A stretch of 64,000 nucleotides of DNA from a virus. A program made the translations under genes and the position numbers. The stretch spans positions 33,596 to 97,595 of the IMG/VR virus record IMGVR_UViG_3300028920_000052; one strand, 5' to 3'. Each line of letters starts with the position of its first letter. The stretch's first letter is position 1. The notes under the pieces were generated by a model, which was given only the letters and a program-made list of their open reading frames with translations, was not told the origin of the DNA and ran no database searches. This document shows, in pieces, positions 1-64,000 of this stretch.

Positions 1-146
1 AATTCATAGATTTCATCATATCCTCCAATAGGAGAAAATTTATGATGTATAATATCACATAGTTCTCTAAGAATTGTTAAACTTACTTTTTTTAATATAG
101 GTTTAACTTCTTCTTTTATAATATGAGGTTTTATTGTATTAATCAT
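1..146 (-). CDS. Hypothetical protein, truncated by the window edge
   Basis: The ATG at 146-144 overlaps the end of the upstream minus-strand gene, whose TAA is at 141-139. Forty-eight codons are visible before the reading frame leaves the window. The visible N-terminus (MINTIKPHIIKEEVKP) is lysine-rich and helical. I recognise no domain. The overlap with its neighbour shows that the left-arm operon continues beyond the window. Confidence 0.5.
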   Translation of the reverse strand, partial: MINTIKPHIIKEEVKPILKKVSLTILRELCDIIHHKFSPIGGYDEIYE

Positions 147-378
147 CTTTAGTATATTGATTAAAGTAATCTTCTACAGTTATGTCATCATTTATTATTT
201 CTGCTTTGCTTGTTTGCATGAATTCTTTTAAATAGCTTTTTACTTCTTCTCCTTTAATATTAGGATATTTTTCTTTAAATTCTTCTTTACATTCTCTACA
301 AATATATCCTATATCTGGAATATACGTGTCACATAAAATATTCTCACAGTCTTTTCTAGAACAGTTCATTACTCCCAT
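139..378 (-). CDS. Small cysteine-rich (putative zinc-binding) protein
   Basis: This protein has 79 residues and no family I can name. Cysteines at about 6, 11 and 16, followed by a CREC pair near residue 27, suggest a small zinc-binding knuckle. The C-terminal half is acidic and helical. It starts just after the helicase stop codon (381) and its own stop overlaps the next gene, so it is translated as part of the replication operon. A second ATG three codons in is an equally good start. Confidence 0.6.
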   Translation of the reverse strand: MGVMNCSRKDCENILCDTYIPDIGYICRECKEEFKEKYPNIKGEEVKSYLKEFMQTSKAEIINDDITVEDYFNQYTKDD

Positions 379-380
379 AG

Positions 381-1517
381 TTATAATTCATTAAAATTAA
401 TCCAATTAAGATATTCTGTATTAAATCCTTCTAAAGCAGTTTTAAGATATTGAGTATCCTGAGTATTCTTTACATAGAGTATATAATATTCAGGATGTTC
501 TGCACGAAGCACTCGCCCGCAGCTTTGAATAAAAGACTTCATATTATTATCTAATTGCACCATTACTCCTGCTTCAATATTGTTAAGATTCATACTTTCT
601 CTAAGCATTCTAGTAGTAAATAATTTACTAATCTTACCTTCATTAAAATCTTTTATCATATCTGCTCTTAAATCTGCAGATATATTAGAATGTACTGAAT
701 AGCCATTAGACAATATTTCAGATTGTGCTATAGAATAAGTAAAACATATTAATCTTTTATCCTTTAGTTTATGTAATAAAATTTTAGCATAAGGTGTTTT
801 AAGGTCTGAAAGAAACTTTTTTCTTGTTCCTCCAGCTCTTAACCAATTAGTTTTATCCCATTCTGTTCTGCTACTAAAAAACCTTTGTTTTAAGTACTCA
901 ATTCTATTTGACTGTAAATCATACCATTCTTGTTGTGTACATGGTTTAGATTTATCTCTACTAAATTTAAACACATATTTTTTACTTTTGGTATCTAAGA
1001 CTATTCCAATAAGATGTATTTTAGGCTCAGGTAAAATTTCTTCTTTTATAGCATGAGACATAGTAATTTTATGGTAAAACACATCTGGAATAATTTTATT
1101 TAAATTTTCTTTCTGTTTTCTACTAAGAGTAGCAGATAGTCCAACAAGTCTTTTTAGTTTATAAAAATATATTTGTTGAATAGCATTTAGTCTTTTAACA
1201 CTTAATAATCCATTATGAAATTCATCAAAACAATAATATTCATTATCTATAAACTTATGTAAAGATGCATAGCATAGAAATCTAACATTCTCTAATAAAC
1301 CTTCTTTACCATGTTTCTTAAATTCATCCTTCCAGTTTTGAATATGGTTAGTTTCTGCTACTACAATGTTCCAAAAACCACCAACTTTTTCCATTATTTT
1401 AATGAAAGTTAAAGATTTTCCCAATCCAGTTGGATGTTCATAGACAATGAAAGGATGCTTTAGTGCTAGTTCAACCGCATTGGACTGTATTTCATCTTTA
1501 AGTTGATTAGTTTTCAT
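381..1517 (-). CDS. SF2 DNA/RNA helicase (DEAD/DEAH-like)
   Basis: This 378-residue protein has the hallmarks of a superfamily 2 helicase. Motif I is PTGLGKS at about 29-35, motif II is DEFH at 98-101, motif III is SAT at 128-130, and the motif VI-like QSCGRVLR lies in the second RecA-like domain near 330. It should couple ATP hydrolysis to strand separation or branch migration during phage replication, recombination or repair, in the manner of UvsW-type phage helicases, although I cannot fix the subtype. It lies in one operon with the DNA polymerase. Its ATG overlaps the upstream stop by 4 bases, which suggests coupled translation. Confidence 0.88.
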   Translation of the reverse strand: MKTNQLKDEIQSNAVELALKHPFIVYEHPTGLGKSLTFIKIMEKVGGFWNIVVAETNHIQNWKDEFKKHGKEGLLENVRFLCYASLHKFIDNEYYCFDEFHNGLLSVKRLNAIQQIYFYKLKRLVGLSATLSRKQKENLNKIIPDVFYHKITMSHAIKEEILPEPKIHLIGIVLDTKSKKYVFKFSRDKSKPCTQQEWYDLQSNRIEYLKQRFFSSRTEWDKTNWLRAGGTRKKFLSDLKTPYAKILLHKLKDKRLICFTYSIAQSEILSNGYSVHSNISADLRADMIKDFNEGKISKLFTTRMLRESMNLNNIEAGVMVQLDNNMKSFIQSCGRVLRAEHPEYYILYVKNTQDTQYLKTALEGFNTEYLNWINFNEL

Positions 1518-1732
1518 TTTTTATTAATTAAAGTTTTCATAAATAGGTAACTAAATTGTGTATTTAATCCAAAGTGATATTTACCATCTAGTTTTCCTTT
1601 ATCTATAATGTTTAAAACTTCTGCAATAATATCTTCAGATACATCTTTACCTTCTCTTAAATCATACCATTTATAAGGAGTTATAGTTCTTAAAAATTCA
1701 TAAGCTTTATGCTGTATTTCATCTTTGATCAT
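1514..1732 (-). CDS. Hypothetical protein upstream of the helicase
   Basis: This 72-residue soluble protein ends in the ATGA overlap that starts the helicase, so the two are probably co-translated. Its N-terminus (KDEIQHKAYEFL) resembles the helicase N-terminus (KDEIQSNAVELA), including 15 identical bases. The resemblance is short and may be chance. No domain is recognised. Confidence 0.6.
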   Translation of the reverse strand: MIKDEIQHKAYEFLRTITPYKWYDLREGKDVSEDIIAEVLNIIDKGKLDGKYHFGLNTQFSYLFMKTLINKK

Positions 1733-1738
1733 TTTTAT

Positions 1739-1999
1739 TTATTTTACTATTATTTGGTTCTTTACTCTTTGTATAAAATTATCAAAGGATTCAAACCTTA
1801 TTGACACCATCTGTAATGCTGGCATTAATACTTTCCCATCAGTTGTCAATATTTCTTTACAGGTAACTTCATACTGTGTTTCCCATGTTTCAGAGGCTCT
1901 GCCATGATACCCTTCAAAGGTTCTTCTTATAGATAAATTAAATTGAAGTTCTCCACTAAACCAACCTGTCTGTTCAATGTACTTTGCTATTTCTTCCAT
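1739..1999 (-). CDS. Hypothetical protein
   Basis: This 86-residue protein starts at ATG 1999, is rich in aromatic residues and looks beta-rich (W13, F14, Y31, W39, Y43). It has no signal peptide, membrane segment or known motif. It is spaced 6 bases from the next gene and lies inside the replication operon, which is the only hint to its role. Confidence 0.6.
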   Translation of the reverse strand: MEEIAKYIEQTGWFSGELQFNLSIRRTFEGYHGRASETWETQYEVTCKEILTTDGKVLMPALQMVSIRFESFDNFIQRVKNQIIVK

Positions 2000-2069
2000 T
2001 ATTCAATTAAGTTAATTACATTAAGTATGGATTAATATTATTATTATAAGTGTTATCATTTTTTTTTAT

Positions 2070-2435
2070 TTAATCTGATAAAAGGTCAGTTAATTGAGAT
2101 CTCGCTTCATTTTTTATATTAGATAAGTCTATTTCAGAAAGTTTTATTGCTTCTTTTATTAAAGAATTTAAATTAAGCCTAATAACTTTATCTAAATAAA
2201 AAGCAAGTCTAGGCATTTGATGATATACAGCATCTCCAGAGGGTATTTCTGTGGAATAACTTATCAAATATCCTAAATTTTCTCCATTGTTATACCATTT
2301 ATCTTTAGAAGTTGTTAGTTCATATATAATTTTTCTATTTTTTTTCTTATTCACAATAGAAGCTTTAGTTATGATAGAAATCATATATTCATGCTCTTCT
2401 TTTTCCTTTAAATATTTATTCATTAAATTTTCCAT
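2070..2435 (-). CDS. Hypothetical helical protein
   Basis: I take the ATG at 2435, which shares one base with the upstream stop (TAATG), giving 121 residues. A longer reading would need a TTG start. The N-terminal 20 residues are charged and helical, the middle looks globular, and the C-terminus is leucine-rich. No family is recognised. It is part of the unbroken series of genes downstream of the polymerase. Confidence 0.6.
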   Translation of the reverse strand: MENLMNKYLKEKEEHEYMISIITKASIVNKKKNRKIIYELTTSKDKWYNNGENLGYLISYSTEIPSGDAVYHQMPRLAFYLDKVIRLNLNSLIKEAIKLSEIDLSNIKNEARSQLTDLLSD

Positions 2436-2734
2436 TATTTCCAAGTATTTAAAAATTCAATATATTCTTTCATTTTTTCAATAGGCACATCAAATGCTTT
2501 TTTATTTACTTCATACATAAATGCCTCCATTTCATCAAATGCAAATTCAGCTTGATCTCCTTGCCTATTACATTGAAATAATAGTTCTTTCCACATTTGA
2601 GAAGCTTGTTTATGAAGAATATTTACCCATCTTTTAGCACCATGTTTGAGATCTAAGTCTTTAAGACTGTTTATAAATATAGTAAGTACTCCAAATAGTA
2701 CCATTACTTTACTTGATTCTGATATATTTTTCAT
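2435..2734 (-). CDS. Hypothetical helical protein downstream of DNA polymerase
   Basis: This protein has 99 residues from the ATG at 2734, which overlaps the polymerase TAA (2738-2736) by a few bases. A longer reading into the polymerase exon is an artefact of overlap. It begins MKNISES, has a hydrophobic stretch at about 8-25 (VMVLFGVLTIFI) and then an amphipathic helical region. Close coupling to the polymerase gene suggests a replication accessory role, but that is only inference from position. Confidence 0.6.
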   Translation of the reverse strand: MKNISESSKVMVLFGVLTIFINSLKDLDLKHGAKRWVNILHKQASQMWKELLFQCNRQGDQAEFAFDEMEAFMYEVNKKAFDVPIEKMKEYIEFLNTWK

Positions 2735-2735
2735 G

Positions 2736-2975
2736 TTATTTGGTCCAGTAATCACTAACACTGCAATCAGCAACTATAGGTATTGTTTTGATAGATTCTT
2801 GTGCAGCTTGTATCATTAATCTTTCTAATACCTTACTCCATTCTTCAGCAAAGTCTTCTCTACATTCAGTCTGTATTTCATCATAAATACTTAATAGGAT
2901 ATATACAGGGTAGTTATGTTTATCAATTTCATTTTGAACTAGACATAAAGCTCTCTTAATAATATCTCCATTTGT
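2736..2975 (-). CDS. Family A DNA polymerase, exon 3 (motif C)
   Basis: This is the last exon of the split polymerase: 79 residues plus TAA. It begins with TNGDIIKRA, which restores the conserved PIQGT..D..K.A block when joined to exon 2. It carries motif C as SIYDEIQ, where most family A enzymes have VHDE, so the usual histidine is tyrosine. The aspartate, at about residue 590 of the spliced protein, would be the second catalytic metal ligand. The ATG at 2978 is only partly exon: the G at 2976 is the predicted last base of the intron. Confidence 0.85.
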   Translation of the reverse strand, partial: TNGDIIKRALCLVQNEIDKHNYPVYILLSIYDEIQTECREDFAEEWSKVLERLMIQAAQESIKTIPIVADCSVSDYWTK

Positions 2976-3825
2976 CATTTTTGTTATCCTAAAGGCTCTT
3001 TATCCTTTAGTTCTATAGGTTCTTCATTTCCTATAGTTCGGACTATATCATTAATATTTAAATAATTTATAATATTTTCTGTAAAAATGTATAATTGTTC
3101 TATAGTTGCAGAATTTTTCATAGTATTGGCTAAAGTACTTATAACTTTAACATTCCCTTGTATATATCCTTTAGTATTATCAATTCTATCTAAAGATGGT
3201 GAATTTTGATAATTTCCTTTTGTACCTGTAAATAAAGGTATTTTCAGAATTGGGCATATTTCAGGAATTACTATATCATCTAATGTTATATCAAAAAGAA
3301 TATCTTTTTTCAATGCACGTATTTGGGCATTTTTTAATAAACGCTTAGCCACATATCTAGGATATCTTTCTCGTTGTTTATTATTTACATTTTCCCGTAT
3401 AATACTGTCGTCCATTCTATCTTTATAATACTTGCGCTTATTAATATTAACTTTTTCTTTATTTTCACGTCTGTATTTATTTAAATATGCTTTACGTGAG
3501 TTATTATAACATTTTTTGCAACAAGACATATACGATATTTTACCTTTATATTCACCAACTTTATAAAAATCAATTAAAGGCTTAATTTCGCTACATTTTT
3601 TACATTTTTTCATAGTATCTACATTAGTTTATTTACTAATGTAAATATAATAAAATTATTTGAATATTATTCCATTTTCGTGGGAAAAATATACTCCTAT
3701 AATTTATAGGTATCATTTCCTAGTCTCTGCACCTTCAAAAATATTACTATTTAAGCTTGGCTCAAGATTGGCATCTCAGCTTTCCTTGAATTTATGGAAT
3801 TTAGACAGGGCACAATTTAGCATCT
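2976..3825 (-). mobile_element. Group I intron 2 in the DNA polymerase gene
   Basis: The predicted 850-nt intron interrupts the polymerase between PIQG and TNGD. The 5' exon ends in ACAGGGT and the intron contains GCCCTGT about 15 bases in. These pair as a P1 helix with the U.G wobble expected at a group I 5' splice site. The minus strand also holds GAGCCAAGC and GGTGCAGAGACTA, which look like core P3-P8/P7 segments, and the intron ends in G. The core lies before the endonuclease gene, so the ORF sits downstream in the intron. Exact ends are inferred from protein continuity. Confidence 0.8.
2984..3613 (-). CDS. HNH homing endonuclease inside intron 2
   Basis: This 209-residue protein has a two-knuckle N-terminus (CKKC near residue 4, then CCKKC near 32) and a basic linker. 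A C-terminal HNH/endonuclease VII-like domain carries PEICPI and the typical SLDRIDNTKGYIQGNV signature near residues 140-160, followed by N and K positions. Such enzymes cut intronless alleles and drive intron homing. It lies entirely inside the group I intron and ends just before the 3' splice site, so its mobility role is well supported by context. Cleavage specificity cannot be read from the sequence. Confidence 0.85.
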   Translation of the reverse strand: MKKCKKCSEIKPLIDFYKVGEYKGKISYMSCCKKCYNNSRKAYLNKYRRENKEKVNINKRKYYKDRMDDSIIRENVNNKQRERYPRYVAKRLLKNAQIRALKKDILFDITLDDIVIPEICPILKIPLFTGTKGNYQNSPSLDRIDNTKGYIQGNVKVISTLANTMKNSATIEQLYIFTENIINYLNINDIVRTIGNEEPIELKDKEPLG

Positions 3826-4317
3826 ACCCTGTATCGGACTATTTTTACTTTTTCTTTCAATACTACCTAAAGATTTATAATCTTCTTTATTTAAAGAAAG
3901 ATTTTTATAATTTTTAAAATAAGATTTCCACTCAGGAAAATATCTTAGTCTTCTATATGGAGCACCTGTTCTAATATATCCTCTTGTTTTACCTAATTCT
4001 CCTAAATGCACTAGAAATGAATATACTTGTGATACTCTAGAAAAGAAGGTTTTAATAAGTTTTTTAGCATCATCTACTGATACTTGTATTGTATCTGCTA
4101 ACTTATATTCTGACATTCCAAAAGCCAATCCAAAATTTATAGTCTTTTGTACATCTCTGTATGTAAATGTAGGTTTTGGTGGAAATGGTTTTTTTACATC
4201 CTTTATAGGAATATTAAATGTCATTGCACATAGTTTAGAGTGCAAATCTTCCCCGTTCTTAAACGCATTAACCCAGGTTGGATCTTGGCTGAATTCTGCT
4301 ATAATTCTGAGTTCCAT
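3826..4317 (-). CDS. Family A DNA polymerase, exon 2 (motifs A end and B)
   Basis: This 164-residue exon starts MELRIIAEF, the continuation of motif A, and ends NSPIQG. Motif B appears as RDVQKTINFGLAFG, at about residues 448-461 of the spliced protein, with the conserved Arg and Lys. The tyrosine usual in NFGxxYG is phenylalanine here. Read unspliced, this exon runs into a stop codon a few codons into intron 2, so splicing is needed for a working enzyme. Confidence 0.87.
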
Positions 4318-5283
4318 CAACAGGTTTTCTTCCTGCTGGACTTTATCTTAACCATATACAATTATATTGTACTTAGGTAATCTCCGTTAAGTCTCTACAC
4401 CTTCCTTATTTCACACAAGGCTTGGCTCGGTATTCCCAACGCTGGTTCACCGAATTTGAAGATTTTGTACTTTAAATGTTTCCAAATAAAGAGGCATATA
4501 ATCTGTTATATTTTCTTTCTAGATAAACAGATGCGTTTTTGTATATTAAATTATATAAAGAAGCTATGTCTTTTTTAGAATATATTCCTATTATGTAAAT
4601 ACTATCTTTTCTACAAGAAACTGTACAATGAATATTATTTTGGGTAAACCACTCTACAAGTTGATTCTTAAATTCTACAGATTGGGTAGCAATTTCAGTC
4701 CTACCAGTAGTTTTTCTAATAAACCCATCTCCATCTATTACTCCTCTAATAAAAGAAGGTGATAGTGAAATATTCATTTTAATAGTTTTACTTTTTCTGG
4801 GAGTTATTCCAAGATTTCTCAAGAATAAATTACAAGATTTATTTTTGAATACGACTCTATATTCAATAGAATTAAACTTTTTACTAAAAACTGTTCTTAT
4901 AGGTACCTTTGAAAATTTTGAATACTTTTTTATATGTTCTAAATCTTTTTCTTGTAATCCTAAAGATACTACATATTCTTTATCTCCTATAGTTCCATCA
5001 GAAGCAAGCATACCTAACCAATATTGCACTTCTTCATTTTCTAAATCTAAAAATGGATTAAGTACTTTACTTTGAGCTTCTGATTGATTTCTTGGAATTA
5101 TTCTATTTCTTAATAATATTCTTCTAATAGTAGTATTATAAGTTTTTAACTCTAAAGCTAATTGTTTCGTAGTCTTACCCTGTAAATATTCTTTAACTAT
5201 TTGTTCTTCATTATATTTTAACATACGTATAATTATTGATTCGGCAATATATACCACAATAATCATACCAATTTTTATCTTCT
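4318..5283 (-). mobile_element. Group I intron 1 in the DNA polymerase gene
   Basis: The predicted 966-nt intron is inserted inside catalytic motif A (GGDYSG|MELR). The exon ends in T (GGT) and the intron ends in G before ATGGAACTC, as group I introns do. Core-like sequences lie after the endonuclease gene on the minus strand: ACCGAGCCAAGCC and GGTGTAGAGACTTAACGG, resembling the P7/P3 core. A GCCG stretch about 40 bases into the intron could pair with the exon end, but this P1 is weak. Without splicing, exon 1 stops after two extra codons. Confidence 0.82.
4472..5224 (-). CDS. LAGLIDADG homing endonuclease inside intron 1
   Basis: About 250 residues from the ATG at 5224. A start at 5266 would add 14 hydrophobic residues that overlap the intron 5' end and look less natural. 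The N-terminus has a helix-turn-helix-like stretch (TTKQLALELKTYNTTIRRIL). Two LAGLIDADG-type helices follow, WLGMLASDGTIG and FIRGVIDGDGFI, each with the acidic residue that binds metal. One chain with two motifs would act as a monomer on an asymmetric site, probably the intronless motif A sequence of the polymerase gene. Confidence 0.88.
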   Translation of the reverse strand: MLKYNEEQIVKEYLQGKTTKQLALELKTYNTTIRRILLRNRIIPRNQSEAQSKVLNPFLDLENEEVQYWLGMLASDGTIGDKEYVVSLGLQEKDLEHIKKYSKFSKVPIRTVFSKKFNSIEYRVVFKNKSCNLFLRNLGITPRKSKTIKMNISLSPSFIRGVIDGDGFIRKTTGRTEIATQSVEFKNQLVEWFTQNNIHCTVSCRKDSIYIIGIYSKKDIASLYNLIYKNASVYLERKYNRLYASLFGNI

Positions 5284-6465
5284 ACCGCTGTAGTCTCCAC
5301 CAACAATTTTATATCCTTCTCTAGGTATAAAAGCACTTCTAATTTCTTTACCAAATTCTCCATGTGAAGGGATTTGATTTAGGTTAGGTTCTGATACTGA
5401 GATTCTTCCAGTTGCCAATATTTGCCATACATTATAATGAACTCTTTTAGTAACAGAATTTATATGTTTTAAAAAGTTCATACCAAAAGCATCAGCAAGT
5501 TTATTATGTTTACTGTAATTTATTAATAGGGAAACTAATGAATGGCTAAACTTATTTTTTTGCAGTATTCTATCTCCTACAGAGTCAATTTTTAATCCTA
5601 ATTCTCTTAATATTTCTAATTTCTGTTGATTTGACTTCCAATTTATGTAAGTATCTCTTTCTGTATTATCAAAGAAAAGATTTCCTTGTTTATATATTGT
5701 ACAATATTTAGTTAAAGCATTAGTATTCGGTAAATCTTTAGTACCTAATTTATAAATTAAAGTATCCATTTCTTTTTCTACATCATCTCTAATTTTTGAA
5801 GCTTTAATTGCAACATTTTTCCATTTATCAGTGTCTACTCTAATCCCAGTGTACTCCATCCTAGCAAATACTTTTACTACTTCATTTTCTAAATTTAATG
5901 TGTTTTCTAACCCTAAAGTTTTTATTTTTGGCAATTGTAAGTCTTTGATTTTACCTAAATACTTTACATCATTACATCCATAAACTATTACTCTATCTGA
6001 TAATCCTTCAGAATGTATTTTTCCTCTTATTTCTTTATCTAATTCAACATTAAGGTACTTCTTTGCTATACCTTTTAAACTTACATCTCTTTCTTCATCT
6101 GAATATCCAGTAGTTAGAATGCATTCAGCAAGAAATGTATCATAAATATTTTCTACAACTAGATTATTATGATAAAGAAATTTTAAATCAAATTTTGCGT
6201 TTTGAAATAAAAATAACTTAGACTTATCTGCAAATAAAGGTATAAAAACTGAAGAATCTATACTACTCCAATCAATAAAAAATTGATTATCATAATCTCC
6301 TAATTGTAAAGATATTACTCTTTTAGTATAAGGGTCAAATCCTTCAGTTTCTGTATCTACTCCTATTTCTTTTAAACTATTACAATATTCAAGACAATCT
6401 TGAATACTTGCTAGTTTTATATCTTCATTTTCAATTCTTTTTTGATTACTGACTAAGTATATCAT
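5284..6465 (-). CDS. Family A DNA polymerase, exon 1 (3'-5' exonuclease and palm start)
   Basis: This 394-residue exon begins the replicative polymerase; exons 1-3 join to about 637 residues. It contains a DnaQ-like proofreading domain: exo I DTETEGFDP (D37, E39), exo II NAKFDLKFL (N89, D93) and exo III VYGCNDVKYL (Y162, D166). It ends in the first half of motif A, GGDYSG, where D391 is the first polymerase metal ligand. There is no 5'-3' exonuclease domain, as in other phage family A enzymes. Its ATG overlaps the upstream stop (6464-6462). It would replicate phage DNA with the helicase downstream. Confidence 0.9.
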
Positions 6466-6854
6466 ATCTTCTTTATAAATAAAAGTATTATTCTTTCCTC
6501 TATTAGTATTTCGTAGGATAGTATTTTATTTTCTGTTACTAGTATATATTCAGTAGCAGATACTTTAATAAAGTCTTTATCATTATTAAAAGCTTTTAAC
6601 ATATTACCTAGTATAGATATTTCATAAGCATATACTTGCATATCACAAATATCTTTTTCATTAAAATACATCCATACTATTACTTCTTCTTTTTCAAGTA
6701 TTAAATACTTAACACCTTCTTCTGTATATTTAGTTATTGCTTGTGAATATTCATCTTTAATTGTAGTGTAATCTACATCAAGCTTTAACTTTATATCTTG
6801 TGCAAAAGTATTACCACTTAAACATAAGATTATTATTATAATTAAATTTTTCAT
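6462..6854 (-). CDS. Exported protein of unknown function
   Basis: I choose the ATG at 6854, four codons inside the longest frame, because it gives a clean signal peptide: MKNLIIIIILCLSGNTFAQD, with a likely cut after FAQ. The mature part is about 110 residues with many charged and aliphatic residues and no known motif. A periplasmic protein encoded immediately before the polymerase is unusual. It may alter the host envelope during infection, but that is inference. Confidence 0.65.
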   Translation of the reverse strand: MKNLIIIIILCLSGNTFAQDIKLKLDVDYTTIKDEYSQAITKYTEEGVKYLILEKEEVIVWMYFNEKDICDMQVYAYEISILGNMLKAFNNDKDFIKVSATEYILVTENKILSYEILIEERIILLFIKKI

Positions 6855-6901
6855 TAATTTATACATAGTTATTCTTTGGTTTAATCATACCTACTAGGTA
6901 G

Positions 6902-7216
6902 TTAGCGTCCAGTTTGCCATTGTTCATTGCAATCATCACACTCAAATGTATTCTCGTTTACCCAATAATAAACTAATTTACTTCCGCATCTAGGGCAAAC
7001 CGTACCCTTACCCACAGGCTCAACGCTCTCGCTAACAGCGGGTATAGAACAGTTTTTTAACCCTGCTTTTACCAATGGAATTAAGCCATCAACAATTTTG
7101 GTCAAACTTTCTCTTGGTATATATTCATATCCTGTTTCATTCTCTGGCATATATTCATACACTTTGTGTTTCCAAAATTGTTTATCCAAATAATCTACTA
7201 TTTTATCTCTATTCAT
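6902..7216 (-). CDS. Small protein with C-terminal zinc ribbon
   Basis: This 104-residue protein has a helical N-terminus (about 1-60) and a zinc ribbon at the C-terminus, CPRC-x15-CDDC. Such ribbons bind nucleic acid or protein partners. The DNA here uses more CG-containing codons than neighbouring genes, as do the next three genes, suggesting a recently acquired block. Its function is unknown. Confidence 0.65.
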   Translation of the reverse strand: MNRDKIVDYLDKQFWKHKVYEYMPENETGYEYIPRESLTKIVDGLIPLVKAGLKNCSIPAVSESVEPVGKGTVCPRCGSKLVYYWVNENTFECDDCNEQWQTGR

Positions 7217-7264
7217 ATTTCTACTTTTAAGTCGTTAAAAAACCGATTCCATACCTGAGTACCG

Positions 7265-7477
7265 TTAGCGGTAATACTGGTTTAACGCTAAGTTTCGTTC
7301 GCAAAATGCACATATCTTTTTATGTTGTTTACTAAACACAACATATTTACATCTATCGCAAGGGTCTTCATCATTTTCTGTCAGAGTAGGTGTTCCATAT
7401 TTGTAAATGGAAGTACTACCGCTAACAATGCGTATAATCCATTGCTTGCATTCTGCTAATTTGTTAAGTATCTTCAT
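7265..7477 (-). CDS. Small putative zinc-binding protein
   Basis: This 70-residue protein has a CDRC-x12-CAFC pair that should hold one zinc ion. It ends in the hairpin TACCGTTAGCGGTA around its stop codon. It is part of the compositionally distinct block at 6.9-8.0 kb. No family is recognised. Confidence 0.6.
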   Translation of the reverse strand: MKILNKLAECKQWIIRIVSGSTSIYKYGTPTLTENDEDPCDRCKYVVFSKQHKKICAFCERNLALNQYYR

Positions 7478-7513
7478 TTTATAATTTTTAGTTGTTAATT
7501 AAAGTTTCGGCTA

Positions 7514-7723
7514 TTAAACGCAACGTATCATACGCTCACCGTTGTGGTGCATTAAAACGTTCGCTCCGCCACCACAACATGCAATATACTGCATGGCTTT
7601 GTAGTGGCTTCGATTAAACGTCTGTGCCAATTTACCGTAATTAAACATTTTTATATCGCACAAATAAATATTTCCAATGCCTTTGTCCAGTATCGTCAAA
7701 CACATAATGCATCTAATCCGCAA
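7514..7723 (-). CDS. Small cysteine-containing protein, uncertain
   Basis: This 69-residue frame begins MRIRCIMC and has further cysteines (YLC, ACCGGG) and a C-terminal RCV. It may be a small metal-binding protein. The gene is plausible from spacing within the block but has no independent support, and the frame could be fortuitous. Confidence 0.4.
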   Translation of the reverse strand: MRIRCIMCLTILDKGIGNIYLCDIKMFNYGKLAQTFNRSHYKAMQYIACCGGGANVLMHHNGERMIRCV

Positions 7724-7754
7724 CTAATCTTATACAAACCGTTATGCGTAATAG

Positions 7755-7997
7755 CTATAACTTTTCCAATTGTCCTATACAGTGTTTCAAACACATTAAA
7801 TTCCATTCTTTCCAATACCTAGCATCCTCTTTATTTGTTTTTATTACAGTTCTTAAAGTTCCATTTACGTATTTAATCAAACCTTTAGGTTCGCTACTAC
7901 GCATAACACCGTATAAAACAAATAGCTCTTTATCTGCTTGTTTTGGTGTTATTTTACCTTCTGCAACTTTCTGTAAAATTTTAATTCTATTTTTCAT
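7755..7997 (-). CDS. Hypothetical helical protein
   Basis: This 80-residue basic helical protein starts MKNRIKILQKVAEGKI, with an aromatic and cysteine-bearing C-terminus (ARYWKEWNLMCLKHC). The frame is clean from an A-rich leader at 7998-8010. It belongs to the same higher-GC block as the three genes downstream. Function is unknown. Confidence 0.55.
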   Translation of the reverse strand: MKNRIKILQKVAEGKITPKQADKELFVLYGVMRSSEPKGLIKYVNGTLRTVIKTNKEDARYWKEWNLMCLKHCIGQLEKL

Positions 7998-8066
7998 ATC
8001 TCGCTACTTGTCTTATACATCAACGTTATGGCTCAATCCCTCCTGCAATTTACAAACATTTTCATA

Positions 8067-8107
8067 TAAAAAAAATAAGCCCTACACACATTACTGTATG
8101 TAGAGCT
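8067..8107 (-). terminator. Rho-independent terminator after the 8.1-8.6 kb gene
   Basis: On the minus strand AGCTCTACATA and TGTGTAGGGCT form a stem followed by TATTTTTTTT. It lies just downstream of the gene ending at 8124 and separates it from the small-gene block at 6.9-8.0 kb. Confidence 0.75.
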
Positions 8108-8123
8108 ATATTTAGTTTATGGT

Positions 8124-8609
8124 TTATTTACGTGCTGCAAATTCAGTATTTGCTTCTGTTTTTGAAGCAACTGGCTCCCTATCCATACCAAGTTTTACAT
8201 CTTCTTCTACTGAACTTTCAGGAAGAACTAAAGTATTCCTATAAACAGGAGCACCTTCAAATGTAATAGTTTCATTAGTACTAGGGTTAATTTTTGGGCT
8301 ATGTCCTTCGTAAGCTGGTTCAAAAGATTCTTTAATAACCAATTTAACAGGAAACATTTTCACTGAAAAATCCATTCCTTCTTTTAGTCCATAAGTTTCA
8401 ACATCTTTTACAAGATCTTCAACTTTACCTACATACCTACCTACTCTTTTTTCTTCTTGCCTAAATCCGCCATCATTGATAGATAGAGTATTACTACGTA
8501 ACATAATAAATCCAAATTCAGGATTATTAGCATTTACAGTAATAATAGGATACTTCTCATGTGGAGTTGAGTTGTTGTAATTTTCGGGTTTTGAAATAAT
8601 TGCTTTCAT
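8124..8609 (-). CDS. Hypothetical early protein (possible ssDNA-binding type, unproven)
   Basis: I take the ATG at 8609, which gives 161 residues beginning MKAIISKPENYN. Upstream residues of the longest frame come from the A-rich leader CTAATCAAAACTCT. The protein looks beta-rich, with an acidic, disordered tail (DREPVASKTEANTEF), an organisation seen in single-stranded-DNA-binding proteins. I see no defining motif, so this is a guess. It has its own terminator, which suggests strong or separate expression. Confidence 0.6.
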   Translation of the reverse strand: MKAIISKPENYNNSTPHEKYPIITVNANNPEFGFIMLRSNTLSINDGGFRQEEKRVGRYVGKVEDLVKDVETYGLKEGMDFSVKMFPVKLVIKESFEPAYEGHSPKINPSTNETITFEGAPVYRNTLVLPESSVEEDVKLGMDREPVASKTEANTEFAARK

Positions 8610-8750
8610 TTTTGTAAGAGTTTTGATTAGTAATTTATTTAATTTTGTAAAGTTTTGTTGAAGTTTTGTCAGAGTATTCAACTTTCCTCTGTCATTTCTA
8701 TCTCAGTATTATATTTACTGCAAGAGTAGAATATGAATTAGTATTTTTAA

Positions 8751-9461
8751 TTATTCTTTAATCCAACTTATAAATGTTGGAAGATATGTATCTAATTTTA
8801 AATCTTTGATAATCTTTGCTCTACATTTATATTTTTCTATAAAAGCTGCTTCATTAAATTCTTTATAAGCCATAACATTATGAAGAGCTTCTAATATTCT
8901 AGATGTAACAATTTCGTATTTATCTAATTTAGAAGCAAGTTTTAAAGTCTCTTTTGTTTCTTCTAAAAGATTTATTCTAAAATTACCATCTTTTACTATA
9001 TATAAAGTATTTTTATTACTACTTCTAGAATGTAGCAATCTACATATAGTATCTATAGTGTATCTTGTTCTACTTTTAACAGATACTGCTTGTACATAAT
9101 CTGCATAACCCAACATAGCATACGCTTTAACATAGTCCATTGTAGCCCATCTTTTTTGAGTACTATTCAAAGTAGAAACAAAATTAACTAATTTTGGCAC
9201 AGATTTGAATTTTAAATCCAATACATTTGCGTAAAAAGGAATATCCATAGATAATGCAGTAGCCATTCTATGTTGACCGTCTACGACATAACTTTCTTTT
9301 TCTCCAGTTATTATGTCGGTTTGAATAACTAAAATAGGATGAATAAATCCATATTTATGCATACTTTCTTGTAAGACTTTTCTTACATGGAATTCTCTGT
9401 TAAAAGGTAAAACTTTTAAATCTTTCCCAGTTGTGTACTTTACTAATTTTATGTTTTTCAA
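8751..9461 (-). CDS. ParB/sulfiredoxin-like domain protein
   Basis: This 236-residue protein has the ParB/Srx signature: a region ending HPILVIQ, then VVDGQHRMATAL with DGQHR at 61-65. Residues 100-236 are helical and lack a clear ParB helix-turn-helix. The family includes CTP-binding partition proteins, nucleases and phage DNA-modification factors. In crAss-like phages such proteins sit with replication genes. Its role could be DNA modification or partitioning. The fold assignment is secure but the activity is not. Confidence 0.8.
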   Translation of the reverse strand: MKNIKLVKYTTGKDLKVLPFNREFHVRKVLQESMHKYGFIHPILVIQTDIITGEKESYVVDGQHRMATALSMDIPFYANVLDLKFKSVPKLVNFVSTLNSTQKRWATMDYVKAYAMLGYADYVQAVSVKSRTRYTIDTICRLLHSRSSNKNTLYIVKDGNFRINLLEETKETLKLASKLDKYEIVTSRILEALHNVMAYKEFNEAAFIEKYKCRAKIIKDLKLDTYLPTFISWIKE

Positions 9462-9488
9462 ATTTTATTATTATTAAAAGTTTAAAAA

Positions 9489-9578
9489 GAAATCCTCTGA
9501 GGCTTTATATAATTGAATTGTCGCTCGCTACTAAAAACACTCCATGATTACGCTTCATGTAACGGCTCAGAGGATTTC
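9489..9578 (-). ncRNA. Long-stem structured RNA element
   Basis: GAAATCCTCTGAG (9489-9501) and CTCAGAGGATTTC (9566-9578) form a perfect 13-bp closing stem around a 64-nt interior. The interior holds a smaller hairpin, CATGA-TTACGCT-TCATG (9543-9559). It fills the gap between two minus-strand genes and has no good terminator T-run. Strand is inferred from its neighbours. Confidence 0.55.
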
Positions 9579-9582
9579 ATGT

Positions 9583-9870
9583 CTAACCTAACCTTTCCAT
9601 TTGTTCTCTCATCTCTTCAATATTCCAAAGAGACTCTTCTATTATTACATCATCAATATCTTTTAACGCTAAAAAGATATGATTGTCAAAATTTTCATCA
9701 GGTATTATAGCCTGAAGAATTTGTCTTATTGTTGCTCCAGTCTCTGCATTTTGGTACTCTACTAATATGTTACCATTAACTACATCATAAGATGTAACTG
9801 CAGTAAAATCTCCCATAGTTGCTTCTATAGAAGGCTTTAGATTATGATAATAAGTCATCAGCATCTTCAT
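9583..9870 (-). CDS. Hypothetical acidic protein
   Basis: This protein has 95 residues from ATG 9870, or 91 from the in-frame ATG at 9858. Either start overlaps the upstream gene. The sequence is acidic at the C-terminus (IEEMREQMERLG) and has no known motif. It sits in a chain of four overlapping or closely spaced small genes. Confidence 0.6.
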   Translation of the reverse strand: MKMLMTYYHNLKPSIEATMGDFTAVTSYDVVNGNILVEYQNAETGATIRQILQAIIPDENFDNHIFLALKDIDDVIIEESLWNIEEMREQMERLG

Positions 9871-10153
9871 TTGTTACATTATACAATTCTTTCTGATTAT
9901 CTAAAAATATTTCTTCACATAACAATGGTTCTGTACCTAATATTTTTAATAATTCAGATTCATATCCTTTTGGAATTATTTCATCCAAAGTAGTAATTGC
10001 CTTGCTGTAGAATTCACACTCTAACCAAAATCTAATTGCAGATTCTACATCATCAAACTCTTTTTCCATTTGATGATAACCATGTTTAGTAATATGCTTT
10101 CTATCTTCAGGTAAATCTATATTACCATTATATACTACTACAATTTTACTCAT
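9842..10153 (-). CDS. Hypothetical acidic protein
   Basis: I take the ATG at 10153, giving 103 residues starting MSKIVVVYNG. This start overlaps the upstream stop (10148-10146), the usual arrangement in this operon. The protein is acidic (many Glu/Asp near the C-terminus, ending DADDLLS). No family is recognised. Small acidic early phage proteins often bind host factors, but nothing specific can be said. Confidence 0.6.
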   Translation of the reverse strand: MSKIVVVYNGNIDLPEDRKHITKHGYHQMEKEFDDVESAIRFWLECEFYSKAITTLDEIIPKGYESELLKILGTEPLLCEEIFLDNQKELYNVTNEDADDLLS

Positions 10154-10427
10154 GGTATAATTTGTTATTAAAGTAAACTTTATTAATAATATATCCAGCA
10201 TCTCTAAGAGACTGTAGATGAGTTGATACTTCACTTTTATAACATACAAATGAGTGAGTAGATCTATACTCTTTTACTTTAGGAGAATGTTGAGTATATA
10301 CTATTAGCCTACATTTATATTTCTCATAAGGTGTATAAAAACTACCTACTAATTTTTCCTTATGAAGTGATTTCATAAGTTTAATTTGCTTCCTTTCTTC
10401 AGGAGTTTTTTGAATTGTATTGCTCAT
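10146..10427 (-). CDS. Hypothetical basic protein
   Basis: This 93-residue lysine-rich protein begins MSNTIQKTPEERKQIK, with several tyrosines and a helical central part (SEVSTHLQSLRDAGY). The leader contains CTAACACTAAAGACTC just before ATG, a motif shared with other left-arm genes. Possible nucleic-acid binding is suggested only by its charge. Confidence 0.6.
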   Translation of the reverse strand: MSNTIQKTPEERKQIKLMKSLHKEKLVGSFYTPYEKYKCRLIVYTQHSPKVKEYRSTHSFVCYKSEVSTHLQSLRDAGYIINKVYFNNKLYHE

Positions 10428-10448
10428 AATTTGAGTCTTTAGTGTTAG

Positions 10449-10841
10449 TTAATAAATATCAAATCTCCAAGTATACTTTGAAGTATTATTTTTTCTTGTT
10501 CTTACTGTTGTAGATTGAATATATCCAAATAAAGATTCTATTGCTCTTTCAATAGGAGTTTCAGATGTTCTTACTATTCCTTTGTAAAAGCTATCATTAA
10601 AAATAGTTAGTATATCATTATAGTATCCTGTATTTTCTCTAATTTTCATATATAGTTCAAATAGATTTGTAAACATACAACTTCTAAACTCATATAAATA
10701 TTTTTTAGGGTCTAAAGCATAATGTTTTTTATAATACTTCTCTAATAATCCTATTATTGTGCCATCATTTTTGAAAGGGTGTCTTCCTTTACATAGTCTT
10801 AATAATCTCTTTTCACGCTTATTTAAAATTATTTTGCTCAT
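10449..10841 (-). CDS. Hypothetical basic helical protein
   Basis: This 130-residue protein begins MSKIILNKREKRLLRLC and is helical, with a basic C-terminus (TTVRTRKNNTSKYTWRF). The leader CTAATAATAAAGCCTC before ATG matches the shared left-arm leader. A 10-bp stem element lies 35 bases upstream (10876-10915). Function is unknown. Confidence 0.6.
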   Translation of the reverse strand: MSKIILNKREKRLLRLCKGRHPFKNDGTIIGLLEKYYKKHYALDPKKYLYEFRSCMFTNLFELYMKIRENTGYYNDILTIFNDSFYKGIVRTSETPIERAIESLFGYIQSTTVRTRKNNTSKYTWRFDIY

Positions 10842-10875
10842 AATTTTGAGGCTTTATTATTAGTTTAATTTGTAA

Positions 10876-10915
10876 AGAGAGTGTTATACCTTTTTCAGGC
10901 TCTACAACACTCTCT
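10876..10915 (-). ncRNA. Stem-loop element in leader of the 10.4 kb gene
   Basis: AGAGAGTGTT (10876-10885) pairs perfectly with AACACTCTCT (10906-10915) around a 20-nt loop. No T-tract follows on the minus strand, so it is not a typical terminator. It could affect mRNA stability or processing. Confidence 0.5.
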
Positions 10916-10962
10916 CTGTCTGTTTAAAGGTTAGACTTTACCTTTTATGTTATAATATTAAA

Positions 10963-11040
10963 AAGACATGGTAGAGATAATTATAAAAATGAACCAGGGA
11001 TTAGTTAATAATTAAGATAACTATAGTTCTACCATGTCTT
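10963..11040 (-). ncRNA. Long-stem structured RNA element
   Basis: AAGACATGGTAGA (10963-10975) and TCTACCATGTCTT (11028-11040) form a perfect 13-bp stem enclosing 52 AT-rich bases with further pairing. It begins right after the lipoprotein stop codon and is followed by a second small hairpin, AAAGG/CCTTT, at about 10926-10943. It may end or process the lipoprotein transcript. Confidence 0.55.
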
Positions 11041-11045
11041 ATAAG

Positions 11046-11372
11046 TTATTCAATAGTAAAGTAATACTCAAAAAATTCACTATTTGGCCAACATACTATT
11101 TGATAGTCTGCTGGTGTTAAATAAAACTCTAATTCAAAAAAATCAATTCCAACATAATCAACTTTACCTGTTGTTAAATTTAGTACAGCAAGTTCACTTA
11201 CTTCAAAATTAGAAATAATCTCAATTTTGTTGTTAAAAGGATAAATATGCATTAATATTAAGTCTTCTCCACTAGAATAAAGAGTAGTAGTTTCATACTC
11301 TTTATCTACTTCTTGTTTCTCGCATGCTACAACTGTTATTAACAGGAGCATTATAAATAGTAGTTTTTTCAT
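11046..11372 (-). CDS. Predicted lipoprotein
   Basis: This 108-residue protein has a classic lipoprotein signal: MKKLLFIMLLLITVVACEKQ, with the lipobox cysteine at residue 17. The mature domain of about 90 residues is beta-rich and aromatic. It should be anchored in the inner or outer membrane by a lipidated cysteine. Phage-encoded lipoproteins in other systems (phage T5 Llp, for example) block receptors against superinfection. Its place among early genes fits that idea, but this is inference. Confidence 0.75.
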   Translation of the reverse strand: MKKLLFIMLLLITVVACEKQEVDKEYETTTLYSSGEDLILMHIYPFNNKIEIISNFEVSELAVLNLTTGKVDYVGIDFFELEFYLTPADYQIVCWPNSEFFEYYFTIE

Positions 11373-11394
11373 TTTTTGTTGTATTTATAAATAA

Positions 11395-11619
11395 TTATCT
11401 TGTAAATTCTGATACAAAGAACCAATTGTATTCTCTGTAATTACAAAGAAAATCAATTTTTCCCCAAGATTTATTACCTAAATCATTAGCTTTTGGAAAT
11501 TTTTTATTTTTTCCATTTAATACTTGAATAGTTTTAGTGGTACTATTCACATTTACATCATGTTTTTTGGATAAGGCTTTAAGCACTTCATCCTCTGTGT
11601 ACCGTTGTTTACGTGCCAT
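11395..11619 (-). CDS. Hypothetical basic small protein
   Basis: This 74-residue basic protein begins MARKQRYTEDEVLKAL and ends in an aromatic stretch (YNWFFVSEF). The N-terminal part resembles a short helix-turn-helix, but no family is certain. A 22-base gap separates it from the lipoprotein gene, so they are probably co-transcribed. Confidence 0.55.
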   Translation of the reverse strand: MARKQRYTEDEVLKALSKKHDVNVNSTTKTIQVLNGKNKKFPKANDLGNKSWGKIDFLCNYREYNWFFVSEFTR

Positions 11620-11835
11620 AATTGTAATTTTTATTATTAATAAACAAAATAAACCTCTCCTAACCTAATTTAATAGGTAACTCTCATCAAGGTTATTTCT
11701 TGAGTTTTATAAATCACCTTTCTCCTAACTAGATGCTGGTGATTATTTGAAATCCCAATTCTTAACTTCTTCTATTGGAATTAGATTACCCTGTATTAAT
11801 ATATACATGATTAAATGTATTTAGCCGTTTATATT

Positions 11836-11876
11836 ATTTCTACAGTTAAGTCTGGCTAAGGCTAGATTGTAGAAAT
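11836..11876 (-). ncRNA. Stem-loop element with branched interior
   Basis: ATTTCTACA (11836-11844) and TGTAGAAAT (11868-11876) make a 9-bp perfect stem around CTGGCTAAGGCTAG-like inner pairing. It follows the small membrane-protein gene at 11881. Upstream, 11640-11835 has weaker hairpins (for example AATCACC 11712-11718 with GGTGATT 11738-11744) and no gene. Confidence 0.45.
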
Positions 11877-11880
11877 TAAT

Positions 11881-12009
11881 TTACTTATTAATAGTCTTTT
11901 CATATTTCTTCCATTGATATCTTTCTACAAGATAATCAACAAGAAGAAATCCAAAAACAATGCCTAGAGCTACTCCAAGCATTAAAAGTAAACCAGTAGT
12001 TTGAGACAT
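11881..12009 (-). CDS. Small single-span membrane protein
   Basis: This 42-residue frame begins MSQTTGLLLMLGVAL. It has one strong membrane helix at about 6-24, then a charged cytoplasmic-type tail (VERYQWKKYEKTINK). A leader resembling those of neighbouring genes precedes the ATG at 12009. No T-rich chance frame would be expected to give so clean a helix and tail. Function is unknown. Confidence 0.55.
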   Translation of the reverse strand: MSQTTGLLLMLGVALGIVFGFLLVDYLVERYQWKKYEKTINK

Positions 12010-12032
12010 AGTTTTAATAAGAATTTAGTAAT

Positions 12033-12188
12033 TTAACTTAGATAATAAAATATACTCCAAAGAATACAAGTTGGAATATAAATAAACCAATGTACCCAAT
12101 TTGAAATATTTGTTTCAATTTGTTCAAATGCATACATTCTTATAGAAAGAATAGTAAATAATAAACAAAAGAATAATAAGATTGCCAT
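12033..12188 (-). CDS. Small hydrophobic membrane protein
   Basis: This 51-residue frame begins MAILLFFCLLFTILS. It contains two hydrophobic segments, at about 2-16 and 33-50, separated by a polar stretch (YAFEQIETNIS). The leader CTAACCTAATACTTAAAACT before ATG 12188 matches the left-arm leader motif, which supports translation. It is paired with the membrane protein immediately downstream, so the two may act together. Confidence 0.5.
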   Translation of the reverse strand: MAILLFFCLLFTILSIRMYAFEQIETNISNWVHWFIYIPTCILWSIFYYLS

Positions 12189-12255
12189 AGTTTTAAGTAT
12201 TAGGTTAGTAATGTTTTTTATAACTATTGCAGGTTAATCACTCCTACTGCACAAT

Positions 12256-12319
12256 GTTTAATACTTCCTAGTTGGTTCATACATCAAATATTACCTATAA
12301 GACTAGTACTGGATTAAAC
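12256..12319 (-). ncRNA. Structured RNA element A1
   Basis: GTTTAAT (12256-12262) pairs with ATTAAAC (12313-12319), with an inner CTAGT/ACTAG stem (12268-12272 and 12302-12306). This is the first of a tandem run of similar elements filling 12.19-12.91 kb, a stretch of about 720 bases without a gene. A short hairpin CTTGT/ACAAG follows at 12327-12342. Confidence 0.45.
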
Positions 12320-12345
12320 TACTATACTTGTATTACTACAAGCAA

Positions 12346-12406
12346 GGCATATTAAAACAGATAGTTGTAGCTATCACTCTTTTATGAGTTGTTATAATAT
12401 GCTGCC
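12346..12406 (-). ncRNA. Structured RNA element A2 (three-way junction)
   Basis: GCATATTA (from 12347) pairs with TAATATGC (12395-12402). Two arms lie inside: GATAG/CTATC (12360-12364 and 12371-12375) and ACTC/GAGT (12376-12379 and 12386-12389). Together they form a clear three-way junction of about 60 nt. Confidence 0.5.
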
Positions 12407-12410
12407 ACTA

Positions 12411-12459
12411 CAATAATAGGAATAATTTCTGTACCTATTGATTAAATAGGCTATTATTG
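12411..12459 (-). ncRNA. Structured RNA element A3
   Basis: CAATAATAG (12411-12419) pairs perfectly with CTATTATTG (12451-12459). An inner CCTATT/AATAGG hairpin (12434-12450) abuts the right arm. Confidence 0.5.
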
Positions 12460-12472
12460 CTTTATACTTCTC

Positions 12473-12520
12473 TACCAATTATGAGGCTAATCTCAACAGC
12501 TAATAACTGCTTTATTGGTA
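12473..12520 (-). ncRNA. Structured RNA element A4
   Basis: TACCAAT (12473-12479) pairs with ATTGGTA (12514-12520). Two short inner arms, GAG/CTC and CAG/CTG, give the same branched layout as its neighbours. Confidence 0.45.
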
Positions 12521-12532
12521 TGAAGATATTAA

Positions 12533-12611
12533 ATAAGTGAAATTGGTAGCTTTTTATAGTTTTTATTTAAGCCACTCTACTCTTCTGTTAGCACTGCCAA
12601 TATTCACTTAT
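12533..12611 (-). ncRNA. Structured RNA element A5 (17-bp stem)
   Basis: ATAAGTGAAATTGGTAG (12533-12549) pairs with CTGCCAAT-A-TTCACTTAT (12594-12611). This is 17 bp with one bulge and one G.U pair, closing a 44-nt loop. It is the longest stem in the array. Confidence 0.55.
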
Positions 12612-12621
12612 ATTATCAAAT

Positions 12622-12684
12622 AGTTTGTAATTATGTGGCTACGTCACATACCTCTTTAGACTTCCATAGGCTATATTACAAACT
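12622..12684 (-). ncRNA. Structured RNA element A6 (three-way junction)
   Basis: AGTTTGTAAT (12622-12631) pairs perfectly with ATTACAAACT (12675-12684). Inside, TATGTG/CACATA (12632-12650) makes a 6-bp hairpin with a 7-nt loop next to the closing stem. Confidence 0.55.
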
Positions 12685-12730
12685 TCCATTACTGGTTTGA
12701 TAATTTGTAAAAACTCTTTCTATCCACAAT

Positions 12731-12833
12731 GCTAACTGTAGAATATAATTAAACGTAGGCTCATCTCTACTATGGGTTTGTACACCAAGTTTTATTATTA
12801 ATTATATCTTACCTCAGACAACATTCTGTTAGC
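12731..12833 (-). ncRNA. Structured RNA element A7 (nested stems)
   Basis: An outer GCTAAC/GTTAGC pair (12731-12736 and 12828-12833) encloses a 10-bp perfect stem, ATATAATTAA (12743-12752) with TTAATTATAT (12798-12807). That stem in turn encloses a GTAG/CTAC hairpin. Confidence 0.5.
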
Positions 12834-12912
12834 TTAAAATTAAATAGTAGGTGTCGCAACTGTTTTATCCTAGTATTTTTATCTGCATTCAGTAGAAAGA
12901 GTTTAGTTAGTT

Positions 12913-13185
12913 TTAAGGTTTAAATGTATAAATGTAAGTAGTATCTGTTACTGTTTTGCTGTCTTCAATAGTATTAGTAATTACTACTTTAGGAATAACT
13001 CTGTATTTTACTTTGTATTCAGGGGCAATATTTATGGCTGCTGTTAATATTATTGTAAATATAACAACAATTATAATTGCTGCCATTCCTACTCCTACAA
13101 AGTCATCTTCTTTTAAACATAACAAATTAGCAATTATTCCAAAAACTGCTATTAGTCCTAAAAATACTATAAATGCTGTTATCAT
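12913..13185 (-). CDS. Two-span inner membrane protein
   Basis: I take the ATG at 13185 (MITAFIVFLGLIAVFG), giving 90 residues. Extra upstream residues of the longest frame read through the leader. It has two membrane helices, at about 3-20 and 35-55, and a C-terminal domain of about 35 residues ending in threonine-rich beta strands. The topology suggests the tail is periplasmic. It is encoded between two structured-RNA islands. Function is unknown. Confidence 0.65.
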   Translation of the reverse strand: MITAFIVFLGLIAVFGIIANLLCLKEDDFVGVGMAAIIIVVIFTIILTAAINIAPEYKVKYRVIPKVVITNTIEDSKTVTDTTYIYTFKP

Positions 13186-13238
13186 AATTGTAAGTTTTAA
13201 TTGATAAAATTTAAAGGTTAGCACTAGTTTATAAAATA

Positions 13239-13276
13239 AGTTTTCACACCTTTGATGCTATCTCAGGTGGGAAACT
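13239..13276 (-). terminator. Possible terminator after the 13.3 kb gene
   Basis: AGTTTCCCACC and GGTGTGAAAACT on the minus strand form an imperfect stem followed by TATTTTAT. It lies between the stop at 13299 and the next start at 13185. The weak U-tract leaves room for a non-terminating role. Confidence 0.4.
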
Positions 13277-13298
13277 AAATACTATTTTTGTAGTTTAA

Positions 13299-13646
13299 TT
13301 ATTCACTTTCTTTCTGTCCTTCCCGTTCTACTTTAGACACCATTCCACTACTAGTTCTAAAAACAGCATTACCACATTTTATTTTAATATCTTGTAAGTA
13401 AACTATTTTTGTGTTCCTTGTAAAGGAAGGATCTATTGCTATTTTATTGGTTATATTAACTTTTAAAACTATACAATCAATAAATTTAAGTTTTTTGTGT
13501 ATTCCTGTAAGTTTTGGATAAGAAAAGACAATATGACATTTTTTTTCTTCATGTGTTAATGCAGAACCATCTATTAATCTTACTATATCTCCTACTTTTA
13601 TAGTAGGGTCAATATAATGTTTAATTGTTGCTGTAAAAGTTTCCAT
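13299..13646 (-). CDS. Hypothetical beta-rich protein
   Basis: This 115-residue protein begins METFTATIKHYI and is predicted to be mostly beta strands. A segment KVGDIVRLIDGS resembles SH3/KOW-like barrels that bind RNA or DNA, but that is only a resemblance. The C-terminus is charged. Two CTAACCTAA copies precede its ATG, making it a good example of the shared left-arm leader. Confidence 0.6.
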   Translation of the reverse strand: METFTATIKHYIDPTIKVGDIVRLIDGSALTHEEKKCHIVFSYPKLTGIHKKLKFIDCIVLKVNITNKIAIDPSFTRNTKIVYLQDIKIKCGNAVFRTSSGMVSKVEREGQKESE

Positions 13647-13748
13647 TATAATAAGTTTTTAGGTTAGTATTAGGTTAATCCACTCTGTATTTATCAGGGC
13701 TTGTGACCTGCTATCATAAGATAGGCTACATTAGATTATGTTATATAT

Positions 13749-13879
13749 ATTTGATGTGTCAAATAATAGTGATGTTGGAAAAAGGGGAAAAAGGTATAAG
13801 TGGTAATAGAGCCACATACTTACACCTTTATTTCTCAAACATTTTCAAGCATTTTCAAACAATTTACTTGATACATCAA
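13749..13879. promoter_or_regulatory. Paired palindromic operator-like sites with short direct repeats
   Basis: ATTTGATGTGTCAAAT (13749-13764) and CTTGATACATCAAAT (13867-13881) are near-identical palindromes of opposite orientation, 100 bases apart. Between them lie a hairpin (13790-13829) and two direct copies of ATTTTCAARC (13841-13860). The arrangement fits repressor sites or origin iterons upstream of the 13.3 kb gene. No protein can be assigned. Confidence 0.4.
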
Positions 13880-13935
13880 ATACTTTTGAACAAAATGTCC
13901 TATATATATAAAGGTATACATTATGTTAAATAGAA

Positions 13936-14067
13936 ATAAACTCTCACAAGGTTGCACCTTGAAGATATGCACCAAAACACCTTATAGATAGCTCCGAACC
14001 CTTTAGGTATTATACTGGAGATAGTGCATTATTAGCTATAAGTTCCTGCAATTGGATGAGAGTTTAT
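13936..14067 (-). ncRNA. Structured RNA element B1 (11-bp closing stem)
   Basis: ATAAACTCTCA (13936-13946) pairs perfectly with TGAGAGTTTAT (14057-14067). Inner arms are CAAGGT-TGC-ACCTTG (13947-13961) and a long arm joining CTTATA..AGCT (13981-13993) to AGCTATAAG (14034-14042), which contains CTCC/GGAG. It is an elaborate junction of 132 nt, the first of four in the 750-base gene-free stretch 13.65-14.40 kb. Confidence 0.6.
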
Positions 14068-14074
14068 CAGAAAA

Positions 14075-14204
14075 ATACTGTAAATTCATGGGAATCAGCT
14101 TTACTGCCTAGATTAAGACAGACCCAAGTATCCTTTATTAATATAAGCTGCGAAACCTATAAGCCCCTTTAAAGATAAAACTAGGTAAAGGCATTTTACA
14201 GTAT
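14075..14204 (-). ncRNA. Structured RNA element B2 (10-bp closing stem)
   Basis: ATACTGTAAA (14075-14084) pairs perfectly with TTTACAGTAT (14195-14204). Inside, ATTC/GAAT makes a small hairpin (14084-14095). CTTTAC-TGC-CTAG (14099-14111) pairs with CTAG-GTAAAG (14181-14190). Confidence 0.6.
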
Positions 14205-14212
14205 AAGAAAGA

Positions 14213-14280
14213 AACACTCAAACTGTATAGTACATAAGGAAAAACATTAAAAACCCTTATAATACAACAGTAAGAGTGTT
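14213..14280 (-). ncRNA. Structured RNA element B3
   Basis: This is one long imperfect hairpin: AACACTC/GAGTGTT (14213-14219 and 14274-14280), ACTGT/ACAGT (14222-14226 and 14267-14271) and ATAAGG/CCTTAT (14234-14239 and 14255-14260). It is capped by an A-rich loop. Confidence 0.55.
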
Positions 14281-14292
14281 GTGAATATTTAA

Positions 14293-14371
14293 AAGGTACA
14301 CAACTCCACTAATCCTGCGCACTACTCTATCACTATATTTCTCTGTATATAGTAGTGGAATTGCGTACCTT
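14293..14371 (-). ncRNA. Structured RNA element B4
   Basis: AAGGTAC (14293-14299) pairs with GTACCTT (14365-14371). CCACT/AGTGG (14306-14310 and 14354-14358) and ACTATAT/ATATAGT (14332-14338 and 14347-14353) stack inside. It sits just downstream of a strong terminator on the minus strand, so its transcript would need readthrough or another promoter. Confidence 0.55.
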
Positions 14372-14382
14372 ATATTATGTCT

Positions 14383-14412
14383 AATAAAAAAAGAACTAGC
14401 CTAATAGGCTAG
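14383..14412 (-). terminator. Rho-independent terminator overlapping the stop of the first left-arm gene
   Basis: On the minus strand CTAGCC-TATT-AGGCTAG is followed by TTCTTTTTTTATT. The stem overlaps the last codons (CTA GCC TAT TAG) of the gene at 14401-14646, so coding and termination share sequence. It should make that gene largely monocistronic. Confidence 0.85.
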
Positions 14413-14646
14413 AACTTTCAGTGGTGAGCCATCCTTGGCAGCTCTTACTTCCCCAGTTTCTGCATCTACCATATCAACTATGATAAATCCATCAGGGATT
14501 GGAAACTCTTCCCCTTCCTTGATACCTTCAGGTAATGCAGTCTTAGGGATATAAACTGGAGTTGCACTGAATACAAATGCATTAGCCTTAATCATTACTA
14601 ATGCAGATTTTTCCCCACGTAGGGAATGGAATTTAGCAAGTGCCAT
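14401..14646 (-). CDS. Small protein, first gene of the left arm, probably highly expressed
   Basis: This 81-residue beta-rich protein begins MALAKFHSLRGEKSALV and is rich in valine, proline and glycine. I do not recognise the family. It uses more varied codons than its neighbours, has a long structured leader (14676-14713) and its own terminator. These features fit an abundant early product under separate control. Small phage DNA-binding barrels have a similar size, but no motif proves this. Confidence 0.65.
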   Translation of the reverse strand: MALAKFHSLRGEKSALVMIKANAFVFSATPVYIPKTALPEGIKEGEEFPIPDGFIIVDMVDAETGEVRAAKDGSPLKVLAY

Positions 14647-14675
14647 AATTTTGAGTTATTAGGTTAGACAATTTG

Positions 14676-14715
14676 ATGGGGGCTATATCCCCCTTGCTAG
14701 AAGTTAGTGGGGGTT
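14676..14715 (-). promoter_or_regulatory. Leader with mutually exclusive C/G-run hairpins
   Basis: Read on the minus strand, the leader carries CCCCC (14713-14709), GGGGG (14693-14689) and CCCCC (14682-14678). The middle G-run can pair with either C-run, giving two alternative hairpins upstream of ATG 14646. That is the layout of an attenuator or switch. G/C runs are conspicuous in such AT-rich DNA. Any ligand or trigger is unknown. Confidence 0.45.
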
Positions 14716-14797
14716 ATTGAGTAGATACATCATATTTTCGTCAATGAAAAAAATTTAAAAAAAAATTATAAAAAAAATATTTTTTACATTTTTATTA

Positions 14798-14817
14798 ATG
14801 ATGTATTTTTGCATCAT
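14798..14817 (+). promoter_or_regulatory. Palindrome over a TAnnTTTG promoter element
   Basis: ATGATG-TATTTTTG-CATCAT is an inverted repeat whose centre is a perfect Bacteroides -7 element (TATTTTTG, 14804-14811). No good -33 TTTG is seen about 20 bases upstream. It may drive, and a bound repressor may silence, the structured RNA that follows. Confidence 0.45.
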
Positions 14818-14935
14818 AAAGTATGAATATTGTACTTAATGTTGAATATTTGCTACTTTAACATAAAGGATAAATTTGAGAAAAGTATTAAAATTTTTAA
14901 ATTTTCTAAAATTTTTACTAAAATATTTGGAATTG

Positions 14936-15374
14936 TCAGAAGTATTGTTTTACTTTGCACAATACTTCCCAAAGCTCAGGACTGTTCACGAGTTGATCCT
15001 GGTCCACAAGCTGAGGGCATGAATACCCTCTGAGGTAGCCAAAGTAAGAGGAGAACAGGGCCAAGTAGATGCACTCTTGAAATAATAGAGAAACATAGTG
15101 TTAAGGAAGTCCTGTAGTATGAAAGATGATACATAGCAATGTGTAAAGGAGATAAAGGCTAGGGTGAGATTGAGATGCCTCTCTACAATTTAAAAGTTGG
15201 ACGGGATAACCAAGACGGCGCATTGTGAAAGTTGAAATTAAGTAGGAAGCCTGAAAACCTAGTTTTCTCAGGAAGTTTTCTATTTAAATAAAAGGTAATT
15301 AATCACTTAATTCAAAACACTTATTGTTAAGTTTTAACAAAGGGAAGGAAAAGTTGTAAAATTTTTCCTTTTTT
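14936..15374 (+). ncRNA. Candidate large structured non-coding RNA
   Basis: About 400 bases with clearly higher G+C than the flanks and no plausible gene, between the divergent arms. Hairpins include GAAGTATTG/CAATACTTC, GAGGG-CATGAATA-CCCTC, CTCAG/CTGAG with inner GGAC/GTCC, AGGC/GCCT, TTGG/CCAA, and CCTGAAAAC with GTTTTCTCAGG. It ends in a TTGTTAA/TTAACAA hairpin and an intrinsic terminator. I looked for RNase P, tmRNA, SRP and 6S signatures and did not find them. Its class is unknown, and the 5' end is uncertain by about 100 bases. Confidence 0.55.
15345..15374 (+). terminator. Rho-independent terminator of the structured RNA
   Basis: AAGGAAAA (15345-15352) pairs with TTTTTCCTT (15362-15370), followed by a T-rich run. 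It lies before the methyltransferase promoter, so the RNA upstream forms its own transcription unit. Confidence 0.75.
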
Positions 15375-15375
15375 A

Positions 15376-15407
15376 TTTGGATATTATGCGTAAGTTACAT
15401 ATCTTTG
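15376..15407 (+). promoter_or_regulatory. Bacteroides-type promoter for the right arm
   Basis: TTTG (15376-15379), a 20-bp spacer and TATCTTTG (15400-15407) match the Bacteroides housekeeping consensus. It sits between the terminator and the methyltransferase ATG at 15431, as expected for the first right-arm transcript. Confidence 0.8.
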
Positions 15408-15430
15408 TTTAGAACTAAAATTAAAATGAT

Positions 15431-15850
15431 ATGAAAGATAGAAATTTAAAACATAGTGATAATTGGGCCACTCCAAGAGAATTTTTTGACAAATTAAACA
15501 AAGAATTTAAATTTGATTTTGACCCTTGCCCTCTACACAGTACATTTGATGGGCTAAAAATTGAATGGGGTAATTCTAATTTCATCAATCCCCCATACTC
15601 AAAGAAATTAAAAGAACAGTTTGTTATAAAAGCTATTGATGAAAGTTTAAAAGGTAAATTATGTGTGATGTTACTACCAGTATCCACAAGTACAAAATTA
15701 TTTCACCAACATATTTTACCCAATGCTAAAGAGATAAGATTTGTGGAGAAAAGAATAAGATTTTTAGGAATAAATACCAAAGGGGAATACGTTACAAATA
15801 AAACACCAATGCATGATAGTATGGTAGTTATATTCGATGGTAGAAATTAA
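15431..15850 (+). CDS. DNA N6-adenine methyltransferase (phage Dam type)
   Basis: This 139-residue protein has the small phage N6-adenine methyltransferase layout: NWATP near 11-15, a FDPCPL segment near 30-35, and the catalytic NPPYS at 53-57, which flips and methylates adenine. Length and order match the compact phage Dam family, so it is probably complete. Methylation would protect phage DNA from host restriction or time packaging. It is the first gene of the right arm and has its own promoter. Confidence 0.87.
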   Translation: MKDRNLKHSDNWATPREFFDKLNKEFKFDFDPCPLHSTFDGLKIEWGNSNFINPPYSKKLKEQFVIKAIDESLKGKLCVMLLPVSTSTKLFHQHILPNAKEIRFVEKRIRFLGINTKGEYVTNKTPMHDSMVVIFDGRN

Positions 15851-15865
15851 TTAAAACTATAATAT

Positions 15866-16075
15866 ATGACAAAGAAAAGAGTAGACATTGAACTAAAAGT
15901 AACTACATTAGCCTGGGCAGCATCTGAATCTACTAAGTTGGGGATTAGTAGAAGGCAGTATTTAGCTAGAGTAATAGAAAGATTTTATGCAGAGGGTTTA
16001 TATGGTAATCCTTCTTTAGCGCAAGCAGCTTATCCTTTAACATATGATGAAGCTTATACAAAGAATAATGGATAA
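15866..16075 (+). CDS. Small basic protein, ribbon-helix-helix-like
   Basis: This 69-residue protein begins MTKKRVDIELKVTT, with a strand followed by two helices (LAWAASESTKLG, SRRQYLARVIERFY). That order resembles Arc-type ribbon-helix-helix DNA binders, which act as dimeric repressors. The C-terminal 20 residues look disordered. Its position right after the control region would suit a regulator. The fold is a tentative reading. Confidence 0.6.
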   Translation: MTKKRVDIELKVTTLAWAASESTKLGISRRQYLARVIERFYAEGLYGNPSLAQAAYPLTYDEAYTKNNG

Positions 16076-16148
16076 TTTAAAGATAGCTTTTAAAGAAGAA
16101 TTTAAACTTTTAAAAATAGAAGAAGATGACACCAGAACTAAAACTTGA
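16068..16148 (+). CDS. Possible mini-protein bridging a 50-base gap
   Basis: This 26-residue frame (MDNLKIAFKEEFKLLK...) overlaps the preceding stop by 8 bases and the next start by 23. It is charged and helical, and fills the only gap in this packed row. It is short enough to be chance. Confidence 0.3.
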   Translation: MDNLKIAFKEEFKLLKIEEDDTRTKT

Positions 16149-16485
16149 AAAATTAAAAGAACTAGTAAATACTTGGGTAAACTACCTAGATTTATGGAAA
16201 AATGTAACAGTTCATACAGTTACTAAGACTGAAAAGAATAATACTACTACAGTAACAATTAGAGATGAATATGGAAGAGAAAGAGAGGGTATTCATACAG
16301 TAGTAGAAGAAGTGCCTCCAACAACTTTTGTTAGAGTAATATGGCATACTCCTAAAGGAAAATGGAAGAATATATTACACCCTAAAGGATTTGAAGCTAA
16401 AGAATTTCCATTATCTGATATAGATAAAAGAATAGATCATTATAAATATAAACTTAGGAGTATTAAAGAAAAACTTGCACAGTAA
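16126..16485 (+). CDS. Hypothetical protein
   Basis: This 119-residue protein has a helical N-terminus, a beta-rich centre with many threonines and valines (TVHTVTKTEKNNTTTV), and a basic helical C-terminus (HYKYKLRSIKEKLAQ). No domain is recognised. It lies in a packed operon before the GroES-like gene. Confidence 0.6.
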   Translation: MTPELKLEKLKELVNTWVNYLDLWKNVTVHTVTKTEKNNTTTVTIRDEYGREREGIHTVVEEVPPTTFVRVIWHTPKGKWKNILHPKGFEAKEFPLSDIDKRIDHYKYKLRSIKEKLAQ

Positions 16486-16505
16486 ATAAAAAGTATATAT
16501 ATTTG
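16475..16505 (+). promoter_or_regulatory. Bacteroides-type promoter for the GroES-like gene
   Basis: TTG (16475-16477), 20 bp, then TATATTTG (16498-16505). It overlaps the end of the upstream gene and lies 23 bases before ATG 16528. Confidence 0.7.
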
Positions 16506-16527
16506 TCAAACTAAAAAATTAAATTAA

Positions 16528-16833
16528 ATGGAAAGAATTAAAGACTTGAGCAAAGTTACACTTCAGATGCATACAGTATTACTGAAGATGACAGAAAAGA
16601 AAACTAACATTATTATGCCTGAAGAAGCAGAAGAGGGCAATAAGATGAATTTTAAGCACGGTATTGTTATTGCTAAAGATGCTAGTGTAACTAAACTAGA
16701 TGTTGGGGATGTAGTTTTAGAATTTCCAGGAGGAAGAGTATATGACTGGAAAGGTAATAAGTATGTTATGGTTAGAGCAGATGCTATAACTTTAGCAGTT
16801 AAGCCTGATAATATTGAATTAACAGAAGAGTAA
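16528..16833 (+). CDS. GroES-like co-chaperonin (Cpn10 fold)
   Basis: This 101-residue protein follows the GroES pattern: a strand (LQMHTVLLKM), a mobile-loop-like segment (TEKKTNIIMPEEAEE), GIVIAKDASV, KLDVGDVVLEFPGG, then WKGNKYVMVRADAITLAV. The usual roof loop is shortened. Such a protein would cap host GroEL to fold phage proteins, as T4 Gp31 does for its capsid protein. It has its own promoter and lies a few kilobases before the capsid genes, which fits. The fold is well supported; partner and activity are inferred. Confidence 0.75.
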   Translation: MERIKDLSKVTLQMHTVLLKMTEKKTNIIMPEEAEEGNKMNFKHGIVIAKDASVTKLDVGDVVLEFPGGRVYDWKGNKYVMVRADAITLAVKPDNIELTEE

Positions 16834-16865
16834 CTTACCAATTAGTAACTTAAACATTAAAAATT

Positions 16866-17183
16866 ATGGCAGAACAAGAGCAAGCACCGAGAGTATTAAC
16901 TCAAAAAGAATTAAATGAGAGAAGGAAAGAAATTAATAGACGTAAAAAAGAGATGAAAGAAGAAGTTGAACTATTAAAGTTAGAATATGACTTTATGCAA
17001 CTTAATATGATACTTCCTGAAAAGAGGTTAGAATATATGGAGTTTCTGAAAGAAAGGCAGAAAGCTATGAAACAACCTGACAAAAAGACTGAAAACCCTT
17101 TAAAAGGCTCTAAAGAAAAAGTAGATTTAAGTGTTGGCACAAAGATTGAAGAAACTTCAGAAGTTGAACTTAAAAAAGAATAG
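16866..17183 (+). CDS. Coiled-coil protein
   Basis: This 105-residue protein is dominated by a charged coiled coil from about 12 to 75 (ELNERRKEINRRKKEMKEE). A disordered lysine/glutamate tail follows. It has no catalytic motif. It may be a scaffold or assembly factor, like the following gene, because the two form a pair of small coiled-coil proteins. Confidence 0.65.
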   Translation: MAEQEQAPRVLTQKELNERRKEINRRKKEMKEEVELLKLEYDFMQLNMILPEKRLEYMEFLKERQKAMKQPDKKTENPLKGSKEKVDLSVGTKIEETSEVELKKE

Positions 17184-17185
17184 TT

Positions 17186-17434
17186 ATGAAATATTATGTA
17201 AATGGGTATCTTGTATATTCAGATGACAGTGAATATCAGTGGGTAGATACATCAAAATATGATGTAGTAGAGAAGAAAGAAGCTAAGATTGAAAGATTGG
17301 AGCAAGAAGTTAAGGACAAAACAGAGCAGATGGATTCTTGCAGAAAATCTGCAGAGAAGTACATTAGATCAGAATTAAACTTAGATAAAGAGATTAAAGA
17401 ACTTCAAAAAGATTTGAGTGAGTTAAAAGGTTGA
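17186..17434 (+). CDS. Coiled-coil protein
   Basis: This 82-residue protein has a short beta-like N-terminus (MKYYVNGYLVYSDDSEYQW) and a long coiled coil (about 30-80). It starts 2 bases after the preceding gene, so the two are co-translated, and it is followed directly by a strong terminator. Function is unknown. Confidence 0.65.
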   Translation: MKYYVNGYLVYSDDSEYQWVDTSKYDVVEKKEAKIERLEQEVKDKTEQMDSCRKSAEKYIRSELNLDKEIKELQKDLSELKG

Positions 17435-17462
17435 TAGTTGGTATGTTAGTTAGTTGAGTGAG

Positions 17463-17504
17463 GCCCTAAGTAAATTATTTTTTGCTTAGGGCTTGTTTTT
17501 TATT
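17463..17504 (+). terminator. Rho-independent terminator
   Basis: GCCCTAAG (17463-17470) pairs with CTTAGGGC (17485-17492), followed by TTGTTTTTTATT. It ends the first right-arm operon. Its T-tract also contains the -33 TTG of the next promoter. Confidence 0.88.
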
Positions 17505-17523
17505 AAAACATTTTATATATTTG
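17493..17523 (+). promoter_or_regulatory. Bacteroides-type promoter for the packaging operon
   Basis: TTG (17493-17495), a 20-bp spacer and TATATTTG (17516-17523), 23 bases before ATG 17547. It starts the unit that leads to the metallophosphoesterase and terminase genes. Confidence 0.72.
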
Positions 17524-17546
17524 ACAAGAATTTAAAAGCAAAGACA

Positions 17547-17906
17547 ATGGAACTGACAGCAAATGTAACAAAAGAGCAAAAGTTTATGTGGATTGTGGAG
17601 GTATTAGGTAGTGTAACTACCCCTTTTAACCTTCTTAGATTAAAAGAAAGACAGGTGTTAGCACAGTTATATTATCATAATACACTACACAATGATGTAC
17701 CAAAAGAATATAGAGATAAAATTACTTTTGATAAAGAAACTAAGCAATTGATATGTGACAGACTTAATATTACTATGGAAAATTTGTATAATATCATGGT
17801 AGTACTTCGTAAAAAGAAACTCTTACAAAAAGAACCTGTAGGGTTTAATCCTAAATTTATTATTGAAGATACAAACAATTTAACATTAAATTTTAATGAA
17901 GGTTGA
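17547..17906 (+). CDS. Conserved-looking helical protein, possible winged helix
   Basis: I take ATG 17547 (MELTANVTKEQKF), 119 residues, because it follows the promoter at normal distance. The longer frame would begin inside the promoter. The middle has LICDRLNITMENLYNIMVVLRKKKLL, which reads like a helix-turn-helix or winged helix with a basic recognition helix. It could be a DNA-binding regulator of the late genes. This is inference. Confidence 0.6.
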   Translation: MELTANVTKEQKFMWIVEVLGSVTTPFNLLRLKERQVLAQLYYHNTLHNDVPKEYRDKITFDKETKQLICDRLNITMENLYNIMVVLRKKKLLQKEPVGFNPKFIIEDTNNLTLNFNEG

Positions 17907-18144
17907 TAAAAGTTTAACTGGGTTATTTATTGATTTAGTAATGACTCATTATGGCTTTATAGAGCATTTTAAAGATAACAACAAGTATATATATAAAGGT
18001 AACAGCATTCTTTACAAGAAGAATGAAGATATATACTCACTTAATTACACACTAACTAATACAACAGAAGATAATGAATACAGAGAAAATTACAGAACTG
18101 ATACAGTTTTTAACCAAGAACCCAGGTTACTTAAAACGTGGTAA
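17896..18144 (+). CDS. Hypothetical protein
   Basis: This 82-residue aromatic-rich soluble protein begins MKVDKSLTGLFID. It overlaps the upstream gene by 11 bases and the metallophosphoesterase by 71 bases. The large downstream overlap means its C-terminal 23 residues are read in another frame from the phosphoesterase N-terminus. No family is recognised. Confidence 0.55.
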   Translation: MKVDKSLTGLFIDLVMTHYGFIEHFKDNNKYIYKGNSILYKKNEDIYSLNYTLTNTTEDNEYRENYRTDTVFNQEPRLLKTW

Positions 18145-19396
18145 AGAGAATTTAGCAGCATTATTAGACAGTACTACAGACGAGGTACAAGAAGCAAAAG
18201 ATATAGTTAATGGTAAAAAATTAGATTGGGCTACTAATGAAAAAATTGGAATAGGTTGTCCTCCGCCACCTTATAATATATCAATAGGAAGCACGGGTAT
18301 TGGAGTAGAATGCCCTGAGGGTATACTAGACTTATCATCAAAACTACATAACGATTTAAACAATAAAAATGAATCAGAGATAAAAGAATTCTCTCAGCAT
18401 TTAGAAAAATTAGGATTAAAAGAAGAAGATGTTAAATCTGTTAAATTCTGGCAAACTCAGGGTGGAGATATAAGATACAGTATAGTAACAAAAAATGATG
18501 GGTTAGAATTACCTTCCTTAGAAGATGTAACCAAAGAGTTAGTTACTAAAATAGAACCTACTCAACTTCCTAAAGTTAAAGAAACAACTGGTGATATCTT
18601 GGTTGTATTCCTCTCAGATAAACATATAGGAGCATTAACAAAACCAGAAGCAATGTATGATAATCCTTACAATGAAGAAGAACTACAAAATAGATTAATT
18701 AAAGTAGTATCTGAAATTGCTAATACTTATACAAATAGAAGTGAATTTGCTTTTGAAGAAATAGTATTAATAGACTTAGGAGATGCATTAGATGGGTATA
18801 ATGCACAAACAACCAGGGGAGGACATACATTACCACAAAATATGACAAATAAAGAAGCCTTTGAAGTATTTATCAGACTTCACAAGGCTTTTTATAATGC
18901 ATTATTTCTAAGTGGATTTGCTAAGTCTTATTCAGTATATCATGTGTCAAATAGTAATCATGGTGGAGAATTTGAACATTTTGCCACAAGGTGTCTACAA
19001 GAATATTTAACCTGTTCATATCCAGAAGTAAAATTTGAACTTTTAGATAAATTTATCACTCCAATAAGTATTAGTAATCATACGTATCTTCTATCACATG
19101 GTAAGGATACAGAAGATATGAAGCAGGGATTACCTTTGTGTTTAGATGCTAAAACTGAAAATTACATTAAAGATTATGTGCTAGAGAAAGGAATTTCTAC
19201 TAAAAATCTTCATTTTGTAAAAGGAGATTTGCATCAAGCTGGTACACAATGGGGCAAGCATTTTAGATATAGAAATGTACCTAGTATGTATGGCAGTTCT
19301 AAATGGATTATGACTAATTTTGGATTAACTAAACCAGGATGTAGTTTTGACTTGATAGAAGGAAATAGTATTAAGCAGTGGGAATTGTGGTTTTAA
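18074..19396 (+). CDS. Calcineurin-like metallophosphoesterase
   Basis: This 440-residue protein has an N-terminal helix-turn-helix-like segment (about 1-45), a linker, and a C-terminal metallophosphoesterase domain. The domain motifs are LSDKHIGA (D-x-H), LIDLGDALDG (GD), SNHGGE (GNH-like, with Ser-Asn-His), LLSHGKD (H) and KGDLHQAG (G-x-H-like). These bind two metal ions that hydrolyse phosphate esters. The substrate may be DNA ends or nucleotides. Its place just before the packaging genes is suggestive. The N-terminal extension may target it to DNA. Confidence 0.82.
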   Translation: MNTEKITELIQFLTKNPGYLKRGKENLAALLDSTTDEVQEAKDIVNGKKLDWATNEKIGIGCPPPPYNISIGSTGIGVECPEGILDLSSKLHNDLNNKNESEIKEFSQHLEKLGLKEEDVKSVKFWQTQGGDIRYSIVTKNDGLELPSLEDVTKELVTKIEPTQLPKVKETTGDILVVFLSDKHIGALTKPEAMYDNPYNEEELQNRLIKVVSEIANTYTNRSEFAFEEIVLIDLGDALDGYNAQTTRGGHTLPQNMTNKEAFEVFIRLHKAFYNALFLSGFAKSYSVYHVSNSNHGGEFEHFATRCLQEYLTCSYPEVKFELLDKFITPISISNHTYLLSHGKDTEDMKQGLPLCLDAKTENYIKDYVLEKGISTKNLHFVKGDLHQAGTQWGKHFRYRNVPSMYGSSKWIMTNFGLTKPGCSFDLIEGNSIKQWELWF

Positions 19397-19408
19397 AAAC
19401 AAAGGATT

Positions 19409-19591
19409 ATGAAAGAGATATACTGCATATCATGTGAAATAAAAGGTAAAAAGAAAAGGAGGAAAGGAGTGATACCTGTAAAAGATCCTACCACAGGAGA
19501 AATTAACTATATGTGTGAAGAATGTTTTGATGAATGGCAACAGTTAAAATTAATAGCAGAATACAATGGAAATACTTACACAGAGGATTAA
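19409..19591 (+). CDS. Small putative zinc-binding protein
   Basis: This 60-residue protein has a CISC pair, a basic loop (KGKKKRRKGVIPVK) and a CEEC pair, the layout of a zinc ribbon with 27 residues between pairs. It may bind DNA. It starts 13 bases after the metallophosphoesterase. Confidence 0.65.
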   Translation: MKEIYCISCEIKGKKKRRKGVIPVKDPTTGEINYMCEECFDEWQQLKLIAEYNGNTYTED

Positions 19592-19821
19592 CACTATCAG
19601 TATAAATCTTATTCAAGATATTGATGATGATATAGATGATATCACTCCATTTGCAAGTTCTTTGCCTAAACTTAAAAAAAATTATTAATGAGGCAGGATA
19701 TAAAAATAAGTTTACTAAAACAGAGAGAGAATTTTGGAATGAAATATTTGATACATTTATAACTGAAGATGCTCCTGAAGGAACAGTTTATATTCCAGGA
19801 GATAAAGTTTCTGTAGAATAA
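19566..19821 (+). CDS. Probable single gene split by a frameshift at an A8 run
   Basis: Two frames fit together here. Frame 1 starts at ATG 19566 and ends IDDDIDDITPFASSLPKLKK before a stop at 19686-19688. Frame 2 continues IINEAGYKNKFTKTERE to 19821. The join falls exactly on eight A residues (19674-19681), so dropping one A gives one 84-residue protein. It could be a real mutation, a programmed +1 shift or a sequencing error. The C-terminal part has no known motif. Alone, the second frame would start in nonsense sequence (MISLHLQVLCL). Confidence 0.5.
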
Positions 19822-20096
19822 TGAAACATTTACAGACAAGAGGAGTAATAAGAGAGTTGGCTCTAAAACATGGTATAAGTATTAAACAGTTGGAGAATAT
19901 AGTTGGAATATTCTCAGAATTTATACAGCTTAAGATAAAAGAAGATGTAGACAAAGTTAATGGTAAGTATCCAGTCTTTTATGTTAAAGGACTTGGTACT
20001 TTCCATGTTAAAGATTCAGTAAAAGAAGCAGTAATGAGAGCATATAAAAGAAAACAAGAACAACAAGATGAATCTATTCCAATTCAACAAGAGTAG
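19821..20096 (+). CDS. IHF/HU-like DNA-binding subunit
   Basis: This 91-residue protein has the HU/IHF fold signs: a helical N-terminus with GISIKQLENIVGIFSEFIQ, then strands ending YVKGLGTFHVKDSVK, the counterpart of the GFGxF signature. The minor-groove-binding arm is less typical. It should bend DNA as a dimer. crAss-like phages are known to encode IHF-like subunits near their structural genes. The ATG shares one base with the upstream TAA. It may assist packaging initiation by the neighbouring terminase. Confidence 0.78.
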   Translation: MKHLQTRGVIRELALKHGISIKQLENIVGIFSEFIQLKIKEDVDKVNGKYPVFYVKGLGTFHVKDSVKEAVMRAYKRKQEQQDESIPIQQE

Positions 20097-20637
20097 TTTT
20101 GAGGTAGAAATATCTCCAGAAGTATTAACTATTGACAAGTTTAAAACTATTGTTAATAGGGATAAAAATAAAAATAAAAGTAAAGCCATAAAGGAGTTAT
20201 CTTTAATATATCTATATGTAGATGTTAGATCTGACTATATGTATATAACAGATGAAGAACAGAGGCTAGAAGAGATTAAACATGACTTAGATTTACCTAA
20301 AGATTGGAAGATAGATAAAACATTAGAAGAAGCTATAAATTTATACAAAGAGAGGTCAATTACTGTAAATTCTGCTTTATACAAAGGAGCATTAGTAGCA
20401 GCAAATGCTGTTAATGAAGTTTGTATGAAGGCTAAGGAACATATTAAAAATGCAGAAGACCCTATTACAGCAGCCCAGAAAATAACAGGTATTTTAGAAA
20501 AGATACCTAAAGCAATGGCTAACTTATCTGCAGCATATCAAGAATTAATTAAAGAACAGAGAATAACAGAAGGTAGAAGTAAGGGAAGTAGAGTATTCAA
20601 CATGTACGAGGACGGACTAGATGATAAAGATGAATAA
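20068..20637 (+). CDS. Putative terminase small subunit
   Basis: This 189-residue protein is mostly helical, with a central region (SALYKGALVAANAVNEVCMKAKEH) and an acidic tail. It overlaps the IHF-like gene by 29 bases and TerL by 17. Position directly before TerL and the helical oligomer-like make-up fit a small terminase, which selects viral DNA. I see no diagnostic motif, so this is an inference from context. Confidence 0.6.
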   Translation: MNLFQFNKSSFEVEISPEVLTIDKFKTIVNRDKNKNKSKAIKELSLIYLYVDVRSDYMYITDEEQRLEEIKHDLDLPKDWKIDKTLEEAINLYKERSITVNSALYKGALVAANAVNEVCMKAKEHIKNAEDPITAAQKITGILEKIPKAMANLSAAYQELIKEQRITEGRSKGSRVFNMYEDGLDDKDE

Positions 20638-22930
20638 ATATCAAACAGTATTTACAGAAGAAGATTTTAAAAATTTGCCTAGAGAGATACGTAGTGAATA
20701 CTATGAAGCTCTTTCTACCATAAAATTTGTTAAATGGTTAATAGAACCAGAAGAGGTTAGAGGATTTGCTAAGAATAGAAAAAGGTGGGATAACCCTAAT
20801 GATTTAGAATATAGAAAAGAAGATCCCAATGGTAGAATTTGGGTGGATTTATCAAAGCCTCATATTTTAGAAGACTTAGATTTTTTTAGAGAAAGGGCTT
20901 TATTTTTTAACAAATATAAAAAATACACAGGTATTCCTCCTAATCCAAATCCTAAATCTGCATATGCTGCATTTTGGAGAGAGGAACTAAGAAGATGGAG
21001 GTATGGACTTGTTAGACCCTCTGATGGAGAATGGATACCTGGAGGATTATACTTTTATTGGAACTATTCTCCTATATGGTTAACAAAGAGTGATGACAAA
21101 GCAAAAAGAAAAGGTAAGAGCAGGGGAACAAGAATAAGAGCTTTTCCTCATCCTTGGTTAGGAGATTATTTATTCTATCATTATAAAGAACAAGCTAGAG
21201 ATAATGGACAGCATGGAAAAGTACTTAAAGCTAGAGGTATGGGTATTAGTTTTAAGATGGGTTCAGAATCTCCACGTAATATGTATGTTTATCCAGGATC
21301 AGGTAATCCAAACTTCCATTTAGCTTCTGATAAGACTTTTCTTACAGGGGATAAAGGTGTATTTGGTAAAGCTATAGATACTTTAGACTGGGTAGCTGAG
21401 CATACGCCATTGCCTAAATTAAGATTAACTGACAGTAAGCAGAAGATGGAAATACAGTTAGGATATTTAGATGAATACGGTGGTAGGAAAGGGCTGCTTT
21501 CAAGTGTATATGGTATATCTTTAAAAGATAATCCAGATAAAGCTAGAGGTATTAGGGGACCTTTAATACATTATGAAGAAGATGGATTATTTCCTCATCT
21601 TGAAGATGCCTGGAATATAAATAGGAAAGCTGTTGAAGATGGAGATACTGTATATGGCATTATGCTTGCTTTAGGCACTGGAGGAGTTGAAGGTAGTGAT
21701 TTTGCTGGTTCTGAAAAGTTATTTTATAATCCAAGTGTATATAATATATATGGTATTCCAAATGTATTTGATAAAAATGCTAATGGAGAATCCCTGTGTG
21801 GATTTTTTTGGGGTTCCTATCTAAATAGAAATGGTTGTTATGATTTAAATACAGGAGAACCAGATGTTACTAAAGCAATCTTTGATATTCTACAGGATAG
21901 ATATCTTGTAAAAAAAGGTGCTGCAGATGCTAGAGCAATAACTCAGAAAAAAGCAGAAGAGCCTTTGACACCACAAGATAGCATAATGAGAGTAGAAGGT
22001 AGTATATTTCCCATATCAGATTTAAAAGATTGGTTGGCTGACATTACTCCTAACATACAACGATTTATATCTCCTCACTATGTAGGAACTCTTAATGTGA
22101 ATTCTTCTGGAGAAGTTGATATAAATGTTTCTGAAAATTGTTATCCTATAAGGGAATATCCTGCTATAGACAATAAATTAGGAGCTGTAGAAATATTTGA
22201 ACTTCCTAGTAAAGTTACTGATCCTTTTAGATATATTTTAGGTACGGATACGTATGATGATGATGATGTAAGTTATTCTGACTCATTAGGTAGTGTGTTT
22301 GTATTTGATAGATGGACTAGAAGAATAGTTGCTGAATATACAGGTAGACCACAAACAGCTAATGAATTTTATGAAATAGTGTATAGACTTGCCTTATTTT
22401 ATAATGGTACAATAATGTACGAGAATAATAAAAAAGGATTATATGCTTACTTTGCTAATGTTAAAAAGGCTTTACATTTATTAGCAGATACACCTAAAAT
22501 TATTACAGATAAACAAGTATTTAAAGCAAGAAGTGAGATGAGTAATACCTCTAAAGGTATTAATGCTACTACAGCTTTAAATGCTTATGGAAGAAGATTA
22601 CAAGCAGACTGGCAAGTTGAAGAAGCTTATGATGAAAGTAATAAAAATGTTGCAATGGATGAGGAAGCTGAGAAGCCTCCTTTTATACCTAATCTTCGTA
22701 AAATAAGAAGTATTGGATATATAAAAGAATGCATAGCGTGGAATTCTGATATAAATACTGACAGAGTTTCTGCTATGAACATGGTAATGATATATGATAT
22801 AGAACTTACTGAATATGGTACTAATAAATCTAGAGAAAGAGTAAAAACTTTAGCTGATGATCCTTTCTTTAATAGGTTTGGTAAGAATGTTGAAAAGACT
22901 TCTTTAGCAATGAAAGGTTGGAATATTTAA
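20621..22930 (+). CDS. terL: Terminase large subunit
   Basis: This 769-residue protein has an ATPase with a deviant Walker A, KARGMGIS (about 203-210), Walker B LIHYEED (about 315-321) and a coupling motif near LALGTGG (349-355). The C-terminal RNase H-like nuclease starts with GTDTYDDDD (541-549), with further candidate acidic residues near MYENN (599-603). It pumps DNA into the prohead and cuts the concatemer. Length is typical for crAss-like terminases, which carry a long N-terminal region. ATGs at 20621 and 20630 are both possible. Confidence 0.9.
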   Translation: MIKMNKYQTVFTEEDFKNLPREIRSEYYEALSTIKFVKWLIEPEEVRGFAKNRKRWDNPNDLEYRKEDPNGRIWVDLSKPHILEDLDFFRERALFFNKYKKYTGIPPNPNPKSAYAAFWREELRRWRYGLVRPSDGEWIPGGLYFYWNYSPIWLTKSDDKAKRKGKSRGTRIRAFPHPWLGDYLFYHYKEQARDNGQHGKVLKARGMGISFKMGSESPRNMYVYPGSGNPNFHLASDKTFLTGDKGVFGKAIDTLDWVAEHTPLPKLRLTDSKQKMEIQLGYLDEYGGRKGLLSSVYGISLKDNPDKARGIRGPLIHYEEDGLFPHLEDAWNINRKAVEDGDTVYGIMLALGTGGVEGSDFAGSEKLFYNPSVYNIYGIPNVFDKNANGESLCGFFWGSYLNRNGCYDLNTGEPDVTKAIFDILQDRYLVKKGAADARAITQKKAEEPLTPQDSIMRVEGSIFPISDLKDWLADITPNIQRFISPHYVGTLNVNSSGEVDINVSENCYPIREYPAIDNKLGAVEIFELPSKVTDPFRYILGTDTYDDDDVSYSDSLGSVFVFDRWTRRIVAEYTGRPQTANEFYEIVYRLALFYNGTIMYENNKKGLYAYFANVKKALHLLADTPKIITDKQVFKARSEMSNTSKGINATTALNAYGRRLQADWQVEEAYDESNKNVAMDEEAEKPPFIPNLRKIRSIGYIKECIAWNSDINTDRVSAMNMVMIYDIELTEYGTNKSRERVKTLADDPFFNRFGKNVEKTSLAMKGWNI

Positions 22931-22953
22931 GTTATTATAAATGAAAAATAAAA

Positions 22954-22984
22954 TTGGAGTGGTATATATATAAACTTAACTTTG
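22954..22984 (+). promoter_or_regulatory. Bacteroides-type promoter for the portal gene
   Basis: TTG (22954-22956), 20 bp, then TAACTTTG (22977-22984), 19 bases before ATG 23004. It lies in the only sizeable gap between TerL and portal. Confidence 0.72.
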
Positions 22985-23003
22985 TAAATTAAAATACATA
23001 TCT

Positions 23004-25526
23004 ATGAGTACATTTGGGATTAACCCTACATATTTTCCAGCACAAAAGAAACTTGAGTCAGAAAAAACAGAAAAATGGTTTAAAGAGTGTATTGATGTTG
23101 GAGTTGGAGTATGTCAATGGGGACAAAATAGTGTTAGAACAGCAAATGTAAGATCATCTAGAAAGAACAAAATTTCTAATTATAATCTTATAAATGATAT
23201 AGTTGATCCTACTGAAGTTGAAAGAGTAGTCAATCCTTATAAAATTCAAAATGAGGATTTTCCAAATAATTACAAAAACTACCCTTTAATAAATCCAGCA
23301 ATAAATTTACTATCTGGAGAGGAAAGAAAAAGAATATTTACTCCTATGGTGTCTGTAATCAATAGTGATGCTGTTACTAGTAAGTTACAGCAAATTGATG
23401 AAAAGTTTACAGACTTTGCAATGCAGAAAATTACTGCTAAAGGATTTGATGAAGAGAAAATAAAACAAGAAATAGCTGATTTTGAGAAGTGGAGGAAGTA
23501 CACTTTTAAAGATAAGAAGGAGAGAATGGGTAATCAAGTACTTAAGTATTTGTATTATACTCAAGATCTAGCAGAGGAGTTTAGCAGAGGATTTGCAGAT
23601 ATGCTTATTGCTGCAGAAGAAATATATGTAATAGAGATTGTTGGTGGAGAACCTATAATGAGAAAAGGTAATCCTCTTAATTTCTATACTATGAGAAGTG
23701 GTAGTTCTTGGAAGATTGAAGATAGTGATGTTATTGTAGAAGATGTATTTATGCCTATAGGTAAGATAATTGATAGATACCACGACAGTCTTACTCCTAA
23801 TCAAATAAAATTTTTAGAGAATGGGCATCGTACACAAACTTCTTCTGGCTCAACTATGTTCTCTAATCAGATCACAACAGGTATAGATGTGAATTCTATT
23901 ATACCAGATGTTGAGCTGGTAGAAGATTGGAATAATATAGTAGGACAGTATAATGGAGCATTTGATCCTGAAGGTAATGTTAGGGTAACTAGAGTACTTT
24001 GGAGAGGAATGCGTAAGATAGGCTTTATTACTAACTATGATGAATTTGGAGAAATGGTAAAAGATATAGTTCCAGAACAATACAAACCTAATAAAGAAAT
24101 TGGAGAAGAAGTTAAATGGGAATGGATTAGTGAGTGGTATGAAGGTACTAGAATAGCTGGTGAAATAGATGTTAATACTCGTCCATGTGAAATTCAGATG
24201 AGGCATAGAGATAATCCTTCAATTTGTAGTCCTGGTATTGTAGGTACTGTATTTAATGTAAACAGCAATGTTGGTAGAAGTTTAGTAGATGAGGCAAAAG
24301 ATTTACAATTCCTATTCAATTTATTCATGTATAGATTAGAATTAGCCTTTACTAAATATAAAGGTAAGATAGGTAAATTGCCTTTACACCTTATTCCAGA
24401 TGGCTGGACTATTGATAAATGGCTATATTATGCAGAATACTTAGGGTGGGCTGTAGTTGATGCTTTTAATGAATCACAGAAAGCCGCATTTAGAGGTAAA
24501 CCTGCAGGACTAATGAATGAGAGTTCTCCAGTAATAGATCTTGAAATGGGTAACTATATACAGAACCATTTGATAATGCTAGATTTTATTGAGAAAAGGT
24601 TAGATAATCTTACAGGAATAACTCCTCAACGTAAAGGTGCTATAGATAATAGAGAGACTGTAGGCGGAGTAGAAAGATCTGTTATGCAATCTAGCCATAT
24701 TACTGAGAAGTGGTTTAGTGTACATGATAATACTAGGAAACGTGCGTTAAGAGCATTACTTGAAGCAGCTAAAATAGCTTGGAAAGATAAATCTTTTGTT
24801 AAAGAATTTGTATTAGATACAGGAACTAGAGAAATATTAGAGTTTGAATACAATGAGTTTATAGAAGCTACTTATGGTGTAGATGTTACTAACAGTTCTA
24901 ATGATATGCAAACACTGCAAGCACTTAGATCTTTAGGTGAAAGGTTCTTACAGAATAATGGCTCATTATCTATTGTAGCTGAACTTTACAGAACTGGTAA
25001 TGTTGGAGATATGCAACGTAAGATTGAAACTTATGAAGAAAACTTACAAAAAGCTGAGCAAGAAAGAATCCAACAAGAACAGCAGTTACAACAGCAACAG
25101 ATACAGGCTGCTCAAGAAACTGAAGCTCAAAGAGTACAAATGCAGCATGACTTAGAGATTGAGAAGCTGGATAGAGAAGATATGAATAAACAACTTGATA
25201 GAGAAAATAAAATATATCTAGAAGAGATTAAGGCTATGTCATATGATCCAGAAAAAGATGTTGATAATGATGGTATTCCAGATGTTTTAGAACAGGGTAA
25301 ATTAGCTTTAGAAAATACTAGAGTTTCTTTTGAACACGGTATTAAAGAAAAGGAGTTAACTTCTAAGCAAGATCTAGAAAGAAAGAAGATTGCTTTGGAA
25401 GAGAGAAAGTTAGAAGCAGCTAAAGAATTACAGAAACAAAAAGATAAAGCTGCTATGGAAAGAGAGCAATTAAAAGCTAAAACTGCTCTTAAAAATAAAG
25501 TTGCAGGAGAAAGTAAAAGAAAATAA
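23004..25526 (+). CDS. Portal protein
   Basis: This 840-residue protein has a portal-like body up to about 680 and a long, charged coiled coil at the C-terminus (QERIQQEQQLQQQQIQ and on). Features include LLSGEERKR near 98-106, as in many podovirus portals, and a helical segment NVGRSLVDEAKDLQFLFN. The tail also has the calcium-loop-like DVDNDGIPD near 752. The dodecamer forms the DNA gate and the tail joining site. Gene order after TerL supports the call. Family length in crAss-like phages is similar. Confidence 0.87.
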   Translation: MSTFGINPTYFPAQKKLESEKTEKWFKECIDVGVGVCQWGQNSVRTANVRSSRKNKISNYNLINDIVDPTEVERVVNPYKIQNEDFPNNYKNYPLINPAINLLSGEERKRIFTPMVSVINSDAVTSKLQQIDEKFTDFAMQKITAKGFDEEKIKQEIADFEKWRKYTFKDKKERMGNQVLKYLYYTQDLAEEFSRGFADMLIAAEEIYVIEIVGGEPIMRKGNPLNFYTMRSGSSWKIEDSDVIVEDVFMPIGKIIDRYHDSLTPNQIKFLENGHRTQTSSGSTMFSNQITTGIDVNSIIPDVELVEDWNNIVGQYNGAFDPEGNVRVTRVLWRGMRKIGFITNYDEFGEMVKDIVPEQYKPNKEIGEEVKWEWISEWYEGTRIAGEIDVNTRPCEIQMRHRDNPSICSPGIVGTVFNVNSNVGRSLVDEAKDLQFLFNLFMYRLELAFTKYKGKIGKLPLHLIPDGWTIDKWLYYAEYLGWAVVDAFNESQKAAFRGKPAGLMNESSPVIDLEMGNYIQNHLIMLDFIEKRLDNLTGITPQRKGAIDNRETVGGVERSVMQSSHITEKWFSVHDNTRKRALRALLEAAKIAWKDKSFVKEFVLDTGTREILEFEYNEFIEATYGVDVTNSSNDMQTLQALRSLGERFLQNNGSLSIVAELYRTGNVGDMQRKIETYEENLQKAEQERIQQEQQLQQQQIQAAQETEAQRVQMQHDLEIEKLDREDMNKQLDRENKIYLEEIKAMSYDPEKDVDNDGIPDVLEQGKLALENTRVSFEHGIKEKELTSKQDLERKKIALEERKLEAAKELQKQKDKAAMEREQLKAKTALKNKVAGESKRK

Positions 25527-25528
25527 TT

Positions 25529-26158
25529 ATGAGACCTTGGCTACAAATACCTACTAAAACTAGGATGGGATTGTTGAGGGAGTATAAGAAGATGGGGTAT
25601 TCTTATAATCAAGCTATTAATGATTTTGAAACTAGTTTACCTAAGTATGAAGAAGGAGGAGAAATAGAAAAACCTCAAACATCTGAAACTTTTTCTAATT
25701 TAGCACAAAATTTAGGTACTTATTTTTTGAATACTCCTCATACTGGTAGAATAAAAGCAACTTATTCCCCAACAGTAAGTATAAATAAAAATGCTGAGTA
25801 TTATACCTATCCTAATTTAAAAAATGATGTTTTAAAAGATTTAAAAAGTGATATAACTGTAGAAAATATAAATACACAGCAAAATAATTTTAAAATGCAA
25901 AAAGAAGAATATGCTCCACAGTACATAAAAAATAAAACATTTGAAGAATATTATAATTATTTAAACAATTCTCCTAAAAGTGGAAGACTTCAAGGTAGTT
26001 CTATAAACTTAGGTAAATATAAAGTTTCTGCAGGAAAAGATGAAAAAGGTAGATATATTTCTATATACGATAAATATGATTGGAACTTACTTGAACAGTT
26101 AGGGGTTAAAGGTAATTCTTGGGAGATATATGATAGAATATATGAAAATGAATTTTAA
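25529..26158 (+). CDS. Virion-associated hypothetical protein
   Basis: This 209-residue protein has a basic N-terminus (RPWLQIPTKTRMGLLREYKKMGYSY), then a KYEEGGEIEK glycine pair resembling those in the cargo protein at 52.9 kb. A C-terminal beta-rich domain (KYKVSAGKDEKGRYISIYDKYDWN) completes it. It is placed between portal and ferritin, so a role in the head is likely. No function is known to me. Confidence 0.6.
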   Translation: MRPWLQIPTKTRMGLLREYKKMGYSYNQAINDFETSLPKYEEGGEIEKPQTSETFSNLAQNLGTYFLNTPHTGRIKATYSPTVSINKNAEYYTYPNLKNDVLKDLKSDITVENINTQQNNFKMQKEEYAPQYIKNKTFEEYYNYLNNSPKSGRLQGSSINLGKYKVSAGKDEKGRYISIYDKYDWNLLEQLGVKGNSWEIYDRIYENEF

Positions 26159-26165
26159 ATAGCCT

Positions 26166-26360
26166 ATGTGGATATCTTTACAAAATGGGCCTGTTAATTT
26201 TGATTTGATATTGAGATATTATATAGAAGGTAAAGTACTTACCTTAGTGACAATAAATAAAGACTATGTTCCTTTCTTTTATGCATCTGAAGAGAAAGTA
26301 AAAAGAGTTAAAACATTTTTAGACAAAACTTTAAATTATATAAATGATGAAGAGAATTAG
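26166..26360 (+). CDS. Hypothetical small protein
   Basis: This 64-residue protein begins MWISLQNGPVNFDLIL, beta-rich then helical. It overlaps the ferritin start by 17 bases, so the two may be translationally coupled. No domain is recognised. Confidence 0.55.
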   Translation: MWISLQNGPVNFDLILRYYIEGKVLTLVTINKDYVPFFYASEEKVKRVKTFLDKTLNYINDEEN

Positions 26361-26841
26361 TGATAAGATACACATGGCTTTGAAGGCTCAGTTAAAAAAT
26401 GAGTTGGATAGTTCAAGGTTATATCTTGCTATGAGTCAATGGTTAGAATTTAATGGCTGGTTTGGAGCAGCTAAACTGTGGAAAAAATATGCTGATGAAG
26501 AATTAGTACATGTAGATAGGTTTTACAAGTACATGCAAGATAGAAATGCTATGCCTTGTACACCTGTTGCAAAAGAACAGCCTACAGAATTCAAAGGAAT
26601 AAAAGAAATTGTTATTGCTAGTTATGAACATGAAGTACAAGTGAGTAATTGGATTAGAGATATAGCATTAGCAGCTTTAAATGAAAAAGATTTACATACC
26701 TATGACTTTATGATGGAGTTAATTAGAGAACAGACAGAAGAAGAAGCTAAAACTTTATATTGGGTAGATAGAGTAGAAATGTTAGAACAGCAAAATGTAT
26801 CCTTATTTTTCTTAGATAAGGAATTTAGTAAAGGGGCTTAA
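26344..26841 (+). CDS. Ferritin (non-haem, FtnA type) with complete ferroxidase site
   Basis: This 165-residue four-helix bundle of full ferritin length aligns with bacterial FtnA at a constant offset. Every ferroxidase-centre residue is present: E20, E53, H56, E97 and Q130, plus the third-site acids E52, E129, E132 and E133. It should oxidise Fe(II) and store iron in a 24-subunit shell. It is fixed between portal and scaffold genes, overlaps its upstream neighbour and shares local codon use, so it is an established phage gene. It could manage host iron and oxidative stress during infection, or be carried in the particle. Confidence 0.9.
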   Translation: MMKRISDKIHMALKAQLKNELDSSRLYLAMSQWLEFNGWFGAAKLWKKYADEELVHVDRFYKYMQDRNAMPCTPVAKEQPTEFKGIKEIVIASYEHEVQVSNWIRDIALAALNEKDLHTYDFMMELIREQTEEEAKTLYWVDRVEMLEQQNVSLFFLDKEFSKGA

Positions 26842-26874
26842 CTAATCTTTATGTTATTATAACAAAAATAAAAA

Positions 26875-26907
26875 TTTGGTTAAGTCAATATAATCAAAGT
26901 ATATTTG
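26875..26907 (+). promoter_or_regulatory. Bacteroides-type promoter for scaffold and capsid genes
   Basis: TTTG (26875-26878), 21 bp, then TATATTTG (26900-26907), 28 bases before ATG 26935. It is a near-perfect match in an AT-rich gap before the most highly expressed structural genes. Confidence 0.8.
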
Positions 26908-26934
26908 TATAACCTGAATTTAAAAGACAATTTT

Positions 26935-28149
26935 ATGAGCAAAACAAATGATGAAAGTAAAGGACTGTTAGGAGAAGTTGATTTTGGGGATCTTATTGAG
27001 CCTCATTCATCTATAGCAGCCGATGAAGAATTTCCTAGTATGGGAAATGATTTTTTTGAACAACCAGCATTTCAAGATATAGATGCTGGTACTGATGCAG
27101 ATAGTTCTTTGACAGATGATATTGAGTTAGATCTGGATAAAGAGGATAAGAAGAAAGTTGAGAAGAAAGTTGAGACTACCAAGGAAAACTTGGAAGATGA
27201 TACTGAAACAGAAAAAACACCTCCTTCTCACGATGATGCTGAGTCCAACTCTCAGCTTGCTCTTGTCTTTGCCAGGTTTCTAAGTGAGAAGGGGGTTATT
27301 TCTGATGTTAATGAAGATGAGTTCAAAGAGTACGTAAAAGAAAATGGAGATGATGCTGGTCTTGAATATCTATATAATACAGAGGTTGAGACTAGAGTTG
27401 AATCTATTAAAAGTATGTATGAACAAGATGTTAAAGACTATATAGAGTTTAGAGATGCTGGTATTTCACCAGAAACTGCAAAAACTCTAAGTTTCTCTAA
27501 AAGTAAATTTGAAAGTATTACTGAAGATGATTTAGAAGAAAATGAAGATTTAAGAAAAGAAGTATTGGAACAACATTTAAAAAATACTACTAAATTTACT
27601 AAAGAAGAGATTGAAGATACAATAGATTCTATGGTTGCTACAGGTAAAGATGCTACTAAAGCTAAAACAGCTTTAAAAGCAATTAATCTTTATAATAAGG
27701 AACAGGTAGAATTAGAGAAGAAAAAGATTAAAGAATCTGAAGAAATACAGTTAAAACAACAAGAAGATAATATTAATAAGTTTAAGGCTGCTATCTATGA
27801 AAAGAAAGAGATACTTGGTCAAACTGTTAATAAGCAAACTCTTCAGAAGATAGAGAAATTTTTACTAAACCCTGCAGAAAAAGATCCTAATGGTAATCCT
27901 GTAGATGGTATTACAGCATGGTTTATGAAAGATCCTGTTAATGCTAGAATTAAATTAGCATATGGTATTATGACAGGACTACTTGATGGTAAGATTGATA
28001 ATTTGAAAACTAAGGCTAAATCAGCAACTATCAAGGATATTGAAGCTGCTCTTAATGGTAAGGGTGGTATGTTAGATGGACAGTCAGATAGAGGTGGTGA
28101 GAAGGGAGAAGGTTTATCAGCTCTCAAATCAGCATTTAGACTAGATTAA
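26935..28149 (+). CDS. Scaffolding protein (putative)
   Basis: I take ATG 26935 (MSKTNDESKG), 404 residues. The ten extra residues of the longest frame lie in the promoter. The N-terminal third is acidic and disordered, followed by helical, coiled-coil-prone charged sequence and a glycine-rich tail (GGMLDGQSDRGGEKGEG) before a helical end (LSALKSAFRLD). An acidic, helical protein directly before the major capsid gene is typical of scaffold, which templates the prohead and leaves. The C-terminus would bind the capsid protein. Confidence 0.72.
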   Translation: MSKTNDESKGLLGEVDFGDLIEPHSSIAADEEFPSMGNDFFEQPAFQDIDAGTDADSSLTDDIELDLDKEDKKKVEKKVETTKENLEDDTETEKTPPSHDDAESNSQLALVFARFLSEKGVISDVNEDEFKEYVKENGDDAGLEYLYNTEVETRVESIKSMYEQDVKDYIEFRDAGISPETAKTLSFSKSKFESITEDDLEENEDLRKEVLEQHLKNTTKFTKEEIEDTIDSMVATGKDATKAKTALKAINLYNKEQVELEKKKIKESEEIQLKQQEDNINKFKAAIYEKKEILGQTVNKQTLQKIEKFLLNPAEKDPNGNPVDGITAWFMKDPVNARIKLAYGIMTGLLDGKIDNLKTKAKSATIKDIEAALNGKGGMLDGQSDRGGEKGEGLSALKSAFRLD

Positions 28150-28189
28150 TAATAGAAACTATTTACTAACAATTTTTAAAAAATAAAAA

Positions 28190-29692
28190 ATGAGTGTTAA
28201 AATGTCAAAACTCCAAATTCTAGATCCTTCATACTGGGGAAAACTTACCAGAGAAGAGCATTTAGGTTGGATGGGTATGCAAGACCCTCAGTGGATTTCT
28301 AAATTCATTGATAGGGTATATGAAGTGAACTATGGGGCTGATAATATCGTGTCTTTTATTGACAGGTTCCCATTAAGGTATCTTGATGATGATACTCCTT
28401 TCCGTTGGGCTTTACAAGGTTCAGAAGAAAGGAATATACAACTTATTGCTGCTACTGTAAGTGCCAGTCCTACTGGTACACAAATTACAGATTCTACACA
28501 AGCAGGACTAGGTTTTGGTGAATTTTATATGTGGTTTGCTGAAGATTTCTTTAGTGCAACTTCTGTAATGGTAGGTCATCACCCTGAAAAGTATTCAGTG
28601 CGTGTAATGACTGATGCAATACAAGCTGGTGGATACTATGGTTATAGGTGTCAATTAGTAACTGGAGATCCTACTAAGTATATTGATGGAGACGAAGTTG
28701 CTGCTGGTACACTGTGGTCAGAAGAATATGGATTAGTTGAACAGACACTTTCTGTTCGTGGTAATGAACCTAAACATGCTAGTCACTTTGTAATGGAGAA
28801 TACTTTCTCTATGATTCGTAAGAATTATGAAGTTCCTGGTAATATGATTCGTAAAGGTAAAGTTGCTCCTCTAGCTTTCAAATTTCTAGATCAGAATGGT
28901 AAAGAGCATGCTGCTTGGATTTCTAAACTTGAGTGGGATTTCTTAACTCAATTCCGTAGGGATAAAGCACGTTTACTTCTGGGTGGTAAATCCACTAAAA
29001 TGGATGATGGTAACTATTCACTGAAAGGTGAAAGTGGTAATGTTATCAAAGCTGGGTTTGGATTGTATGAGCAAATGGAAGGTTCTAATCTTCTTTTCTA
29101 CAATGACTTTTCACTGAAGGCTATTACTGACTTTGCTATGGATATTTCTGTAGGTAAAGTACCTGAAGACAAAAGGATGCTAGTTCTTTCTACTGGTGAA
29201 TATGGTGCATATCAAGTTCATACTGCTTTAGCAGAAAGAGGTGGAGAAATTCCTTGGCTACGTAGTGATCATAACCTTGCAAAAATTGAAGGTAATAAGA
29301 TGAAACTTGCAGAAGGACAATTTATTGAGTATGAATTTATCAACGGAATTAAGTTTAAGTTGATGATTGACCCAATGAAAGATGATCCTGTACGTAATAA
29401 GATTCGTCACCCTAATGGAGGTTTGGCTAGTTCTTATATTTATGATATTTGGGACTTTGGTACAACTAACGGTAAAGCTAATATTCAAAGAGTAGCTGTA
29501 AAAGGAGATGAAGAAATCTACAGGTTTATTCCTGGAATGCGTGACCAGTTCACAGCATATAACAATCTTTCAGCTCCTGCTGCTACTTCTTCTTTGAAGG
29601 ATGGATACGTAGTTGGTAAAATGTATCAAGGCGCAATTCAATTGAACAATCCTCTTAAGGCTGGTAGGATTATTCCTACTATCTTACGATAG
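28190..29692 (+). CDS. Major capsid protein (HK97 fold)
   Basis: This 500-residue protein follows scaffold and precedes a terminator. It has segments common to crAss-like capsid proteins (IDRFPLRYLDDDTPFRWAL, FYMWFAEDFF, HPNGG) and codon use richer in GGT and CGT than its neighbours, a sign of very high expression. It would form the T-number shell by HK97 fold. The start could also be the in-frame ATG at 28202. I call it by position, length and recognisable crAss-like segments, not by alignment. Confidence 0.82.
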   Translation: MSVKMSKLQILDPSYWGKLTREEHLGWMGMQDPQWISKFIDRVYEVNYGADNIVSFIDRFPLRYLDDDTPFRWALQGSEERNIQLIAATVSASPTGTQITDSTQAGLGFGEFYMWFAEDFFSATSVMVGHHPEKYSVRVMTDAIQAGGYYGYRCQLVTGDPTKYIDGDEVAAGTLWSEEYGLVEQTLSVRGNEPKHASHFVMENTFSMIRKNYEVPGNMIRKGKVAPLAFKFLDQNGKEHAAWISKLEWDFLTQFRRDKARLLLGGKSTKMDDGNYSLKGESGNVIKAGFGLYEQMEGSNLLFYNDFSLKAITDFAMDISVGKVPEDKRMLVLSTGEYGAYQVHTALAERGGEIPWLRSDHNLAKIEGNKMKLAEGQFIEYEFINGIKFKLMIDPMKDDPVRNKIRHPNGGLASSYIYDIWDFGTTNGKANIQRVAVKGDEEIYRFIPGMRDQFTAYNNLSAPAATSSLKDGYVVGKMYQGAIQLNNPLKAGRIIPTILR

Positions 29693-29707
29693 ATTAATAT
29701 TATGCTT

Positions 29708-29745
29708 GGAGAGTGGGATTTTTTCCCACTTTCCTTGCATTTTTA
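29708..29745 (+). terminator. Rho-independent terminator after the capsid gene
   Basis: GGAGAGTGGGA (29708-29718) pairs with TCCCACTTTCC (29724-29734), followed by TTGCATTTTT. It closes the scaffold-capsid transcript. Confidence 0.82.
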
Positions 29746-29802
29746 AAATAAAAGTTATAACTTGGCAAAAATTTTAGTATTACTAATTTTAATAAATTTA
29801 TT

Positions 29803-30687
29803 ATGATTTCAACAGAGCAAGCAGTGAAGCAAGGATTTTTAGAAGACAAAGTGGTTTATTTAAAGCCTGTACCTCGTGGAGGAGAAATGATAAAAGATCC
29901 TACACACATAGCATTTTTTAAAATGGAAGGAGCTTCAGATACATATCCACTAAAGATGGATGACGTTACTAAAAGAATTATAAACCCTTTTCGTAACGCT
30001 AAAGAAATGGAATACTTCTCAGAAGTTATGGGAGAGGATTTAAATCCATATAAAAAAAAGAATGAATTTTGGATGGGATTTTCTGTTAAGATTACAAAGA
30101 GTCCAGAATTAATGCAAATAGGAAAAAGATTTGATTTATCTGAGCCTAGAGAAATGTTAGAATATCTTGTACTAAGAACTTGGAAGAAAGAAATTGGTAC
30201 AGATTGGGAAAAAAGAATGAATGGATTTAGATATTGTTTTGTAGATTCTGATTATGAAGAACAGAAAGCTGTAAGTGAAATGGATTTTACTTTAAAAGTA
30301 GGAGAAATTTATGGAATGCTACAGAGTAAACCTTCTGAAATGAAAGACTTTATTAATATATATTACCAAACTAAGCACAAGAATAAAATTGTTCCAGAAG
30401 ATGCTGAAATGAACTTCTTGAAAAAAGAACTAAAGACCATCATTGATGATGATAAGCAGGGATTTGTAAAAATTTATGATGATGCACAATATGCTACAAA
30501 AGTACTTATTGCTAAAGCTATTGCAAAAGGAGCTATTTTAAGAAAAGGTGTTGGTATGTATACTATTACAGGACTTAATGTGGAATATAATTATAATGAA
30601 TTAGTAGCACAGATGGATGAGTGGGGCAAAACTAAAACTGAACCTATCTATGCCAGAATTATAGCAACTGTAAAGAATAAAAACTAA
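29803..30687 (+). CDS. Hypothetical structural or assembly protein
   Basis: This 294-residue helical, lysine-rich protein begins MISTEQAVKQGFLEDK. It follows the capsid gene and overlaps the first adaptor-like gene by one base. No motif is recognised. Its position suggests a capsid or neck assembly role. Confidence 0.6.
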   Translation: MISTEQAVKQGFLEDKVVYLKPVPRGGEMIKDPTHIAFFKMEGASDTYPLKMDDVTKRIINPFRNAKEMEYFSEVMGEDLNPYKKKNEFWMGFSVKITKSPELMQIGKRFDLSEPREMLEYLVLRTWKKEIGTDWEKRMNGFRYCFVDSDYEEQKAVSEMDFTLKVGEIYGMLQSKPSEMKDFINIYYQTKHKNKIVPEDAEMNFLKKELKTIIDDDKQGFVKIYDDAQYATKVLIAKAIAKGAILRKGVGMYTITGLNVEYNYNELVAQMDEWGKTKTEPIYARIIATVKNKN

Positions 30688-31343
30688 TGACTGCTGCTGA
30701 ACTAAGTACAAGGTTTGATATAGAGTTAGATGCTGTTGCAAGTGCAGCAGCACCTGGCTTTACTGATGATGAAAAGAGTTCTCTTCTTACTAAAGCTCAA
30801 AACATACTTATTCAAGAGTATGCTAGAGCTAAGAATTGGAATGCTATTTATACATTGGTACAAACAAGTACTACTTCAGATATATCAAGTATTACTGCTT
30901 ATGGGACTAAAGCCACTTATATAGATTTAAATACAGTATATTCTGATTTTAGATATTATGTTTCTTCTAGAGCGCAACTTACAAGAACTTATCCGACAGT
31001 TTCAGAACAAAAGGTAGAGTGTGAACTTATTGAAAGAGATGCTATTTCTAAATTTATAGTTGCTACAGGAATAAATACACCATACTTTAAATATCCTAAA
31101 GTAGTTTTAGAATATAGTTCTGGTAGTAGTTATCCTATTTTAATTATATTAGTTGATAATTATACTACAGTAATAGAAGCAAATTTTGAACTTACATATG
31201 TAAGAATTCCTAATGATATTGATATTGATGAAAGTGTAACATCAGAATTACCAGAAAATTTACATAAGGATATAGTAAGTTTAGCAGTACAAGAAGCAGT
31301 TAGGTCACTTTATATTTCAAAAACACCTTTAACATCTAAATAA
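30687..31343 (+). CDS. Adaptor/ring-like protein, copy 1 of three related genes
   Basis: This 218-residue protein begins MTAAELSTRFDIEL and ends with an ELPENLHKDIVSLAVQEAVRSLYIS helix. The next two genes share the same layout: a short N-terminal helix with TxxE(L/M)xxxF, a beta domain, then an acidic PE/AE followed by a long C-terminal helix. Such proteins in podoviruses (P22 gp4-type) connect portal to tail. It overlaps the upstream gene by one base. Confidence 0.65.
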   Translation: MTAAELSTRFDIELDAVASAAAPGFTDDEKSSLLTKAQNILIQEYARAKNWNAIYTLVQTSTTSDISSITAYGTKATYIDLNTVYSDFRYYVSSRAQLTRTYPTVSEQKVECELIERDAISKFIVATGINTPYFKYPKVVLEYSSGSSYPILIILVDNYTTVIEANFELTYVRIPNDIDIDESVTSELPENLHKDIVSLAVQEAVRSLYISKTPLTSK

Positions 31344-31345
31344 TA

Positions 31346-32047
31346 ATGACAGGATTAGAAATGCAAATAGAGTTTGAGAGGTTACTTTATACCTCTAATC
31401 CAGAGTACTCAACTTCACAGAAGTTGGATACTGAAGAGATATTTGCATACCTTAACATAGCACAACCTAGAGTTATGAAGGCTAAGTATTTTCCTACTTC
31501 TAATATATTAGAGAATGTTAAGATTATTCAGAGTAATGTTGAGGATTTGAGAAACATGATAGTGAGGGAAACTTTAGATATAGATGATCCATCTGGTGTA
31601 CTTGACACACAATATGGATTTTTAGTAGCGTTACCAGATGATTATTTACATTATATAAGGAGTGATAGTAGTATTACTAGGAGTGGTGTACTTCCTACTT
31701 CTGGAGAAACTACTTCTGTAGTACCTAACAAGGTACTAGATTATAGTGAAGTAGATAAAGTAACCACTAATGTTTTTAATAAACCTATACTTAGAAAACC
31801 CTGTATAGTATTTGAAGAAGATAGTATTGTTATATTTAGAGATGCTTATACATCTTTTGTTGGTACGGCAGATAATTTATTTTTAACTTATCTGAAAACG
31901 CCTGATGACATATCACTGTCTGCTGAATGTGAACTAGCGGAATATCTACATGAAGAAGTTGTTGCTACAGCAGTAGATATATTTAGAAGAGAAAAGTACT
32001 TATTAACCTCAAAGGAGAATAAAGATGACAATAGGGGAAATGCATAG
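31346..32047 (+). CDS. Adaptor/ring-like protein, copy 2 of three related genes
   Basis: This 233-residue protein begins MTGLEMQIEFERLL, with a PDDYLHYIRSD strand region and the ending LAEYLHEEVVATAVDIFRREKYL, parallel to copies 1 and 3. It overlaps copy 3 by 23 bases. A ring or neck component is the most likely role. Confidence 0.65.
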   Translation: MTGLEMQIEFERLLYTSNPEYSTSQKLDTEEIFAYLNIAQPRVMKAKYFPTSNILENVKIIQSNVEDLRNMIVRETLDIDDPSGVLDTQYGFLVALPDDYLHYIRSDSSITRSGVLPTSGETTSVVPNKVLDYSEVDKVTTNVFNKPILRKPCIVFEEDSIVIFRDAYTSFVGTADNLFLTYLKTPDDISLSAECELAEYLHEEVVATAVDIFRREKYLLTSKENKDDNRGNA

Positions 32048-32663
32048 TGAGTTTGAAAGAAAACTTAGGAATTTAGATGTTGTCATAGATGCACCAACTT
32101 CTGAAATATCTAATATTTTCTATGAGGCACTATATAAATTTATAGACAAATACTATGAAACTTTTGAGGAAGATGAGAGAAGCAGAAAAGCTTTGAGTCT
32201 TCTTACTATAAATGATGCAGATGTAACTATTACAGATGCATCTCCTCAGATTGTACCAAATTCTTATAAGGCTACTATACCAACAGATCCAGAATTATTG
32301 TATACAGTATTAGAACTTGCTACAATAGATAGTAATGTAGTTATGGTAAAGCCTATAACTTTAGATGCTTACAGAACAAATTTGAATAATCCTTTTAGAA
32401 AGCCTTGGAAAAATTTAGTGTGGAGGTTAGATATTATTCCTAATGGAGATACTAAATATCATATATTAGTAGCAGATAGTACAGCAGAAATAACTAACTA
32501 TCAGTTAGGATATATAAAAGTACCAACTAAATATACTATAGAAGATGATTATGATGAAGAAATGGAAGTACCTGAGATATTTCAATACGAAATTATAGAT
32601 ATGGCTATAGAGATGTTTTTACAGAGCCATAATATTTTAAATAGTAACAAACAGAATGTTTAA
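32025..32663 (+). CDS. Adaptor/ring-like protein, copy 3 of three related genes
   Basis: This 212-residue protein begins MTIGEMHSEFERKL and ends VPEIFQYEIIDMAIEMFLQSHNIL. The shared ends with the two preceding genes imply tandem duplication followed by divergence. It is probably a neck or tail ring protein. Confidence 0.65.
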   Translation: MTIGEMHSEFERKLRNLDVVIDAPTSEISNIFYEALYKFIDKYYETFEEDERSRKALSLLTINDADVTITDASPQIVPNSYKATIPTDPELLYTVLELATIDSNVVMVKPITLDAYRTNLNNPFRKPWKNLVWRLDIIPNGDTKYHILVADSTAEITNYQLGYIKVPTKYTIEDDYDEEMEVPEIFQYEIIDMAIEMFLQSHNILNSNKQNV

Positions 32664-32680
32664 TCTAACAATTAATAAAA

Positions 32681-33496
32681 ATGACGTTAAGTAAAATTAA
32701 AAAATTTGGTACTAATTATGACTCTGATGAGATTGTAGCTAGAGCCAAAGATGTGAATCCAATTATAGATGTGGTTAATGCCATGACAGATGGTACTAGT
32801 ACTGCTGGAGCATTCTCTTCTATAACTGTGGATACAATTGCAGAAACTACTAGTGGTGGTGGAGTAACTATTGATAGTGTAGCATTAAAAGATGGTGGAA
32901 TTACTTTAACTACTTCTGGTGCAGGAACTGGATTTGCTGTAACATCTACAACACAAACAGCAACCAATCTATGTACTATTACTACAGCAACTGCTGTTAC
33001 CACAGCTTCTTCTTTGAGGGCAATGAATGTGGCTATGACTTCTTCAGGAGTTTCTACAACTAACATGATAGAAGTTGCTAAGTTTTCATTGACTTCTGCT
33101 GTTAAAAATGGTAACTGGATTAATGCTGTTGTTGGTCAGATAGATCTATCAACTGCTGGATATGCAACAGGACTTGCTGGTGTAATTTGTGGCGAACTAG
33201 ATTTACCTTCAACTAATCCTGCAGGAGGTGCTGGCACTTATACTGTATTTGAAGGGGAATTAAGTGTTCCTGCTACATTTACAAGTGATGTTCCTGTATC
33301 ATTTATTAACTTAAATGTTTGGGGAGATGGTGCTGCTACTTTTGATACCAATGGTTATATTATGGATATAACAGGTGTAACAGTGGCTTCAGGTAAAGTA
33401 TTTCAAGCAAATACAGCTGCGGCTGCAACTCATGCATTAAGAATTAGAGTAGCAGGAACACCTTACTACATAATGTTGACTGATTCTGGTGCTTAA
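32681..33496 (+). CDS. Thr/Ala/Gly-rich structural protein (decoration or fibre)
   Basis: This 271-residue protein has a short helical N-terminus (to about 35) and then repetitive beta-rich sequence with many Thr, Ala, Ser and Gly. It ends RIRVAGTPYYIMLTDSGA, a type of C-terminus seen on phage surface fibres and decoration proteins. It would trimerise on the particle surface. Which site it occupies cannot be read. Confidence 0.6.
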   Translation: MTLSKIKKFGTNYDSDEIVARAKDVNPIIDVVNAMTDGTSTAGAFSSITVDTIAETTSGGGVTIDSVALKDGGITLTTSGAGTGFAVTSTTQTATNLCTITTATAVTTASSLRAMNVAMTSSGVSTTNMIEVAKFSLTSAVKNGNWINAVVGQIDLSTAGYATGLAGVICGELDLPSTNPAGGAGTYTVFEGELSVPATFTSDVPVSFINLNVWGDGAATFDTNGYIMDITGVTVASGKVFQANTAAAATHALRIRVAGTPYYIMLTDSGA

Positions 33497-33519
33497 TATT
33501 AACTAAAAACAAGAGCAAA

Positions 33520-33834
33520 ATGAAATTAAATGTGTTGGAAAGAATAGTAAGTTTAAGTGTACTTACTGAGTATAAAGAAGGAAATTTTATTACCTTTAAG
33601 ATGATTTCAGAATTAAAAAATAAACTAACTGTTAGTGAACAGGAAATAAAAGATTTTGATTTGAAGATTGATGGTAATAATTACACTTGGAATCATAAAG
33701 GAAATAAAGAAGTAGATATTGACATAACTGAAGGAGAGAAGAATTTAATAAAAGATTTACTTATTGCAAAAGATAAGGATAATAAACTTCTTGAACAGCA
33801 TGTGAATGTTTACAAAAAATTTGTTTTAGAATAA
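33520..33834 (+). CDS. Hypothetical small protein
   Basis: This 104-residue lysine-rich protein begins MKLNVLERIVSLSVL and reads mixed helix/beta. It lies between two surface-type structural proteins. Function is unknown; an assembly role is likely from context. Confidence 0.55.
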   Translation: MKLNVLERIVSLSVLTEYKEGNFITFKMISELKNKLTVSEQEIKDFDLKIDGNNYTWNHKGNKEVDIDITEGEKNLIKDLLIAKDKDNKLLEQHVNVYKKFVLE

Positions 33835-33868
33835 TAATTTTTATTGTTGAATTTAATACTTTTAAAAA

Positions 33869-35419
33869 ATGATTAATGAAAAAAATGCAACTTACTGCTT
33901 TGTAGGAAATGTTGCAAATGGAATTGCTGATGATGCTGTATATACAGGAATGGCTGCTGGCTCAATTGCTGTAGTAAAAGCATTAGATAACAAAAATGAG
34001 GAGGATGCAATATCAGGATCTACTCCTGTACGTATAGTGCAGAAAAATACTGATGGTACTTATAAGTTCTCTCCTATATTTAGTTATGAAGATATTCAGA
34101 CAAAAGAGAGTGAAGATTTTGCTGCTAATACCCAGCAAGTAAGTTACTTTGGCTATGATGGTACAAGTAATACTACTGGATTTGGAACTCTTGTAGCTGG
34201 TGATACTTATACTCTAAGTATTATACTTAACCATAGTAGGAATACTTATAATAATGCTCCAGAGATTAAGACTGTACCTTTCCGTGCAACTTCAACTTCT
34301 CAAGCTGATTTAGCTAAAGGACTTCAAGAAAGTTTTATTCGCCAGTTTAGTACTCTTAGAGAGCCTAATCCAGTTATTAGGTGTGAAAGGGTTGCTGATG
34401 TTGCTAGTGTTGCTGTTTTAACTGATGATGCTACAATTTATAAATTAACTAAAGGTTCTACTTCAGTATCAGCTTATGTAAAAACTTCTGAAGCTAGTGC
34501 TGCTATGACAGCTAGTGAAGTTACTTTAACCGCTGGGGATATTATACATGTTGCTTCTAGTGGTGCAAGAACTTTTACATTTGATGCTACAGATGCCGAC
34601 CATGTAATTTTTATAGGAGAAACTTCTTATATAGTTGCTGATGCAGGTACTGCTGGAGATGGTAGTGATAACCAGGATGCTATTGTTGCTGCTATTAATG
34701 CAGGAACACAAGCTACTGCTGCTGCTAGTTCTACAGCTACTGTTACTATTACCTATTTGCCTGATACATATGCATTACCTCCAATGGTAATTTCTGATGC
34801 TGATGGTACACCTGCAACTGTGGCTGTTACTGCTGCTAGTGGGGATACTAAGCCTGTTTTATATAAAGTTGCTGCTAGCGTAGCTGATTCTGCTACTTTT
34901 GAATTAGATGTTCCTTTTCAGGGAGAAACTGGATATTTATGGGAAGGTACTGGAGCAACTACTACTAGTTCAATAGGGGCTGCTACTCTAACTACTGGTT
35001 ACTGGGGACTTAAATTTTCAGGACTTACACAACCATTTGATCCTATTAATGATAGTATGGTTAATCAATTGGTTCTTTTTGATGTTGTTTCAGCTGACTT
35101 TACGGATGTTACTGAGTACAAATCACAGAAACCTAAGTATGGTACTGGTACATGGCAATCAGTTGCTTATCAAGAATTCTATTCACAGTTCTTAACTCGT
35201 GATAGCATTAGGTCAACCAGACCTCTTACTAAGTACACCTTAGAAACTGACACGAATTCTGGATATGATGTTATTACAATAGCTGTTAGAGCATCTTCTA
35301 TTCAATTTGAAACAATTGGGCAAACTGTTAATTCTAATTTCAGATTAGTTATTGCTACTAAAGCAACTCCAACTGATCTTGATGGGGATGCTTTGCAAAC
35401 TGTGTTTGACGTATCCTAA
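33869..35419 (+). CDS. Virion structural protein with Ala/Thr-rich insertion
   Basis: This 516-residue protein has a beta-rich N-terminus, an Ala/Thr/Ser-rich insertion at about 205-340 that reads as an Ig-like or decoration domain, and a C-terminal part (TEYKSQKPKYGTGTWQSV...). Codon use is as regular as in the capsid gene, and a strong terminator follows, so it is probably abundant. Candidates are an auxiliary capsid or major tail protein. I cannot choose between them. Confidence 0.65.
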   Translation: MINEKNATYCFVGNVANGIADDAVYTGMAAGSIAVVKALDNKNEEDAISGSTPVRIVQKNTDGTYKFSPIFSYEDIQTKESEDFAANTQQVSYFGYDGTSNTTGFGTLVAGDTYTLSIILNHSRNTYNNAPEIKTVPFRATSTSQADLAKGLQESFIRQFSTLREPNPVIRCERVADVASVAVLTDDATIYKLTKGSTSVSAYVKTSEASAAMTASEVTLTAGDIIHVASSGARTFTFDATDADHVIFIGETSYIVADAGTAGDGSDNQDAIVAAINAGTQATAAASSTATVTITYLPDTYALPPMVISDADGTPATVAVTAASGDTKPVLYKVAASVADSATFELDVPFQGETGYLWEGTGATTTSSIGAATLTTGYWGLKFSGLTQPFDPINDSMVNQLVLFDVVSADFTDVTEYKSQKPKYGTGTWQSVAYQEFYSQFLTRDSIRSTRPLTKYTLETDTNSGYDVITIAVRASSIQFETIGQTVNSNFRLVIATKATPTDLDGDALQTVFDVS

Positions 35420-35429
35420 TTTCTACAAT

Positions 35430-35466
35430 AAAGGGAGATTAAACCTCTCCCTTTATTTTTATTTTC
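35430..35466 (+). terminator. Rho-independent terminator
   Basis: AAAGGGAGA (35430-35438) pairs with TCTCCCTTT (35446-35454), then ATTTTTATTTTC. It separates the abundant structural protein from the receptor-binding module. Confidence 0.85.
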
Positions 35467-35498
35467 TTTTCTTTAATACTTAGTTAAACAGTAAAAAC

Positions 35499-35837
35499 AT
35501 GTCAAAAGACAATCATACACATATAGAATCTGTTAGCAAGTATGCTTCAGATGCAATAACAGGAAAATCCTTTGGGGACAGAGGTACTGTATTATTAACA
35601 TCTACTTCTAATTATGGAGCAGGTGCTGGAGTAGCTCCTAATGGAAACTATTTTGGATTTATAGTAGGTTCAGACGGAGTAACTCTTACTTCAATAACTT
35701 TTAACAATAATATACATCAAACTTATTCAACTGAAACTATAGCAGATTTAGGCTTAGTTGAAGGACAATTTTATCCTTTAGAGGGAATACAAACATTAAC
35801 AATAACAGCAGGAGCATTATTACTGTATAAAATGTAA
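35499..35837 (+). CDS. Small beta-rich virion protein, fibre accessory
   Basis: This 112-residue protein begins MSKDNHTHIESVSKYAS and is glycine-, serine- and threonine-rich, with beta strands to its end (LTITAGALLLYKM). It precedes the receptor-binding gene by 3 bases. A capping or attachment piece for the fibre is plausible. It has no known motif. Confidence 0.6.
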   Translation: MSKDNHTHIESVSKYASDAITGKSFGDRGTVLLTSTSNYGAGAGVAPNGNYFGFIVGSDGVTLTSITFNNNIHQTYSTETIADLGLVEGQFYPLEGIQTLTITAGALLLYKM

Positions 35838-35840
35838 AGC

Positions 35841-37271
35841 ATGTTAAGACTTGGATTAGGATTAAACATAAAAAGAGCTTTAGCAAATATTGTAAAAAAA
35901 TTAACTGCTTTGTATATTGCTAGAGTTACTACTGATAGTGGTACAACTAGGAGTGAAAGCAGTGTGTTAGATATATACCAATGGTTTAAAGACAATAATC
36001 TTTTAGACTACATCAAATTCCTATGGTTTGCGGAAGCAGGTATAAAAGTTGCTAATCCAACTGATACGTTAAAGAGGATAAGTAAAGGATACTCACTAGA
36101 TGCTACACCTAATGATTGGACACAAGGCACTGAAGGTAATCAACCCTATCTAAGTGGCGACATAGCCCCAACCGAAAAGTATGCGTTTAAAAACGTTGCA
36201 GGGTCGGAGCGATTTTTGGAGTTTACCGATTTAGTTTTTGGTAATGGCGACCCGTGGACGGTTACATTCGTGGGTAACTGGGATGGCTCGAACAATGCCG
36301 ATGCTGGATTAATAGGAAAAGGTAATGATAGTGCAGGGCTAATTTCTTTAAGAGATAGTTCAACCAACCGTTTCCGTTTCATTAATGATGCGGGGGCTTC
36401 AGTTGCGGGAAGTTTGCCAATTAATCATATTATAGGACAGAACACAATCGTTTCATTCGTGGCAGCTGGTGACGGTAGTCTAAAAATCTACATGGAAGGA
36501 GCCTTGTTTGAAACGTTGACGGTAGCAACGGGTGTAACTTTTGATAGATTTTTAAAGGCATTCAGCACAGCCAGCCGTGAGTTCTTTGGGAGGTGTCACC
36601 ATATCGAGGTGATGCACTATGCGTTAACCTCACTTATTAGCTCTTACCATGCTTTACTTAGGACTAAGTTTGCCAAGTTTGAAACAGTGCAAATCGGTAG
36701 CCAGTACTGGACAACAAGTGACTTTAATGGAGTTTGTGGGGCGAATGGAACGCTGATTCCTAATGTAACTGATGGAACGACTTGGGCGGGATTATCTACT
36801 CCTGCATGGTGTTACTATAATAATGACCCTGCTACTGGTGCAATATATGGTAAGTTATATAACTGGTATGCTGTAAAGCAATTACAGGATGATATTGATG
36901 CTTGGAATACTGCTAATCCTACTAATACGTTTGGGTATCATATACCTTCAAAAACGGAAGTTGAAACATTATCAACATCATTAGGAGGAGATTCTGTTGC
37001 AGGGGGCAAAATGAAGTTAGCAGGTACTACATTTTGGACTACTCCAAATACAGGGGCAGATAATGCCAGTGGATTTACAGCATTAGGAGCGGGAGTTAGG
37101 CTATTAAATGGGAATTACTCATTACTAAATCAAAGAGCATATATTTGGGCATCTGAACAATATAATGCAAGTAATGGATATTATTCCAGAGTTTTTTATG
37201 ACCAAGCAAGTTGTGAAGTGAATAATGTCGAAAAAATATATGGTTTTTCAATCAGACTACTAAAAGACTAA
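35841..37271 (+). CDS. Receptor-binding protein candidate: LamG-like plus FISUMP (C-type-lectin-like) domains
   Basis: This 476-residue protein has three parts. Residues 1-100 are a phage-type anchor. Residues 100-280 are a concanavalin/LamG-like beta sandwich (WTVTFVGNWDGSNNADAGLIG). Residues 280-476 match the Fibrobacter-major-paralogous (FISUMP) type, with IGSQYWTTSDFNGV, YNWYAV, YHIPSKTEVETL, IWASEQY and a GFSIRLLKD end. This fold is used by variable proteins of diversity-generating retroelements. Bases 36130-36620 use clearly more G+C and CGx/GCG codons than the flanks, a sign of transfer. It probably binds surface glycans. Confidence 0.78.
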   Translation: MLRLGLGLNIKRALANIVKKLTALYIARVTTDSGTTRSESSVLDIYQWFKDNNLLDYIKFLWFAEAGIKVANPTDTLKRISKGYSLDATPNDWTQGTEGNQPYLSGDIAPTEKYAFKNVAGSERFLEFTDLVFGNGDPWTVTFVGNWDGSNNADAGLIGKGNDSAGLISLRDSSTNRFRFINDAGASVAGSLPINHIIGQNTIVSFVAAGDGSLKIYMEGALFETLTVATGVTFDRFLKAFSTASREFFGRCHHIEVMHYALTSLISSYHALLRTKFAKFETVQIGSQYWTTSDFNGVCGANGTLIPNVTDGTTWAGLSTPAWCYYNNDPATGAIYGKLYNWYAVKQLQDDIDAWNTANPTNTFGYHIPSKTEVETLSTSLGGDSVAGGKMKLAGTTFWTTPNTGADNASGFTALGAGVRLLNGNYSLLNQRAYIWASEQYNASNGYYSRVFYDQASCEVNNVEKIYGFSIRLLKD

Positions 37272-37273
37272 CT

Positions 37274-37792
37274 ATGAATAAAGCAATATTCAATACAATA
37301 GAATCCTACCTAGACAAGCTAGTTGAGATTAATCAGTTACTAGGCTATCCTGATGATAGGGGTACAGTAACCTATGCGAGTTTTGAACCTGAACCTGTGG
37401 AAATATATGAACAGGATGAAGAAGGTAATGATATTCTAGTTAGAACATACTACGAGATGCAGATAGAACAGAGTGTGCTACACCTGTTTCATAATCATAC
37501 AGAGTTTACAGAAGGATATGCTAAACTAATTGCTAAGAAAGCACAGGATAAACCTGTTAGAGTATTAGTACCTATTGATGTATTTAAGGATTGGCAAGAG
37601 AGTAGTCATCCTGAGGTTATAGCGTTAATGCAGTATTGTAATGCTAATGGTATAACAGAGGCAGCCTTTGAAGAAGGTTTTACTGAAGGTTATGATGTTG
37701 AGAATATACTTCCAAAGCAGGTGTACTTAGAATTTATTTACCCTATTCATGCAGAGCTAGCAGTAAAGCATGGAGCAATAATTGAGGAATGA
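37274..37792 (+). CDS. Putative fibre chaperone or assembly protein
   Basis: This 172-residue acidic helical protein begins MNKAIFNTIESYLDK. It follows the receptor-binding gene by two bases, the usual place of fibre assembly chaperones. No conserved motif is seen. Confidence 0.55.
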   Translation: MNKAIFNTIESYLDKLVEINQLLGYPDDRGTVTYASFEPEPVEIYEQDEEGNDILVRTYYEMQIEQSVLHLFHNHTEFTEGYAKLIAKKAQDKPVRVLVPIDVFKDWQESSHPEVIALMQYCNANGITEAAFEEGFTEGYDVENILPKQVYLEFIYPIHAELAVKHGAIIEE

Positions 37793-38235
37793 TTATGTGG
37801 ACGGAAGCATCTTTACTTTTGATAATAATTTATGCTATTATAGTAGTAAGTTGTTTTGGATTACAGGACAGTTTTAGCGCAAGTTATAAAGAAGTAGGAA
37901 ATTGGTTTACTGTGTGGTGTATTTCAGTAGGAATACTCTTATTTATAGGATTAGTTAAAGAAAATCCTATAGTATTATTTCCTACATTTGGATTTATAGT
38001 AGTAGGACTTGCTCCTAAATTTGATGAGTGGCAGAAACCTATTCATTACCTAGGTGCTTTATTTATAATATTAGGAGGATGTGGTGTTATAGCTTATGAA
38101 AAGTTTTGGTATGGGTTAATTGCTTTAGGCATTATAGCAAGTTTTACTTTGTTAACTAGAAAGATAAAAAGAAAAATATTATGGTTGGAGATAATATCAA
38201 TCATTACTATATATAGTTTTATTTTAATAAAATAA
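37789..38235 (+). CDS. Polytopic membrane protein
   Basis: This 148-residue protein has four or five hydrophobic helices: about 8-24, 44-58, 63-75, 90-103, and 108-120 with 130-147. Loops are charged. It overlaps the upstream gene by four bases (ATGA). It could act in exclusion, ejection or lysis; nothing specific is visible. Confidence 0.65.
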   Translation: MIMWTEASLLLIIIYAIIVVSCFGLQDSFSASYKEVGNWFTVWCISVGILLFIGLVKENPIVLFPTFGFIVVGLAPKFDEWQKPIHYLGALFIILGGCGVIAYEKFWYGLIALGIIASFTLLTRKIKRKILWLEIISIITIYSFILIK

Positions 38236-38260
38236 ATATTAACATTTTATACAAAGAACA

Positions 38261-38659
38261 ATGGAAGGAAAAGAGGCAGACCTTACTAAGAAGGTAGAAG
38301 AATTACAAGAAAGTAACATTAATTTAAGATTTAATACTGTGGAAAAAGAACTGCTTGAAATAAAAACTCTTCTTAGAGAATCTATCAATAAAGCAGAGTT
38401 AAACCATGAGTTAGCCCTGAAAAATATTGATGTAGTTAAAGGAAAAATAACTATACTTGAAGAAAAATACAGGAACTGCCCTATCAATACTTACAAAAGT
38501 GAATTAAAAAGATATGCTTTAGAAACTAGATTTTTACGGGCTGTATTTACTAATCCCATTAAAGGAACATTAGCCTTAACTGCTTGGATAACATTAGTTA
38601 TAGTTTTATTAGCAGCATTTGGACTAGAACCTCTTTTAAAATTAATAGCTTTATTCTAA
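38261..38659 (+). CDS. Coiled-coil protein with C-terminal membrane anchor
   Basis: This 132-residue protein has a coiled coil at about 5-80, then a basic stretch and one membrane helix near 108-130 (LTAWITLVIVLLAAFGLEPLL). The layout fits a membrane-anchored accessory lysis protein or a fibre-linked protein. It lies beside another membrane protein, 7 kb before the lysis cassette. Confidence 0.62.
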   Translation: MEGKEADLTKKVEELQESNINLRFNTVEKELLEIKTLLRESINKAELNHELALKNIDVVKGKITILEEKYRNCPINTYKSELKRYALETRFLRAVFTNPIKGTLALTAWITLVIVLLAAFGLEPLLKLIALF

Positions 38660-38663
38660 TATT

Positions 38664-39134
38664 ATGGCAAACTTTACAATAAGTCAAGCAGTAGATGGAT
38701 CAACTATAACTATTACAGATACTAGAACTATAACTACTACCTATGTAATTACAGTTCAATCTGATAGTATGGATGATACTGAAACTCAAACTCTAAGTCT
38801 ATCAGGAGCACAAATTGAAGATTTGGCTACAGGACTTTCCTTAGAACCTAGTGATGTAGGATATGATAATACTACATGGGTTGATGGAGTATTTACTTTT
38901 AATGTTACTACTAACGATTTAGATGCTGAAGAATTAGTAAAAGCTTTCATGGAAATAGCAGCAGGAGAAGTATTTGCTAATGCTTTAAATTATAGACTTT
39001 ACTTAGATACTAAAGAGAAAAGTGCTATATTAGAGCAAATGAGGCTACTAAATAACATGGGCTATGCAGCAGAAATTGGAAGCCCTACAGCTTTTTCAGA
39101 GAATTTAGAACTATTACAAGACCTACTTGAATAA
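38664..39134 (+). CDS. Beta-rich virion protein
   Basis: This 156-residue protein begins MANFTISQAVDGSTIT. Threonine-rich strands run to about 90, then a helical end. Ordinary phage structural composition. It overlaps the next start by one base. No domain is recognised. Confidence 0.58.
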   Translation: MANFTISQAVDGSTITITDTRTITTTYVITVQSDSMDDTETQTLSLSGAQIEDLATGLSLEPSDVGYDNTTWVDGVFTFNVTTNDLDAEELVKAFMEIAAGEVFANALNYRLYLDTKEKSAILEQMRLLNNMGYAAEIGSPTAFSENLELLQDLLE

Positions 39135-39421
39135 TGACAGCAGAAGAATTAGCAACAGTAATATCTACATTGAAATACAATTACTTAATTGTAAATGGTG
39201 TTTATATTAATAAAGTAAGAATAGGAAGTTTTACTACAGTAAACAGACTTAGAGAACTTCTTGAGGCTGTGGATATATTCCTACAGATATTAGATTACTA
39301 TGCTGATATACCTTCTGATGAATTAGAAGATGCAGAAATTGATGAGGATGATATACTCATTATTATAGCAGAAGCAGATAAATTACTGGATACATATAAA
39401 CTATACTATGGCTCTAGATAA
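39134..39421 (+). CDS. Hypothetical acidic protein
   Basis: This 95-residue helical, acidic protein begins MTAEELATVISTLKYNY. The C-terminal half has a DDILIIIAEADKLLD helix. It overlaps the fibre gene by 14 bases. Position suggests fibre assembly. Confidence 0.55.
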   Translation: MTAEELATVISTLKYNYLIVNGVYINKVRIGSFTTVNRLRELLEAVDIFLQILDYYADIPSDELEDAEIDEDDILIIIAEADKLLDTYKLYYGSR

Positions 39422-40994
39422 AGATTACTCGCCAGACTTTAGTACTGGAAGTACTTACACAACTGATAGTCCATTATCAATAGACCCTGATTCTATAGGG
39501 GCTAGTGATGGTTCTCCTAGTTTTGTAGTACCAGCAACAGGAGGAGGAACTACTATTACTGATTATGTATCAGCTTCAACAGGAGGTACTTTTAGTGGAT
39601 TAGTTAGTTATAATAATGCTAAAACTTTATCAGGAGATTATAACTTTACTTATAAATCTTGGGTTGAAAATGCCATAGCTACTGCCGTATCTTCTGGGGC
39701 ATTTACAACTTTATTCACTACCCTGTTTGAATCAGCAGATTTAGCAGATTTGGCTGTAAAAAAACACAATGATTTAACAGATCATCAAGGAGGGCAAACT
39801 GACCAATATTATCACTTAAATGCTACTTGGTATGCTAATGCCTCAAGATTTGCTACAGCTGCTGTATCAGGAATATTGAGTACTACAGATTGGAACACCT
39901 TTAATAACAAACTCTCTAGTGTTACAGCTGGTACAGGAATATCTGTTACAGGTAGTACTATTAGTACTAATGATAGTGAAATAGACCATGACTCCTTAAG
40001 TAATTTTTTACCTGAAGAGCATATACCTAAAGATGATACTAAAACTACTACAGCTTATGTATGGTCAGCCAGTAAAATTATATCTTATGTAGGAGAACAA
40101 ATTCCTGCTACTCTTACAGATTATGTATCTAAAGCAAGTGGAGGAGTATTTAGTGGTACTATTTCTTACAACGATGAAAAATCTATTACTACTAATTTCC
40201 AAATTCCACATAAAAAATACGTAGATGATGCTATATCTGCAGCTTTAACAGATTATGCTACAGATACTGATGTATCAGATGCTATAAGTGCAATAACTAT
40301 TGTCCATGCTGATACAACAGGTAAACAAGGAGGAACTAGTGGACAATATTATCACCTAACTCAAGCACAACATACTATAGCAACTCAATCTGCTACTACT
40401 GCTAGAGATGGTTACTTAACTAAAGAGAATTTTGATATATTTACTGCTAAACTAGATAGCTTTAGTGTTAGTGTAAGTTCCACACTTACAACTTTTTTAG
40501 AATTTACTGGAGGAGTATTATACTGGGATCCTTCTGTATTAGACCACGATGCTCTACTTAATTATGAAGCGGATGAGCATACCCCCCTTGATGATTCATC
40601 TACAACAGATTCTAATCTTTGGTCAGCAGAAAAGATAGTTTCCATTGCGGGAACTATATATACAGTTACTTTAGCCCCTGGTACAAGTTTAGCAACTACT
40701 GCAGGAGGAAGATTATATGTGGCAGGAGGAGTAGTTGTTCCTTCTGGATGGACAGTAACTAATCCTAGTGGTAATGATTTACTTATAACGCATAGTCTTG
40801 GTAAAAAATTAAAGTCTATTTCTATATGGGTTTCTGAGGGGGATACTGATGATACTATTAAACTTGAAGGGACTATAGGATATACAACCTGTACTAATAC
40901 ATATGGTACTGGGTATAATGCTCTTACTTTGACAGATATAAACTGTTCTACTGCATTTTCAGGCAAGAAATTAGATATACAACTTATATTTTAA
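39408..40994 (+). CDS. Tail fibre protein with duplicated modules
   Basis: This 528-residue protein is built of two similar halves. HNDLTDHQGGQTDQYYHL repeats later as TGKQGGTSGQYYHL. DHDSLSNFLPEEHIPKDD repeats as DHDALLNYEADEHTPLDD, each followed by VWSASKIIS or LWSAEKIVS. GGxFSGxxSYN also occurs twice. The C-terminal 120 residues form a separate beta domain. Such triple-helical shafts with collagen-like or histidine repeats are typical of phage fibres. It would bind the host. Confidence 0.75.
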   Translation: MALDKDYSPDFSTGSTYTTDSPLSIDPDSIGASDGSPSFVVPATGGGTTITDYVSASTGGTFSGLVSYNNAKTLSGDYNFTYKSWVENAIATAVSSGAFTTLFTTLFESADLADLAVKKHNDLTDHQGGQTDQYYHLNATWYANASRFATAAVSGILSTTDWNTFNNKLSSVTAGTGISVTGSTISTNDSEIDHDSLSNFLPEEHIPKDDTKTTTAYVWSASKIISYVGEQIPATLTDYVSKASGGVFSGTISYNDEKSITTNFQIPHKKYVDDAISAALTDYATDTDVSDAISAITIVHADTTGKQGGTSGQYYHLTQAQHTIATQSATTARDGYLTKENFDIFTAKLDSFSVSVSSTLTTFLEFTGGVLYWDPSVLDHDALLNYEADEHTPLDDSSTTDSNLWSAEKIVSIAGTIYTVTLAPGTSLATTAGGRLYVAGGVVVPSGWTVTNPSGNDLLITHSLGKKLKSISIWVSEGDTDDTIKLEGTIGYTTCTNTYGTGYNALTLTDINCSTAFSGKKLDIQLIF

Positions 40995-40997
40995 ATT

Positions 40998-43900
40998 ATG
41001 AGTGACTATTTACCAGAAGTAGCATGGACTGTACGTGTTACTAGTTCAGAGTATTATAATCCTGTAGCTTGGAGTAAACCACCAACTACGTCATTCTACT
41101 ATATTGTTACAGTAGAACCTATTGATTATAATGACCCAGGAGTAGAAACTTGTGCTATTGGAGATTATTTAATAGATTTTGCTGGTTATGTATTTGAAGT
41201 TACTGAGATAATAAGTGCTACTGCCCCATTTCAGTATAAAGTTTATGATGTTAATGAAAGGGAATTGGCAGAAAACTATGGTAATGCTGGACCTTATGTA
41301 GGTAGAGTAGGTTATATTTATAGACCTAAAAATGGCGCAATTATTCTTACTCAAGCACAACTTAGAAAGTTAGATAGTTCTGCTGCTGATATTATCCAAC
41401 CCATAGAAAAAGGAATTATCTGGGCGCATGATTTTTGGGAACTAGATGAAGATGAAAATATTTACCAGTTAAATACAGGAGATGTAATAGTTAATAGAGC
41501 CATTGAGTTTCCTATAGATGAAGATAATCCAGATTATAAAGAAGGAGTATTATTTTATGATAAAAGTAAAAATGCCCTTTCTTATTATAATGAAAAAGAG
41601 GATGTAACTGTCAATATGGGTCAGGAAGTATTAATTCCTGTTTACAATAATACAGAAGACACAATTCCAAATGGAGCAGTTGTTTATCCTACAGGCTCAT
41701 TCCTATGCCCCGATGGGATAACTCGACATACAATAGACTTAGCAGATGCTCATCTATTTGAGAAATCAAGAATGGTGGCAGTAGTTACTCAAGAACTAGG
41801 AGTAGAAGAAAGTGGGTATGTAACAAGAGTAGGCTCTGTTGGAGGGTTGGATACTTCAGGGCTTACAGGAATCCTTTATTTATCTGCAACTACTCCTGGT
41901 ACTTTTACTAATGATATACCTGATGATGGTTCATATATTATACCAATAGGTGCTGTAAAAGTAATAGATGCTACTGATGGTTCTATTACAGTAGATCCAA
42001 AATCTTCTGCTTTAACTGTAGAAGTAACAGATACTAATGGATTCCCTCCATCACAACGTACTAATACAACATTATCTTTTGATAATGGTACAAGAACACT
42101 TACTATATCTGCTAGTTCATACCCATTTCATTATTATGATGAAGGGCTTAAATATGAAAAGACTTCTTCAGATTCTGTACAAATAGATGATAACGAAGGA
42201 TTACATTTAATATACTATGATGGTGATACATTAACATCAGAATTTAATCCAGGAAATACTGAAATAGATATTATAATAAGAACAGGTTGTTTAGTAGCTT
42301 TTATATACTGGAATGAAACAGATCAAGAACAAGTATTTTTTGGTGATGAAAGACATGGTATATCTATGTCTCCAGAAACACATGCTTATTTACACTTTAC
42401 AAGAGGTGCTCAATATCTTTCAGGATTAGCTCTTGACAATATTGATACAGGTCAATCAGGTGATTTAGATGCTCATGCTCAATTTAGTATTGGTCAAGGA
42501 TTAATAACAGATGAGGATTTAAAATCATTCTTCTCTGGTAACGATTCTGCAAGTGCATGGACTACATGGAACTATCCAATTTATTATTTAGAAGGTGCTG
42601 GAGCTAATTTAAGAAAAAGATACAGAACTGGATTTCCTGTTGATACTATAGATGGTACTAATACAACAAGACTTTCTTATAATGAATGGACTGGTTCTGT
42701 ATGGCAAAGGACGGAAGTAGATAATAATGATTTCGTATTATGCCATGTTTTTGCTGTAAATAGTAATGATCCTAATGAACGAATTATTATTATAATGGGA
42801 CAAAATGAGTATAATACTACAAATGCTGCAAGACAAGGAGCTAATCAGGAAATTTCAAATTTGTTATTTTCATTACCTTTTGCAGAAATGGTTCCATTAG
42901 CTACTGTAATATATCAGACAGGTGACGGTAAAAGTAACGCAGTTAAAGCTGAAACTGTGACTACAGATACAGGAAATGATTATATAAATTGGATAGTTAC
43001 TGAATTGGCACAAGGAGCTAGTCCTAGTTCTCATAGTAATTTAACAGGATTAGCGAATGATGACCATTTACAATATCCTTTACTAGCAGGAAGAACAGGA
43101 GATACACTGCATATAGATGACATAGCAGAGTTTACAACAGATGCGGGAATAACATTTGCAGATAAGATAATATTAGGAGATAATATTCAGACAGGTGCTA
43201 ACTATATAAGTTATGATGGTGATTCTGAAGGACTTCATTTTGATAGCAGTAATAATGCAAAATTTACTGAAAAGATAATATCTGAAGGTGATGTAGAGTT
43301 ACAAATATCACATGAGTTTTTAGACGATGAACATGGGTTGGTAGATAGTACACATGATGTACTTATAGCAGGGTATGTTGAATATGGAGGTTCAGATTAT
43401 TATCAATATGGAAGTTATCCAGCATCTTCAGGTGGAGTTATAGTTGATAGTTCTGGAAATGTAGGAATAAAAGGATTACCAAGTGGAAGTTATGCCTTTG
43501 AAACAACAGGAGCAGGGTACTTCTCAACATCTTTAACAGTAGGAACATTAGCAGGATATATAAAAGGAACAGCAGGTTTATTAAGTGCACAAGCAGTTCC
43601 TATTCCTGTAGAAGATGGAGGTACAGGAACAAGCACAGCATTCACAGCAGGGTCAGTAATATTTGCAGGAGCAAGTGGAGTATACTCACAGGATAATGCC
43701 AATCTATTTTGGGATAATGCTAATAATAGGTTAGGGATTGGGATAACTCCATCATATACAGTAGATATTACGGGGAATTTAAGAAGTTCATCTTATGCGA
43801 AATTGGGAGGATCACTTTATACATCTAATTCAAATTATTCATATCATACATTAACAAGTTTACTTAAACCTAATACCAATAATTTAACTGTAGTAGGGAC

Positions 43901-45419
43901 TGATATAGTAACACAGGCAAATGAAGATTTTGCGAACATAACGTCAGTAATTGGATTAAAGGTAAGTACATCAACAAGCGGGACATATGCAACTACTAAC
44001 GCTTATGGATTATATGTAACAACACCAACAGGTGCTACAAATAATTATGCAGCAATATTTGATGGTACTGTTGGTATTGGTATAGCATCTCCATCTCTAT
44101 CTTACAAATTAGAAGTTGCAGGTAGTGCTAAATTTGGCTCGAATGATTATGTATATGTTGGAACAACAGGTGCTGGAATTGGATATATTCAAAGTGCTGG
44201 AACAAATAATGAATTAGCAATTTATACAGGTACGAGTGAAAGAATTAGGATAGATGATAGTGGTAATGTTGGTATAAATGATACCACCCCCTCTTATAAA
44301 CTAGATGTAAACGGAACAGGAAGATTTACAGGAGCACTCACTTTAGATTCAACATTGGGATTTAGTACGGCAGGAGTTACTAATATAGATAGAATACTAG
44401 ATGAAAACACATTAGCATCGGATAGTGATACGGCTCTTGCTACCCAGCAAAGCATAAAGGCATATGTAGATGCTTTAACTATAAAAGATTTAACAGATGT
44501 TTACAGCTCTATGTCTCCTAGTACAGGCCAATTATTAGTTTATAATGGGTTAAGAAGTCCTGGAAGTTGGCAAAATTTAGCTGTTGGGTGTGGTGGAAAA
44601 AGTTTACATACTAGAGGATCAGGGGCAACTCCTGTTTGGGAAGACGTTAGTAGAAGATACTCTTTTCAAGAAGTAACAAATACTTTAGCCACTACTACAG
44701 TTAATGTGTATCAGGATACTATTTATAGAATAATGATAGATAATTCAGGGGCACCTGTAGATATAAACATACAGCCAGTAGTAAGTTCTTTGACTAACAG
44801 AGCTTGGGAGAGCACTTTAATAATATCTAGTGCAGATGCCCACACAGATGTTGATTTCTATGTTGGTAGTAATGAAATACCTGCTGGTAGATGGGTACCA
44901 TCACAACTAACCTCTTTATCAGCAGATACTATTTACATAGTTAAAGTTACTAGACTTCCTGGAAGTAGTACAGCAGATGTTGTTATGGAATATGCAGTAT
45001 CTTCAAGTACAATAAGTTCTAGTTATATAAATGTTCCTTCAGAAGTTATAGTAGGATCTACCAATGGTAGCACTGCTACCTTTGATGTAGAATCTAATGT
45101 AGCGTGGACATCTAGTGAGTCTACAGGTTGGTTTAGTATTTCTCCTACTACAGGTAGTGCTGGTACAACAACAGTAACTGTTACTACTAGTGAGGCGTAT
45201 ACAACCGATGGATTTAGGAGTGGGGAACTTACAATAACTGGTTCTGGAATCTCACAAGTAATTAATGTAAGACAAGCAGGAGTTTCTTCTGGAAGTTATA
45301 GTTCAGATTGTGCAGCAATGCTTTGGGAAGTATGTTTACAATACTGCGAAGATAATCCTACAGGTGAGCCTTGTACAGGATGTGTAAGTGATAATACAAC
45401 ACTTATTATGGAATGTTAA
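40998..45419 (+). CDS. Giant fibre protein with C-terminal BACON domain
   Basis: This 1473-residue beta-rich fibre has an N-terminal tail-attachment part and a middle with an HxxLTG..NDDHLQY shaft motif. Repeats of the GNVGINDTTPSYKLDVNG kind follow from about residue 900 to 1130. A BACON domain lies near 1350-1430 (VAWTSSESTGWFSISPTTG...ELTITG...VINVRQAG). BACON domains bind carbohydrate or mucin and are a hallmark of crAssphage. The last 40 residues hold six cysteines. It is probably the main adhesin. Confidence 0.8.
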   Translation: MSDYLPEVAWTVRVTSSEYYNPVAWSKPPTTSFYYIVTVEPIDYNDPGVETCAIGDYLIDFAGYVFEVTEIISATAPFQYKVYDVNERELAENYGNAGPYVGRVGYIYRPKNGAIILTQAQLRKLDSSAADIIQPIEKGIIWAHDFWELDEDENIYQLNTGDVIVNRAIEFPIDEDNPDYKEGVLFYDKSKNALSYYNEKEDVTVNMGQEVLIPVYNNTEDTIPNGAVVYPTGSFLCPDGITRHTIDLADAHLFEKSRMVAVVTQELGVEESGYVTRVGSVGGLDTSGLTGILYLSATTPGTFTNDIPDDGSYIIPIGAVKVIDATDGSITVDPKSSALTVEVTDTNGFPPSQRTNTTLSFDNGTRTLTISASSYPFHYYDEGLKYEKTSSDSVQIDDNEGLHLIYYDGDTLTSEFNPGNTEIDIIIRTGCLVAFIYWNETDQEQVFFGDERHGISMSPETHAYLHFTRGAQYLSGLALDNIDTGQSGDLDAHAQFSIGQGLITDEDLKSFFSGNDSASAWTTWNYPIYYLEGAGANLRKRYRTGFPVDTIDGTNTTRLSYNEWTGSVWQRTEVDNNDFVLCHVFAVNSNDPNERIIIIMGQNEYNTTNAARQGANQEISNLLFSLPFAEMVPLATVIYQTGDGKSNAVKAETVTTDTGNDYINWIVTELAQGASPSSHSNLTGLANDDHLQYPLLAGRTGDTLHIDDIAEFTTDAGITFADKIILGDNIQTGANYISYDGDSEGLHFDSSNNAKFTEKIISEGDVELQISHEFLDDEHGLVDSTHDVLIAGYVEYGGSDYYQYGSYPASSGGVIVDSSGNVGIKGLPSGSYAFETTGAGYFSTSLTVGTLAGYIKGTAGLLSAQAVPIPVEDGGTGTSTAFTAGSVIFAGASGVYSQDNANLFWDNANNRLGIGITPSYTVDITGNLRSSSYAKLGGSLYTSNSNYSYHTLTSLLKPNTNNLTVVGTDIVTQANEDFANITSVIGLKVSTSTSGTYATTNAYGLYVTTPTGATNNYAAIFDGTVGIGIASPSLSYKLEVAGSAKFGSNDYVYVGTTGAGIGYIQSAGTNNELAIYTGTSERIRIDDSGNVGINDTTPSYKLDVNGTGRFTGALTLDSTLGFSTAGVTNIDRILDENTLASDSDTALATQQSIKAYVDALTIKDLTDVYSSMSPSTGQLLVYNGLRSPGSWQNLAVGCGGKSLHTRGSGATPVWEDVSRRYSFQEVTNTLATTTVNVYQDTIYRIMIDNSGAPVDINIQPVVSSLTNRAWESTLIISSADAHTDVDFYVGSNEIPAGRWVPSQLTSLSADTIYIVKVTRLPGSSTADVVMEYAVSSSTISSSYINVPSEVIVGSTNGSTATFDVESNVAWTSSESTGWFSISPTTGSAGTTTVTVTTSEAYTTDGFRSGELTITGSGISQVINVRQAGVSSGSYSSDCAAMLWEVCLQYCEDNPTGEPCTGCVSDNTTLIMEC

Positions 45420-45424
45420 CTAAA

Positions 45425-45456
45425 TTTGTATAATAAAATAAATTGTTATATATTTG
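45425..45456 (+). promoter_or_regulatory. Bacteroides-type promoter for the lysis cassette
   Basis: TTTG (45425-45428), 20 bp, then TATATTTG (45449-45456), 22 bases before ATG 45478. It is a consensus match that would time holin, amidase and the following tail genes. Confidence 0.8.
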
Positions 45457-45477
45457 CATAAACCAAAAATTTTTATT

Positions 45478-45711
45478 ATGAAAAAGTTTAGTGTCCAGAA
45501 TTGGGAGAAAAAGACAGATAGGAACTGGAACCTTATTGCAAATACTTTGGTATATACTCTCCCCCTATATAATAGTGTTATTCTTAAAATGCCTATACCT
45601 GATAATGTTAAAACTTGGGTATTAATAGGTTTAGATACTCTTGTTGTTATTTTTAAAATGATAAGTAGATTAACTTTAGATTCAAAATATTATGAACAAA
45701 CATCTGGTTAA
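45478..45711 (+). CDS. Putative holin
   Basis: I take ATG 45478 (MKKFSVQNWEKK), 77 residues. Two hydrophobic segments, at about 18-38 and 49-67, flank a short loop. It is small, basic at the N-terminus, overlaps the amidase gene by 20 bases, and has its own promoter. This is the usual holin-endolysin pair. Hole-forming activity is inferred from position and topology. Confidence 0.65.
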   Translation: MKKFSVQNWEKKTDRNWNLIANTLVYTLPLYNSVILKMPIPDNVKTWVLIGLDTLVVIFKMISRLTLDSKYYEQTSG

Positions 45712-46330
45712 TAGTAAAACTTTAGTTATCTTAGATAATGGGCATGGTAAAGATACTCCAGGAAAGAGAAGTCCTGTATGGGATGATGGCAGCCAATTAT
45801 TTGAATGGGCTTATAATAGAGTACTTGTAAAGTATATAAGTGATTACCTAAAAGTACTTGGAGTATCATATGTTATACTTGTTCCAGAAAATGAGGATAT
45901 TAGTTTAAAGGAAAGAGTAAAAAGAGCTAATAACATATACTCAACTTATAAAGAAAACTATGACTTAATCTATTTAGTATCTATACATGGAAATGCTTTT
46001 ACAAAACCTACAGTTAAAGGTATAGAAGTGTTTACTAGTGTTGGGCAAACAATGGCTGATCCTATAGCAGATATTTTCTACACAGAATTAAAAAATGTAG
46101 GTTGGAAAATGCGTAAAGATATTCAAGATGGGGATAATGATAAAGAAGAAAAGTTTTATATTCTAATGCATACAACCATGCCTGCGATACTTACAGAGAA
46201 TGGATTTTATACAAATGAAGAAGAGTGTAAGAAGATGTTACTTTTTAATTGGAACATGGAAATTGCTAGAGCACATTATAGAGCTATATGGAATATTGAA
46301 AAACTTTATATTAAAGGAGGAAGTTTATAA
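45692..46330 (+). CDS. N-acetylmuramoyl-L-alanine amidase (Amidase_3), endolysin
   Basis: This 212-residue protein has the Amidase_3 zinc site: H18 in DNGHG, E38, H99 in SIHGNA, and the catalytic E169 in ILTENGFY. It cleaves the bond between MurNAc and the stem peptide. It has no signal peptide, so the holin would release it. It overlaps the holin by 20 bases and the next gene by one. Confidence 0.88.
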   Translation: MNKHLVNSKTLVILDNGHGKDTPGKRSPVWDDGSQLFEWAYNRVLVKYISDYLKVLGVSYVILVPENEDISLKERVKRANNIYSTYKENYDLIYLVSIHGNAFTKPTVKGIEVFTSVGQTMADPIADIFYTELKNVGWKMRKDIQDGDNDKEEKFYILMHTTMPAILTENGFYTNEEECKKMLLFNWNMEIARAHYRAIWNIEKLYIKGGSL

Positions 46331-46905
46331 TGAAAAGTAATATAGTGTTTTTACTATTGGTAATTCTTGCTGCTGTAATTATAGGTTACTTAATAACTTA
46401 TTTTTTTCCCCAGGAAGTTGTTACTACTACAGTAGAGTATAGAACTAGAATAATTACTAAGAATGTATATTTAGATGCAATACCTACTATAAAAGGAGTA
46501 ATACTACCAGAAGACACTATAGAAATTCCTGCAGATACTGCAGAGTTAATAGCAAGATATAGAAAATTGTGGTACAGTTATTATAGTAGGAATTCATACA
46601 GTGATACTTTATCTTTTGATACTTTAGGATATGCTGTAGTAAATCAACAGATATTTATGAATAAGATAGATAGTTTAAATTATTCTTATCTACTTAAAAT
46701 ACCAGAAAAAACTATTACTAACACTGTAGTAAAAAAATATAATTTTTATGTTGGTACAGAGTTAGGAAAAAATAACTTTAGTGTAATAAGTAAGTATAAC
46801 AATAGTAACAGGTATGATTTATTTCTTAGGTACAATATTCTTGATAATAGTGTACATGGAGGAATTCTTGTTAACGTAAATGAGATAAAAAGATTATGGC
46901 AGTAA
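46330..46905 (+). CDS. Membrane-anchored spanin-like protein (putative)
   Basis: This 191-residue protein has one N-terminal helix (about 5-26, FLLLVILAAVIIGYLITYFF) and a periplasmic domain rich in beta strands. It follows the endolysin directly, where phages place spanins that fuse the two membranes. No lipobox is seen. It overlaps the next gene by 10 bases. Confidence 0.58.
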   Translation: MKSNIVFLLLVILAAVIIGYLITYFFPQEVVTTTVEYRTRIITKNVYLDAIPTIKGVILPEDTIEIPADTAELIARYRKLWYSYYSRNSYSDTLSFDTLGYAVVNQQIFMNKIDSLNYSYLLKIPEKTITNTVVKKYNFYVGTELGKNNFSVISKYNNSNRYDLFLRYNILDNSVHGGILVNVNEIKRLWQ

Positions 46906-47606
46906 AAACTCTTAATCAATTAGTATATGAATTAATTGATTTATACAGGGCAACTTATAAAGTAACTGACTCTTTGGATGTCAGATTAGTTGCAGCTTGG
47001 ATTCAACAAACTAGAGCTAAAATTCTTAAACAGAGATTTGATGAAAACATGAGGTCTATTGATGAGCACAATGTACAAGATTTAGGATACTTAGAACTTG
47101 AAAGAGTTGATGCTTCTAGCTATAGTAGCATTGATGTAAATAGAAGTATATTAAGAACTGTTAAAGATATTCCAAGTACCATTGATAGAAAAGGTTGTAT
47201 AGGAACATTTACTAGAATATCTAGTGCTGATAGATTACAACCTAAAATTAATTTAGTTAGTATGGAGAGAGCATTAGTTAGTGGTAATGGGAAATTTAAC
47301 CATGATGATATTTATGCATATCTTGATACAAATAAACTATGCTTCATTTCTAAATCTGGAATACATTTAGGATTAAAGTATGTTAATGTTAAGGGAGTTT
47401 TTGTTAATCCTATGGATGCTTGGGGCACTATAGGTACTAACGATGTAGATGATTATGATTGGGATACTGAATATCCTGTATCAGAAAGTGTAGTAAGAGA
47501 TATTATGGATATAATTGTTAAAGATAACTTTAGATTTGTACTTACACCTTTAGAAGATTCTGAAAATAATGCTACAGATGATTTAACTAATATAGCACAA
47601 AAATAA
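46896..47606 (+). CDS. Tail ring protein (crAss-like)
   Basis: This 236-residue protein begins AVKTLNQLVYELIDLYRATYK, a helical N-terminus that recurs in crAss-like ring proteins. QQTRAKILKQRFDENMR and a beta-rich C-terminal part follow. It should form a dodecameric or hexameric ring under the portal. Call rests on recognition of the segment and on the following ring and muzzle genes. Confidence 0.7.
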   Translation: MAVKTLNQLVYELIDLYRATYKVTDSLDVRLVAAWIQQTRAKILKQRFDENMRSIDEHNVQDLGYLELERVDASSYSSIDVNRSILRTVKDIPSTIDRKGCIGTFTRISSADRLQPKINLVSMERALVSGNGKFNHDDIYAYLDTNKLCFISKSGIHLGLKYVNVKGVFVNPMDAWGTIGTNDVDDYDWDTEYPVSESVVRDIMDIIVKDNFRFVLTPLEDSENNATDDLTNIAQK

Positions 47607-48157
47607 TGCATTTTAAAAGAGGAAATAGAAAATTAATTGCTGATTATAGAACTAAAGACTTCTATGAGTATTATAAGAATAAGTATAAAGATAGAGCTGT
47701 AGATTATGCAAAGTTTGTAAAGGTGTGGGATGATTTTATAGATCTTAGAATGCAACTAGTTGTTTATAATAATTTAGAATTTCATATGCCTAATAGATTT
47801 GGTTCCATCGGAGTTAATATAATTGGAGATGTTATCAGAGTTAGAAAAGATGGTAATTTAAGAACTCTTCCTAATTGGGGAGAATCAAAGAAACTGTGGG
47901 AAACTATGTATCCAAACAAAAGCTCAGATGAAATTAAACTTATAAAAGATAAACCTATTGTTTATTATACTAATGATCATAGTTCAGGAAAATATGTAAA
48001 AATTATGTGGGATAAGACTTCATGTAATTTTAAATGTCATAGCCATTACTCTTTTAAACCAGTTAGAAAATGGTCAGTTAAAGTAGCACAATTTATTAAA
48101 AAAACCAAAGCTTTACATTATTACGAAAAGTTTACTTACGTAAAAAGTAAGGTATAA
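47606..48157 (+). CDS. Conserved basic phage protein among tail genes
   Basis: This 183-residue basic, aromatic-rich protein begins MHFKRGNRKLIADYRTKDFYEYYKNK. It starts on the last base of the upstream gene. It lacks membrane or enzymatic motifs. Similar small basic proteins sit between ring genes in crAss-like genomes, as I recall them. Role is unknown. Confidence 0.58.
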   Translation: MHFKRGNRKLIADYRTKDFYEYYKNKYKDRAVDYAKFVKVWDDFIDLRMQLVVYNNLEFHMPNRFGSIGVNIIGDVIRVRKDGNLRTLPNWGESKKLWETMYPNKSSDEIKLIKDKPIVYYTNDHSSGKYVKIMWDKTSCNFKCHSHYSFKPVRKWSVKVAQFIKKTKALHYYEKFTYVKSKV

Positions 48158-48169
48158 AACCTATTAATT

Positions 48170-48991
48170 ATGTTTAATGGAAAATACACACACATTAATG
48201 AAATTCTTGAAAGAGTTAGAAGAGACTATGCTCTTGAAGAAGTTTATATAGACGAAGCAAAGGAATGGGTATGGGATTGTATAGGCTACTTTGGAAGACC
48301 TGAAATATTAGTTAATTCTATTGAAGAATTAAAAATAGAAGATAATAGAGCTTTACTTCCAGTAGATATGTATGAATTCATAGGTTGCAGAGAGAAGTCA
48401 TCTAAGATGCCATTAATTCCTACAACTGATAGATATTATAGTTCTAATCTAGAAACTACAAATTCATTAGGTCAAGCTATTGTTCAAGGACAAAGTATTA
48501 ATATTGAAACTACTAAAGTAGGAGATAATATTGTAGATGAACTTGAAGATAGTACAATATTTCTTGAGTTTATTCCTAGAATAGATGTAGACATTGACAC
48601 CAAATATACTTATCAAATAAATGGATATTATATTTTTACAGGATTAACAGATGTTACTATAGAAGTTGCTTATAGAGCATTTCCTATGTGGGAAGACAAT
48701 ACTCCTAAAATTCCAGATGACCCTAAAGTAGTTAGAATGGTTACTCTTTTTATAGCAGAGAAAATAGCATTTAGATTAATGCTACAAGATAAATTGAGTG
48801 AAAGAAAGTGGGGATATATTAAAGATGAACTTGAGTGGGCTGTAGGCTCTGCACAAAATAGAATAAAAATGCCTGATGAAGATACTATGGAAAGTATTAA
48901 AAATAGTCAAATGAGGCTAAGACCTAAACCTAATCAATGGAGTACAGGATTTAGGAACTTGAATACTGGAGAAGGACTTAAAAGAATCTAA
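48170..48991 (+). CDS. Tail ring protein (crAss-like)
   Basis: This 273-residue protein begins MFNGKYTHINEILERVRRDYAL, with EVYIDEAKEWVWDCIGYFGRPE and a helical C-terminus (RMVTLFIAEKIAFRLML). This layout is the N-terminal helix/beta/C-terminal helix design of crAss-like ring proteins. It would stack below the other ring to form the short tail barrel. Confidence 0.7.
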   Translation: MFNGKYTHINEILERVRRDYALEEVYIDEAKEWVWDCIGYFGRPEILVNSIEELKIEDNRALLPVDMYEFIGCREKSSKMPLIPTTDRYYSSNLETTNSLGQAIVQGQSINIETTKVGDNIVDELEDSTIFLEFIPRIDVDIDTKYTYQINGYYIFTGLTDVTIEVAYRAFPMWEDNTPKIPDDPKVVRMVTLFIAEKIAFRLMLQDKLSERKWGYIKDELEWAVGSAQNRIKMPDEDTMESIKNSQMRLRPKPNQWSTGFRNLNTGEGLKRI

Positions 48992-48994
48992 CAT

Positions 48995-51900
48995 ATGGTA
49001 ACTGAAATCTATAACACATTCCTTAAAGGACTAGATACTGATACTAATCCAGTAAACTATTCCAATGATAACTACTACAGCGCTAATAATTTTAGACTTA
49101 TAGTAGATGAAGAACTGTCTTCACTTACTCTTACTAATGGTAAAGGGTTAGAACTTACTTTTACTACCTATCCAAATAAGGTAGGTACTGTTAAAATTAA
49201 AGGGGCATGTGAAATAGATGAAAATTTAATTCTATTTGTTGGTAATGGGGAAATACATGTTATACCAATTGCAAGTTTAAATACAGGAACTATTATAGAT
49301 TTAACAGCAACAACAACTTATAGAATTGTAAATAAAGCATTTGCTTTTGGTGATAGAGTTATAGCAATACCAAAACATGAAAGAACTAATCTTAGAAAAG
49401 TATATTGGGCTGATGGAGACAATCCTGTAAGAGTTATTAATATTGATGAAGATGATACTACATTAGATGGCATGGCTGTAGGGGAATTTGCATTAGTGAG
49501 AAGATGCTTACTTTCAACTCCTGAATTAGAATCTGTAACAGGAGGAAGTTTAAAATCTGGAGTATATAGATATGCATATTGTCTATTTGATGAATATGCT
49601 GGTCAAACTTCTTATTCTTCATTAAGCCAAGCAATACCAGTGGTATCTGAAGATTTTGTTGATGCTACTAGTAATAAAAAAGGATGGACTTTTAGAGGAG
49701 AAGAGTCTGGAGTTACTACGTCAAAAGGGTTACAAATTAAGATAACTCAAAATACTAATCTTAGTACACACCAAGAAGAATTTTCTAATATAAGAGTAGT
49801 ATCTTTATACTACACTTCCCAAACTTCAATACCTGAAGTTACTATAATATATGAAGGACTTAATGTTTCAGAAGTATATGTAGAAGATATGGGGACATTA
49901 AATTTAGGTACTCTTGCTTATGAAGAATTTACAGCAATGAATATGTACCTTATTCCTCAAACTATAGAGACTAAAAATAATTATTTATTCTTTGGTAATG
50001 TAACTGAAAGTGCTTATGATGTAGATTATGATGCTAGAGCATATAGATTTAATTCAGATGGTGAAGCTCTTATTTGGGATGCTTCTGATTTCAGTGTTGA
50101 TGCAGAAACAGATGTTTCAGATTATGATGTAGATGAAGATGCCGATTGTGCTAATAAATATAATGTACTAGATTATGACAGTTATACTGGAAATACTTCA
50201 TCTAGCACTACTCCTAGAGTAACTGCAGAAGATTGTAAATATCAATCTGATGGTGAGACTTTAGGAGGAGAAGGTTTAAACATAGCATATGAATTCATAA
50301 CAGACACAATAACTGGTGGAGATCCTGCAAATAGTAATCAACCTTATCTTAATCCTACAGATTATATTAGTATAGGATATCAAAGAGATGAAATATATAG
50401 ATTTGGAATAAGGCTATTTAATACCTATGGAGAAGGAACATTTGTTAAATGGATTGGAGATATAAGATTTCCAAGTGTTGAAGAAAAACCTATTTATAAC
50501 TCAGGTACAGGGTATATTAATATTTTAGGGATTAAATTCACTGTTAGTAATTTACCTACAGGTGTTACAGGTTATCAAATAGTTAGAGCAACAAGAAATA
50601 CTGGAGATCAAACAGTTGTTGATACTGGATATATAGGACATTTACAAATAGGTGATTCAAATATAGGGTATTATTTTGGAGGTACCTATAATAGCTATAG
50701 CTCAACTAAAGATTCAAATCTTTATTCTAGACCTAAATTATACTCATCAGCATTAACTGGTGCTCCTCAACGAGATATTGTGGAATATATTTCTCCAGAA
50801 ACTACTTACAACAATATCGCATCTACTAATTATAATAGGATTGATAGTTATGAAGGAACAAATACTTCTGATTGGTTAAGAACAGGACTAAGCACTCCAT
50901 ATGATAATGATAATGTATCTTTAACATATTTAACCCAAGCATATGATTCAGGAGAAACTCCTATAGTAACAAAGATAAAAACTATAGACTGTTTTAAGTA
51001 CAGTGGTGTACATGATGATGATTACAGTGTTATTATGGGAGGAAGGTTTGGTTCCATAAAATTAAATTCTGAGAGTAATAATAATGATGAACTTGACCAA
51101 TATAATATAGATGGAGTGTATGCTAAAGGTAACAGGGGAGTTAAAGGAACTACTCTTCTCTTAAACCTTGTAACTAATTTAACTAAAAATGATGATAATG
51201 ACTATCTAAATTATCCAGCATATGCATTAAGAAGAAATCATATTAAACCTTATGGAGGATTTACTTATGGAGCTATTCAAGCTACAGAATATATACCATG
51301 TACTTCCATACAAGATTCAACAACTTCTTATGTAGATACTTGGGGAGGAGATACTTTCATTACTTGGTATGACTACTTAAGAGTAGGCTGGTATGATTAT
51401 GTAGGTTCTAAAGATGAAGAAGACACAGTAGATAAATATAATAGTAATAAGTATGCTCAAATAGTTAGATGTTTAGTTGAGAGTAAAATAAACTTAACCT
51501 ACACAGTTAGTCCTACTATTCTTTACTACAACTTATTTACACAAGCTACAGCAAACCTAGCACAAGCAGAATATGACTATTTAGCTATGTGGGAAACTGC
51601 AGGAAGTTATTTATTAGCAGATGACCCTGCTGGAGATGCTGACAGAAAATATTTTGAACAGGATTTTAATATGTATACTTATAACCCTGTGTTCTCTGCA
51701 TTGAACTATGCTACAACTTATATAGCAAAACCTAATTATTTTTCAGAAACTAATGTATTTCCTAACCGTATTTATAGAAGTGATAAAAAAATTGATGGAG
51801 CTGTTTCGGATAATTGGGGAACAGTTAAAGCTTTTAATTTCTTAGATGTTGATAGTTCATATGGGGAAATAACTAGACTTTACACGCATAATAATACTTT

Positions 51901-52837
51901 GCTATGTTTCCAACCTAAAGGTATTTCAGTACTTCCTATAGAAGAAAGAGAACAAGTAAGTACAACTAGTGGATCAAGTGTTGCTATAGGTACTGGAGAT
52001 GTTTTAAGTAGGTATGATTATTTGAGTAACACTTCAGGTACTGCATTCCATGATTCTATAGTGGGAACTAATAATGGAATTTATTATGTTGATGGTATCA
52101 ATAAGAAAATAGCTGTACTTGCACAAGGAGTACAGTTTATTTCAGATACTAAAAAGATAATGTCTTATACAGCTAACAAAGATTTTTCTACTGCAGTAAT
52201 GTTGTATAATCCTAAATATTCTGAACTATGGATTAATATAGATGATGATACAATAATATTTAATGAATACCTAGGATACTTTACTTCTACATTAGATACA
52301 ACTTTTGAATTTGGCTTTACTATAAATGGATTAACTCATTGTGTAGATAGTGTTACAAGAGGAATTTATACTAATAGCAATATGCTTATATTAGATCAAG
52401 GTAATTATGGGGCATATGATTCTAGTTCAAACTATTATAATACTGAGCTAACTCAGCCTACTATAGATTCCAGTGAAATAAAATTTGTTGTTAATCCTGC
52501 TAATGGTATGAAGAATAGATTTGATAGTATTGATTTAAACACATATACTTATGTAGATGATGTTAATGCTAGTCATTCTTATACTTTTAATGGATTAGTT
52601 GCTAAGACTTTATATCAAACTTGCACTCAAACATCTTTACATGCTAATGCTAAAAGGAGATTTGGTACTTGGAGATATAATAACCTTAGAGGAGATTCTA
52701 ATGATAGATTGCACGATAACTACCTAAAGTTAGAGTTGACCTTTAGCCCTACAACAATTGGATTTAGAGATGGAGATGATGTTAAGTTTGTAGTTAATGG
52801 AATTAGTACTAATTTTATTCCAACTTTTATTAGATAA
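48995..52837 (+). CDS. Muzzle-like tail tip protein
   Basis: This 1280-residue beta-rich protein begins YNTFLKGLDTDTNPVNYSNDNYYSANNFRL, a start that recurs in the large tail-tip (muzzle or stabilisation) protein of crAss-like phages. It follows the ring genes by three bases. The rest is full of Thr, Tyr, Asn and Asp, with few helices, as for a tail knob. It would close the tail and open on host contact. Confidence 0.74.
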   Translation: MVTEIYNTFLKGLDTDTNPVNYSNDNYYSANNFRLIVDEELSSLTLTNGKGLELTFTTYPNKVGTVKIKGACEIDENLILFVGNGEIHVIPIASLNTGTIIDLTATTTYRIVNKAFAFGDRVIAIPKHERTNLRKVYWADGDNPVRVINIDEDDTTLDGMAVGEFALVRRCLLSTPELESVTGGSLKSGVYRYAYCLFDEYAGQTSYSSLSQAIPVVSEDFVDATSNKKGWTFRGEESGVTTSKGLQIKITQNTNLSTHQEEFSNIRVVSLYYTSQTSIPEVTIIYEGLNVSEVYVEDMGTLNLGTLAYEEFTAMNMYLIPQTIETKNNYLFFGNVTESAYDVDYDARAYRFNSDGEALIWDASDFSVDAETDVSDYDVDEDADCANKYNVLDYDSYTGNTSSSTTPRVTAEDCKYQSDGETLGGEGLNIAYEFITDTITGGDPANSNQPYLNPTDYISIGYQRDEIYRFGIRLFNTYGEGTFVKWIGDIRFPSVEEKPIYNSGTGYINILGIKFTVSNLPTGVTGYQIVRATRNTGDQTVVDTGYIGHLQIGDSNIGYYFGGTYNSYSSTKDSNLYSRPKLYSSALTGAPQRDIVEYISPETTYNNIASTNYNRIDSYEGTNTSDWLRTGLSTPYDNDNVSLTYLTQAYDSGETPIVTKIKTIDCFKYSGVHDDDYSVIMGGRFGSIKLNSESNNNDELDQYNIDGVYAKGNRGVKGTTLLLNLVTNLTKNDDNDYLNYPAYALRRNHIKPYGGFTYGAIQATEYIPCTSIQDSTTSYVDTWGGDTFITWYDYLRVGWYDYVGSKDEEDTVDKYNSNKYAQIVRCLVESKINLTYTVSPTILYYNLFTQATANLAQAEYDYLAMWETAGSYLLADDPAGDADRKYFEQDFNMYTYNPVFSALNYATTYIAKPNYFSETNVFPNRIYRSDKKIDGAVSDNWGTVKAFNFLDVDSSYGEITRLYTHNNTLLCFQPKGISVLPIEEREQVSTTSGSSVAIGTGDVLSRYDYLSNTSGTAFHDSIVGTNNGIYYVDGINKKIAVLAQGVQFISDTKKIMSYTANKDFSTAVMLYNPKYSELWINIDDDTIIFNEYLGYFTSTLDTTFEFGFTINGLTHCVDSVTRGIYTNSNMLILDQGNYGAYDSSSNYYNTELTQPTIDSSEIKFVVNPANGMKNRFDSIDLNTYTYVDDVNASHSYTFNGLVAKTLYQTCTQTSLHANAKRRFGTWRYNNLRGDSNDRLHDNYLKLELTFSPTTIGFRDGDDVKFVVNGISTNFIPTFIR

Positions 52838-52888
52838 AATTTGGATTTCTCAAATATATGTTTTAATTTTACTGAAATATAGCAACTT

Positions 52889-54733
52889 ATGAAAACAAAA
52901 AGATATAGAACTCCTAAAAGAAAAGATTATATTACCTATGATGATTTAGAACAACTAGGTTTTGGAAGTTGGCTTAAAGACAATGCTGGTAATTTAATAC
53001 AAGGAGCTGCAGGTACTGCAATGATGTTTGTGCCTGGTGGACAAGTAGCCGGGGCAGGGATGTTAGCTTCTTCAGCAGGAGGTTTTGCTAATACAGCAAT
53101 ACAAAATAAAGAGCAAGAAGAAGCAGAAAAAAATGCTGCTAATCAACAAGCTTTAATGAATCAAAAAAATAAAACTGCTGTAGGAGATGCCCTTGTATCA
53201 TTTGTGCCTACTATGAAACAAGGTGGTAGACTAAAGAGAATGGCTAATGGAGGAGTTCCAGAATTTACTTATAGTACAACTTCAAGCCCACAAATTTTTG
53301 GATTTCATCAAAGACCTAATAATCCTCCATATGAAATTCCTAAACCAGATCCTAAAAAATTAGATACTTTACAGGAATATAAAATTACTAATCAAGAATT
53401 TGCAACAATGGAAAGTCCTGCAGGTAGATACCATACATTTGATATACGTAGAATTGATGATTCAGGAAAAGCTTATTATGATAGTAAGACTGTTTCTGAT
53501 AGAGACTACAGTAAGTTTATAGAAGAGAATTCTGAAGTAATAGGTAGAAATCCAAAGTATAAACACCTCATAAAAAAAGCTAAAGGTGGATCTGTAACTA
53601 GAAATTATACTGGACAGTTTCACAGTGGGCCTGATGGGGGAGATCCTGTAGATGCTAATGGCAATATTAATCCTATTAATCCTGTAGCATTAGTTTCAAA
53701 AAAAGAAGTTGGATTTAATGACTACATACTTTCAGAAGACTTAGGTTTTGCTGATGAAGCAAGAAAACTTCAAAAGAAGTACAAGCTTAGAATGAAAGAT
53801 GGTAAGATAAGAGATAGTATTTCTTCAAAAGGATATGATATGGAAATGGAGAAATTAAAAGCTAAACAAGAAGAACTTAGAGATAAAATGGGTTTAAATG
53901 AATCTGAACAACCTATGATGAGTAGAGGTGGAGGATTACCTAAGTATGATGGAACTAATTATTCACAATATTTATTTAATGCGGGAAATCAACTAGAAGG
54001 ATTAAACACTGGACAGTTAAGAAGTTCTTACATGCAGAAACCAGTTCTACCTGATTTTAATTACACACCAAAAGATTTCAATGCTCCTATTCCAGCATCT
54101 TCTTCAGAAACTACACCTTATGAAGGAATGTCTCCTTGGGCAGCAGCAATACCTTCTTTAGTTAGTATGGGAAGTAATCTTTATCAAGCTTCAAGAGTAG
54201 ATAAAGATGCTCCAGCAAAACTTAATTTTGCGCCACAAGTTGCTGAAAGGATTAGTTTAGAACAGGATAGACAAAGATTAAGAGAACAGGCTGCTTTAGC
54301 AAGAACTATGAATAAAAGAGGATTAACAAACTCAGGTGCTTCACAGGCTCAACTAATGGCAGGTACTACCGCTGGTAATATAGGAGTTCAGAGAAACTTA
54401 AATGAAGGATTAGTTCAACTAGGTACTACAGAGGCATTAACTAATATGCAAAATAGACAACAGGCTAATCAGATGAATGCTGAAATGGATATGCAGGAAC
54501 AAATGTATAATTCACAAATAGGGGCACAATCAAGAAACTTAAAGAATCAATATATAACAAATGCTATGACTGCTCCAATGTTAGGAATGCAAGATTACTT
54601 ACAGTCTAGGGGAGATGCTGCTAAATTACAAATGTCTCAACCCAATGTACAGTTAGCATGGGAAAGAGATCCTCGAACAGGTAGAAGAAGGCTGGTTAAG
54701 AAGGAAGTTAATACAGGTAATATATTAGATTAA
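52889..54733 (+). CDS. Cargo/ejection protein (putative)
   Basis: This 614-residue protein has a hydrophobic Gly/Ala stretch near 35-70 (IQGAAGTAMMFVPGGQVAGAG), several glycine-pair linkers (MKQGGRLKRMANGG, KKAKGGSVTR, SRGGGLPKYDG) and helical, glutamine-rich C-terminal half. Similar proteins in crAss-like phages fill the capsid-tail and are ejected. It follows the muzzle gene. Confidence 0.62.
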   Translation: MKTKRYRTPKRKDYITYDDLEQLGFGSWLKDNAGNLIQGAAGTAMMFVPGGQVAGAGMLASSAGGFANTAIQNKEQEEAEKNAANQQALMNQKNKTAVGDALVSFVPTMKQGGRLKRMANGGVPEFTYSTTSSPQIFGFHQRPNNPPYEIPKPDPKKLDTLQEYKITNQEFATMESPAGRYHTFDIRRIDDSGKAYYDSKTVSDRDYSKFIEENSEVIGRNPKYKHLIKKAKGGSVTRNYTGQFHSGPDGGDPVDANGNINPINPVALVSKKEVGFNDYILSEDLGFADEARKLQKKYKLRMKDGKIRDSISSKGYDMEMEKLKAKQEELRDKMGLNESEQPMMSRGGGLPKYDGTNYSQYLFNAGNQLEGLNTGQLRSSYMQKPVLPDFNYTPKDFNAPIPASSSETTPYEGMSPWAAAIPSLVSMGSNLYQASRVDKDAPAKLNFAPQVAERISLEQDRQRLREQAALARTMNKRGLTNSGASQAQLMAGTTAGNIGVQRNLNEGLVQLGTTEALTNMQNRQQANQMNAEMDMQEQMYNSQIGAQSRNLKNQYITNAMTAPMLGMQDYLQSRGDAAKLQMSQPNVQLAWERDPRTGRRRLVKKEVNTGNILD

Positions 54734-54744
54734 TAAATATAATT

Positions 54745-56853
54745 ATGGCAAGAAGACCTTATGGGTATCCTAGATATCCAAATATGCAACAACAAACACA
54801 AGTTTCTAGTGTACCTTATATTAGTATGCGTGATCCAAATGCTTATGAAGATTATTCTAAAATATTAGAAGGTGCACAGCAAAGATATGATACTTCTCAA
54901 AGTGCTATTGCTAGATATTTAGATGAATATAGTAATGCTAAAGTTTCAGATAGGAATGCCCCTGCATTAGATGAAATAGTTGAAGGAAGACTAGGAGAAT
55001 TAAAAGAAACTATAAAAGATAAGTATGATGGACAATATGGCAATGCTGCTAATGAGATAATTCAGAGATTAGCTTCTGCTAGAAAACCTGTTATGCAAGC
55101 ACAACAAGCTTATGAATTAGAACAACAGGCTAAAAAAGAATACCAAGCTGCATTAAATAGTGGTAATGCCCCTAGAGATATTGTAAGAGATGAAAATGGA
55201 AACTATGTAGAAAGAACCTTATCTTTTGAAGATTACTATAAATTACCAGAATCAGATTTCTTAGAAGGAAAGTTTGCAATGCCTGAATTTAGAGCTTTAA
55301 GAGGAAGAGGTAAACATGACGAATGGGTACAAAAGAATATAAGTTCTCCAATAATGAGCATGATTAAAGAAGGAGATCTAAAACAAATGGAAGGTATTTT
55401 TGGGGGGCTGGCAGAATCTATAAAAACTAGAGGAATGTCGGATGCTGATGTAGATGCTTATATAGATAATACTCCTGAATTAGTAGACTCTTTTATGGCT
55501 AATTCTACATTTGCACAGGAAGAATTTAATGGGGATAGAGAACTCGCTAAAGATTATTTAAAAGATTTAGTCAAAGCACAAACTGTATTATCAACAGAAA
55601 AAGGACAAACAGGTATACCTGGATATAATCCTAATCCTGTTGAACCTTCTCCTACACCTGGTTCTAATGCTCTAGTCTTTGAAAGTAGATTAGGAGCAAA
55701 CCAAGATGCTTATACAACGGATACTTTTTATGATAATAGCCCTAATGCTAGAAACAGAATTATAAGTAAGCAAGCTAATTCTCCTTTAGTAGGAGAAAGT
55801 ATTACTGTACAAGATTTAACCGAGGGCAGAGCTACATATGAGCAGTATAGAACTAATTTTATAGAAAAAACTATTAGGAATAATGTACCTGAATTAAAGA
55901 CATTATGGGATATTGGAAGTAAAACAGATGATGATTTAGCAAAAGAAGTTGGATATTCTTCTTATTCAGCTTTAAAAACAGCAAAACAAAATGAGGCTAA
56001 ATCAGAATCAGGACAGTCTATAATGTCTACTAGTGATAATCCTTTTGCCAAAGCTTCTGCTGCGAGTTGGGCAAAAAAAGAAACTTCTAATAGTATAAGT
56101 CAATTTGATAAATTTGATAAATTGAAGAAAGAAAGAAATGATGCTGCAAATAAATATTCAGAAACATTGCAAAATAATGCTGAAAAATTTATAAAAGATT
56201 TTGGATTGGATGCAGATTTTAATGTAAGTTTATATCAACCTAATCTAATGAATATGGAAGAAAAAACAGCAACTAAATATAATTATTGGAAGAAAAACAT
56301 AGAAGAAGATTATTCTGTTCCAGGACAATTTAGATTTTTAGATGGGGATTTAAAAGGAGAAACCTCATCTGATATAAATAAAGAATACACAAATAAAAAT
56401 GGAAGTAGAAAACCTTTTAGTATTTCTGGTGTAGGTAATTTAGGAGGAGAAGAACTAATTTGGAATGTTAGAAATCCAGATGGTACTTTTAGTATGGCTG
56501 TATGGGATACTGGATATAAGAAAAAAAGAAGTTACTTAGAATTTTTAGGAGAACCTGAATTATTAGAGACTTTAAATGCCTCAGCAATATCTATTTCAGA
56601 AGATGGCAAGCTAAAACCTACTATGCCTGATACACCAATACTAGAAAACAACATTCAAAAATATAAAATAACAGCGGAAGCTTCTCCTGTAGATCCATCT
56701 ACACAAAAGTTAAAAACTTCAAAAGGATATATAAAAGTTAGAATTAGAGAAGATGGGAAAAAAGTAATGAGCTTTACAAAAAATTCAGATGAAGCAACTT
56801 TTATGCCTAAAGCATTAATGTTTGATGTTATTAATGGATTACCCACAGAATAA
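54745..56853 (+). CDS. Cargo/ejection-type helical protein (putative)
   Basis: This 702-residue protein begins MARRPYGYPRYPNMQQQTQV. Much of residues 40-400 is helical and glutamine/asparagine rich; the end is beta-rich. Lacks enzymatic motifs. Its place between the first cargo gene and the giant gene makes virion cargo likely. Confidence 0.6.
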   Translation: MARRPYGYPRYPNMQQQTQVSSVPYISMRDPNAYEDYSKILEGAQQRYDTSQSAIARYLDEYSNAKVSDRNAPALDEIVEGRLGELKETIKDKYDGQYGNAANEIIQRLASARKPVMQAQQAYELEQQAKKEYQAALNSGNAPRDIVRDENGNYVERTLSFEDYYKLPESDFLEGKFAMPEFRALRGRGKHDEWVQKNISSPIMSMIKEGDLKQMEGIFGGLAESIKTRGMSDADVDAYIDNTPELVDSFMANSTFAQEEFNGDRELAKDYLKDLVKAQTVLSTEKGQTGIPGYNPNPVEPSPTPGSNALVFESRLGANQDAYTTDTFYDNSPNARNRIISKQANSPLVGESITVQDLTEGRATYEQYRTNFIEKTIRNNVPELKTLWDIGSKTDDDLAKEVGYSSYSALKTAKQNEAKSESGQSIMSTSDNPFAKASAASWAKKETSNSISQFDKFDKLKKERNDAANKYSETLQNNAEKFIKDFGLDADFNVSLYQPNLMNMEEKTATKYNYWKKNIEEDYSVPGQFRFLDGDLKGETSSDINKEYTNKNGSRKPFSISGVGNLGGEELIWNVRNPDGTFSMAVWDTGYKKKRSYLEFLGEPELLETLNASAISISEDGKLKPTMPDTPILENNIQKYKITAEASPVDPSTQKLKTSKGYIKVRIREDGKKVMSFTKNSDEATFMPKALMFDVINGLPTE

Positions 56854-56859
56854 TAAACT

Positions 56860-59800
56860 ATGCCTAAAGAAATTATATTTGAATCATCAGTTCCATTGGA
56901 ACAACCTAAAATGAATGCGCCTGTAATTGAAGAACTTGAATTTGAATCAACTTATACAGGTGCTTCAACTCCAAAACAATCTCAGTTTAAAGAAAAAGAT
57001 TTTGGAAGAAGGTATTTTAAAGAATCTGCGGCTAACCCTTTATTTAAAGATATTGAATGGGAAAGAGCTGAAGGGCAGCCTTGGTATGAACAACTTGGTG
57101 CTGCAACTACTCAAGCTGTAGTAGGTTCAGTATTAGGACAAACTATTCAAGGTATGGGTACTTTACTTGCTATACCTGATATGATTGGTGGAGATATGTC
57201 TATGGATAATCCTATCTATGATTTAGGTAAAGGAATATCAGATTGGGCTGCAGAAACTACTCCTATATATCAAACGGGGGATAGATTTACAGATAGTGGA
57301 TATTGGTTTCAAGGATTAACTAGTGCTGCGAGTGCTGCTTCATTTTTACTCCCAGGTTGGGCATTTACTAAAGTAGGTAGTGCTATTGCCAAAGGATTAA
57401 AACTAGGAACTACTGCAGGAAAAATGTTAACAACTGGAGTAGGTGCTTTTGGAATGAGACATATTGAAGGAGCTATGGAAGCAAATGATGTGAGAAATAA
57501 GTTTCTTCAAGAAGGAATGTCTGGATATCAACAAGGCAAAATTGATATAGAAAAATTAAGAAATAGTTTATCTGATGAAGAGTTACAAACTTTACATCAG
57601 GAAATGCAGCAAGAAATTCAATCTATTCCTTTACAATTACCTAATCCTGAAACTGGAGAAATGGTAGATAATAGTGAAGCATTAGATGCTGTAAGGAAAA
57701 AATATCAAGATATTATTGCAGAAAAAGCCATTACTAAATATGCAGATGAAGCTGCTAAACTTACTTATATTGCAGACTACAGTAATCTTATTTTTGATAT
57801 TGCACAACTAGGAGCTTTAACTAAGCCTTTATCTAAACTTACTAGAGGCACAAAAGCAATGGGTAAGGTTGCTACAGCAGAAGGTATGGGAGCTAAAACT
57901 TGGTATGGTAATATAGGACAAAGAATGCTTAATACTAGTAAAGTAGGTTTGATTGAAATGACTGAAGGTATTGAGGAGCAGGTTAACTATATATCAGCAC
58001 AAGAAGGAGAAAGACACGGTAAAATATTAGCTGGATTACAAGAAGATGATGGTAGTGATTTGGCTACTAGAGTTGGAAGTAAATATGCTAAAGAAGATGA
58101 ATTTTGGGATTCATTTATATTTGGTGCTATTGGTGGTGTAGGATTTAGAATGATAGGTGATGCAGTAGGAATGGGAGAAAGTTCTAAAGTAGAACAAAGA
58201 AAACTTGCTGAAATACAAAGTAGAACTGAAACATTAAAATCCCATGCTGCTGTAATTGGTGACATTGTTAATAATCCTAATATGTCCAAAGAAGATAAAA
58301 AATCTTCTATTTTAGAACAAGCTGATGCTATGGGGCATGAAATAGGATTAAGAGGCTCTCTAGCAGGTAATATGGAATATGTAGAGAAGTGGCTAAATAA
58401 ACCTGAACTTGTTAAAGAATTACAAGACTTAGGTTTTGGGGAAGAATCAGATGTTAAAGAAGTTATTGATAGGGTAAAAGAATCTGCATTACTTGCAGAA
58501 AATTTGTATAAAAAACATTACACAAATTTATATGAGCAAAATATAGATGAAGGTGTTAAACAAGTAATGGTACAAGATAGAATGGCTCTTGATGCTACCA
58601 TACTTGATAACTTTAATGAAATTCAAGAACTAGAGGCACAATACTCTAAACTATCAAGTAAAGATTTATTTATGATGCAAAGAGGAATTAATCCTCAGAA
58701 TGTAGCAATGTTAAATAAATTTGCTGTAGATAGGGCTATCAATGAAATGAATAGAACTCTTAAAGAAGAAAAGTTAACACCTGAAGCAAAAGCAAGAATT
58801 GAGAAAGTTCTTAGTAAATTACAAGAAACATCTAATGAACAAAGTAGAGTTATAGAGAAAGCAAGAGAAGAAGCAGCAGAAGCTGGTGTAGAGTTTGCAT
58901 TTCCAAAGTTAACAGATTTAAACTTAGTAGATCCAAGAATAGTTTATAACATAGGTAGGAAACAATACCTTAGTAAAATGAATGAAACTCTTACAGAAGA
59001 GTTGTCTGAAAAAGTTGATCCTAAAAATATAAAGAAAGAAGCAGCAAAGGCTAAAGAAAAAATAACTAAACCTGTAGAAGAATTTATACAGAATGATAAA
59101 GACAAAGAAACTACTAAGGCTACAGAAGAAGCAGAAAAACTAAGAGATAGCAAGAAAAATAAAGAAGAAGCTACTAAGCCTGAAGGTACTAAAATTGCTA
59201 CAGATGTTAATCCTGAAGCAAGACAGCAGTTAAATACTATGGGATATAAAGATTCTCAGATAGATGAGCTGTCTAGAGAAGAAAGAGAGGGTATACTAAC
59301 TAATGGCACTCCTGCAGAAGAGTATTTTGCAGAGACTGTAGAAGAAGAGTTTATCTCTAAAGAAACTACTGCAGAAAAAAGAAATAGATTATTAAAAATA
59401 AGAGAAAAAAGAGGAGAAGAATTTAATTTAGATATTATACCAGATACCCCTCAAAAATTTACAAATAATGTTGCAGAGTTATCTTTACCTCTTGCCCCAA
59501 GCATACCAGGAGCTACTATAGATTTAGATGCTTCATTTGGAGAGTCAGATTATGATTTAGATATGTCTAAAGTAAGACTTTTAGAGATACGTGGAAGAAA
59601 TAGTGATGGTAGAATAACAGGAACTGTTAGAATTAGTGATAAGAATAATAATTCTTTTAATGCTGAAGTAATATTTAAAGATGATGCTGAATTAGCAGAA
59701 TTAACTAAAGTAACTCCCACAGAACAAAATACTTCAGATGTATTAGATAGCAATGAAGAAACTACTAATAAAGATGGTGATACTCCTGCAGAAGCTGAAG

Positions 59801-62800
59801 GTGAATTTAGTACACCTGATAATATATTTAGAAAAGAAAGTGCAATAAGTATTAACTACTCTGCAAGTAATTCAGTAATAGTTGATAAAGAGGGTAGAAG
59901 AGGCACAGTAGATTATGATGTAAGTCCTATAGCACTAAGTTTATCAGATTGGGAAACTTTGCAGACTGGAGATAAAGTTGAAGTTAGTTTAGATACAGAA
60001 TATGATGGACCAGTATTAAGATATGATGCTGATGGTAAACCTATACGTAATGCTAAAGGAGAAGTTCAAACAGACACTAAAACTTATGCTCAGTTAGATG
60101 TAATGAATAAACCCATTAAAATACAGAAACTAATTAATGGAAATAAAGTTACTATTGGGTATTTGCCTACACTAGATTGGGTTAGTGCTAAAACTGATAC
60201 TGGAGAATATCTTAATATTGCTAATGAAGATGGGTTAAATGCAGAGAAGCAGATAGAGAATTTAAAGAAAATAAGACAGGCTATATTTGATGCGGGTACA
60301 AGTAAAGTACACAGCTTTAAAGTTAATAAAGGTCATGGGCATCTTACTAAAACTACTGAAAGGGTAAAAACTTCTGAAGGTAAATGGGTTAGAGTAAAAC
60401 AACCTGTTAACGAGGCACTGCCTAATACATTAAAGTCTAAGAAGTATAAAGATGATTTTAAACCAATTGTAGTATTTACAGGACAATTTAATACTGGAGA
60501 AAATACACATTTTCCTGAAGAAAACATTGCTACTAATGATATAGAGAAATTAAAAGATAGTAGGAATAAAGGGGCTGTTATCTTAATGTTACCAAGTGCT
60601 GTTAAGGATATGTTTATACCCACTGCAGTAACTATTCCTAAATTAGATAATGAAGTTGCTAAAGGATTACATTATATTATTACTCAAGTTGCTTTAGGTA
60701 ATACAGAAGTTATAAATAATGTGAGTAAAACCACAGGTAAAGATATAAGTACTAGAAAAGGACTTAGAGACTTTTTACATCAGTATATATTCTTTTCTTC
60801 AGATGCTGGTAAAAATGCTAGTAAAGATGTACCTAGAATTGTATTTTCAATAAAGAACAGTACGATAGATGTGCATTTTAAAGGTAAAAGAGTTCATAGA
60901 GTGAGTTTAAATATTAAGAAAAGTTTAGAACAACAACTAAAAGACTTACTTCCCTATATTGAACAACAAAGGATTACAGTAAGAAGTGAAAATATTAATA
61001 GTGAAGATAAATTTGTTATACCTACTCTAAAAACTAATGAAGCTGGAGAAGGGATACTAGACCTTAACAATGATGGCACTTTCAATGGCTATTTACTTGA
61101 TAGAGCAACAACAGATATTATAGAAGTAAAAGTAACAGATGATAATTATGTTACAGTAGTTCAGCCTACTATTAACTTAGAAGGAAGTATAGAAGTTATT
61201 CCTATAGGCACAGATGAAACTACAACTACAAAACCTAAGAATAAAAAAGTAAGTAGATTAAAGCAACGTGCTGAAAATTTAGCAGGTATTACTGATGAAG
61301 TAGATGTTAATAGTGTTACCGCAGCTAAACCTGAGGAAGGTATATATAATGAAGGTGAAGACATGTCTATGTCTGAGCTATCTGCTCCTGTATTTTTAAC
61401 TCTTAATGATAGTAAAGAGTTATATGCAAAATATAAATTACTTACTAAAAAAGGTACAATAAGAACTCTACCATTTAAAACTGAAGAAGATATAGCAGAT
61501 GCTGAAAGGCAGCTAGAGTCTTTAAATAGAAGTTTTAGATATGGATTTATGCTACGTAAAACTAGTGATGGTAAACGCAGAATTTTAATGTTTGATAAAT
61601 ATGCGCAAATTCCCCAATCCACTAGTGATGATGCTATCAGTGAACTTAAAAGAGAGGAAATAAAGCTTAATGCTACTTCACTATTAGTTAGTGATGGAGA
61701 TTATGTGTTTGGTGCAGAAAGACAGAGACAAATTGTAGGTAATATTAAATATCTTGTATACTCAGATTTATTAGAAACTGCTTCACAAGGTAAAAGGATG
61801 TCTGTTAATAAAGCTTTTGCTAATGCTTTGGAAGATTTTGAAATCCTTAGAGATGATATTATTGAATTATCTGAAATGTCAGAAGAAGAATTTGCTAAAC
61901 AAAATACTTTTATTAAGACTTTAGGATTTGCTAAAATGGTTGCTGAAGATTTAAAAAGAATTACTAAACCTGAAGTATGGCAACAATTTAGAGGGCAGAC
62001 TATACAAGATTTAAAAGCTTTAGGAATTGAAGTTAGAAAAGATGTTCTAAGAGAAGAAAATAATTTTTTACTTGAAGATGTAGATGTAGAAGAAAATGAG
62101 TTATCTGTTAATGAAAATGACCATCAAAATGAAAAGAACTATTCAATAGAAACTTTTCAAATTAATCCTAAAAATACAGCAAGCATTAATGTTAAATTAA
62201 TGCTTTCAAAGATACCTGATAGTAGACCTAATTATCTAGGATTAGAAAGCTATATTCCTTTTGATACTGCATTTGATGAGTTAACTATGATGTTATCTCC
62301 TGAAGAAGGAAAGTTAAGTAGCTATTTGGAACAAATGAAACTTGCTGCTAATAATAATTCTTCTAAGGCATATTTGAAGCATGTTATAGAGTATCTACAA
62401 GATGAAAATACTACAACACAATTAAAAAACCAGTTTACAGCAGTAATGAATAAAAATGCTGGAAATTTTTTAATGGTACTTTGGAAGAAAGAAAATAATG
62501 GCTATTCTACTACTATTATAAATTCAAATAGAAATTCTGCACATTTTAGAGTTATTGAACAATGGGCTGAAAATATAAAAAACTCCCCTTTAGCAACAAT
62601 GAATGAAAAAGGAGAGAAAGTTATTAATAAAGAAAAAGCTAATGCTCTAAAACAAGAGATGCTAGAATTAAAAGGTAAATCTAAAGAAGAGCATACTAAA
62701 TTTCTTAATAAACTTCTTTATGAATTAGCCATTGATATTCCTCCAAGTGCTTTAAAAATACTTACTGAAACTACAGCCTATTCAAAATTACTAAACAATG

Positions 62801-64000
62801 AGTTTAAAAGAAAAGGAACTTTTATTAACCAGTTTAGTTGGACTGAAGATGGAAAACCTAGTGGAGTATTTTCTGCACTAGTACACGCACTTACAAGTAA
62901 AGAAGAAGTAGACAGTTCACAGGAAGTAACTGAACCTATAGAAGTAAATAATCCCTTTGAAGGTAAGCATAAAGAAAGTGCTGCAATGTTTCTAGCAAAA
63001 CTTTCTGCACAACATTCAGAGACTTTATTTTCTTCTTCACACAGAAATGTAGAAGGCAAGACTATATATGATTATAGTTTCCACATACCTCTTACAAGTA
63101 GATTAAAGGAGTTTAATAATGGTACAGAATTAAAAAATAAATTAAAAACTCAAGCTTTTTCTAGAAATGCATTCTGGTTAAAAGATAGTAATAGAGGACA
63201 TAAAATCCATTACAATGATACTGATGGGTTAAAACAAAATGCTAAAGGTAGAGATGGTATAGTTAGAGATAGGATGTCTAACAGAGAACAAGAGTTTACA
63301 TCTATGATGCTGTTTCAACAGCCTAATAAAGAAGGTACTGCTAAATTTTTAGGATTAACAATGTCAGATAAAACTAGAAGTCCTATTATTGAAGCCCCCA
63401 AATTTAAATTTAATCTATTAACTTCAGGTGTTCAGAAAGATGGTACTATAACTAAAGAGGCTTTACCATTTCAAGTTAGAAATGAAATAGGAAATATAGT
63501 TAAAGCTGAAGCTGCTCGTATCAGAGAAATATATGGTAAGATTAAAGAGCATACTGAGAATGGCACTTTAGAAGAATATAAAAGAAATGTTGGAGAACAA
63601 TATTTTTATGGCTCACAATATTTCTATCTATTTCCAGAACTAAATGATATTATTTGGAAAGATGGTGTGGTAGATACTACTTTTTTAGTGGGTAAACAAT
63701 TAGAGGCTCTTATTGATAGTGCTATGAATAATATAGTAGATGTTGTAAATAATACTATAACTCAATGGCAAAATGATGGAACAACTAAACTAGATTCAAA
63801 AGGTAAATTAGAACATCAATTTAATTTATCATATGTAAAAGAACACACAAGTAGTTATAAAGGACTAAACTTGGCAGCATTTGCAGCAGCAGACTTAGAA
63901 ATAAATAACTTTATTTTTAATGCTAATATGCTTCAAATAGTGCAAGGAGATCCTGCATTATATTATAATACTAAATGGAACAAATTAAGTCCTAGAGAAA
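56860..64000 (+). CDS. Giant virion protein, truncated by the window edge
   Basis: An open frame from ATG 56860 to the end of the window, 2,380 codons without a stop. It begins MPKEIIFESSVPLEQPK. Hydrophobic, glycine-rich segments lie at about 85-110 and 150-215. Helical sections (about 240-760) and mixed beta domains follow. Such proteins in crAss-like phages are ejected cargo or part of the virion RNA polymerase region. I see no RNA polymerase catalytic DxDxD motif in the visible part, so the polymerase, if present, would lie downstream. The visible end has ANMLQIVQGDPALYY. Confidence 0.75.
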   Translation, partial: MPKEIIFESSVPLEQPKMNAPVIEELEFESTYTGASTPKQSQFKEKDFGRRYFKESAANPLFKDIEWERAEGQPWYEQLGAATTQAVVGSVLGQTIQGMGTLLAIPDMIGGDMSMDNPIYDLGKGISDWAAETTPIYQTGDRFTDSGYWFQGLTSAASAASFLLPGWAFTKVGSAIAKGLKLGTTAGKMLTTGVGAFGMRHIEGAMEANDVRNKFLQEGMSGYQQGKIDIEKLRNSLSDEELQTLHQEMQQEIQSIPLQLPNPETGEMVDNSEALDAVRKKYQDIIAEKAITKYADEAAKLTYIADYSNLIFDIAQLGALTKPLSKLTRGTKAMGKVATAEGMGAKTWYGNIGQRMLNTSKVGLIEMTEGIEEQVNYISAQEGERHGKILAGLQEDDGSDLATRVGSKYAKEDEFWDSFIFGAIGGVGFRMIGDAVGMGESSKVEQRKLAEIQSRTETLKSHAAVIGDIVNNPNMSKEDKKSSILEQADAMGHEIGLRGSLAGNMEYVEKWLNKPELVKELQDLGFGEESDVKEVIDRVKESALLAENLYKKHYTNLYEQNIDEGVKQVMVQDRMALDATILDNFNEIQELEAQYSKLSSKDLFMMQRGINPQNVAMLNKFAVDRAINEMNRTLKEEKLTPEAKARIEKVLSKLQETSNEQSRVIEKAREEAAEAGVEFAFPKLTDLNLVDPRIVYNIGRKQYLSKMNETLTEELSEKVDPKNIKKEAAKAKEKITKPVEEFIQNDKDKETTKATEEAEKLRDSKKNKEEATKPEGTKIATDVNPEARQQLNTMGYKDSQIDELSREEREGILTNGTPAEEYFAETVEEEFISKETTAEKRNRLLKIREKRGEEFNLDIIPDTPQKFTNNVAELSLPLAPSIPGATIDLDASFGESDYDLDMSKVRLLEIRGRNSDGRITGTVRISDKNNNSFNAEVIFKDDAELAELTKVTPTEQNTSDVLDSNEETTNKDGDTPAEAEGEFSTPDNIFRKESAISINYSASNSVIVDKEGRRGTVDYDVSPIALSLSDWETLQTGDKVEVSLDTEYDGPVLRYDADGKPIRNAKGEVQTDTKTYAQLDVMNKPIKIQKLINGNKVTIGYLPTLDWVSAKTDTGEYLNIANEDGLNAEKQIENLKKIRQAIFDAGTSKVHSFKVNKGHGHLTKTTERVKTSEGKWVRVKQPVNEALPNTLKSKKYKDDFKPIVVFTGQFNTGENTHFPEENIATNDIEKLKDSRNKGAVILMLPSAVKDMFIPTAVTIPKLDNEVAKGLHYIITQVALGNTEVINNVSKTTGKDISTRKGLRDFLHQYIFFSSDAGKNASKDVPRIVFSIKNSTIDVHFKGKRVHRVSLNIKKSLEQQLKDLLPYIEQQRITVRSENINSEDKFVIPTLKTNEAGEGILDLNNDGTFNGYLLDRATTDIIEVKVTDDNYVTVVQPTINLEGSIEVIPIGTDETTTTKPKNKKVSRLKQRAENLAGITDEVDVNSVTAAKPEEGIYNEGEDMSMSELSAPVFLTLNDSKELYAKYKLLTKKGTIRTLPFKTEEDIADAERQLESLNRSFRYGFMLRKTSDGKRRILMFDKYAQIPQSTSDDAISELKREEIKLNATSLLVSDGDYVFGAERQRQIVGNIKYLVYSDLLETASQGKRMSVNKAFANALEDFEILRDDIIELSEMSEEEFAKQNTFIKTLGFAKMVAEDLKRITKPEVWQQFRGQTIQDLKALGIEVRKDVLREENNFLLEDVDVEENELSVNENDHQNEKNYSIETFQINPKNTASINVKLMLSKIPDSRPNYLGLESYIPFDTAFDELTMMLSPEEGKLSSYLEQMKLAANNNSSKAYLKHVIEYLQDENTTTQLKNQFTAVMNKNAGNFLMVLWKKENNGYSTTIINSNRNSAHFRVIEQWAENIKNSPLATMNEKGEKVINKEKANALKQEMLELKGKSKEEHTKFLNKLLYELAIDIPPSALKILTETTAYSKLLNNEFKRKGTFINQFSWTEDGKPSGVFSALVHALTSKEEVDSSQEVTEPIEVNNPFEGKHKESAAMFLAKLSAQHSETLFSSSHRNVEGKTIYDYSFHIPLTSRLKEFNNGTELKNKLKTQAFSRNAFWLKDSNRGHKIHYNDTDGLKQNAKGRDGIVRDRMSNREQEFTSMMLFQQPNKEGTAKFLGLTMSDKTRSPIIEAPKFKFNLLTSGVQKDGTITKEALPFQVRNEIGNIVKAEAARIREIYGKIKEHTENGTLEEYKRNVGEQYFYGSQYFYLFPELNDIIWKDGVVDTTFLVGKQLEALIDSAMNNIVDVVNNTITQWQNDGTTKLDSKGKLEHQFNLSYVKEHTSSYKGLNLAAFAAADLEINNFIFNANMLQIVQGDPALYYNTKWNKLSPRE

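Follow-up and report, generated by a model that had tools for sequence, protein, structure and literature searches.

Receptor-binding proteins with a C-type lectin fold have been described in crAss-like phages, and diversity-generating retroelements (DGRs) act on proteins of this receptor-binding type in known members of the group (PMC7290462, PMC11054128). DGR cassettes of crAss-like phages were reported as complete in 15 of 91 cases and as incomplete in 66 (PMC7290462), and such cassettes are also described in PMC11054128. The FISUMP domain and the related DUF1566 domain are both known DGR targets (PMC4159848 Table 2; PMC8143477). Four described systems provide the closest comparisons. The tail-collar fiber protein of crAssphage LMMB (PMC7290462; MT006214), a receptor-binding candidate of 486 aa, carries a lectin-type variable end at its C-terminus and occupies a slot of variable gene content in the structural region, between the tail needle and the IHF/tail tubular genes, with a reverse transcriptase (RT; E = 3e-19) and a template repeat (TR; TR/VR score 79, where VR is the variable repeat) immediately downstream. 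In the Bacuni phages, a FISUMP/DUF1566 (Fib_succ_major) domain lies in a DGR target, a presumed adhesin of Bacteroidota phages, and is accompanied by an RT, Avd, a TR and two VRs in the last 35 aa (PMC8143477). The chimeric MAT fiber proteins of Bdellovibrio, such as Bd2740, combine a fiber or anchor with swapped tips, one of which adopts a calcium-free C-type lectin fold (PMC10769870). Finally, the fibers gp21-gp29 of phi-crAss001 are crassvirus adhesion proteins encoded beside the capsid and tail genes (PMC10172136).

We analyzed a window of 64,000 nucleotides, corresponding to bases 33596-97595 of a 97,595-b IMG/VR record, in which one gene shares traits with each of these systems. Like the LMMB fiber, its 476-aa product is a receptor-binding candidate of a member of Crassvirales with a variable C-terminal end of putative lectin type, and it is encoded in a variable slot of the structural region; unlike in LMMB, the RT and TR are both absent, and the slot is in another place. 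The FISUMP domain is shared with the Bacuni phages, whereas none of their DGR components was found here. Bd2740 is the top structural neighbor at a non-significant level (Foldseek E = 0.097, TMq 0.18), but it is bacterial and has a different architecture, and common descent is not implied. In contrast to the general likeness in gene position, no sequence relationship was found between the phi-crAss001 proteins and those of the slot, and the phi-crAss001 genome contains no FISUMP domain. We consider it likely that the gene encodes a virion-surface adhesin, a receptor-binding candidate built from exchangeable parts, which is probably diversified by module exchange with no DGR on board. The first-pass annotation had placed the gene at the same coordinates, and these delimit an open reading frame with an ATG start. 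Recoding of stop codons was considered for the phage, and the reading frames did not need it. The gene and its parts are as follows.

35841-37271, + strand: mosaic adhesin or receptor-binding candidate, 476 aa
35841-36140, + strand: N-terminal module of phage type (aa 1-100), putatively for attachment to the virion
35949-36755, + strand: segment of foreign composition, possibly a LamG/ConA-like jelly roll together with the start of FISUMP
36687-37268, + strand: FISUMP domain (aa 283-476), putative C-type-lectin-like tip
37107-37235, + strand: supposed hypervariable end (aa 423-465), where the FISUMP family varies most

The phage is assigned by its sequence to Crassvirales, because its terminase, portal and MCP belong to PHROGs 6681, 6547 and 11589, which are of the crAss-like type (E-values from 1e-86 to 1e-117), and because the MCP matches 101 phage records, of which the best-ranked are largely crAss-like phages. 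None of the named relatives compared at the DNA level is close, and among viral contigs L082 has the most similar capsid protein (MCP 82% identical). The first and last 641 b of the record (1-641 and 96955-97595, the latter being 63360-64000 of the window) match at 97.8% identity, and this overlap falls within one giant ORF, open at both ends. The record, although linear and free of end repeats according to its IMG/VR classification, thus represents an effectively complete genome, either a circle or a permuted molecule of about 96.95 kb. The 14 mismatches in the overlap suggest strain variation in the sample. Completeness matters here because the first-pass annotation, which had proposed DGR diversification of the gene's C-terminus, made the verdict on its proposal depend in part on the presence of an RT in the complete genome.

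By its profile matches, the C-terminal FISUMP domain is unambiguous. Pfam Fib_succ_major (PF09603) matches aa 283-475 over all of its 187 positions (1-187) with E = 1e-25 and 91.6 bits (cut-off 33.9), and the NCBIfam profile TIGR02145 matches with E = 4e-20 and 73.1 bits (curated cut-off 41.65). The AlphaFold2 model of this tip is confident (pLDDT 92.5). Its top PDB neighbors include Bd2740, which ranks first, a fimbrial protein of Bacteroides ovatus (4eps) and C-type lectins of snakes (snaclecs); E-values are at least 0.097 throughout, and none is significant. C-type lectins make up many of these top neighbors; this fold is documented for Bd2740 (PMC10769870), and a superposition of 4eps on TvpA, a variable protein of a DGR, has been published (PMC4159848). 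The modeled C-type lectin fold of the tip is thus suggestive only. Relatives of the domain occur in phages and in many Bacteroidota genomes, with identity up to 49%, and may form a pool for exchange. The window phage has a single FISUMP copy.

The N-terminus matches phage proteins only. Residues 7-91 weakly match phrog_28256, a phage family of unknown function (E = 2.8e-4), and residues 1-98 are 36% identical to a protein of the divergent crassvirus L002 (E = 4e-11). No close relatives of the N-terminus, of the middle region or of the 172-aa ORF downstream of the gene, each taken singly, were found in the viral contigs. The first-pass annotation had described LamG-like and FISUMP domains joined on a phage anchor; FISUMP and the phage-type N-terminus stand, but the Pfam search gave nothing above cut-off for LamG in aa ~100-275. 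The model of this region is of low confidence, and its Foldseek neighbors are mostly concanavalin-A/LamG-like jelly rolls, none of them significant (E-values of at least 0.07). Since the search with the full-length model was dominated by this low-confidence region, it served only as a hint. The LamG label is weakly supported, and the jelly roll is putative.

The gene is situated between two conserved genes of the structural region, together with two further ORFs.

35499-35837, + strand: conserved small protein of 112 aa, left border of the slot (homologs in L082, L083, L084, L086, L087 and L002)
37274-37792, + strand: ORF of 172 aa in the same insert, absent from L082 (no family match, no viral relative)
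37789-38235, + strand: hydrophobic, membrane-type ORF of 148 aa in the same insert, absent from L082 (called from sequence)
38261-38659, + strand: coiled-coil and membrane-helix protein of 132 aa, right border of the slot (60% identical homolog in L082)

In L082, the left-border homolog (16497-16853) is followed 8 b on by the right-border homolog (16862). Because the border homologs lie so close together there, the three-ORF segment 35841-38235 is, on sequence comparison, an insert relative to L082. The crassvirus L002 has a FISUMP ortholog (31% identical) directly after its own 112-aa homolog, which is the only ortholog of the full architecture known. In L086, the slot holds an unrelated 628-aa protein with a GDSL-like stretch and no Pfam family match, and L083 has two small ORFs in the slot region. 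Genes adjoining the slot are modular too. In the structural gene at 33869-35419, the middle (~aa 236-343) is found in L083 and missing from L082 and L084, and for 32681-33496 only the first 36 aa match L082.

We infer the virion location, host binding and direction of transfer from the domain content and genomic position. The N-terminal module would dock on the particle, the middle, probably a jelly roll, would act as a spacer or bind carbohydrates, and the C-terminal lectin-like tip would contact a surface molecule of the host, probably a member of Bacteroidota. The gene occupies a cassette slot that relatives fill with a distant ortholog, an unrelated protein or nothing. Diversity would arise as recombination swaps modules and tips and as the exposed loops diverge in the ordinary way, with tip and stalk being exchanged between phages and probably also with hosts.

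Contigs of L082 and L086/L087 have a second FISUMP site, which follows a large tail-type protein, and there the domain has a circularly permuted order, with HMM positions ~48-187 first and 1-46 following. The permuted form was detected by HMM in five contigs (L173:1426-2115, L176:1423-2088, L175, L078 and L079); in the sister phages, these genes adjoin the large tail-type protein. It can be speculated that, in this branch of crassviruses, a FISUMP lectin tip is portable between two sites among the virion genes, being in normal order on a LamG-like stalk at one and a circularly permuted stand-alone protein at the other, and that such tip-swapping replaces the work done by DGRs in gut crassviruses; we put this forward tentatively, as an extension that is possible though doubtful. 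If the tip and its permuted sister are indeed both virion adhesins, they would allow module exchange and targeted hypermutation to be compared cleanly within one virus order.

The product could instead be a capsid decoration or head fiber that sticks the particle to polysaccharides or surfaces, rather than the primary receptor-binding protein of the tail. The slot lies between MCP-proximal structural genes and presumed large tail proteins, the left-border protein is small, and the small head fibers gp21 and gp29 of phi-crAss001 are thought to bind external molecules (PMC10172136). However, when the 112-aa neighbor was considered as a head fiber of the gp21/gp29 type, it showed no detectable relationship to either protein. 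The sequence is compatible with head and tail alike, and the mechanism, an exchangeable lectin-like tip, would otherwise be identical. We regard a role restricted to the head as unlikely, and retain the virion-surface adhesin of exchangeable parts as the preferred reading.

By analogy, the DGR proposal was reasonable, because known crAss-like phages diversify such proteins by DGRs and FISUMP domains are among the targets described for DGRs. The first-pass annotation had taken the Asn/Tyr-rich C-terminal end as a sign of a DGR target. The enrichment is real, but ordinary for the family, ranking 4 of 50 homologs. Likewise, residues 423-465 have a mean column entropy of ~2-3 bits, compared to 0.5-1.6 elsewhere in the domain, in 50 viral and chromosomal homologs, and this variable C-terminal stretch is common to the whole FISUMP family, including homologs on bacterial contigs.

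The search of the remaining genome that the first-pass annotation proposed yielded neither an RT nor a template repeat. The profile RVT_1 is absent from the whole record, and the RT proteins of BPP-1 and LMMB gave no tblastn match to the genome. Two matches to the catalytic motif [YF]xDD, in a tail-region ORF (39408-40991) and a structural ORF (48995-52834), are not RTs. An adenine-tolerant search with the last 531 b of the gene against both strands of the whole genome reached a best score of 20, compared to 17-23 for unrelated segments, and the sole strong pair of adenine-tolerant repeats between any two places in the genome is the end overlap. The same RVT_1 search recovered the RTs of BPP-1 (9e-19), crAssphage LMMB (3e-19) and crAssE-Sib (3e-12), and TR/VR pairs scored 102 in BPP-1 and 79 in LMMB. 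Judged by the two defining features, RT and TR, both searched for and neither found, the gene is very probably not a DGR target. The combination of an effectively complete genome with working controls removes the DGR claim, and illustrates how a crassvirus can maintain a putative lectin-like adhesin tip in a slot of high turnover with no retroelement.

A weaker form of the proposal, in which an RT and template act in trans from a host or prophage, or the cassette has been lost and a relic variable repeat kept, draws on the precedents for FISUMP and DUF1566 (PMC4159848 Table 2; PMC8143477), on the complete and incomplete cassettes of crAss-like phages (PMC7290462, PMC11054128) and on the position of the family's greatest variability in the last part of the domain. 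The homologs on bacterial contigs are, however, equally variable, and RVT_1 was found neither in the 78 viral records that carry FISUMP relatives nor in the five sister-phage records, many of these being fragments. We know of no established case of DGR action across genomes. A near-identical copy of the gene itself was not found in the viral contigs. In most of the near-identical FISUMP ORF pairs listed, differences are not enriched in the last 180 b; the main exception, L066/L067 (domains at 10001-10579), has a 3'-end excess (50/180 vs 64/535), but its differences are also spread over the whole domain, and neither record contains RVT_1. Given these results together with the absence of both features from the genome, a DGR in trans or a relic is very improbable. 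Above-background adenine-tolerant scores in L065, L108, L117 and L045 come from paralogous FISUMP copies and not from template repeats, and a score of 32 in L006 reflects a 46-b repeat that starts around the stop codon of the gene and runs into the start of the next gene.

The preferred reading, a mosaic adhesin diversified by module exchange, also accommodates the composition of the gene. The highest-GC 500-b intervals of the whole 97.6-kb genome cover 36106-36655, starting at 36106-36156, with a GC content of 0.444, where the mean is 0.302 (sd 0.034). The best two-break model of GC3 delimits a foreign stretch at aa 37-305 (35949-36755), with GC3 values of 0.083 before, 0.383 within and 0.193 after it; the likelihood gain of 14.3 exceeds that of every one of 200 permutations (at most 11.7). 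A middle of foreign base composition, as the first-pass annotation had noticed, is thus present, but it is ~800 b long instead of 500 b and takes in the first ~25 residues of FISUMP. In the L002 ortholog, GC3 is raised towards the end (0.29-0.47, compared to 0.16-0.24 in the L002 portal and MCP). No donor of the segment was detected, either as a nucleotide match in the phage collection or as an exact match in the viral contigs. It is hardly credible that the break arose without import, in an old gene constrained by its amino acids or its expression: the missing donor and the raised GC of other modular genes nearby (34456-35055) would suit it, but the break sits in third codon positions, where GC3 reaches 0.38 and the other structural genes tested span 0.09-0.26, and the rise in L002 fits repeated import. 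The phage N-terminus, the foreign middle, the lectin-like tip and the changing cassette slot together uphold the first-pass view of a mosaic protein of the receptor-binding type.

The second GC-rich patch of the region, 34456-35055, overlaps the variable middle of the structural gene at 33869-35419. Outside the structural region, the DNA polymerase A locus (window positions 2739-6465, - strand) gave no Rfam match for an intron at the thresholds tried. The polymerase gene lies there in three pieces, which are separated by a LAGLIDADG ORF (4472-5266) and a 209-aa ORF (2984-3613), and their PF00476 matches join nearly seamlessly (30-160, 162-303 and 306-380).
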